DNA of 40,834 nt, taken from assembly GCA_008690995.1 (NCBI GenBank), contig VRMN01000035.1, positions 1 to 40,834 on the forward strand. The letters are read 5' to 3'. This stretch comes from Porphyridium purpureum (taxonomy: Eukaryota; Rhodophyta; Bangiophyceae; Porphyridiales; Porphyridiaceae). The notes below the pieces were generated by a model. The model did not search any database and had not been told where the DNA came from. It saw only the letters and a program-made list of their open reading frames with translations. Position 1 is the first letter of the stretch, and the number at the start of each line of letters is the position of its first letter. Both the position numbers and the translations under genes were made by a program. Below are positions 1-40,834 of the stretch, piece by piece.

Positions 1-248
1 CGTGAAACCAGTTAGAAAAAGCGACACTCGAACTCTAAAGACAGGCCAATCCTGCTCCGCGCTGCTGCACCAGCCCTTTATATAGAGCAGCCGCGAGGGC
101 TGGGACCATCGCACCCTCCGCGCGAACGTCCGGCCGGGTCGCTCTCGCCCCGGATACCGGTCGTGTCGACCACTAGCTGATCAGCAGGTCGTACGCTCGC
201 TCGCGCCCCCTCAATTGAGCATCCTCGGGCGAGTTCGCTTTTTCAACA
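1..248 (-). repeat. Partial 3' LTR of the decayed Copia element
   Basis: On the minus strand the sequence starts TGTTGA just after a G-rich polypurine tract, the usual arrangement at a Copia 3' LTR. It includes a TATA-like box and continues past the window start, so its full length cannot be seen. Confidence 0.7.
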
Positions 249-1260
249 CGCCCCCTCAAACTAGCGTCGGTTAAATGTCTGCGAAATGAATCCGCGCTTA
301 GATGTTTCGTCAGCATGTCAGCCATATTGTCTTTCGTGCCCACCTTGTCCAGCTCCGTATCTCCGCGACAATAAAGATTGTGTAGCATACTCACACTGAT
401 CCCATGATACTTCAAGGAGGCACGCAGACGTGCGGAACAACCTTTTCGGATGGTCGAGATGACGGCCGCGTTGTCCGTGAGGGTCTTCCCACAGACGCTC
501 TTCCCCAGGGAGCTTTCCATTAATTCGAGGGAAGGCACCATGGAATGATTAGTCGCTTCGTTCAGCACAATAATCTCGGCTTCCGTCGTACTGTCCGCTG
601 TCGTCCGTTGCAACTAACTTCTCCAACCTAGTATGCCCACACGCCTTTGCCCCTGAACTGAGTCTTGAACCTCATAAAACGTTACCCATCCACTCGTGGA
701 CTTCCTCGTTGTGGCGCACCCCCCGCGATCTGCATCTAGTAACATGACCACGCATGCCCTGCTTGATTCTTCTGCATTGTGTGTGACGGACGTAATTTGA
801 GACTGTGTCTGCGTTGGACAACAACGTCGCCGATGGCGGATGCGTGCACGATCAGTCTGTTCGCCATGCGGATGGATTCCTTTCATAGGCGCGGATCCAT
901 GAGGGCTTCGAAGTTGTTGGTCATGTGGCTGGATGCCCCTGAGTCCAAAACCCAGCCGTCGTTCCGGTCTGCGCGCACGACGTCGGCCCAAGTCCGCCCT
1001 TCAGTCCGTGTGTTAAAATATGAGGAAGGTACAGTCCTGGCCAAGATGTTTGCAACACCCTCATAAAAAGTGAAATTCGTGTAAAAGTGAAGAATCTTGA
1101 TAGGCAAGGGCATGTTTTGAGCACGCCACTCGATCGCGCGTCCCAAGAAACACTGGGGCGCGTCCAACCGGGAGGGAAAGGCAAGGAAAGAGCGGGTGGG
1201 CAATGGAGACAGCAAAAAGGGGGTATTGGCGAGCGGCGCAGGTTTTGGAATGTGAGAAAG
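1..1260 (-). mobile_element. Decayed Copia (Ty1) LTR retrotransposon, 3' part
   Basis: Fossil LTR element read on the minus strand. A protease-like stretch with a DSGASSHMT motif lies at about 890-960. RNase H pieces follow, including the TTRKSTSGW signature near 690-720 and the TDNAAV and ADMLTKHL regions between 290 and 480. A polypurine tract (GAGGGGGCG on the minus strand) lies at about 249-257, directly before a TGTTGA LTR start at 248. The LTR runs off the window start and holds a CTCTATATAAAG TATA-like box near 77-90. Most of integrase and reverse transcriptase is absent, so this is an internally deleted copy with several breaks. It is probably older than the other two Copia copies here. 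Confidence 0.85.
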
Positions 1261-1289
1261 AAAACACGAAGATCAAGAAGGATGAGACT

Positions 1290-2305
1290 TTAGTACTTGG
1301 TGTGGTGGCCGCGCGCGTCCAGTACAGCTTGAAGACGGCGAGGCATGGACTCTAAAAGTGGAACTACGTACTTTTGGGCCTCGGTCGCCCACGCCGCAAG
1401 GACGGCAGCCTTAAGTTCTGCGACGCGTGCGAACTGGCGGCCTTTTTGGTAAACCACGCGCGGCAAGACGCCCCAAATGTTTTCAATTGGGTTAAGGTCC
1501 AGAGACCTTGCAGGCCACGGCAGCACAGTGACGCCGAGTGCGTCGAGCCACGCCTTGGTCGAGTTGGCCGTATGTGCCGGGGCATTGTCTTGCTGGAAAG
1601 TGAAATTGAAGTCATACATTTCCAGGCCGAACGGAAGCAAGGCTTCCAGCAAGACTTGTTGATACTTCACGGCATTCAAGCCACCCTCGACGAAGACGGC
1701 CATTGTTAGGCCGCGCAGGGACATACCGGCCCACATGTGAACCTTGCCACCTCCAGATTGCTGGCGCCTGGCGTACGAACTTGACTTGGCGCGACAGTCG
1801 ACCCATCGCTGTGAGGAGCCGAACGGGCCATCGCAGCTCCAAATCTTCTCGTCTGAAAAGATCACTTGATGCCAGAAAGCCATTGGTTTCGCAATGAATG
1901 CGGTGGCAAACGCCAATCGCTTGCTGGTGTTGTCAGACGACAGCGAAGGTTTCCGCGAGACTCGCTTGTAGCGAAGAAAGCCTGCTGCTTGAAGCGTCCG
2001 ACGCACTGTCCTGGCCGAGCACTGCAAGTGCAGCTCGTGAACCACCTGTCCGGACGTCAGTGCATCAACAGATACGGCGCGAATGGTGCGGCGTTCCGAT
2101 TTGCGACTCAAAAGCCGTTTCGGACCTGGCTTCTTGCGGACGATCCGGTGCCCCGTTGGCACAAGAAAATGACTGACAGTTGCATAGGATGGCCGCGAGC
2201 GATCTGGGCGCGTCATGAAGCCTTCGCAATTGCTCGTGCCGACAGCTCCTGGCCCGCAAGGGCGTCGATCTGCCCTTTTTCGTGTTCCGACAGTCACGGC
2301 GCCAT
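1290..2305 (-). pseudogene. Tc1-like DDE transposase, decayed
   Basis: This is a transposase of the Tc1/mariner (IS630-Tc1) superfamily, which cuts and pastes its element at TA sites. The catalytic core is complete in one frame: IFSDEKIW (first D), FQQDNAPAHTA (second D) and LDLNPIENIWG (E). There are exactly 34 residues between the second D and the E, the DD34E spacing of true Tc1 elements. The C-terminus RGHHTKY is also typical. The N-terminal helix-turn-helix (LSEHEKGQIDALAGQELSAR) lies in another frame, behind an ATG at 2305-2303 with a TGA two codons later (2296-2294). A frameshift near 2210-2225 separates it from the core. No terminal inverted repeats or TA duplications are visible, so this looks like a dead copy with lost ends. 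Confidence 0.9.
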
Positions 2306-2584
2306 CGTTCGGCCGTTGCGCGCTCAATTTCGATCTGGAGACTCTCCACTTGCGCACGACGAGATGGATCAGCGAGCGAAGATCCTTTGAGCACCTTCTG
2401 ATGGTCTGGGGAAAACAAAAACGCGCGCGCCGCGCCTTGGTTCATCGTCATGCTCGATGTGAACAATGTTAAAAAAGAGTTAAAAATAAGCTTTCTATTA
2501 AAATGGGCTATTTTACTATAAGATCCATTTTTTGGACCAAAATGCAGGTATAAACAGTTAATTTCTGTCTCCGCAAACGGTTTA
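2306..2584. other. AT-rich spacer between the Tc1 relic and the Copia LTR
   Basis: No gene is supported here. The stretch around 2470-2560 is distinctly AT-rich and may hold the 5' end of the Tc1 relic. A short phrase near 2505 (GCTATTTTACTATA) is closely matched near 23665. The last five bases, GTTTA, form the left target-site candidate of the Copia insertion that starts at 2585. Confidence 0.4.
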
Positions 2585-2777
2585 TGTCGCTACCGAGGTA
2601 TGTGGGTACAGTTGCCTGCGATATAAGATAGCGGCCGGTCTGGCAAACCTGTGGCGACAGTGGTGGAGAGAGAGAGAGTGGACAGAGAGTAGTAAAGAGG
2701 ACTTATAGTTCCCGGCCCATGGTAGCGGGTGAGAGCCCCCCAAAGCTGACTACTCGTCCACACGGAAGATAGCAACA
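2585..2777 (+). repeat. 5' LTR of the interrupted Copia element
   Basis: A 193-bp repeat starting TGTCGC and ending GCAACA, identical base for base to 20512-20704. Similarity stops sharply at both ends. It contains a TATA-like GATATAAGATA and an AG dinucleotide run of 12 bases. Confidence 0.85.
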
Positions 2778-3240
2778 GCATTGAATTCAATCCGTTGCGT
2801 GGATTGTCTTCGGGGAGAAGGAAGGAATATTCCTATCACAATGAGAAAACAAAGAGAACTTTCGCCCTCTGGGCAGGCCTGTGTAGGCACAGGATGTCTC
2901 AGTTAAGCGGATCGGCTCTATCCACCCGCGTGCTAGAGGCACGCGAGTTGACGGAAGAGTACAAAGCACAAATGGCAGACAAGGACACGGCGGAGATCTT
3001 GGAGTCCCTTCAGGTTATGTTCACCGGCGAGATCATCAAGAATCTGGGGCCTGTCGGCCAGTTCTCATTCTACAGGTGGCTTGTAGACAAAGGAGTCACG
3101 ATTCCTGAGAAAGACCATGGTGGGAACATAATCCCTGTTCTTTTCCGCCTTTTACCATTGTTGTCAGTCAGCCAGCGGGATCCGGGATCCAGTCCGTGTG
3201 TTGAATATTTGCCCGTACTTTGAGAACCGAATACACCCAG

Positions 3241-3364
3241 GAAAAACTGACCGAAAAACTGACCGAAAAACTGAAATAAAGTGTAAGCAGGCCAAGATCA
3301 GCTTTTCGGTCAGTTTTTCGGTCAGTTTTTCGGCCAGTTTTTCGGTCAGTTTTTCGGTTACGCC
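3241..3364. repeat. Left terminal iterons of element A
   Basis: Three units of GAAAAACTGACC-type sequence (3241-3276) are followed after about 25 bp by five units of the same word in the opposite orientation (CAGTTTTTCGGT, about 3299-3360). The array could fold into a hairpin and probably serves as transposase binding sites, as subterminal repeats do in CACTA elements. Confidence 0.85.
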
Positions 3365-3507
3365 CATTACATTTAAGCATTACCCATTTATAAATTACTT
3401 TCTTAGACATTACCAGATTTTAGAAATTACGTTTCGCGACATTACCAGACTTTGAAACCGGAATCTTTATCGGTTCACTTTTATTTCAAATTTGAGTCCT
3501 TACTTTT
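3365..3507. other. Subterminal spacer of element A
   Basis: AT-rich DNA with loose copies of a CATTACC word, including two ACATTACCAGA phrases about 40 bp apart, just beyond the 3' end of the 883-aa gene. It has no CGGAT core. It probably holds the 3' processing signals of that gene; no gene is seen. Confidence 0.4.
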
Positions 3508-6159
3508 TTAGAAAAACGCATCCACACAGTCGTCGTCGTTGATCTGTCGATTCGCATCTTGTGCAAGATGGAGGTTAATCTTTTTGTCCGTCAGGATGTT
3601 GATCAATGAAGATTTACCGTATGCAATCACTGCCTCCCACAATCCGCGGCGCAACTCGACAATGTTGTCTGTATCCGTGTTGATATGTACCATCGTACTG
3701 TCCGAAAGTATACGAGGCATTGAAGCGACAATATTCTGGATGTAAATTTTGAGGCACTTCGCATCCGACAAAAGTTTACGCTGCTCCATCATCCGGGTCA
3801 TGCTGTCGTTGACTAAGCATGGATCGAACTCGTCACTTCTCAATCCGGATCTGTACAACATCGTCGACATCGGAAACGGCTTCCCCCACTGACCAGGTAA
3901 AGATCCGAAGTTGATTCTCTTCAGCGCTTCATTGAGACTCGTCCCCTCTCCGAATGTACGAAGAAAGTCGATGATGTTTCCGTGTTCATCAGTGAAACGT
4001 TTTGTCGATTTCGGATGAAGAATGTAGTTGGTACGCTCTTTCGACTTCAGCATTCGGTAATGTGTGACAAGTCGCCGTGTTCGTAGATTCTGTGCACTGC
4101 ATGTGACTTGAGCTCCATATATGGAACAATCCGGATTGTCTGAATCATGTGTACAGGAAAGCATATACGATAAAACTGTCGTTACGGCTTGCTCAAAGTT
4201 TCGATTGTCCTGACACTCGGTGATCAATACATCTTCGAAGTCATTCGCTGTCCAGGCAACTGATACGGATTGACGAGTAGGCGTCCTTCCGGATCGAAGC
4301 GAACGCATTGTAGCGTAGAGTAGTGCGTAAATCCGAAGTCCAGTTGCGATAAGCTCAACAAATATCCCTGAATTCGCATCTTCGAAATCGTCGAGTCTGA
4401 GAATGTTGAGATCTTTCAGCGGCCTTGGGATGTGCTTGCAGACGAATGTTGCTGGATTCAGGAATACCGGCCACACTTGATGTCCGATTACGCATCGTGT
4501 CACATGGCGAAGAAGCAGGATGGATTTTTGATCGGATGATAAGTTTGTCTCACCGAGAGATTGAAGAAATGCGTATGTGGTTTCGTCATTAGCATGTGCA
4601 TTGTTTGGTAAGTGCGCATCGCTGTTTCGCACGTCGAATGTATGCGACAGCAGAATATTTCCAGCCTTCGGTGACTTGAGCGACAAGCCGACGAACAAGT
4701 TCTTTCGTATCGTCGTATATATCAGGTTCAATGATCGCTCGCGTGCGGCTCTCAATTCGACGACTTGAATCGTACTCAGCTTTGTCATATCCGTAGGAAT
4801 GTATGAGTTACACAAATCACCAATCGTGTCTGATGTATTATTCGAATAGTATGCATTGTACCACGCACCGCTCTTTTGCGTGATTGGTTTTGTCAAACCT
4901 TCGTCGAGCTTTGATGTGGATGAGCATGCCTTGGATTTGGATCGCTGTCTCATCGAATGTTCTGCATACGCTGGTTCGGATACCTTGCGGTTGTCGTCTT
5001 CATTTCTGCTATGCGCATCGAGTGCAGCCAAACATTCTTCGGTGATAGTCAGTGGTACGAGTGGTGCCGCTCCACTTCGAAAAAATGCGAGAAGATCCAA
5101 ATCACAAATGCTGCCTGGAGTGTATGGTTTAATTCGCGACGTGTTTCGCATCTTCAGTTTAGACTTCTGCTTGAACTGTGAACGGGTATTCGATAACGTG
5201 AGCGCGACCGTTGCATCTGAGTTGGTCATTGTTATTGTCGCAGCGCCGTCGAATACCGGAGTAGGACGATGAGTCTCAAAAACTGCGTCATTCGCTTGAT
5301 CCGGATACGTATTATTCGGATTATCATCGCATAATACGTTTGCCTGTGATGGACTTTCATCCTTGTCCATCGGCGACTGCATTACTTCGGTCTCACTTTC
5401 GCGAAGTGGTGGTAGCATCGGATGTTGCGGATCAACAGTCTGAGGAAGACCAGTGCATTCAATCGCAGCATATGGTGGGAAACCAGCATCGAGAAGAGTC
5501 AATGACTCATACGGTTCGTCATCTGTACTCGCAGAATTCGTTGGTTTGTGTTTGATCCGAGCAGCCGTTGTCGTCGGTGCCCGTGTTTCCGTGTGAAGCT
5601 GTTGAATCCGCGTGGTATTTGTGTTCGTTCTTGTTGCCAGGTTCGCGGATTTCTTTCGACACTTGCGCTTATTCGGATGGTTGAAGGGCGAGTCATTGTC
5701 TGTATCGTCAATCCTTTGTGTTGCATTCTTTTCTGTTTCGGCGAATGTATCATATGTGTGGTCAGCGCATGTATTTTTGCCGAACAATTTCAATGCAGCA
5801 CAGGTCGTATGCATCGTCTTTTGGCATCCATCTGCTAGACATGTGATTGTGTCGTACTGGTCGTCGTCGGATGCGATTGTATTCGACGAATTCAAACGAC
5901 TGCATTCTCCGGATATGTGAACTGCGAAACACGGTTGCCGATCACTGGCGGTAGTGGGTTGAAGAATCGCATCGGTCGACGCCTTGATGTACCGCTTTCT
6001 TTGAGCTGCCTTCCCGGTCTTGCTCGTTATCTTCTCCAAATCCGTGTTCCCTAGCAATGACGGTGCGTCAGCCTTTGACAGACATCCGGATCTTCCGCGC
6101 CCTTTACGCCGCCCTGAATCCACAGTTTCTTTGTACATCCTTTTACCGATTCCGCGCAT
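3508..6159 (-). CDS. 883-aa PHD-like zinc-finger protein of element A, function unknown
   Basis: A long intact frame starting at a true ATG (6159). The N-terminus is basic (about residues 1-60, KRMYKE and RRKGRGR). A cysteine/histidine set follows: C77, C86, C107, C112, H117, C120, C131, H134. Its spacing resembles a PHD-type cross-brace finger, which commonly reads histone tails or binds DNA or protein; the assignment is by pattern only. Residues about 140-350 look disordered, rich in T, N, D and S. The C-terminal half (about 430-883) looks folded but I recognise no domain. It is transcribed away from the 318-aa gene across a 554-bp shared upstream region. It is a candidate for the factor that recognises the CGGAT array, or for a chromatin-facing partner of the transposase. 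About 27 CGGAT/ATCCG cores fall in or beside this gene. Confidence 0.8.
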   Translation of the reverse strand: MRGIGKRMYKETVDSGRRKGRGRSGCLSKADAPSLLGNTDLEKITSKTGKAAQRKRYIKASTDAILQPTTASDRQPCFAVHISGECSRLNSSNTIASDDDQYDTITCLADGCQKTMHTTCAALKLFGKNTCADHTYDTFAETEKNATQRIDDTDNDSPFNHPNKRKCRKKSANLATRTNTNTTRIQQLHTETRAPTTTAARIKHKPTNSASTDDEPYESLTLLDAGFPPYAAIECTGLPQTVDPQHPMLPPLRESETEVMQSPMDKDESPSQANVLCDDNPNNTYPDQANDAVFETHRPTPVFDGAATITMTNSDATVALTLSNTRSQFKQKSKLKMRNTSRIKPYTPGSICDLDLLAFFRSGAAPLVPLTITEECLAALDAHSRNEDDNRKVSEPAYAEHSMRQRSKSKACSSTSKLDEGLTKPITQKSGAWYNAYYSNNTSDTIGDLCNSYIPTDMTKLSTIQVVELRAARERSLNLIYTTIRKNLFVGLSLKSPKAGNILLSHTFDVRNSDAHLPNNAHANDETTYAFLQSLGETNLSSDQKSILLLRHVTRCVIGHQVWPVFLNPATFVCKHIPRPLKDLNILRLDDFEDANSGIFVELIATGLRIYALLYATMRSLRSGRTPTRQSVSVAWTANDFEDVLITECQDNRNFEQAVTTVLSYMLSCTHDSDNPDCSIYGAQVTCSAQNLRTRRLVTHYRMLKSKERTNYILHPKSTKRFTDEHGNIIDFLRTFGEGTSLNEALKRINFGSLPGQWGKPFPMSTMLYRSGLRSDEFDPCLVNDSMTRMMEQRKLLSDAKCLKIYIQNIVASMPRILSDSTMVHINTDTDNIVELRRGLWEAVIAYGKSSLINILTDKKINLHLAQDANRQINDDDCVDAFF

Positions 6160-6713
6160 TCTCCAAATCCCTCCGCGTTGTCAATATCCGCGTTGACCTC
6201 ATGCGCATAGACCTTTGTCTTGTTCACCCGGATCCGCGTGCCACCCCGTCAGCGCTTTGTCCCTTCCGTCCCCTCCGCCTTCTCCGCTCCCTCCATCCCC
6301 TTCGCTCCTGTCTTTCTTCAGCCGGAATCTACATAGTCCCTCCCGCCCTCTGGTCTGCAGATTAGTTTCCTCGCTTGGCTTAATTTGCGCGCGCTCAGGC
6401 AATAAATCATCAAATGATGTTGTTTTATTATAATTTTGAATATGCATGAAAAGTCATCGAATTGTGATGAGGTATCCGGTTCATACTCAAATAGCTCTTT
6501 TTCATCCATAGCCATTCCTGACTTTGATGTGCATGGCTCACTTCGTTCGTGTGACGAAGTCGAGCATGGGCGTGGATCGTATGAAGGTGTCGAGGTTCGG
6601 GCTCTCTGTGCTTGTGTGTCAGAGGTGACGTTGCGCATGCGAATTGTCGGGCTACAACACACGGATAGGAACTGATACGCGGATATGCTGCCGTCTTACT
6701 CCTAAGCCCAGCA
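6160..6713. promoter_or_regulatory. Divergent upstream region of element A
   Basis: This 554-bp region separates the start codons of the 883-aa gene (-) and the 318-aa gene (+), so it must hold both promoters. It has a pyrimidine-rich stretch at about 6255-6350 and an AT-rich patch near 6400-6440. CGGAT cores continue through it at about the same density as in the genes. No clear TATA box stands out. Confidence 0.5.
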
Positions 6714-7670
6714 ATGTCGGATAGTGAAGAAGTCGATCGACTGCGAACGCAACTCGCTTTGGCGCTTAGTTCGAATATCATTGCTCAGAATACTACCGAA
6801 TTGAAGGCACGAGAATATGCGCTTTATTCGATGATCACCGAGTCCAAGCTCATGAGCGTTGAAAAGGAAATTCAAGGTCTGCGGCGTGATATCGACGAGA
6901 TAATCCGAATGCTCCGCGAACGCGAACGAGATCGTATCGCGGATCCGATTGCTGTGCGGGAACCGAGAAGTGGTGAAAACATACAGGGTGCAGGCTTCAA
7001 TACGGACGTTATCTGGATGCGTACGTCTATGATCAATGCACAGCGCAATTTATCCGAGTTTCTGTCGCGGATCAATTGCCGTTACATGGCGTGCCAGAAT
7101 TCGCATGTGGTTCCCGAATTGGTCATGGTGGATTGGCCAGTGCAACATTCGGATGGATGGCCTGCCAAGATCGAACGCATTGATGATTTGCAGTATCCAA
7201 TTCCTGAACATGTTTTGTTAGAGCATCCGGCATTCGGTGTACGACAGAAGAGCAAGATTCAGCGTATAAGTCGAGTATACGTTCATTTCCAAGGTCAAGC
7301 GTTGACAAGCGATCTGTTGAAGTTCCATCCTCATCCGGATGCATCTACTGTCTGGTCCAATCTTTTATCGTATATTCTGGTTTGCTGGAATGTCACGGGG
7401 AGCCGTCGGTATCCGTGGGAGAACTTTTCGTGGGTGACAAAGGAAAAGATCCGTGGGGTTTTCGAATGCTACGAATCGACATACGGCTCTGCCTGTCTTC
7501 GTTTCTGTCATTTGTACGGGTTCGATGAGGTGGACACGGATCCTCCCATAGCGTGCTCTCGCGCATGTACACAAGGTTGCCTTCGTAGGCGTGGAAGAAC
7601 CTTGCATGATTTCGCGACTGACTGTAAACGCATGCACGATACGTTGATCCGTATGAAATGTAGCCTTTAA
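6714..7670 (+). CDS. 318-aa coiled-coil protein of element A, function unknown
   Basis: An intact frame from an ATG at 6714 to a TAA that overlaps an AATAAAA poly(A)-like signal. Residues about 5-75 are charged and heptad-like (VDRLRTQLALAL, KEIQGLRRDIDEIIRMLRER), predicting a coiled coil and self-association. The rest is a globular-looking region with a cysteine-rich tail (about residues 255-290, CLRFC, ACSRACTQGC), possibly metal-binding. I recognise no family. It lies between the divergent upstream region and the convergent 344-aa gene, 64 bp apart. Coiled-coil accessory proteins such as TnpA of the Spm transposon bind subterminal repeats and pair the ends, so a DNA-binding accessory role is possible; this is inference from context alone. 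Confidence 0.78.
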   Translation: MSDSEEVDRLRTQLALALSSNIIAQNTTELKAREYALYSMITESKLMSVEKEIQGLRRDIDEIIRMLRERERDRIADPIAVREPRSGENIQGAGFNTDVIWMRTSMINAQRNLSEFLSRINCRYMACQNSHVVPELVMVDWPVQHSDGWPAKIERIDDLQYPIPEHVLLEHPAFGVRQKSKIQRISRVYVHFQGQALTSDLLKFHPHPDASTVWSNLLSYILVCWNVTGSRRYPWENFSWVTKEKIRGVFECYESTYGSACLRFCHLYGFDEVDTDPPIACSRACTQGCLRRRGRTLHDFATDCKRMHDTLIRMKCSL

Positions 7671-7734
7671 TAAAACATCTTGGACGAAATCTAGGTCTAC
7701 TTCACATTAAAATGTATGCTCATATCGGATCATT

Positions 7735-8769
7735 TCACTCGATCGAATGCGAGTCGTTGTCCAGCATTGCCATATCTTCAGCCAAAGTATCCGCCTCTTT
7801 ATACGATTCCGCTGCTGCATTCCATTCGTCCCTGCACTGGTCGTGGGCAAGCGTGAACGCTTCAAAGCTTCCGGATGAAGGTACAAGAACACAATCCTGG
7901 ATTATCTTTTTCAATGCAATGTTCGACCTGCTGTAGCGCGTGCCCGGCGCGAGCTCTGCACGGATGACCTGGAGTATGCGGTGCTTGAATCCGATGAAAC
8001 TCTTATTATGCTCCTCGGCCAATTCGAAATACTTGCTGGCAAGCTCCGTTCGGAGCTTGCGATTCATCTGACCGATCCTCATCGAGGTCTCTTCCCCCGT
8101 ATGCCGCATTCTTGACCATGTCGTTGTTCTACGCGAAATGAGTCCATCCGGTTCGAAGAGAATTCGAAGCTTGATCAGTTCATCCGATATCGTGCGCACT
8201 TGTCCGTAGTCAGCGTATTCGGACATAGCGTCAATATCAGGATCTCTCATACGTTGCTGAAAACCATTGTTGCTCAGATCCTTGGGCTCGACGAGGATCT
8301 GCCACGAATGCAAGAAATGTGGCGTCGGATTCAACCACATCAATACTTCTGGCACATTTGCAAATATCGCAGCCGTACAAGAATCCGTATGCATCGTCCT
8401 AGTGATTGAATCAATGTATCCGGGTGAGAGCCATACGCGCGGTGGCATTTCCCATGGTCTTGCCGACGTTCGACGGCGACGCGAACCCACCTTGTATTCG
8501 TCTTCGTCATCTTCCACCGGATTCTCAGCACGACGAAATAGATCCCATGTAAATTCGACAATCGCTGGAACTGCACGAACGAAGTATTCGATGATATCAT
8601 TCATTGCCGGATCATGCTTTTCGTAGTCCTTGAATACATATCGGCTCTGAAACTGGTCCACGATCTGCCGCGTGATACGAATTTGAGCTGCAAAGTAATG
8701 CCATGCGATGTGATAGCGTGCGACCCACAGTCGTGCATGAAGTTCGCTGAATCGATTATACTGGTCCAT
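7735..8769 (-). CDS. 344-aa protein of element A, function unknown
   Basis: An intact frame with a true ATG at 8769. The protein is mostly helical-looking, with an acidic stretch followed by a basic patch in the first third (ENPVEDDEDEYKVGSRRRR). It has no transmembrane segment or recognisable motif. It begins only 24 bp after the stop of the 865-aa gene on the same strand, which is too close for an ordinary promoter. The two are probably translated from one transcript, joined by an unrecognised splice, or coupled by reinitiation. Its 3' end converges on the 318-aa gene. Confidence 0.75.
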   Translation of the reverse strand: MDQYNRFSELHARLWVARYHIAWHYFAAQIRITRQIVDQFQSRYVFKDYEKHDPAMNDIIEYFVRAVPAIVEFTWDLFRRAENPVEDDEDEYKVGSRRRRTSARPWEMPPRVWLSPGYIDSITRTMHTDSCTAAIFANVPEVLMWLNPTPHFLHSWQILVEPKDLSNNGFQQRMRDPDIDAMSEYADYGQVRTISDELIKLRILFEPDGLISRRTTTWSRMRHTGEETSMRIGQMNRKLRTELASKYFELAEEHNKSFIGFKHRILQVIRAELAPGTRYSRSNIALKKIIQDCVLVPSSGSFEAFTLAHDQCRDEWNAAAESYKEADTLAEDMAMLDNDSHSIE

Positions 8770-8793
8770 TCGAAAGCTCCTTCCGTGTTTATC

Positions 8794-11391
8794 CTAATCA
8801 GCGTGATGGCGCGTTACATCGAATACAGGCCATTGCCTCCTCCATTCAATCACACTTTCTACTCGCACCTGGAACGACGGCCAGTAGGCACAGATCTCAT
8901 GGAATGCAGTAATCGTATGCACGCTCGATAGGTACGAACCACTCGGATAACCATTCATTGTATCCATTTCTGGCGAGAAGCTCGTGGAGGTATCCGAATA
9001 TTTTCTGAGCACCTGGTCATACGCGAAAACATCAATTTCCTTTGTTTCAGCGAGCAACATTCGCCGCGTCACTTGATTCCGACCGAATCCAACCCTGGCA
9101 TCCATCGACCGTTTGTAATACGCATGTTCATATGCTGCTTCGATGCATCGTTGTTCTTGATCACCCCCCATCGTTTTCTTCCGGCACAACAAGAATCGAT
9201 GTGCGTATCGGATGCCACGCAGCACATCCTGAAGAGGATGAACCGGAAGGCGCTCCACAGTGCCAATCGGATTCGTATACACATCTTCGTAAGAGAAATC
9301 ATCGCATGAACATCCGTATCGAGAATCACATTTGTTTCCCATCGAAGCCGTATGCGTGTATCGACATGGTCTGTATGCCATACAGGCAAGCGCGCCTTGG
9401 ACTGCGCAAGTCACCGCATACCATTCGTTGGCTAGAGATTCAAAGTGACCTAAGGCATCAAATCCACGTCGCATCTCCGCTGGTTGCATTAATTCCGTAT
9501 TATCCATCGGATGTGCAAATCGGAGCCTTGCGTACGCATTATTCATATTCAAGGCATTGATACGGATTAGATCCCAGAGCATTGCTGTATCTCTCAGCAT
9601 CCATGAAAACATGCCGCTATCCGCTATCGTGAAGCCGGTTGGGTCTGATGGATGATTCATCACCCGAATAATATAATCCTCGGATGCAAACTTTCGTCCT
9701 CGGTAACCCGTCGTCTTCTTCGTCGCCAGGTGGGGTACCTCCTGAATGAGGTACGCACCGATATCCGCGTGCAGGAATTGACAGTCATCCGAAGTAAACG
9801 CGAATTCATCCGTAAAGTATTCGTCTACTGTGTAGTTGCTGAACAGCAGCGCATTCGGAAGCTCTGCACCGTTATAGTCTTCGCGTGGAGAGTCTTCGCA
9901 CGGAGTGACTTCGAAAAATTCGAGCCCGGTCAGACCGTCGGTGAAGTTCTGATGCGGATCTTTGTTCTCGAACGACCATGCCGTAAGCATTCGCATGTAG
10001 AAGTCGACGTTCAGAATCACATCCAAAAGATGCAGACCCACCTTGTCATTTTCCTTGGCCTCTATGTGAATGGCCTTATACGTATTCTCACTTGCATCCT
10101 TGTACATCGCACTGAATCGATCTATGATGTCGTAATGCGAAAAGCCTCGTCTGATGGACTTAGGTTGCTGCATCGGATGACTGCTTCGACCGAGAGTGCA
10201 CGTATCTGTCCGTGCACGCTTCGGATCCTGACGTGAAGCAAATATCCCAGGCACATTTCGGATATCACTTCGAATTTCTCCTCGGATATAGCTAGGTCCC
10301 GGATCGTCTTCGCGGCTGTATGAAGCCGTGTCATACTTGACATTCCCATATCCGCGGGGAATCTGTCCCGGGCGCGGGAGCGAACTGCTTCCTCGCCTTT
10401 CGAATGGCGCACGGTACGTTCCGGATCCAGAACCACTTGGCATATCGATTCTACCATACCCAGGCGGGCCTCGTAGCGTTTTCTGGGTATTCGGATTCAG
10501 CGCAGCGGCCCCAAGTCGCAGCGAACTCGCCGAATTACTACGGATGAGTCCACCACGAATGCGACGGCTGCGCTCATCAGCATCCGATGCTTCACTACTT
10601 TCGATCGAATCTGACATTCGTCGTTTCCCTTTGTCAACAGTCGAGACCCTTTTCGATCGCCGAGTATTCGGATTTACGTCAGACTCAGCATGCTGTCCTG
10701 AAGGTGCGTTCGAATCACGCAAATTCGTTTCAGGCGTTCTCTTGACACGCATATCCGTATCCATTTTCGCAGCGTCCAACGAATCTCCGGATGCATATTT
10801 CTCTGCACCAGCACCTGCTGCAGGTAGTCCGGTATCCGCTGGAACGTGTCCGCGCAATGCTCTTGCCGACACACTCTGCGAATCCGACGACACAGAAACC
10901 GCGCGAATCGGAGATCGACGGCCAACACTGGACATGGGTGTGGTCGACTTCTTCGCAGTATCCGAAGCCTTTCCCACGATATCGGACGGTTTCGCACCGA
11001 CGTCCTTCACTGGATCCTCCTTCGGATTTGCACCGACGTCCTTCACTAGATCCTCCTTCGGATTCGTCTCCGCGTCCGCGCATTTCGCACCAATCGGATC
11101 ACCTACTGCAACCGTCTCAGCTGAAGCCGTAGCTGGCGCGGACTCCGACGGCATTTTTTCCACATCCCTCTCAACTTCATCATTCGGATGACCTCTGACG
11201 GCTGCCTTCAGTTTCGACGATGCTCCACGCACTGCCGAACCCTGACCCGCACCGGACGCACGCCCAGGCTCCACCTTTTTCGTCGCCGCCGGATTCGTCG
11301 CTTTACCCCCCTTGCCCTGCGCACTTCCGGATACCACTTTCCTTCCTTTCGACGGATTCGGATCCGCCACTTTCTTCCCGGTGTTCTCCAT
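8794..11391 (-). CDS. 865-aa protein of element A, function unknown
   Basis: The frame opens at 11415, but the first true ATG is at 11391 (MENTGKKVADPNPSKGRK), giving 865 aa. The first 350-400 residues are low-complexity and basic, rich in S, G, K and P. They include a tandem repeat around NPKEDLVKDVGA and NPKEDPVKDVGA, and possible nuclear localisation stretches (RRSKRVSTVDKGKRR). The C-terminal half looks folded, with a cysteine-rich segment (NKCDSRYGCSCDD). No known domain is recognised. It diverges from the transposase gene over a 431-bp spacer and is followed after 24 bp by the 344-aa gene. A chromatin or transposition accessory role is conceivable but not shown by the sequence. Confidence 0.78.
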   Translation of the reverse strand: MENTGKKVADPNPSKGRKVVSGSAQGKGGKATNPAATKKVEPGRASGAGQGSAVRGASSKLKAAVRGHPNDEVERDVEKMPSESAPATASAETVAVGDPIGAKCADAETNPKEDLVKDVGANPKEDPVKDVGAKPSDIVGKASDTAKKSTTPMSSVGRRSPIRAVSVSSDSQSVSARALRGHVPADTGLPAAGAGAEKYASGDSLDAAKMDTDMRVKRTPETNLRDSNAPSGQHAESDVNPNTRRSKRVSTVDKGKRRMSDSIESSEASDADERSRRIRGGLIRSNSASSLRLGAAALNPNTQKTLRGPPGYGRIDMPSGSGSGTYRAPFERRGSSSLPRPGQIPRGYGNVKYDTASYSREDDPGPSYIRGEIRSDIRNVPGIFASRQDPKRARTDTCTLGRSSHPMQQPKSIRRGFSHYDIIDRFSAMYKDASENTYKAIHIEAKENDKVGLHLLDVILNVDFYMRMLTAWSFENKDPHQNFTDGLTGLEFFEVTPCEDSPREDYNGAELPNALLFSNYTVDEYFTDEFAFTSDDCQFLHADIGAYLIQEVPHLATKKTTGYRGRKFASEDYIIRVMNHPSDPTGFTIADSGMFSWMLRDTAMLWDLIRINALNMNNAYARLRFAHPMDNTELMQPAEMRRGFDALGHFESLANEWYAVTCAVQGALACMAYRPCRYTHTASMGNKCDSRYGCSCDDFSYEDVYTNPIGTVERLPVHPLQDVLRGIRYAHRFLLCRKKTMGGDQEQRCIEAAYEHAYYKRSMDARVGFGRNQVTRRMLLAETKEIDVFAYDQVLRKYSDTSTSFSPEMDTMNGYPSGSYLSSVHTITAFHEICAYWPSFQVRVESVIEWRRQWPVFDVTRHHAD

Positions 11392-11822
11392 CTCGTCCCG
11401 CTCACCACCACTCACGCACCCGCACTGTCCACCGCGCTACCGCCCTCTCCGCCTTGTCCGCCTTCCCAGCGCTTCCCACCTTCGCACAACCCACCTTCTC
11501 CGGATCACACCAACTTCCCCACACGATCTGCTCTTCGCCCCACGGCCACTGCGGCCTGCGCGTTTGACTTGTATCGAATTTGATGGACCCAAATGAAAAA
11601 AATGGCAGAATTGAATGGCATGTGGGGTTTTGTCGGGAAAATTACGCATTCACAGAGAGAAAGCTTTATATTAACTACCTCTTTGGCTTGCCGTGGTACA
11701 AACGCTACGCCTGCGTCCAGGAAAGACGCGTGCGTCGGATTGACGGAAGGCTTTGGAGGCGGAACGGATACAGCGTGACGTGCGCGAAAACATACGGATA
11801 GGAAGACTTCCCCAAACCGCGA
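11392..11822. promoter_or_regulatory. Divergent upstream region between the 865-aa and transposase genes
   Basis: A 431-bp spacer between two start codons facing away from each other. The left half is C-rich; the right half is more balanced. CGGAT cores occur at about 11483, 11764 and 11794, sparser than in the genes. No TATA box is obvious. Confidence 0.5.
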
Positions 11823-14800
11823 ATGGACAGACAGCAAGGCCTCGAGAGCAACGCTTGGCATCGACGTAGAAACAAACGTATCCGATGCGATGGGACCCGA
11901 TGCGACTTCACCGTACCAGAGGATGAGGGATTGACTTACTCCACGCGACTTCACATGATGCAGTCACACAAGCGCAAGTGTAAACTTCGCATGCATCCGA
12001 ATCGACTCCCGTATACGCAGGCCTACTTATTTGATGCGGACGACGGTAGTTTGCAGAGGGAGGACAGTCCGGATGATACGGGAAGCGCAAATACAGAAAC
12101 GCGGACTGGACGAGGCAGTGAGCTTCCTGATATCCGGATGGATGACGAGGACCCGGAAATGCAATTTCATTCGGATCGTGACATTGACAGCGGTTGCGAG
12201 AGCTTGCATGCAAACCTGACACAGGATGCGGAAATGTATCTAAGACCGATGGAGCCGGTGCGTGGCGGAGAAGAAGGAGAAGAGCAAGTCGAATATATCT
12301 TAGGTCCGTATGCCAAGCACTTTAATGCGTTATTAAACCAAAAGACTTTACGAGAGCGCTTGCAAGATCGTGACGACGAGATGTCAAAATTCGTACGGAG
12401 TCTGACAGGCGCGGGTGAAATGGAAGATGTTGATCTGGATGAAGCAATCGAGATGATACGATTTAAAAACGACCAGGAAGTATTCATCCAGAAGCATGGG
12501 ATATCCGTACGTCATGCCACGGACTTAAAGTCGATTGAAGCCAAACTCTTACGAATTGCTATCCGTATGACTCTGCGCCAAGTAAGCCAGCTGACAAAAC
12601 ACTCATTTACCATGTTGAAAAGGTATCCGTTAAACCACGAGGCGTCTCGAATCGACGCTGTATACGCTGCATTACAAAGCAAATTGAACATAGCTTCCTC
12701 TCACGTGCTGAAACGAGCAACAAAACTTCTTTTCACATTCAGATCTTCGAAGCGGATGTCTTCGCTTCTTGGCAATCCGAGTATTAAACCTGTTGAGACG
12801 TACGTCGAGTATGGTCGCGGAATCCGACTGAGACGAAACACCCTACGCCGGAACGTGAAGCAAACGATCCGATTTCGTGAACCGATGGACATCGTCATGC
12901 GTTCAGCTGCAGCTATTATTGATGAATACGGATTGGAGCCATTCGTTATCGACTTATTCAAAACCCGGGATCGCGAAATAGTGATGCATCCGCAGGATGG
13001 AAACCTCTGCATCAGCGCAGCCCGTCGGATAGAATTTGAAGTGAATCGAAAACATGGACCGGATCCACCTCAGGTTGTAATTCTTCCAATACAGATATTT
13101 GCGGATGAGTCCCATATGACCCAGAATGGACGACACACAGTGACGCCACTGAAGATACGAATAGTACATCGAAGGCTGTTTGATACACACTCTTCCCGTA
13201 TTCCTCAAGTCGTCGCATACTTACCACCTGTGGATACCCGAAGTATTGCACGAGCATTTGGTGAGGAAACAAGTATCCGCATTGATCCGAAGCTAGCCAA
13301 AAGAGAGCTCGAATCGTCCATGTACCATGCAATTATGAATAAGGCATTCCACCATCTCATGATCGCGAATAAATTCGGAGTGCCAGTCCTGTGGAATCAT
13401 CGCCGCTTGCTTCTTTTTCCTATTGCATACAAGTTGTCAATGGACATGCCGATGATCTCAAAATGCTCATTTACGAAAGCTTCTTTTGTATCCGGATCCC
13501 GTGCTCGAACCATGCCATGCCATCAATGCATGGTGATAGCGCCAGAGGCCACAACTCGAGCAGTCGAAGCAGGACCAAATTCGGATGCATCCAAGGCAGA
13601 AGAGTTCTGGATTACGCGTATTCCTCTGCAATATCGCTGTGAGAAGCAGGTTGAACCTTTCATCACGCAGAATTTATCTGCATGGGGCACGCTACAGAGA
13701 AAAGAACAATCTCTCCACTTTCTCGGTGACTCAGCGGCTATCGGATGGAATCGATTTGATGATGACGATGACGTTGCATTCAATGCAACGATATCCGCAT
13801 TCAAACACAAAATACATCTGCGCAACCGCGGGAGATTTCAACTGACAGGCATAGATGGCTTGCACGGATTCCTTGCATTTTGGCTTCGAGGTATCACAAT
13901 CGCTGGTCTCAAAGCATTGCTGAGCAAACCGAATACTGTACACGAGGTAGGCCTCGTCGCTGAGAGACTCACGGAAGCGCAGCAGCGAGCTACGCGACAC
14001 TTGAACGAAGTAGAACATTCGGATTTTCCACGCATGTGGGCTTCACTCGATTTCGATGAACAAAGACATGGAAGTGCATCCGAAGATACCAGTGGCGATG
14101 ATTCAGAGTCGCATGACGAATACTCTTCGGATGATGACATTGTCCGCGCGAATGAAAGAAATTCGTCACAAACGAATACACGTCAAAGACCAAAGGCCAA
14201 AGCAAAGACGAACGACTCTCACATCAATCCGAGGAGGGCAGAGTCCAACAGAAAGGGCAGCGTATCTGACCAACTTCGAGGTATCATCGACTCAGCAGCA
14301 GGTAAAGCTTGGAACCAAATTGCGACGGAGATAACGGATGAGGCGAGGTTCCGGCGACCAGCGACATACTCTCCGATACGATTATCTTCGTTTTTATCCG
14401 ACTTACCCAAATTCGCAGAACAATCATATTCGCTGGGCTTTCTACTTCAAATGATTGTTCTTGTACACCAGGAGCATTTACTCTCGGATCGTACACGTGA
14501 AAGCTTTACCGAACTTGCAACCAGATGTATCCGACTGTATGGCGTACTATACAAAGAAAAGCTGCGTCGACCATGGCTTGAACTCATCCCAAGGCTCACA
14601 TCCGACTTGCAATCCCGACTCGATTCATACAAGCGGCAGATCAATCTACGTTGGAATGCTCCGAAAATACATGCACTGTCTCACTTCGGGGACAACTTGA
14701 CGGATCTGGGACCGATAAAGTTTTGGGATACTACGGATGGAGAGAAATCGTTTCAAATCGACAAGGCGTGGTTCAAATCACTGGTCAGCGCAGATACGAA

Positions 14801-15689
14801 TATCCCACATAATGTCATGCTGCAGCGCGCAGAGGTGTTCGAAATCGGATCTTCTTCTTCGTACTGGTTTGATAAGCTTGCAAGGAACAAGGATTCGAAT
14901 GCAATTGCATACACACACGAACAAGTATCCGATGAAGCATACACACATACACGAGAATCGGATGCCGCTCGAGCGTGGTACCGGCACCGCTCGTCTTCTG
15001 TGAACTGTTCATCGATCCTTTTCGGAATCTGGCAGAACGCGTGCACTACTCTGAGGTACAGCAGCGAATCCGGATTCGAGGCTGCCCCTTCATGGCGACC
15101 AACATCGTGGAACCCTTCTATATCATTCGAATCCGCTGATGACGAAGAAACGAACATGCTCTGGTTGCACACGGATACGGCTTTGAAGACGTATGCATCC
15201 GAGAAACTCCAAACGGCTGTGAATGATGGTACTGCAACCTTCCAAGCTTTCAGACAAGTTCAACTGAAAAAGCCTCGCGACGAAGCCGAATGCATTGTTG
15301 CACATCCGAATCACTATCGTTCTCCGAGATGGGACATTCTCGAATACGCACTACAAACTGGTCACCCTGAACGCCACGGATATGGAAAATGCATCCTAAT
15401 TGTCCGGATCAAATTACAGGGACCTTACGACGAATCCTTTGACGTGGTGGTGATACAAGATTTAGAGGCGCACGATGGAGAAATCGAAAAGTCAGAGTGC
15501 AAATGCAAATGCAAGCGCCTAGATCCGGTGTTTCATCATTACCGACTCAGTAATAATTCGGTAAAAGTATTGGACACAGAAACGATAACCGGGCGAGTGA
15601 CAGCATTCAAGGATATCCGCATGAAGGACAGCCGATGGTACTACCTTTTAAACCCAAGCACATTCGAAGGCGTACTAGAATACAATTAA
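11823..15689 (+). CDS. 1288-aa putative DDE transposase of element A (CACTA/Tnp2-like)
   Basis: An intact frame from an ATG at 11823. An N-terminal finger-like set (C22, C27, H44/H49, C53) resembles a DNA-binding zinc finger. The central region has FADESHMTQNGRH (D428), then SMDMPMISK and MPCHQCMV (CxxC near 566), then GIDGLHGFLAFWLRG (near 676). Later comes HALSHFGDN...GPIKFWDTTDGEKSF (E974). This order resembles Tnp2/CACTA transposases: a D near a P-x-R-like motif, a C-x2-C after a DxP-type motif, and an E after an H...GP...W motif. The catalytic D/D/E assignment is inference. A clearly alignable protein is encoded at 30848-34597; both end in VLxYN. It is the likely mobilising enzyme of element A. 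A serine/aspartate-rich insert lies near residues 740-820. Confidence 0.82.
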   Translation: MDRQQGLESNAWHRRRNKRIRCDGTRCDFTVPEDEGLTYSTRLHMMQSHKRKCKLRMHPNRLPYTQAYLFDADDGSLQREDSPDDTGSANTETRTGRGSELPDIRMDDEDPEMQFHSDRDIDSGCESLHANLTQDAEMYLRPMEPVRGGEEGEEQVEYILGPYAKHFNALLNQKTLRERLQDRDDEMSKFVRSLTGAGEMEDVDLDEAIEMIRFKNDQEVFIQKHGISVRHATDLKSIEAKLLRIAIRMTLRQVSQLTKHSFTMLKRYPLNHEASRIDAVYAALQSKLNIASSHVLKRATKLLFTFRSSKRMSSLLGNPSIKPVETYVEYGRGIRLRRNTLRRNVKQTIRFREPMDIVMRSAAAIIDEYGLEPFVIDLFKTRDREIVMHPQDGNLCISAARRIEFEVNRKHGPDPPQVVILPIQIFADESHMTQNGRHTVTPLKIRIVHRRLFDTHSSRIPQVVAYLPPVDTRSIARAFGEETSIRIDPKLAKRELESSMYHAIMNKAFHHLMIANKFGVPVLWNHRRLLLFPIAYKLSMDMPMISKCSFTKASFVSGSRARTMPCHQCMVIAPEATTRAVEAGPNSDASKAEEFWITRIPLQYRCEKQVEPFITQNLSAWGTLQRKEQSLHFLGDSAAIGWNRFDDDDDVAFNATISAFKHKIHLRNRGRFQLTGIDGLHGFLAFWLRGITIAGLKALLSKPNTVHEVGLVAERLTEAQQRATRHLNEVEHSDFPRMWASLDFDEQRHGSASEDTSGDDSESHDEYSSDDDIVRANERNSSQTNTRQRPKAKAKTNDSHINPRRAESNRKGSVSDQLRGIIDSAAGKAWNQIATEITDEARFRRPATYSPIRLSSFLSDLPKFAEQSYSLGFLLQMIVLVHQEHLLSDRTRESFTELATRCIRLYGVLYKEKLRRPWLELIPRLTSDLQSRLDSYKRQINLRWNAPKIHALSHFGDNLTDLGPIKFWDTTDGEKSFQIDKAWFKSLVSADTNIPHNVMLQRAEVFEIGSSSSYWFDKLARNKDSNAIAYTHEQVSDEAYTHTRESDAARAWYRHRSSSVNCSSILFGIWQNACTTLRYSSESGFEAAPSWRPTSWNPSISFESADDEETNMLWLHTDTALKTYASEKLQTAVNDGTATFQAFRQVQLKKPRDEAECIVAHPNHYRSPRWDILEYALQTGHPERHGYGKCILIVRIKLQGPYDESFDVVVIQDLEAHDGEIEKSECKCKCKRLDPVFHHYRLSNNSVKVLDTETITGRVTAFKDIRMKDSRWYYLLNPSTFEGVLEYN

Positions 15690-16020
15690 AAGACAAAGTC
15701 CGATGAAGTCTCATCTTCTCATGATTGAAATTATTCGCTACCACCCATCTCGCAAACTTTAAAGTTGCAGACAGTATCGAGCAGTTTTTCGGGCAGTTTT
15801 TCGGGCACTTGATTTTGCAGCCTTTCTTTATTGCCTAGTAAATCGCTGTACGCACGGAAAGTCTACTGTACCTACAGTTTTTCGATCAGTTTTTCGATCA
15901 GTTTTTCGACACTTCAGTATGACAGTTTTTCGAACGCTGCGAGAGAGGTACAGCAAATAGCTGTACTTTACATGCTTACATCAATTTCAGTTTTTCGTTT
16001 AGTTTTTCGGTCAGTTTTTC
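15690..16020. repeat. Right subterminal region and iterons of element A
   Basis: After the transposase stop, about 90 bp of plain DNA leads into three clusters of CAGTTTTTCG-type units. They lie at about 15782-15808, 15880-15935 and 15987-16020, with spacers of 50-75 bp. The outermost cluster mirrors the left end and marks the right terminus. Confidence 0.85.
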
Positions 16021-19000
16021 GCTCCATTTGTGTCACGGACTGTCCACTTCTAATGTGCAGGCTACATTCGAGGTGGGGAGTATGGAAATCCAATCTGACA
16101 ACGACAGGTCCGACGTGCCATACACTGATGGTACATCTCAAGGAGCGCGCGTTGCTATGAGCAAAAGCGAGGAAACCTTCATGAGACGCTACAGTGCATT
16201 CACCAAGGCATATCAGAGTGTAGATTCAAAGTTCTACGGTACCGACGAGGAAAATTTCGCCGCATGGCGAATGCAACTCGTAAATCATTTAGCTCTACAC
16301 AATCTGGATGATCAGTACACTGCACAGGTGATCCAAGCCTGTCTCGCAGGCGATGCTCTGACGTTTTATCTTGGGACGTATGTTGACGAAGATTTGACAA
16401 AGTTCACCATAGCAGATGTTCTGGTGGGCTTAAGGGACCACTTTTACACCATCGAGAAGCTTGAACGCCTGCAGGAGCAGTGGGAAAAGGCAAACTTCGC
16501 GGAATTCCAGGCTAACAATTCCAATATCTCTGAAGTGGAAAATTGTAAGTCTTTGACCCAAAGACTCAAAAGAATCCAGCCAAATTTGAAAAAACCATAC
16601 AGATCCCATGAAATGCTACGTGACAAGTATAAGCAAATCATGTTCAGACATCCCGTATACGAGCGCCTCGTCATGACCCCGCTGCCAACATCGGCTGACG
16701 CACTATGCAGCAAAATTGAAGCCTTGCTTCTGCATATGCAACCCAGTACAGTCTCGCCCAAGCCGCAGCTTGCTTTCACTGCGCAGCAGACGTCAAGGGC
16801 ACCTATGGCTCAGCCGAATCACTCGGTGACTCTGTATCAAGAGCGATACAGGCGTTCGCGTGCAAAACCGCAGGCTAATCGGGCAAGATCTACTCCTCGA
16901 CCGATTAGCATCGCATCCGCCAGCAATCCTCGTACGGCAAACGGCACACAGCTTCTTTGCGACATTTGCCAATCCGAAAAACATTTTCGGCGGTTCTGCC
17001 CCGACAAGGAAGCCAAAAGGAAATTTTATACTGCAAATTCAAACTACATGGTGGCAGATTTTCTAGGCTCCGACTCTTCTTCGGGTGCAGACGCAAGCGA
17101 CAGCACCGACGATGTCACTCACACAGACCTCGTTTGGCTTTCGCCAAGTCTTGTTCTTTTTCAACATGACACCGCTTTTGTTATTGTCGACAGCGGCGCT
17201 AGCGGTGGAAACTTAGTGGGTGAACGATTCTGTCAAGCCCGACAAACCGTCCAAGTTACAGCCCCGCCAAGACGCGTAAAAATGGGCACAAGTGTCTTCG
17301 ACACTCGCGGTCAAGCCAAAATTGTCATGCTAGACATAGGTGGAGCAAAGCTCGAATTCTTTGCTGATGTCATACAACTTGACATCCCACCACTTCTTGG
17401 ATGGCGCGAGCAAAAGGCGCGACACATGACAGTGGACGCGGGCGCCGGCATATTAACGGCCCTTGCCGACAGCGAACAGCTCAAATTTAGGGTCCACACA
17501 ATTGCTGGTCTCCCTTGCATTTTACTTCCAAATCCAGAAAATCCAGATTCGGTCAAAGAGCAACGTGATGATATAGTCCTGTTCACTGCTACAGAATTGC
17601 GCAGATTACACGTGCACTTTGGGCACGCACATCTCGACAAAATCCGCGATCTGTTGCAGCGCAGTGGTCAACGTCTGACTTCTGCCGAAATTCGCTGGTA
17701 TGCAGATATCGTACAGAAGTGCAAAGCTTGCCAATTCTACGCGGATGTACCACGGCGCCCCATTGTGGCCATGCCAGTCAACCCTTTCTTCAACCGCGAT
17801 ATCGCCATAGACACTGTATACTTCGACGGCCTCGCTGTGCTACACATTGTGTGCAAAGGAACCAAATATGCCAGGAATCCTATTTTACGACGCACGGATG
17901 CGGTAACCGTCATCAGTACGTTCTATACTTCTTGGATCACCATCTTCGGCATTCCGGCCACATTATCCATGGACCGCGGTACTGAGTTTCTGAATGCAGC
18001 TTTACTCGAATTCTGTGATGGACTCGGCATTGTGATGCGTCCAGCCGCGACTGCAGCAGCCTGGTCGATAGGTATCGTGGAACGACACCATAAGCCCCTG
18101 AAAACTGTGTAATTCCGCTTGAAAACAACATTCCCAGACCGCGATTGCGAATTATTGCTCGCACAAGCAGAATTTGCACTGAATGCCACGCTTGGCAACC
18201 GTGACACATGTCCATTTTTACTGGTCTTCGGTCAATTACCCGTGTTCACGCTTGGCACAGTCCAGGACCAACACAAAATGACTACAGACCGCCATATGGC
18301 TATGGAAGTCGCGCGTAGAACGACCGAAGGTATCATTGCTACCAGGCGCATTCGCGAGGCAACGCACATAAGCGTTTCAAAAAGCGCACCAGCTTTGCTG
18401 AGCCGTGGAGACCGGGTGCTGTTCTGGCGCCCAAGTGAGAGAGCTTGGGTCGGACCCGCGACCGTGGTCCATGTACACGGAGATGCGAAAACGGTAAAAG
18501 TTGAATACAAAACGCGGAACTACCACCCAGCTCTCCACCAAGTCAAATTGTTCGTCGCGGATCAAGTGCTATGGGCCGACGAGACTGAGACTTTCTCCAA
18601 GATTCTGCAAGTATCAGAACATTCACTCAGAAGAAAATGTGACTTTACGATATCGCGCGCCAAAGAAATCGATGGATGGCATGCAAAGGGCGTAGTGGAA
18701 GCCGTTCGCACGACAGAGCGCGCGAATCTAGACACGCGGTGGGTGGACTCCATCAAACTTTCAGATGGAAAAGAGTTCCCGAAATCACGTCTCGCCTTGC
18801 GAGAGTTTGCAAAATCGCAACCACATGGTTCCATGCTTCGAGACTCACCTACGACATCACGATGGACTGTGCGCGTTCTGCTCTCAGTAGCACTTAATCA
18901 ATCATGGTCCATATCATCCTCGGACGTCGAACAAGCCTTTCTTCAGAGCCAGCCTCTGAAACGTCGCGTTTTGGTGCAACCTCCAAAAGAAGCTGGTCTA

Positions 19001-20511
19001 CCATCTGGTGTCCTCTGGCTTCTGAAGAAAGCCGCCTACGGTCTGGTGGATGCTGCGTACATCTGGTACGAGTCTCTCCGCGACGTGCTCGTCAACAAAA
19101 TGCAAATGAAAGAGTCCATGGTAGACCCGTGCTTGTTTGTTGCGAACGAGGGTGCATGCACAACCCAAGTCGACGATATCTTAACCGTGGGCACGCCCCA
19201 ATTTCTCGAAGCTCAAAAAGAAATTCGCAAGTATCTACAGCTCCATCGAGAAAAACGTGACAAGTTCATTTTCAACGGAGCCCAGCTCACAGTCAAGGAG
19301 AACTGTGTCAGTATTGATTTACGAGCGTATATCGAGAAATCTCGCATTGTGGCAGTGAGAATCACCACTTATAGTGACTTCCAGCGCTTCCGCGGCCAAC
19401 TGCTATGGCTTGCTGCCAATTCGAGACCAGACTTAGCGTATCCTGCTGCACAACTCTCGCAAATCTCACAAGACATGTTCGACCATAAGGTGTACAAAGA
19501 GTTAGTAGACCAAGCGCGGGGTGCAGTCTGCACAATGCCATATTTGCACTTCAACCGCCTTCACGGCACCGTGGCAATTCAAGTATTTGCGGACGCCAGT
19601 TTCGCAAACAATGTTGACTTGAGCAGCCAGCTCGGCTTTATCATCTGTCTCGCGGACAGCCAAGGCCATTATAATATTGTGCACTGGCGCTCGGGAAAAT
19701 CCCGCCGTGTTGTCAAATCGACTCTCGCAGCCGAGACGCTCGCAGTCATCGACGCATTCGACCACGCCGGTGCAGTGAAGCATATGCTCCAGGAACTAGG
19801 AATTCCCAGCCCGGAAGTTATTCTTTACACGGACAATCGATCCGTATTTGACGCCATGTCCAAGCGCACGGCCTGCACCGAGAAAGCCGTACAGATATCT
19901 GTCGCCATCCTGCGACAAGCATTGCAAGAAGCAGCGCTCACCAAAATCGGACTTCTGTTGTCTGCTGACAATCCAGCCGATGCATTGACCAAAGCGCGCG
20001 GCAACTCTGAGCTAGACTCGCTCCTGCGTGCTGAAGTCTATCACCCTAAGGTTGTGGAATGGTTTGAAGTGAAAAAGTAAAGTACACTGCACTTTATGGG
20101 TGTTCACTTACACACCAATATAGATTCTGACGGAAATTGAACTGTTCCGTGGGTCTGAAGGAAGGTGAACAGGAAGCAACAGTTTTCGTCGATTACGCTG
20201 TCTGTCGTCGTGTCCCACGCGGTGGTTACGTGTTACAAGCCAAATGCGCTTCGCCCACAAGCTTGTGCGGGCATGAAGGGCAACGCGTGAGGGTTTGATG
20301 TTTTATTCTTTTTCTTTGTTTGTTTGAGTCTGTTGAATTCAGCAATTTTCGAGTGCGTGTTTTTGTCCTGAGAAGGTTTTTCCGCCGTGCTGATTTGAAT
20401 TTGTTTCTTCTGTTCTAAGAACTCCATTTCGTTGTCCAAGACTCACGTTGATGTAACAATTCCGTGTCGCCTCGGTTGATGCGCTCATGCCACAAAAGGA
20501 AAAGGGTTGTG

Positions 20512-20704
20512 TGTCGCTACCGAGGTATGTGGGTACAGTTGCCTGCGATATAAGATAGCGGCCGGTCTGGCAAACCTGTGGCGACAGTGGTGGAGAGAGA
20601 GAGAGTGGACAGAGAGTAGTAAAGAGGACTTATAGTTCCCGGCCCATGGTAGCGGGTGAGAGCCCCCCAAAGCTGACTACTCGTCCACACGGAAGATAGC
20701 AACA
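20512..20704 (+). repeat. 3' LTR of the interrupted Copia element
   Basis: Identical in all 193 bases to 2585-2777. It is preceded by a purine tract (AAAAGGAAAAGGG, 20494-20506), as expected for a 3' LTR, and followed by ACA and then GTTTA, the probable target duplication. Confidence 0.85.
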
Positions 20705-20717
20705 ACAGTTTACTAGC

Positions 20718-20872
20718 TTATCTTCTATCATTTTGGCAGAAAATAATTTGAAAGCGAAAATCATTTCTAGGTACTGTGATAGTAAAAATCATCTGTTTTC
20801 CTATGAAATTTACTTATCGCGTCGCTTCGTGTAAAGTTGAAAACTATTGTCTGTGGAAATGATAGAAGATAA
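20718..20872. repeat. Short inverted repeat, MITE-like or stem-loop
   Basis: TTATCTTCTATCATTT at 20718-20733 recurs exactly as its reverse complement at 20857-20872, enclosing 123 AT-rich bases. It could be a small non-autonomous element or a secondary structure in the leader of the Crypton gene. No target duplication is evident. Confidence 0.55.
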
Positions 20873-21100
20873 TTTACATATGCCAATCTCCTGTTTTATA
20901 AGTAAGACGTTACCATCACTCTTTTGGGTTGCGATTAAGCAAGTCAAGCAAGTGCCAAGCATTGAGAGAAAAAAGAGGCGAGTGGGCGAGCCTGTGTGAG
21001 GCGAAGTGCGCCCTTTGTTTTTGTGTTTGAAGCGAATCGCGGTGAGAGTAGACGAAGTGGTGCGAGTTGATTGCCGCAGAAGAGCGAACTGGGCGGCGCC

Positions 21101-23266
21101 ATGGACTTGAACGAAAGCGCGGCATTGATCAACGCGCTCGTTGAGCAAGAAGAAACCGTCGACAACGACTGGAGACAGGATGCTCAAGAGTATGCGAGAG
21201 CGAGGATAGGCGAAAGTTCGAGGAAAACTTATAAGACGTACTGGAAGCGCCTCTCTGACTTTTTAGTCCAGCATTATGCGAATACTGGCGCTATCAGCCT
21301 TACTGATGAACGAGGCTCTGCTGAGACGCACTTTGGTATCCAAGCCGGCGCATTGACGAAAGAAATGGTTACAAGATTCCTCGTGACTCTCAAGAAGAGC
21401 AAGTCAGGTGCTCCTATCGGCCCTGATGGCCTAGCATCCGCAAAGTCGGCTTTGCGAGCACTATTCGCCGATCAAAAAGTCGCAGTGCGTGTCTTCTTCA
21501 AGACAGAAATCAGCCAGCTGGCGCGCGGAATGAAGAAAAAGAGGTTGCAGGACAAACATAAGGGAAAAGAAAAGGATGACGACGGTAAAATGTACCTGGC
21601 GTACTCTTTGTATGTTTTCCTTTGCTCTTTCTTAATCTCTAACGTCTCCACCCCCGCGCGGGCCGCAGGTCAGAAGGGCAGAGCATCAGGCTCCAGTGAT
21701 ACAACAACTGCTCCGTTTACTCACTTGTTCTCCATTCTCTGTTGGAATCTGATGTGCCGAGGAGATAGTACGTAAGACGTTACATTCAGACACCTTCATT
21801 GGGCGGGCGATGCTCTTGGTGTCCATTTTACAACGGCCAAAAATGATACGGACGGAGAAGGCCTCGCACGGGAGACAAAACACGTTTATGCAAACCCGAC
21901 CGAACCACGGATCTGCGCAATCCTTTCGCTGGCGATATACTGCGTGCGCGGGCTAACCGCAACCGGCGTCGAACTATTTCCTGGAAGTCATCAAGCCGAG
22001 CGCGTCCGTAGAGGCATGCAAGATGCATTTTCAAGCCCTTCTTGCTCTATCCTTCTTTCGACATTGGGCACAAAACCGAAGGAGTTTGGACTTCACTCAT
22101 TGCGAAAAGGTGCAGCAATGTACGCGACATGCGGTTCGGTTGGTGGGTCAAGCTTGATATCGATCCTGCGCAGAGGAGGCTGGTCAGTTGGGGACACGCT
22201 CCCGAGGTACTTGGGGGCAGACAGCGCTGGTGACCAATTTGTGGGTCGTTGCCGCGCTGGCCTTCCGATAAACAAGGCTACCTTTGCCCTGCTTCCGCCG
22301 CACTTTAAGACTGAGTCTCTGTGTAACCAGTTGATTAGCACGAAGATCAACACTGCCATTCACATGGTTTTTTCGTTTGTCGACCTAGCTGAGTACACGA
22401 ACATGCGTGAAATTCTGCTCATGCGTCTGGCCTCTTTAATATTTCATCGCGAGTGGCTACAAAGTACGCTACCAGCCAACCATCCTTTAAGGCAAAAGTT
22501 TGTCACGACTGCACCGGAGCTTACAGAGCTTGCAGACTACGTAGTCACATCGAGTGAAAGTGGCATGACGGCGACAGGTATCCCGCCTCAGACTGCGATC
22601 CTTAAGCAGCTTCAAGAGTTGCGTCCAGAAAACTTGTTGGACGGAGTGAAGCGCATTTTAGAGGAATGTGCCGTAAGCGGAGACCGCGCGTACCTGGAGC
22701 AGCGGCTCGTCGCGATGGAGCAAAGAATCTAGAGCTCGCTGGCCCGCCTTCTGAGCGGCCATCGTGTGAATAAAGATGAGCGTCGACATGATCGCCCGGT
22801 TAAAGCAGAGTCTCTTCTGCACTTCTGGAAAGGAAAGTACCGCCTTGTGCCCAAGAAATGGCCCGGCTTGCCCACTGTCTCGCCGGCAGCAGATTGGCAA
22901 CTCTGGTGGGAAGGATATCAACACAAGTTCTCAGAAACAGAGTCCGTACGCATTCCTGCCTTCCGGCTGTTGAAAGCGTCTGACTTCGCGACCAGGTCCC
23001 GTCAATGCGCACTGAGTGAGTGGCGCAACCTGATGACGTATTACACGGATACGGTACGCGTCTTGGAGCCTGCGATGGATCACACACATCCAAGCCTAGC
23101 CGACATGCAAAATATGTGGAAGGCTCTTGAAAAGTATGGCATCGCGCCAAAGCTTGCTGAAAAGATAACGCAGCGCACAATTCGTGCGTCGAATCGCACA
23201 GTCCTAACCACTGCAAAAGTCATTCGAAAGCCGAGGCGTGCTGAAAATGTATCCACACTGCCTTAA
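21101..23266 (+). pseudogene. Crypton-like tyrosine recombinase with two in-frame stops
   Basis: One frame, starting at the ATG at 21101, encodes a tyrosine recombinase of the Crypton kind, which moves DNA by recombination at short sites without target duplication. Visible parts: a helical SAM-like N-terminal domain (SSRKTYKTYWKRLSDFL), the box A arginine (WNLMCRGDS), a lysine segment (TTAKND), the H-x2-R box (LHSLRKGAAMYATCG) and the tyrosine motif (WSVGDTLPRYLG), then AGLP and LPPHFK. The C-terminal extension (WWEGYQHKF, SEWRNLM) may be the extra DNA-binding domain found in many Cryptons. The frame is interrupted by TAA at 21773-21775 and TAG at 22730-22732, with homology continuing in frame after both. 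A GT...AG stretch at 21585-21668 (84 bp) could be read as an intron, but it encodes family-like residues. Confidence 0.82.
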
Positions 23267-23404
23267 CAGGCTCGCACAGCGCCTGGTGCGTGAATCAAAG
23301 GAAAACATTTAGAATAAAGCTACGTTGCGCATTGATCACTTGACTCGAACTGCTTACGTTCCTCTGTGAGACAATTATGAATCCATCATCCCCCTCCCGC
23401 TCCC

Positions 23405-23600
23405 TCCCTCCTTCCCCCTCCGCCCTCCGCCCTCCGCCCTCCGCCCTCCGCCCTCCGCCCTCCGCCCTCCGCCCTCCGCCCTCCGCCCTCCGCCCTCCGC
23501 CCTCCGCCTCCGCCCTCCGCCCTCCGCCCTCCGCGCCCTCCGCCCTCCGCCCTTCCCCCTTCCGCCTCCGCCCTTCCCCTTCCGCCCTCCTCCTGCCCCC
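23405..23600. repeat. CCCTCCG minisatellite
   Basis: About 20 head-to-tail copies of a 7-bp unit (CCCTCCG), fairly regular from about 23419 to 23555 and degenerating into CCTTCCCC blocks at the ends. Long open frames across it on both strands are an artefact of the repeat. Confidence 0.95.
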
Positions 23601-23713
23601 TCCCTCATTCCCTTTCTTCGTACCTTGGACCACACACAAACCCGATATCGTTAAAACATGCCATTTTACTATATCTTTATCGTCTGTCATTTTGATATAC
23701 AATAGTGATGGAT

Positions 23714-23816
23714 AATTGTGTTGCAAACATCTTGGCCAGGACTGTCCCCTATCCGATTTGGTCGCACCTCAAGAAGGAGAAGAAGAAGAAGAAGTCGAAG
23801 GCAATGTTATAAGCTT
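23714..23816 (+). mobile_element. Copia scrap
   Basis: A 28-bp block at 23718-23745 matches the decayed Copia at about 1032-1059 exactly, in inverted orientation, in the region upstream of its protease. The match stops abruptly, and a GAAGAA-rich tract follows. It is a small relic of a related Copia copy, far too short to date. Confidence 0.6.
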
Positions 23817-23945
23817 TGGACATCACGGATGATCATTTTGTTGATATTTTTCTTGGTGAGAGGGAAGGGGGGAATGAAAAAGAGACAGTAGGTTCTGGAA
23901 AGGGTTGGGGTTGTGGTGTGGGTGTGGACGACGGAAGATTGAGCG

Positions 23946-24830
23946 ATGTGTCGTGTGTTTGTTGGTAGGGTGGCGGTGATGGCGATGGTATTGATGCTGG
24001 TGGTCGTCTTGGCGGCGCTGGTTGGTGCCGTGGCTGAAGGAGCCAGAATCCCTGCCAGCTCGGCCGCAGCGGCGGCGCCGCCGCGGCATGGCGTGGTGCG
24101 CTTGAACGCCACCCCCCGTCGCGCACAGACAGATGACAGCATGCTTGATATGTGCGACGGAATCATCGTGCGTAAGTCCAAGAAGACTGGCTCGTCGTCA
24201 TTCGCTTCAATTTTGAAACGGTACATTACAAGGACGGGCGTCATCGCGTTAGATACCATATGGAAAAATCCCGGTCTTGGGTTGGGCAACCATCGCTGGG
24301 TGCTTCTCAATCATAACTCGTTGACACGCCAGCAGATGTGGATGGACGCGGGTAAGACAGTTTGCATCACGGATACGTTTCGCAGCGCGGCAAAGCAGGT
24401 CACTTCGCATTGTGTATTTTTTTACAATGTATCTGACTGCGGTGACGCTCTGATTCGCTGCATGAAGGACCCGAAAGTCATCGAAGAGATTCTCAATTAT
24501 AGGTACCCGCCCGCAGGCAGGCTCGATGCTTCCAACCGGATCGATTTTGTTTTCAACTTTGACTATCCCGAAATGAATCGCCGGGTCATCAAGCGCGTGC
24601 TCGGCGAGGAGCTGCACGTTGATGTGCATGGAAGACCCAGTCGATTTTCGTGCACGGAGTCCTTTCGGGTGCGCAGTGTGATCGACAAGTATTACAGTGC
24701 GCTTGAGAAAGAGAACGAGGCCCTTGCGCATACGTTTGCTGGGCTCCTTGGTTACTCTTTCAATGATACGGGTGTACATTGGGAACATGTTTTATGGTCC
24801 ATTGAGAGCCTGCTTGAAGGTGGTCGTTAG
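23946..24830 (+). CDS. Type II membrane sulfotransferase, Golgi-type
   Basis: 294 aa from the ATG at 23946. Residues about 9-30 form a strong hydrophobic signal-anchor, predicting a short cytosolic tail and a lumenal catalytic domain. VRKSKKTGSSSFASIL (residues 76-90) matches the 5'-phosphosulfate loop of PAPS-dependent carbohydrate sulfotransferases (KTGSST type in galactose 3-O- and heparan sulfate 2-O-sulfotransferases). ITDTFRSAAKQVTSHCVFFY (141-160) fits the 3'-phosphate-binding segment, where families usually have RxPxxRxxS. Asn-x-Ser/Thr sites lie at 54 and 161. It would move sulfate from PAPS to a glycan, fitting an organism with sulfated wall polysaccharides. It is somewhat short and uninterrupted. 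The acceptor cannot be told. Confidence 0.78.
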   Translation: MCRVFVGRVAVMAMVLMLVVVLAALVGAVAEGARIPASSAAAAAPPRHGVVRLNATPRRAQTDDSMLDMCDGIIVRKSKKTGSSSFASILKRYITRTGVIALDTIWKNPGLGLGNHRWVLLNHNSLTRQQMWMDAGKTVCITDTFRSAAKQVTSHCVFFYNVSDCGDALIRCMKDPKVIEEILNYRYPPAGRLDASNRIDFVFNFDYPEMNRRVIKRVLGEELHVDVHGRPSRFSCTESFRVRSVIDKYYSALEKENEALAHTFAGLLGYSFNDTGVHWEHVLWSIESLLEGGR

Positions 24831-25353
24831 ATGGAAGCCGTCATGCTGGGCGTCATACGCATGCAAAGAAATGTGTGCGCGTAAAGCTTGGATCTCGCCC
24901 TGCTTGTGAAAGCACGTACATACTCATATTTTTTTTGATAATGCTCGGCGATCTTGGCCGTTTCTATGGTGCGCATGTGTGGCAGACACAGCGTCGTGCA
25001 TCGAGTGGTACATCCCCACTACTCCTATTGCTGAGAAAAGCTCGGCGCTGGGTGATTAGCATTTATGATCAGAATGAATTTGGTTCCTTCAAGAGCTCGA
25101 AAGAGGAAAGACGAACTCAGCCTGCTTTTCACGTGTGGATGTGCGGACTCGCGTACCATGAGCATTCGTCATTTGTGACGGATACAAAGTGCTCCTACTG
25201 TTTTTGTGCCGACCGCAGGATCGTTTTTGGCTTAGAAGCGCACACACACACACACGATCATGCTCGCAAAGTCCGCGAGCTCCAGAAATCCTTTCATTGA
25301 CAAGACGTGAAGGCGCGAAAGCGTTCATTCTAAAGCCCGAGTGGCGCGAAGAA
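24831..25353. other. Intergenic region, no gene seen
   Basis: No homology is recognised in the frames of this stretch. There is a short T-run near 24930 and a CA microsatellite of about 16 bases near 25240. The 3' processing region of the sulfotransferase gene and remains of the ALDH promoter should lie here. Confidence 0.5.
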
Positions 25354-26778
25354 ATGCGAGACGTGAGTCTGGTGGAAGCGTCGGCGCAGTGTGGGATGGG
25401 CGAATACGCCGAGCTGTGCGCAGATCTCGCACGGGCATTTGAGCGCGGCCGGAGCGTGGATTTGGGTTGACGGGATGGTCAGCTTGCCGCGTTGCAGAGG
25501 ATGATGAGCGAGTGCGAGAACGCGTTGGCTGAAGCTCTAGCGGCAGATTTGGGTAGGTCGCACATGGAGGCATGGTTTACTGAAACTAGGTATGTAGCGC
25601 AGGACGCCAAATACATGCGCAGGCACTTGCGAAAGTGGGCGGGACCTCGCCATGTGAGTACGCCATTGGTGGGCTTCCCTGGAAGGAGCTGGACGCAAGC
25701 CAGGCCACGGGGCGTCGTTCTGATCATAGGTGCATGGAACTATCCCATTCAGACTGTATTATCAGGTGCGGCCGCCGCTATTGCGGCAGGGAATTGCGTT
25801 GTGTTCAAGTCATCGGAGAAAGCTCCAGCTTCGTCCGCATTGCACGCACGGATCGTTGCTGAGTACCTGGATGAGCAGTGCATCAGAATTATGGAAGGGG
25901 GTGCCGCCGAAGCTGCATGCTTGCTCGAGCTTCCTTGGTATTATATCATGTACACGGGCGGTGGGTGCGTAGTCCTACAAGCCGCTGCCAAGTATTTGAC
26001 GCCAGTGACCCTTGAGCTTGGGGGGAAGGGCCCCTGCGTGGTGGTGGCCGACGCAGACCTTGGTGTTGCGGCAAAGCGTATTGCCTGGGGCAAGTTTGTG
26101 AACGCCGGGTAGACGTGTATTGTGCCTGACTATGTCATTGCTCTGGGTACAGCGGCACAGCAGTCATTGGTCGCTGCGCTGCGGCTGGCGATCACGCGAA
26201 TGTTAGGATATCAACCGAAGTTTTGAGACAGCTTTGGTCGGATTGTGAATGCGTTCCGCTTTGGGCGCTTGCAGGCGTTGGTTAGCGACGCGAATGCACA
26301 CGTAGCCATCGGGGGCCAGACGAATGCCGAGACGCGTTACATCGCACCCACTGTTCTGACAAGTGTGCAGGAGGACAGTGCGGTCATGGAGGAAGAGCTT
26401 TTCGGGCCAGTGCTACCCATTCTTTGCTTTGAGAATCTGGATAGCGCTATTCACCTCATTTGTGCACGCGATAAGCCGCTTGCCAGCTACCCTTTCATCA
26501 AGGACTCGGCGACCGAGAGGCGTTTTGTTGAGCGCGTGAGCTGTGGGAACATGTGCATCAATGACACCATGTATTTCGCAGCCGTACATAAATTGCCATT
26601 TGGTGGTGTAGGTGCCAGTGGCATGGGCTGCTGGAGCGGCGAGCAGGGTTTCAAGACATTCAGCTACGTCAAAGCGGTTATTAAGCGTGGTTGGTGGCCT
26701 GACTCTGACGTTCGTTTCGCGCCGTACTCTCAGAAAAAGCTCGCGCTGTTCAAACTGATTTTTGAACTGTCATCTTGA
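25354..26778 (+). pseudogene. Aldehyde dehydrogenase, class 3 family (ALDH3-like), three in-frame stops
   Basis: ALDH3 enzymes oxidise fatty and aromatic aldehydes to acids with NAD(P)+. One frame shows the whole family order: an N-terminal helix, RGVVLIIGAWNYPIQ (cofactor fold), NCVVFKSSEKAPASS, TLELGGKGP with the catalytic Glu, KFVNAG-x-TC with the catalytic Cys, RYIAPTVL, EEELFGPVLPI and the C-terminal LPFGGVGASGMG. TGA at 25468-25470, TAG at 26110-26112 (where the family has Gln before Thr-Cys) and TGA at 26224-26226 interrupt it. The first sits where Trp is usual and the second where Gln is usual, so both fit single G-to-A or C-to-T changes. A few residues are missing around the YTGG loop. 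Frame and motifs are otherwise intact, so decay looks recent. Recoding or editing is an alternative that cDNA would settle. Confidence 0.85.
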
Positions 26779-26915
26779 CGTGCTTGTCATGAATCGATGA
26801 TCAAACCACGCCGCGCAGCAGCCACCGTGCTCTGTCTGCCTGACGGATGATTACTCTAGGGTTACTCTGAATCGAGTTTATTTTTAGAATTTAAACAATT
26901 CAGTGAATTGGCGAC
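26779..26915. other. Spacer and 3' end of the LINE
   Basis: It holds the 3' untranslated end of the minus-strand LINE. Two TTACTCT words and an AATAAA-like sequence read on the minus strand (near 26880) lie here, as does the downstream flank of the ALDH pseudogene. Confidence 0.5.
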
Positions 26916-29900
26916 TCAGCCGGATCGGAGCTGAATTTGGATCAGCTCAGGAGCTGAATTGGAGGGCGCCGACCTCGTGAATTGGGGGTGCTCGGTTCGG
27001 ATGAGCTGAGCGCCCGCGTCACGTGGGGGAGCCAGCGCAGGCCGCTCGCCGTCAGGGCCGAGTGTCCGGCCGGGTACCGCAGGAGGATACCATGTGCGGC
27101 GGCGCGGTACACCGCTAGGGACACGGCCCGCGAGAGGACGGTCAGCGCCCAAGCGGGGCGGGACCTGGCGCACGCGGGCAAAGTCACGCGCGAGCCCGGA
27201 AAGAAGCGCACGTGCGGGCACATCCACGTTGCTGTACGTGGTGACGATGAAGGCCACCATGTTGGCGGCGTGGCCCGAGGATCCGACTGGCGACGCAGCG
27301 CGGGCGGCAGCAAAGGAGCCGCGCTTGCGGGAACGAGCAGCGGCAACCCCGTCGGGCGCGACCACGGCAACGTCGACGACATTGTTGTCGAAGGAAAAGT
27401 CGCCGGGTCGTGCGCTCGTTATGCCGGGCACGTCCTCGAGGCGCACCTCGCGGCGGACCGTGTGTCCCGCTGAGGTCGCAAAGCGGACGAGCACGTCAAT
27501 GACCGCGGCATGGCGGCCGTACCGGGTCGGCCCCAGTGCGCAGTTTTGTGCATGGTGACCGAGCGCGTCCAGGAGTGCATCGCACGTGGCCGTTGTCCCG
27601 CGGACAATGGCCGGGCAGCGGAGGCCCGCAGAGCTCGCCACGCCAGCTACAGGCAGGCCCAGGAAGTGGCGCACTGCGGTGAACCAGGTGTCGCGGCCCA
27701 GGGCGGGTGACCACGGGATGCCACCGAGCACTGTGCCGGACGGCATGCCCAGCCAAGCCGCTGCATGCGGCGACGACAGGCTCTGGCGGCGGAAGCGTTC
27801 AGACGGCGTGGAGCCAGGCGCCGAGACCCAGTCTTTCTTCAGCAGTGAATAAAAGCGACTGAGGCCTCGGGCCTGGGAATCCAGCAGATCTTCGACTTCG
27901 GCGTCCGGGACGCCCGGCACCTGTTGCAGCCACGCCTCTTCGAGGTCGTGGAACTGTCGCCACCTCGCCAAATGCGACGGACGAGCGCGCGGCGGCGGCG
28001 GGGGCTCCGGCGGTTGCCGCGACTGAGGCGCCACCGGAGGCGCGGCTTCCCGCTGGGCGCGTAGCACCTCACCTTCGTCCAGTGTGCGAGCAGCAGCGCG
28101 GCTGCCGGCAACGAAGCCTGGCAGGCTCATGTCGCGCAGGCTGGTCAGGCCCAGGCCGCCACACCGCAGCGGCAGGCGCCATTCTGCGCGCCAGGAGCCA
28201 TCTGCGTTCTGGCCGTCGGCTGCCGTTACGCCGAGCGTACGCGCCACAATGTGCCGCCACGCGTCATCAAACGCGGCGAACCGGTCCAGCACCGCCTCTG
28301 GCGGGAGCGTGCGGGCCAGATGCACGACTCGCGCGGGCCCCACGCTTGCCCGGAGCAGGTGGTATGCCTCCTCGGGCTCGTGGATGCCGGCCACCTTGTC
28401 GGCGAGCTCGAGCGTCGCGGCCAGCGTCCTGTCCACGCAGCCAATGTCGCCGCCGGTATCCAGGACGGTGCCGAGCAGTGTGACACGGCTCCACGGCACC
28501 ACAGGTAAGCCATGCAGGCTCGACAGCGCCGTAATGTCTGTCTCACAGCTACCCGGCGGCAGGACTAGCTCCGACTTGCGCCGATTAATCGACAAGTCGA
28601 TTTCTCGCGCAGAGTGGTCCAGAGCCTCCAGGAACGCCACCAGGGAGCGGACTGGACCTGCAATGGCGCCGTCATCCAGGTACCAGCATTGCACCAGCGC
28701 CTGGCCGGGTGCGTGCGTGATGTCTCTGGTCTGACGGTGCAGCGCCAGTGAGAAGAGGAGTGGGGCCAGCGGGTCGCCCTGCTGCACCCCAGACTCGCTC
28801 TTCAGGACGTGTTTGCCTGCTCGCAGCGGCGCAGGACAGGCGTAGCACGTGCGAACCAGCGGCCACAGGTGCGGAAACTGGGCCTGTACCAGTCGCATAA
28901 AGGCGGGGCGGCGCACCGTATTAAAGGCGTTCGAAATGTCCACCTTGAGCACGCCCCACCCGGGGTTGTCGAGCACGGCGAGGCGAGTGCGCATCACCAT
29001 AGCCTCGAGCCCGGCCTTGCGGCCCACGCCATACTGGTCCGGGGCGAGCGTCTCCACTGCGTCATGTGCGAGGCTCGTCACGGCCAGGCGGCCCAGCACG
29101 CGGCGGAAGATCTCGCCGATGGCAATGGGCCGCACGCCCCCATCTGGCTTGCGCAGAGGAATGAGCCTGGCGTGCGCCCAAAGCGCGCCAGCCTGCGGCT
29201 CCAGGCCTCGATGCACCACGCGGTCGAACAGCCCACACATGGCCGTCAGCACTTCAGCACCTGCGGCTGGCAAGCTGAGCGCCTGGTGCAGGAGGCTCGG
29301 AGACCACCGTGAGGGTCCCGCTGCACTGGTGTACGGGATACCCATCACTGCATTTTTCACCACTGCACGTTCGGCCAGCGGTGGCTGCGCATCGCGCGCC
29401 TGGGCGCCCGCGCCGGGGGCTGCGGGGCAGCCGCGTCGGTCGCTGGCGGGTGCAATTCCCGGAGCCGAGCGAGGACTGCGTCCGTAGTGTCGTGGACACC
29501 GGCAGACTCCACCAGCCGTGCCGCCGCGCCGAGGTGTCGGGCGCGCACGTGCTTGACCACCTTGCTGCTGACCGTATGCCACGGCAGGTCGGTGGGCTGC
29601 CCGCCAGTCAGCTCTGGCACGGACGCCAGCAGCGCGGTCAGCTCTCCCTGGCGCCACTGCTTGAGCCGCGCCGTCGTGAGCCGGACGCGCTCACGGGACG
29701 GCTGCTGGACCCCGGGCAGACACAGCACGAGTGTCGGAAACACCCACAGGCGTGCAATGGCGCGCACCTGGTCCGCCTCGGTCTCGGCCTCCTGCACGCC
29801 GGCCAAAAGACCAGCCAGCTCCAGGGCCACGTGCGTCGCCAGAGCCGGCGCCATGCGCTTCCACAGGTGGACCCGCAGTGCGAGTATCCTGTCCAGGTAC

Positions 29901-30067
29901 TCGTGCACCACGGGCACCGGCAGCCCAGCAAAGATGCGCTCCGTATCGTTCGCTGCATCTTCGTCACCAAGAGGGGCGGGTGGAGCAGGTGCAGCATCTT
30001 CCTCGGCATCAGTCCGTGTGCTGAAACCCCCAGGAGACCTACGAGGAGACCAGAAAACGCTGTACAT
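26916..30067 (-). mobile_element. Non-LTR retrotransposon (LINE) with restriction-like endonuclease
   Basis: A GC-rich minus-strand LINE. The reverse transcriptase shows box A (VDISNAFNTV), box B (SGVQQGDPLAPLLFS) and the YLDD active site, with RPIAIGEIFRRVLGRLA upstream. The C-terminal part has a zinc knuckle (C-x10-C...HHAQNC) and then E...RPGDFSF...VDVAVV, the PD-(D/E)xK-type endonuclease found in R2/NeSL/Utopia-like groups. The N-terminal part, from an ATG at 30067, lies in another frame and meets the RT frame near 29360-29400. That makes one frameshift, by mutation or possibly programmed. No APE-type endonuclease is seen. The 3' end near 26860-26940 has several AATTCA words. The exact clade is uncertain. 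Confidence 0.88.
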
Positions 30068-30639
30068 CCACAGTACATCAGGTATGTACAATCGTGGTTG
30101 AACCGTGTATACACCGCCCCACCGACCTGCTGTACCTTGTTGTCGTCGCCGTCGTTTGCGCGTCTGCGAGGATGTATAAGCGGCGAGGTAAGAGCGGCGC
30201 AGAGCGCGACCCGATCTAAGAAAGGGTAAGAGAGATGTTAGTGTGATGGAGGTAAAGTTGGTCCTGTTTGCTTTGCTTCTTCCTCTCCACCGTAACAATA
30301 CGGTACACACGTGGTAGTAGTATCATTGACAATAGTGGTACTGTGAGTTACTGTGGCGGTTCTGTGTGGGAGGTGCCTAGGTACAGCGTTTTGCAGGAGA
30401 CTTCTTAGTCTGTTCTGGGGAGACCTTCCTTACACCACTGTACTTAACGATGGTACTGTGGCTGTACGGCGGTTGTACAGCGTATTGCTGGAGACTTGTC
30501 AGTCTGACCTGAGGAGACCTACCGTACACACACGTAAGGTCTTGCGACGGGAGGAGAAACATGTGTTGGAGCGGGAGTAGGAGGCTGTTGCTCGACAAAA
30601 GAATGGAGAGAATAGTATCTCATGTATGAATGTATCTTT
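30068..30639. repeat. LINE 5' region with an imperfect direct duplication
   Basis: Units at about 30334-30440 and 30450-30536 align. Both run from TGGTACTGTG through GGCGGTT and GTACAGCGTnTTGC to GGAGACTT, then AGTCTG and GGGAGACC- or AGGAGACC-like words; the first has about 20 extra bases. GGAGACC words also occur near 30030-30050. Part may be the LINE 5' untranslated region or promoter. No gene is supported. Confidence 0.6.
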
Positions 30640-33600
30640 GGATTCCCGCAAAGATTTTGGCGAGAGCTTTCTGAACAGTTTAGTGATTTACGCTATATCG
30701 GCTTCTGTTGTTTTGTCGACGGTACGAACCGGTCTGGCCGCACGGAGTATTACGCATTTAGCATGCGCTGTATACACGGCAGAAGATAGGACGTGGATTG
30801 CAGATTCCATTTTGTCGAAGCGAAGTCCTAACGTGCGTGTGTGGTCCTTAGTTGTACGTCAAAACATCTTCGAACAGAGACGGATTCACGATGAAGTACC
30901 AGTTGCGCGAAGAATTTGTGGAATCCAAGAACGCAGTGATTTTTCCTGTAACATCTTGTGCATGGACCACGGACACAACGTCGGGAGTCCATTCCGTATG
31001 CACAAACACTGGCTTGAGTGTCTAGCATTGACTTGCACATGTCTGACCGCATACATCGTCCGCAAATCGCTGTATTACCAAAGCACTGATCGTCTTTGTA
31101 TGGATTCCAGACGTCAAGACAATTTTGGCTATGAGGATACACTTCCCGTACGCAAATTCCGTGAGGTCTGTCGTTGGATTCCTGATTTCCACCAAGTCCC
31201 ATCTTGGACAGCCGTAGTGGTTCGGATATGCTACGATAGTCTCCACGGGAAGGGAGTCCCGCGCTAGTCTTATTTGTCTGTATGCGTATATTTCCACGCT
31301 AAAGGAGTTCGCGTCCATCCTGTTCAGCATCACGAATCGACGGAGTTCTTCGTCCACGTTATGCCACAATACTTCGTTTGGGTTGGATGTACCCACCGGC
31401 GTTTCAGCTGGATTCCAGTCTACTGGCATCCATGAGACATCAGGCTGTGTCTGCGTGCTTCCGCATACATCAAACCGAGTGTGCGCACCCGGCCATTTTC
31501 CATACGCTTGCAGATTATCGTTGTTGTTTGTGCCGCCGAACCTGCGCCATACTTGTGTTCCATGTTTTGTGGATTCCCAAAGTTCAGAGAAAGGTTCCAC
31601 ACTGCTTGTTGAAATTTGGTCGCAACGTTCCGTATACATGTAATCCAGTTGTGTTTCTTCATCCTGCTGAACGCGTCGCATCATTCTTGAGATAAGATCT
31701 CTATGGTTCCACACGCCGGTGGACTTAAAGTGTTCCTTAATTTTCTTGAATGCTTTCTCGCCGTCAGTGGTATCCCAAAATTTCAGGGGTCCGCAGTCTG
31801 CAATGGATTCCGCAAAGTGGGTGAGGGCATGGATTTTTGGTGCATTCCATGGGAGTCCAACGACCTTCTTAAACAAATGAAGGCTTTTCTGGAGCTCGCG
31901 CGCGTGAGTTGCAACCTTTGCAATGTCTTCGCTTTGAAATCCTTCACGATACAGGAGAGTGTATGTTTGGATAGCCTTGCAGCCAAGATGGACATATGCC
32001 TCGCGAGAAGCGGGCGACAAAATGGACTCCTGGGAAACGACCATGATCATCTGTAAAAGGAATCCGAGTGAGTATGTATGCTCTGCGAATTTGGTGAGTT
32101 CTTGCAGAAACGGTGACTGACGCATAGGTGTATATACAGCGTGTCGACGATGGAGTCCCTCCGCGAATATTACCCTCGCGATCACTTTCCACTTTTTACC
32201 GGCCCCGGAGTCAATGATGGCGCGCAACTGGTCCGCGCTGCTGCCCTTCCGTTGCGATACTGCGAGTTCGCGGGGCGGGCCAACCACTTCGGCATCTGGG
32301 TCGTCGCCTGATCTACCAGCTGCCCCTTTGCGCTTCTTTGTTTGCCTTGTTGCACATAGATTCCAATTATCTTTTGAAGGTAAATGGCTTGCAGACATGT
32401 TTCCATCGCTTCCATGCACATTATCTGTGTCCGAATTCTCATCGTCTGTATCAAGTGTCCACAAGAGAGAAGATTCTGGATTCTTTGGAGCACGTTTCTT
32501 GGTCTGAAGCGTTGTGAGGCGTTGCATGATCTTCTTAACTTCCGTTTGTGTGTCTGGGCGTGTCAGCAACGCCTTGGGTGCTGCTGCGCAAACGCCTCGC
32601 AACCAGAAAGCAAGGAATCCATGGAGTCCGTCAACGCCGCAGATCTGAAAGCGCCCGCGGGGGTCGAAGCGATTCCATCCCTCTGCAACTGGGCGTCCGA
32701 TAAAGTGGAGACTTTCAGCGCTTCTTTTGGACTCCCCAACTGCGCCGAAATGATTCTTCACAACGTTGAGACTTTCAAGCTCGTTTCGATACACAACCGG
32801 TTTGGTCGTAACCCAGAAATCATGGATTCTATCCTGGTTGTCATCAGGTGGGTCAATATCAACCGTCGGGCTTCCGACCATACATTGTTGACATGGCATC
32901 TTCTGCCCTCGAGTCCCGGAAATCATTGGAAGTTTCGTGAAAGACATTTTTGCAATCATTGGCATATCCATCGACAGCTTGTAAAACATGGGTACGAGCA
33001 GAAGCTTCGTATCCCCCAGGTTGACGGGGATTCCCAATACGTTTGCTTTCAGTACATGCCGGAATACCTCGTGCTGGATTCTATGCCACAATGCAGAGTT
33101 TAACTCATTCTTCAGGTTCTTATCGTCTAGAGACGGATGGGTCTGCCCAACCACCTTCTGCACGGATTCCCTGCTTACGTTAGGAAGGAAAGTGACCACC
33201 GTAGGGTCTCGTACAGAGTCCTTGCCGAACATTTCCCTGTGCATGACACGGATCTGCAGTGGAGTTAAGGCGTGTCGTCCGTTTTTGGTCATGTGCGCTT
33301 CATCTGCAAAGACTTGAATTGGAAGAAGTACAGCTTTTGGCGCGTCTTGGATACCATACCTCGTCTCAATTTCTGCTCGAATTTTTCGACCTGCGTTCCT
33401 TACAAGGTGTCCGTCCTGCGCGCACACTATTTTGTCAGATGTAGCACCGCTGGATACATCTACGTGGAATGTCCGCAGTCCGTGACGCTGTATGATGATG
33501 GCAGCGGATCTTACTATAATCTCAAGCGGTTCACGATATTGCACCTGCTCTTGGATTCCATTCTCAAGTTGGATTCCGCAAATATTTCGCCCCTGTGCGA

Positions 33601-35194
33601 AGGTCACATTCGTCGTGCGTGTTTGTGTGCGCTTGTTCCCTATCGCCTTGGACATCTTTTCCCGTGTTCTTGGATTCCACTGAAGCTTCGCAGCGAGCTG
33701 CATTTCGCGATCGAGCATTTTGGGAATCCGCGCCCTCAACGCGTCGCGTATTCTACAAATGGAATTATCCTGCAATGCCTCACGTCGAAGCTCTTCACCG
33801 ACAACGCTGGTAACTCTACCTAGCGCCCTCCGTAAACATATTCGTAATAGCTTGGATTCCAGCTTCTTCAGTTTCCCCGCTGTTCGACTTGTGATGCCAC
33901 AACCACTCATCACAGAATTCTGTGTACATTTAAATCGAAGCATCTCTATGGAATCCTCAACGGCTTGTGTATCACTCGATGAACTCTCACTGAAAGCACA
34001 AGCGAGCGCTGTGAGCGGATCTTTGGGATTTCGTAGGCGAGTGCGGAGCGATTTCGTTGACATCGTAAACTCCCAAATATCCTGACACTCTTTGCTGACT
34101 GCCTTAAAGCTGGATTCCGCGACATCTTCGTCCAAATCGGTTTCGAACGGATCCTTGCGTGCAACGTCCAGCTCTGTGTCCAATCCATCTTCGACCGAAT
34201 CTGGCGCGTGCCCGACATTTGTGGAGTCCCTGTTGCCACCACTGTCGTAACCGTAAATAGACTCTTCCCCATCGTCCATGGAATCCTCATCGCTGTTGAT
34301 GTCGAAGTAGTCTTCATGCTCTCCATTGATGCGCTCCTGGACATTGAGCTCGTTGTGACCGCTGTCATGCGTACATGCGTACGCCGGCTTCGCGATTTGA
34401 GTGGATTCCGCAATCACACGAGCCGATGCTTTGCGGGCCTCTACCATCTCTGGAGTCGGATAAAAACAGAATTTTTTGTGGATTCGCATTTCAGCATGCA
34501 CAAGCTTTTGCGTCTTCCACCGCGTATCCTTGATGCGAAACCCGCATCCTTCGTTGACGCACGGGTGCATGTCACCGAACTCGAATCTTGTCGCCATGCT
34601 TTTTCCTTTCGCCCTCCAACAAGTATACTCGCGAGCGCACACGTTCACGCACTCTTGCAGACAAAATTTTAGGCCATGTACCGCGTCGCGGGATTCTAAA
34701 TACTGACGGTTTAAGGTTGCGGGACTCCACCATCCGGATGATCCAGTCAGTGGGATTTTTCGCGACGTCCCACAGCTCCTGATGTTGCGCTCACCAAGCC
34801 CGCATTTTTCGGCCGAATGGACAGTGGTCGACTGGATTCCCGTAGATTCGAACGAGCCAACGCATGGCGTATCGCTGCGGACACACAGGTTTGAGTGCGC
34901 TGATGTGCGCACCGGTGAAGGCGACGCAAGAGACATGCGATACATCAGTCTCGCCCGAGAGAGCTTGCGTCTCGCTCGGCGTCCCGAATCGCATCTCCTC
35001 AGACGAATGAATGAGCTGAGTTGGGTGCCAGCTCGCTGGATTGGGAGTCCACTGTGGTTGAACATGAACCACGCTGTGAGTGACTTATACAAGGCCTACC
35101 TGGAGGAATCGGAATGCTGAGATAAGGATATCACTGAGCGAGTGGACTCCATCCGACCGATAGAGTGGAAGGCAGTGAGACAAATCAGGACTCC
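30640..35194 (-). mobile_element. Element B: relative of element A
   Basis: Bounded here by the first and last GGANTCC motif, since no terminal inverted repeats or iterons could be found. It holds one long gene on the minus strand, homologous to the element A transposase, and none of element A's other four genes. It may be a deletion derivative or have lost its ends. Copia DNA begins about 100 bp to the right, at 35291, and may have inserted into it or next to it. Confidence 0.7.
30640..35194. repeat. Dispersed GGANTCC motif array of element B
   Basis: Thirty-three exact copies of the palindromic 7-mer GGANTCC by manual count, mean spacing about 138 bp; chance predicts about one. The middle base varies (T 15, A 6, G 7, C 5). 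Copies lie in coding and flanking DNA. Outside this interval I found only about five in the other 36 kb (for example near 3000, 13866, 18746, 24656 and 35690). The largest gap is 32158-32614. Confidence 0.9.
30848..34597 (-). pseudogene. Putative DDE transposase of element B, one premature stop
   Basis: The frame is open far upstream (to 35092). The ATG at 34597 (MATRFEFGDMHPC) is preferred because it puts a CxxxxC...H...C finger at the N-terminus, as in the element A protein. Shared blocks: FADEAHMTKNGRHALTPLQI, LSMDMPMIAKMSFTK with MPCQQCMV, GVDGLHGFLAFWLRG, YSLGFLLQMIMVV and GPLKFWDTTDGEKAF. A TAG at 31022-31024 ends the long frame. The same frame then continues with homology (AFLDST, NWYFIVNPSLFEDVLTYN) to TAA at 30848-30850, matching the end of the element A protein. 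One nonsense change near the C-terminus thus probably inactivated it or trimmed about 58 residues. The full reading gives 1249 codons besides the stop. Same likely role as the element A enzyme. Confidence 0.82.
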
Positions 35195-35290
35195 CTTGGT
35201 CGTAAAGGGTTGACATGGCATTGATGATTCCAGACATGTCCGGGACCTCGAGGCGCGGTTTGTGCAGTGGATTTTGAGCATTGAGATGTT
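35195..35290. other. Short spacer before the third Copia element
   Basis: No gene or repeat is recognised. It may contain the lost right end of element B or its flank. The GATGTT before 35291 would hold the left target duplication of the Copia element, but the partner lies beyond the window. Confidence 0.4.
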
Positions 35291-35520
35291 TGTCAATTAT
35301 TCGTGTGAATAATTGACCAAGTACAGGTGTAGCTGTACCAAGTTACTTTGAGGGTTACCCGAACCCTCAATTTCTTGACCAGCGTATAAATACGCGGCGA
35401 ACGGCGGCGGGAAAGTAGCACTAGAACAAAAATAAAAGGTTAAGGGTGTATGAAAAAAGAACAAACCTTCCGCCCCGTGGGATAGCCTGACGGGGGATAG
35501 AGATGAACGACAGTGATCAC
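35291..35520 (+). repeat. 5' LTR of the third Copia element (right edge approximate)
   Basis: The left edge is fixed by the matching start at 40823. A TATA box (TATAAATA, 35385-35392) is followed about 45 bp later by AATAAAA (about 35431), a normal LTR promoter and poly(A) order. The right edge and primer-binding site could not be placed. Confidence 0.65.
35292..35317. repeat. Perfect hairpin at the LTR tip
   Basis: GTCAATTATTC and GAATAATTGAC are perfect 11-bp arms around a GTGT loop, starting one base inside the LTR. The left arm recurs at 40824-40834. Confidence 0.85.
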
Positions 35521-38500
35521 TCGGGATCTCTCCAGTGTTAGAAGTGTGGTGTCTGACTTAAGATGACTCGTCGGGGTGCTAACGTCGCGGCGGGTGCGAG
35601 TGGCGAACGTGAGAGAGAAGTGTCTCCCGCTGGAGAAGGGATCGATGCGGGACATATGACGCAAATCAGTCGCGACGAAGGCTCCACGGAGTCCAGCGAC
35701 CAGTTCGATCCCTCTCTTCTAATTAGCATGGATCTTGGTAGTTTTTCTACCGAAAAGAGGCTGGCGATTGAGGACTTACGGGACTTCGTCGTCATGTTCC
35801 GAACCTACAGCGGTGTGGCCTTGATGGTGCAGATGACTCGCCGTCTTCCTCGTTCCAGTATCCTGGATTGTGGCCTCTTTGCACGCGAACAGTTTGCTTC
35901 ATTTCTGACAGCAGCACAAGTACCAGGTTTTCGTCTATCTGACCCCGGTGTACCCACGATTGATCGTTTTCGCCGGATTTATGAAGACAGCAATGATTCC
36001 CGATCTTCTGCGACGGTGCTAGATGCGAACGGACGTACTCCGCAACGGGGAGCCGCACCTGTGACGGATACTTGGCAGCAAGACTCTGGCCGATTGCAAG
36101 CAAGTACCGTAGGTCATAGTTCTCAGCCCGTGGTGCCACCAATCGTTTCTGTGCCCGGCAACGAATATGGTCTTGCAAGAAACTCATCCACAGTTTCGAA
36201 AATGATTAGATCGGAGGACATTTTTTACATGGACGAATACAAGGATAAGATATCATATTACCGGTGGAAACAAGAAGCCCTTCTTACGTTTGCGCGAGCT
36301 GAAGTCACCGAACACCACCGTGCTCCGATCCTCGGCATGATGCTGGGCGGAACGATCAAGATGTTTTATACCGACAAAGTCCAGTACAATAAGAGCCTGA
36401 ACGATGCTTTCGAATTACTTGATTCCAAAGTTTTTACCGGGGAATTTCATGAACAGATGGTTGATTTATTTGACGGGGTGAAGTTCCGCCACATTGCGAA
36501 TCGCATGCGTAATAGCGGCAACAAAGGGATTTTACATGTACTGTACCATGATACTCTGAAGTACGCGCAAGGCTGCTTACCGACGGAATATCATGGCGAA
36601 CGCCGCCTCCTCCGGGCTCTGCGCAATGCAGTAAGAGATGAAAGTTTCGCATCTGCAGTCCTGCTGAAGGATTTCAACACTGCCGATGACCTATACGCTC
36701 ATCTGGTGGGATGCATCAATATACAGTCGCGGATTGTACGACCGTCTTTGCCTGCATCCCAGCCACGCGCCCAACATCAGTTGTTCACCAGAGATTTACG
36801 TCATCAAGTGTCTTCCTCCTCTGCCGCTGGATCGCACGCGAAGAAATCCAGTGCGCCGTTTTGCCGCAATTGCAGCTCTCCTGAGCACCTTGCCATGCAG
36901 TATCCAGAACCGCCCAAATGTCATAATTGTGGCTCTACAAGTCATTTCATTACACAGTGCTCGGAGACATTGAATCAAAAATTGCAACGAGCGCCTGTTC
37001 GAAATATTCGCGCGCTTCTCTTCAGTAATGAGGATATGCAAGCGTCCGATATTGATCCAGTGTTGGAAAGGGTTGAGTCGTTTGAAGAACACAATGCTTC
37101 AGGACACGACAACAGCATAGAGGACGAACTATTTTATTCCGCTGTCAACGACATGCATATTAAGTATGAACATCTGCAAAGTATCGCGTCAGCAACTCGC
37201 TCGTCAGGAGCCATCGGGCTTGCGCTACTTTCGCAACGTATGATTTCAGACTTCTGGGGTGTATGCGTTGATACCGGAGCAAGCTCCAACTTTTGCTCAC
37301 TACCACAGTGGCAAGCGTTTTGCGCATTATCGAACAGCCCGTCTTCGCTGCGTCCAGTCACAACGCGCTCCGTCGGTCTCGATATCGGCATATTTCGGAT
37401 CATCGGAACTGGAGAGTTTCGTCTTCCGGTCTCGTCTGATGTGTTTTTGACCGTGGATGTGGACGTTCTTGATACTTCCAAAGCAGAAGATCCTCAGTGG
37501 CCTCCACTGGTCTTGGGACTGTTGACCATGGATCATCACTCATGCTTTCCGAACAATTTGACCGACGCGTTGGTGTTTCCAACGCTTCAGATTGAGATAC
37601 CTCTTATCCGCAAATTTGGAAAACTTTTCATCGACCCTGCCATTTTCGCTCGAGCGTCTCCGCTGTTGACGTACGCGGAGCTGCGAGAAATTCACAGAAA
37701 GTTCAATCACGCGAGCAGCGAACGCATTCAGAGAATATTTGATATCGCCGACCAACCTTTGTCCGAAGACGAGTTCAGTATTCTAGCAAGACTATCGCGC
37801 CAATGTCACATCTGCCAGCGATTCTCGAAAGCACCCGCGACGTTTCGCCTGTCCGCCAATGTCGAAGTCAATTTCAATCATACTGTGCAGCTCGATACAT
37901 TCTACCTGCCGCACACCCAAGGCGAACGACCTATGCCCGTGATGCATATCGTATGCGAAGGCACCCGTTTTATGTCTGGTCAATGGTTGAAGCACGACTC
38001 TACATCGGGTGCTTTATTCGAGATTTTCTTCCTGTGCTGGATTTCCGCGTACAATGGCGCACCACACATCGTCAAAGTCGACGCAGGATCCGCTTACGCA
38101 AGCCGAGAATTTCAGGCCCTTGCAAATGTGCACGGTATTCACGTCGACGTACAGCCTATCGAAGGGCATCAATCGATCGGACGAGTGGAACGCGCGCATG
38201 GTATAGTCGGTATTATGTACGAGAAAATGATACTTGAAGATCCAGACGCAGACGCAGATGAAACGCTTGCACACTGCTTCTTCGTCGCAAACTCATCCTG
38301 TGGGCTTTCGGGAATCCCACCATGCCTTATGGTGTTTGGCTCGATGCCTCGGATGGTAATCAGTTCGATTCAAGATGTTCCCTCTCAAGCCGCGCGGATC
38401 AATGCCCTTGTTCTCGCACGTCGTGTGTACGAAGAATTCATCGCGAAACAGTACTTAAACATCGCGCTGAGCCGTCGCCACGCAGCGCTCGGTTCCGAAA

Positions 38501-40199
38501 TGCAAGACACCGGTCCTCCTGTGCCTGGCGACCTAGTAATAATCGCCCGGGAAAGAAACCGCAGACGGAATTATGATGGGCCCTATCTGTGCGTCGCTGT
38601 TGATGGCCATAAGGTCTCAGTTCGAATGCCGCCCACCGGTGCCGTCCGGATTTTTCATGTTGCATGTGTACGCAAATATCGGATCGAACCCGCTGCTGAG
38701 CTGCTAACGCAGCCCATATCTGCCCGCGAATATCGCTTGAATCCAGACCTGCAACTTCGCTTCAAGAGTTCTGATGAGGAGGAGCTTTCCTGGCTTTACA
38801 ACCAGGGAGCTTTTATTATTGCAGAACGTGTACCCACCAACGCCGTCATCGTCCCTGCAAAAATGGTTCGTGTTCTCAAAAACTACCGTACTGCTCACGA
38901 GACCACAAAATCACGCTTGGTCGCACTCGGACATGTGGACGCTCAGAAACGCTCTCTTATTGTCGAGTCTCCGATGCTGTCGCAGTGGGCACTCAAAGTT
39001 ATTGTGTCCACCACAGTTCAATTCGGCTGGACAATTCATACTCAGGATGCGAAAAAAGCCTACTTGCAAGCAACGAAATCATTGCAGCGCCCCGTATATA
39101 TTGTCTTGCGTAGCGTCTTGTGCAATCTATTCTGCAACGCGGTCAACATTCCGCCCCGTGACATCTTGTACCTGCTCGTCGTCAAACCGCTCTACGGCCT
39201 ATCCGAATCCGGCATGTATTGGTGGTTTTCCGTCCAGCACGCATTATCAACACTGTCGCTTGTTCCGACACCAATGGATCCGTGTTTCTTTATTCAGGCT
39301 TCAGATGGCCTGGTAGGCGTCCTATCGGACAATATCATTTACGCTGGAACGCGCTCATTTCTCGGCTCCTTGCAGCAAAAACTCGCAGAATTTATTATGT
39401 CACCAGCTGAAACGCCTCCGCTCGAATACAATGGCGTACGCCTTGAGCAGAATTTGCGCATGCACCAAACTGAATACCTACAAACGCTGCGCCGCTCCGC
39501 ATTGGAAGCGCTTACGCCTGAGCAATTTTGGGACGCATTCGTTGGCTTGGTCAAACTCGCCCAGATTTACTACCTCTTTCGCCATCGGCGCTCGATCTAG
39601 CGGATACCGCGAAACGTGTTGGCAAATACCTCGCTGAAACCAAACGTTGGTATCTGCCGTACGACCGCCTTGATGCGGATTTCCGCGTTCATGCGTACAG
39701 TGATGCAAGCTTCGCAACCGATGGCACCCGGTCGCGCCTGGCTTTCTGCATTTTCCTGGTGGACGGTGTGCACCGTGCTCATCTTCTTCATGCAAGGAGC
39801 TATTTATCTCCGCGGGTTGTACGCAGTGTCCTTGCCGCCGAGCTGTATGCCGCAAGTGACTGTTTGGATTTCTGTCTAGCCCTGCAGCCCACGCTGTGCT
39901 CCGTGCATGTACGTGATGTGCCGATCACTTTATTCACCGACAGCCAAAGCATTTTTGATACGGTGCACAAGGCCAAGGTTTTCACTGAGAAACGGCTGAT
40001 GGTTGATGTCGTGCAGCTGCGAGAGGCGATCGCCACGGGCGAGCTACAAGACCTCGCTCACCTTCGAGCTTCCTCAAACATCGCAGATAGCCTTACGAAG
40101 TTTGATACTCGCCGTCTAATGTGGCACCAGTACTTCATGACGGGAAAGCTTGACCACGATGTACACATGGCAACCCAGCGGTATTCTCCGGAACTGTAA

Positions 40200-40822
40200 T
40201 GTTGACCTGTAACCTGCCTGGTCGGTGAAAGGCCTTGAGTTTCATATCACATTCGACCAGTATACTATACACATGTGTGCAACAATATCTCGGCCTACCG
40301 CTTCCCAATCGCGTCCTCGTTTTCGTCGGCACAACTGCCGCACTGTGTACTATGCGTCACCAGAGCGTCAAGTCATTCCTGCGCGTTGTCTTTGCGTCAG
40401 AGCTCGATGCAAATTTACAAGGCCATTCAAGTTCAGCAAGTTCCTTCGCTCAGTGTGGCGAATTATTGCGCGCCATCGATCATTCAAGCTATCAACAACA
40501 TATTGGTGCTCCCACAAGCTTGCGCCTGACTCGTTTTCTCTCGTCATTTCATCTGCCAAGTCTCGACATGTCGTTTTGCCCGTTTCGGTACCGTACAATG
40601 ACCAAATGCCGCCCATTTTTTGCGAGGGCGCCGGTCAATTGGTTTTTTTACAATCTCCAGTCCGCATTTCGCACGCTGTTTTTCGTGCTCCGTGCCTGCT
40701 TGAATGTCCCGTCGACTTCCTCCTCTTCGCTCGCGCACGTGTTTTCACACTCGCTCTGTGATTCAGCATTGCATTCTGGAGTATGTCATTCGTGTGCCAT
40801 CCCAGAAAGAAAAATAAGGGAA
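40200..40822 (+). other. 3' untranslated part of the third Copia element
   Basis: Between the end of RNase H and the 3' LTR. An open frame of 178 codons crosses it but resembles nothing and is probably chance. The last part is the purine tract. Confidence 0.5.
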
Positions 40823-40834
40823 TGTCAATTATTC
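40823..40834 (+). repeat. Start of the 3' LTR of the third Copia element
   Basis: The final 12 bases, TGTCAATTATTC, repeat the first 12 bases of the LTR at 35291 and follow a polypurine tract. Confidence 0.75.

Follow-up and report, generated by a model that had tools for sequence, protein, structure and literature searches.

Family-specific palindromic word arrays across the bodies of CACTA-like DNA transposons in Porphyridium purpureum

Introduction

To our knowledge, sequence-specific self-recognition by transposons has its precedent in plants, in a system whose motifs are noncoding and arranged in tandem. VANDAL transposons are Mutator-like elements, and repeated short sites for an element-encoded protein are also found in maize Spm, as the subterminal sites of TnpA. 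In Arabidopsis, the VANDAL-encoded protein VANC binds short family-specific motifs and removes DNA methylation over whole elements (PMC5735166, PMC10398659). The motifs described there, YAGTATTAY and AGTTGTCC/AGTTGTAC, are non-palindromic and noncoding, and are reported to have grown by tandem repetition (PMC5735166, PMC10398659).

Here we describe arrays of a different construction in a 40,834-nucleotide stretch of the red alga Porphyridium purpureum (contig VRMN01000035.1, positions 1 to 40,834; hereafter the window), where a first-pass annotation had noted a dense cluster of the palindrome GGANTCC in one mobile element. No description of arrays like these was found in a literature search at the level of titles and abstract openings, where the two VANC papers describe the related noncoding kind.

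Results

Two related elements in one window

GGANTCC is carried by element B, which represents one family within a P. purpureum lineage of CACTA/EnSpm-like (CMCT) DNA transposons. Element B is laid out in the window as follows:

30010..30025, + strand: left terminal inverted repeat (TIR), CAGTCCGTGTGCTGAA, recognised by sequence
30033..30519: subterminal GGAGACY repeats, six copies (30033, 30045, 30396, 30419, 30490 and 30513)
30060..30333: repeat that interrupts the subterminal block, a probable solo LTR
30640..35194: GGANTCC array, 33 sites by exact scan, mean gap 142 bp
31022..35092, - strand: transposase ORF (P0001), 1356 aa as read, 100% identical to P. purpureum FVE85_1203, with 28 array sites
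35291..40834, + strand: copia retrotransposon inserted in B (ORF 35563-39600, RVT_2 and rve), running off the window

Element A (3190) and family C (L008:993) share the left terminus of B. The GGAGACY block of B, which contains no GGANTCC, is broken by the insertion at 30060..30333; this is read as a probable solo LTR because its sequence recurs in pairs 5.9-6.2 kb apart on contigs C44 and C30. Element A, from the same window, comprises:

3190..16042: element A, ~12.85 kb, inserted in a copia element, TIRs CAGTCCGTGTG / CACGGACTG
3241..3368: left subterminal block of AGTTTTTCG/CGAAAAACT repeats, six exact 9-mers, no MTNCGNAK
3369..15763: array of 53 ATNCGNAT, or 85 of the looser MTNCGNAK
3508..6159, - strand: protein Z, 883 aa, with a homologue in family C
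6714..7670, + strand: companion protein, 318 aa, 100% identical to FVE85_2427
7735..8769, - strand: ORF, 344 aa, no family match above cut-off
8794..11415, - strand: ORF, 873 aa, no family match
11823..15689, + strand: transposase, 1288 aa, 35% identical to the B transposase over 1,056 aligned positions
15764..16033: right subterminal block of AGTTTTTCG/CGAAAAACT repeats, nine copies, no MTNCGNAK

The empty site of A is represented by two uninterrupted copia copies on contigs C18 and C20, which give a 4-base overlap at the junction (TCCA); the target-site duplication is read as a 2-bp TC, if the element starts at CA. Termini of the CA..TG type are present at both ends of A (CAGTCCGTG..CACGGACTG), at the left end of B and at both ends of the C45 copy of family C (CAGTCCGCG and CACGGACTG), and families I and I3 each have a CAGTCTGTG terminus at one end.

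The homologous transposases share invariant residues (6/6 and 7/7 aligned), which in P0001 are D709, C734/C737, H1088/H1092 and E1112; the putative catalytic roles among them are our assignment, by position. At D597 (P0001 numbering), the candidate for the first D, the family I copy on C1 has E. The transposase has no Pfam or PDB sequence match to a known transposase, and its structure model is too poor to use (mean pLDDT 38). Homologues of the companion protein of A occur in B (L034:641-1792, - strand) and C. A PWWP domain is detected above the Pfam cut-off in the companion gene of family G (E 1e-6), just below it in that of H (3.7e-5) and weakly in that of I (0.012). The A companion is predicted to combine a long N-terminal helix with a weakly PWWP-like part, and a Foldseek search with this model returned nothing at E 0.001 or better, PWWP chains being among the weak matches. 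Sequence searches of solved structures gave no matches, protein searches found no homologues outside P. purpureum (8000 best-sharing or 7161 candidates scored), and none was confirmed in viral contigs.

The GGANTCC array is a property of element B

Exact scanning finds GGANTCC 33 times in 30640-35194, where about one copy is expected, and 44 times in the whole window, so the first-pass count holds for the cluster; for the remainder it gave about five copies, and there are 11. One hundred dinucleotide shuffles of the window contained 9.1 copies on average and at most 16. Within 30640-35290, a first-order Markov model predicts 1.1 copies (log10 P -35.8), and this is the top score among the scanned palindromes (63,632 patterns). 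Host DNA, sampled as five 10-kb stretches from five other contigs, holds 11 copies in 50 kb (0.22/kb) and no clusters, so the array at 7.2/kb is about 30-fold denser. Three host spots with two GGANTCC 12 bp apart lie in sparse stretches (2, 2 and 3 words per ~3 kb), and among the plus-strand TGGANTCC sites listed in contig C1 (to 1.55 Mb) none are closer than 280 bp.

The annotation had asked whether the edges of the cluster mark the ends of the element, and neither does. The left TIR, at 30010, is separated from the array by 630 bp, and on the right the array is cut off by the copia insertion from 35291; on the near-identical contig C19 the array resumes behind copia (L034:558-1671). Since the inserted copia shows no excess of GGANTCC (2 sites in its ORF) and the array resumes beyond it, the array is not a property of the region. 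Over both parts of B (6.1 kb) there are 43 copies against a Markov expectation of 1.6, 37 in coding and 6 in other DNA. The array was correctly described as spanning coding and flanking DNA: its window sites divide into 28 in the 4,071-bp ORF and 5 in the 580 bp outside it. All three codon phases of the transposase ORF are used (11, 5 and 12), which counters an origin in codon use or protein repeats. The sequence flanking B sites is near background beyond one base; hence they are not copied repeats, and growth of the array by tandem repetition is ruled out.

Related families carry other words

The array is also specific to its element, as first suggested from its difference to that of A. Related families A, G and I carry palindromes other than GGANTCC over their bodies: ATNCGNAT in A, RATATY in G, and SGTACS in I and its diverged relatives. 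Against Markov expectation, A has MTNCGNAK 85 times (17.0 expected; 81 coding, 4 in other DNA), G has RATATY 55 times (6.0; 55 and 0), and I has SGTACS 58 times (8.9; 32 and 26), its array ending near the right terminus at ~C1:128033. SGTACS is likewise in excess in I3 (49 against 8.0) and I4 (25 against 4.4). Fitted position weight matrices were sharp for B and G; for A, I, C and H the fit slid into degenerate motifs.

No array is seen in family H, although it possesses both a transposase and a PWWP-type gene; its best palindrome (-6.0) is at the edge of 12 shuffles (-3.8 to -5.9). The signal in family C is weak and ambiguous: it scores -10.8 against -4.4 to -5.7 in its own 12 shuffles, with host compositional patterns reaching -10.4 and -17.8; CTTCGAA occurs 12 times against 0.5 by the host rate, and of nine codon-shuffle tests one was strong (1/2000), the others giving 19 to 247 of 2000. 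Arrays are not a property of all local transposons: the top palindromes of other types are unremarkable (copia1 -6.0, copia2 -6.0, a gypsy-like stretch -7.1, a mariner/MITE stretch -5.5), on a comparison of the top one or three patterns that would miss a weaker word beneath a compositional pattern. The 20.8-30.0 kb stretch reaches -19.6 with an SSSS-type GC pattern.

These data bear on the idea that the words serve as internal sites for the transposition machinery, through which the N-terminal region of the transposase, or a TnpA-like partner, would find, compact or pair a long element and not counter silencing. The elements are indeed long (A 12.85 kb, C ~10 kb), and, by our reading of the sequences, the N-terminal stretch that contains cysteine and histidine differs between families; one short DNA-reading module per monomer of a dimer would read a short palindrome. 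Sites of the transposase type are expected near element ends, however, and there A (both ends) and B (left end) carry other repeats and no body words, while H has a transposase without an array. We regard this role as unlikely.

In four families the words have dyad symmetry, which would fit a dimeric DNA-binding protein, as the annotation had supposed for GGANTCC. Its second suggestion, an enzyme recognising GANTC-like sites, fits poorly as a general idea because the sister families have unrelated palindromes and the element proteins scanned have no DNA-methyltransferase match. More broadly, a DNA-modifying enzyme such as an adenine methyltransferase might recognise the words and thereby mark the element. 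Palindromes of such length resemble modification sites and the base A is present in all four strong words, but no DNA-methyltransferase was matched in Pfam among the element proteins scanned, a subset of all ORFs, and we give this explanation a low probability. Nor did sequence-specific DNA-binding families give a match above cut-off among the element proteins scanned.

Selection on the words, their turnover and spacing

Synonymous-codon shuffles of the transposases (2000 per test) never reached the observed number of words for GGANTCC in B (28 against 5.3 shuffled), the half-site YATCCG in A (31 against 7.3), RATATY in G (30 against 9.9), GTAC in I (39 against 23.4) or SGTACS in I3 (16 against 5.2). 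The A gene at 6714-7670 has no clear excess (82/2000). Words swapped between elements show no excess under codon shuffling, neither the A half-site in B nor the B word in A and copia2. Since synonymous shuffling destroys the excess in four families, selection acts on the DNA, much of it coding. Codon use or protein repeats are thereby ruled out as sources of artefact in A, B, G and I. An artefactual origin, whether in codon usage, base composition or the copying of repeats, could draw on the compositional patterns of host DNA, which score up to -17.8. The synonymous shuffles, swapped A and B words and other transposon types show no such excess, however, the flanks of B sites are unrelated, and the codon shuffles of A, B, G and I (C excepted) speak against it; such an origin is extremely improbable.

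Words change position while their number is kept, in the one diverged pair compared. I and I3, at 73% nucleotide identity, have 36 and 33 SGTACS, of which 18 are shared (52%, against 18% for SGATCS and 28% for SCATGS as six-letter controls), and about half of the places differ. Bare four-letter words are less clear, GTAC being 49% shared against 31-45% for six control palindromes. Between A and family F, ATNCGNAT is retained at 12/12 in both directions in the left part (6 sites; 85% identity, any-8-mer baseline 29%). In the right part it is identical at 6/10 and kept as a class at 8/10 (8-mer baseline 58%), and MTNCGNAK is identical at 12/18 and kept as a class at 14/18, against 6/8 identical for a control word. 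A host or element repressor that limits copy number by reading the words could yield the same DNA-level pattern, the excess being real by codon shuffle. A host repressor, however, would select for the loss of sites, yet their number is kept as places change, and family-private words need a family-private reader. We therefore think a repressor quite unlikely.

In three of the five elements examined for spacing, the words lie more evenly than chance would place them: A (P 0.0008), I (0.0015) and G (0.017), with the caveat that a control word in A also reached P 0.05. Evenness is marginal in B (P 0.065; 0.13 for its C19 part) and absent in I3 (0.86). Spacing is of the order of 130-160 bp, a figure that shifts with the definition of the word (76 for GTAC, 232 for ATNCGNAT), and no helical phasing at 10.5 bp was seen (vector strength 0.06-0.17). 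The approach to a nucleosome repeat, together with the evenness in three elements, might suggest chromatin mechanics, with words that favour or exclude nucleosomes and have no protein reader. But GGANTCC, ATNCGNAT, RATATY and SGTACS are unrelated in sequence and composition, and no common nucleosome preference explains them; this we consider very improbable.

Discussion

The explanation we favour, to which we give about an even chance, is that each array is a family-specific tag for self-recognition, which a dimeric protein encoded by the element would read, in an anti-silencing system like that of VANDAL and VANC. Families A, B, G and I, four at the least, each keep a palindrome of their own that is scattered along the body of the element and through its genes, and is distinct from the repeat at the termini examined (A both ends, B left end). 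Under this proposal, a dimeric protein from the element, for which the transposase, the PWWP-type companion and other element proteins are candidates, would bind the word at many sites per element and mark the chromatin of the element as its own. The purpose would most probably be to relieve the element of host silencing in cis while leaving host genes alone. A title-level literature search found nothing on DNA methylation in P. purpureum.

A more general form, which we hold rather more tentatively, is an address code. A private palindrome, recurring about once per nucleosome over the whole element, would allow a family-private dimeric protein to coat its chromatin and so separate self from both host and sister families; codon choice, and perhaps protein sequence, would be bent to fit, and new families would arise by joint change of word and reader. 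The arrays imply that synonymous sites, and possibly the protein sequence too, are under a selective pressure resembling neither that of translation nor that of splicing. The density of words may also let transposon borders be drawn. As the same small algal genome holds several related families with different words within their genes, the reader, its specificity and its coevolution with the word are directly testable by comparing families.

Among known systems, the TnpA sites of maize Spm are matched by the AGTTTTTCG and GGAGACY blocks, which look like subterminal sites; unlike the terminal Spm sites, the Porphyridium words are spread through genes. The Porphyridium elements also differ from the VANDALs in being CACTA-like. 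They resemble the CMCT transposons of PMC12730594 in their CA..TG termini, short target-site duplication, and C(2)C and H(3)H between a conserved D of the transposase and its final conserved E. They differ in lacking a Pfam transposase match and in having a PWWP-type companion where the fungal elements have a TET/JBP dioxygenase, and the available part of PMC12730594 does not mention body-wide word arrays. The VANC motifs, as far as described in PMC5735166 and PMC10398659, are noncoding tandem repeats; the Porphyridium words are palindromic, scattered and largely coding, and in B were not copied with their flanks. An accumulated family-specific motif is nevertheless found in A, B, G and I, though not in H. 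As with VANDAL and VANC (PMC5735166, PMC10398659), these are related DNA-transposon families with genes besides the transposase, each having its own short motif in many copies, and motif and family diverge together.

The GGANTCC array of element B

The window contains 44 exact copies of GGANTCC (shuffles of the window give a mean of 9.1 and a maximum of 16), of which 33 lie within 30640-35194. The excess reported there by the first-pass annotation is upheld, since only 1.1 copies are expected in 30640-35290 and no other word among the 63,632 palindromic patterns scanned scores as well, although the rest of the window holds 11 copies and not the 'about five' originally given. The density within the array is 7.2 per kb, against 0.22 per kb in 50 kb taken from five other contigs. 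The array belongs to element B, a CACTA/EnSpm-like (CMCT) transposon; a second such element, A, lies in the same window.

Features of elements A and B

3190-16042: element A, about 12.85 kb, with five large ORFs; interrupts a copia element
30010: left terminal repeat of element B, adjoining a LINE-type repeat that ends at 30009
Left subterminal region of B: GGAGACY repeats and an inserted repeat (approximately 30060-30333), then the GGANTCC array from 30640
31022-35092, minus strand: ORF of 1356 aa within the array
From 35291: copia insertion in B, ending the array on the right

The 1356 aa ORF is 100% identical over its full length to Porphyridium purpureum FVE85_1203, which assigns the window to this red alga; searches of Pfam and PDB returned no match. 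The suggestion that the edges of the array mark the ends of the element did not hold, because the left terminus at 30010 lies outside the array and the right edge is due to the copia insertion, behind which the array resumes on another contig, C19. That contig is identical to the B stretch of the window at 7,068 of 7,068 positions and carries ten further GGANTCC sites beyond the copia (558-1671 of the C19 locus L034), surrounding an ORF homologous to the companion protein of elements A and C. A mariner-type element follows, and then a gypsy-type element (typed from its ORFs); the right end of B was not found on C19. The flanks are common to all three copies of B, which are therefore probably duplicated segments rather than independent insertions. 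C19, C39 and C40 also have in common multi-kilobase near-identical stretches around B, probably duplicated transposon-rich segments, and all three carry copies of A. The LINE-type repeat (26852-30009) carries RVT_1 and lies in a GC-rich stretch; it runs exactly up to the left terminus of B. The window also holds a minisatellite with a period of mostly 14 bp (23361-23625).

Families and superfamily placement

Relatives of the 1356 aa ORF are present in the same genome and were grouped, under our own labels, as families A, B, C, G, H and I, with I3 and I4 as diverged members of I; loci initially labelled D, E and F are relatives of A, with 85-99% DNA identity over parts. CAGTCYGTG terminates element A on both sides and B on the left, and also stands at one terminus of I and one of I3; the two termini of a copy of C on C45 are CAGTCCGCG and CAGTCCGTG. 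Uninterrupted copies of the copia on C18 and C20 provide the empty site for A, and the junction shows a four-base overlap, which would be a TC duplication of 2 bp were CA taken as the first bases of the element. Residues invariant across the six transposases include a C(2)C and an H(3)H pair, both located after a conserved D and before a conserved E. The published account describes the CMCT clade by these terminal, duplication and C(2)C/H(3)H traits (PMC12730594), and we therefore file the lineage in CMCT, a placement made on traits, the transposase fold model having a pLDDT of 38.

In the transposase of family I at C1:123943-127239, E stands where I3 and the other aligned transposases have the first candidate catalytic D. 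At window position 1002 lies a third CAGTCCGTGTGTTAAA terminus belonging to this superfamily, adjoining a mariner-type element (about 1030-2549) with many copies in the genome.

Private words of families A, B, G and I

Element B contains 43 GGANTCC against 1.6 expected; A contains 85 MTNCGNAK (17.0 expected) and 53 ATNCGNAT (6.6 expected); G contains 55 RATATY (6.0 expected) and I contains 58 SGTACS (8.9 expected), a word also in excess in I3 (49 against 8.0) and I4 (25 against 4.4). Scores are log10 P against a first-order Markov expectation. The top score in family C (-10.8) is stronger than that of any of 12 shuffles of C (-4.4 to -5.7) and falls within the range of compositional patterns in host DNA. 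Among the top-scoring patterns in the control stretches (five host, two copia, gypsy-like, mariner/MITE and LINE), high scores reflect composition (SSSS, WWWW, WSSW and YRYR types), and no word-like pattern scores beyond about -7.

In family H the top score (-6.0) lies just at the limit of the range given by 12 shuffles (-3.8 to -5.9). H lies at C40:310600-318994 (the left border is our own cut), and C12 and C11 carry further copies. These copies are 99.6-99.9% identical over 3,609 bp and therefore have apparently moved or duplicated recently, yet they lack a palindromic array; this exception could point to the gene for the reader of the words.

In A, ATNCGNAT occupies the body and AGTTTTTCG repeats occur at both ends; density profiles per 500 bp show the A half-site filling the element between the subterminal blocks. 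In I and I3 the density of SGTACS falls off near the right ends; neither the left end of I nor the ends of G were found.

Selection on the DNA sequence

The arrays are under selection at the DNA level. When synonymous codons were shuffled with the protein fixed (2000 shuffles per gene), the observed count was reached in 0/2000 for the transposases of B (GGANTCC), A (half-site YATCCG), G (RATATY), I (GTAC) and I3 (SGTACS), and for six of the eight other genes tested in families A, B, G and I, the weaker cases being A 6714-7670 (82/2000) and G 804231-805268 (12/2000). Swapped words (the A half-site in B, and the B word in A and in copia2) showed no excess. The B protein with shuffled codons still yields 5.3 sites, against about 0.9 from host density, and so GGANTCC may also have shaped the protein. 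Sites are about as dense in coding as in other DNA in B (6.9 and 8.6 per kb in the window part, 7.8 and 3.1 in the C19 part) and in I (5.9 and 6.3); in A (7.3 against 3.2) and G (7.7 against 0) they are denser in coding DNA. Past one base, the flanks of B sites are near background.

Turnover and spacing

Elements I and I3 align over 5,407 positions in three segments, with 73% identity, and contain 36 and 33 SGTACS sites respectively. Of these, 18 are at matching positions (52%; two six-letter control words give 18% and 28%), so that the number of sites persists although roughly half of them sit at different places. For bare GTAC the contrast is small: 49% of sites are shared, and six other palindromes of four letters give 31-45%. 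Between A and F, ATNCGNAT is kept at 6/6 sites in the left part (85% identical); the right part (92%) shows no clear excess of conservation over baseline, a control word equalling it.

The sites are spaced more regularly than expected by chance in A (P 0.0008), I (0.0015) and G (0.017), marginally so in B (0.065; 0.13 in the short C19 part) and not in I3 (0.86); the combined P over these five is 1e-5, and one of ten controls reached 0.05. Mean gaps of 129-159 bp in the same elements are of nucleosome order, a value that depends on how the word is defined.

Proposed mechanism and precedent

The GGANTCC array is real, is under selection by the codon-shuffle test, and belongs to a system in which the words are private to their families. 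We found no description of such a system in the literature searched, and there is a real chance that it represents a distinct mechanism. A strand-symmetric, selected and family-private word at many coding and noncoding sites is best explained by a putative dimeric DNA-binding protein, encoded by the element, that would read it. Two proteins of A, of 344 aa (7735-8769) and 873 aa (8794-11415), had no family match above the cut-off and are candidates for this reader. That the words are spread along the element while its ends carry other repeats argues that they would mark the element body and against a role in end recognition. PWWP domains read histone methylation and nucleosomal DNA, and a PWWP-like companion protein fits a role in chromatin.

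The nearest tested precedent is the VANDAL transposons of Arabidopsis and their anti-silencing VANC proteins, which are reported to bind short family-specific motifs and strip DNA methylation across whole elements (PMC5735166, PMC10398659). The noncoding tandem repeats of that system are absent from these arrays, which are therefore not filed as a member of it. The likeness is one of outline: on the VANC model, the proposed binding would counter silencing.
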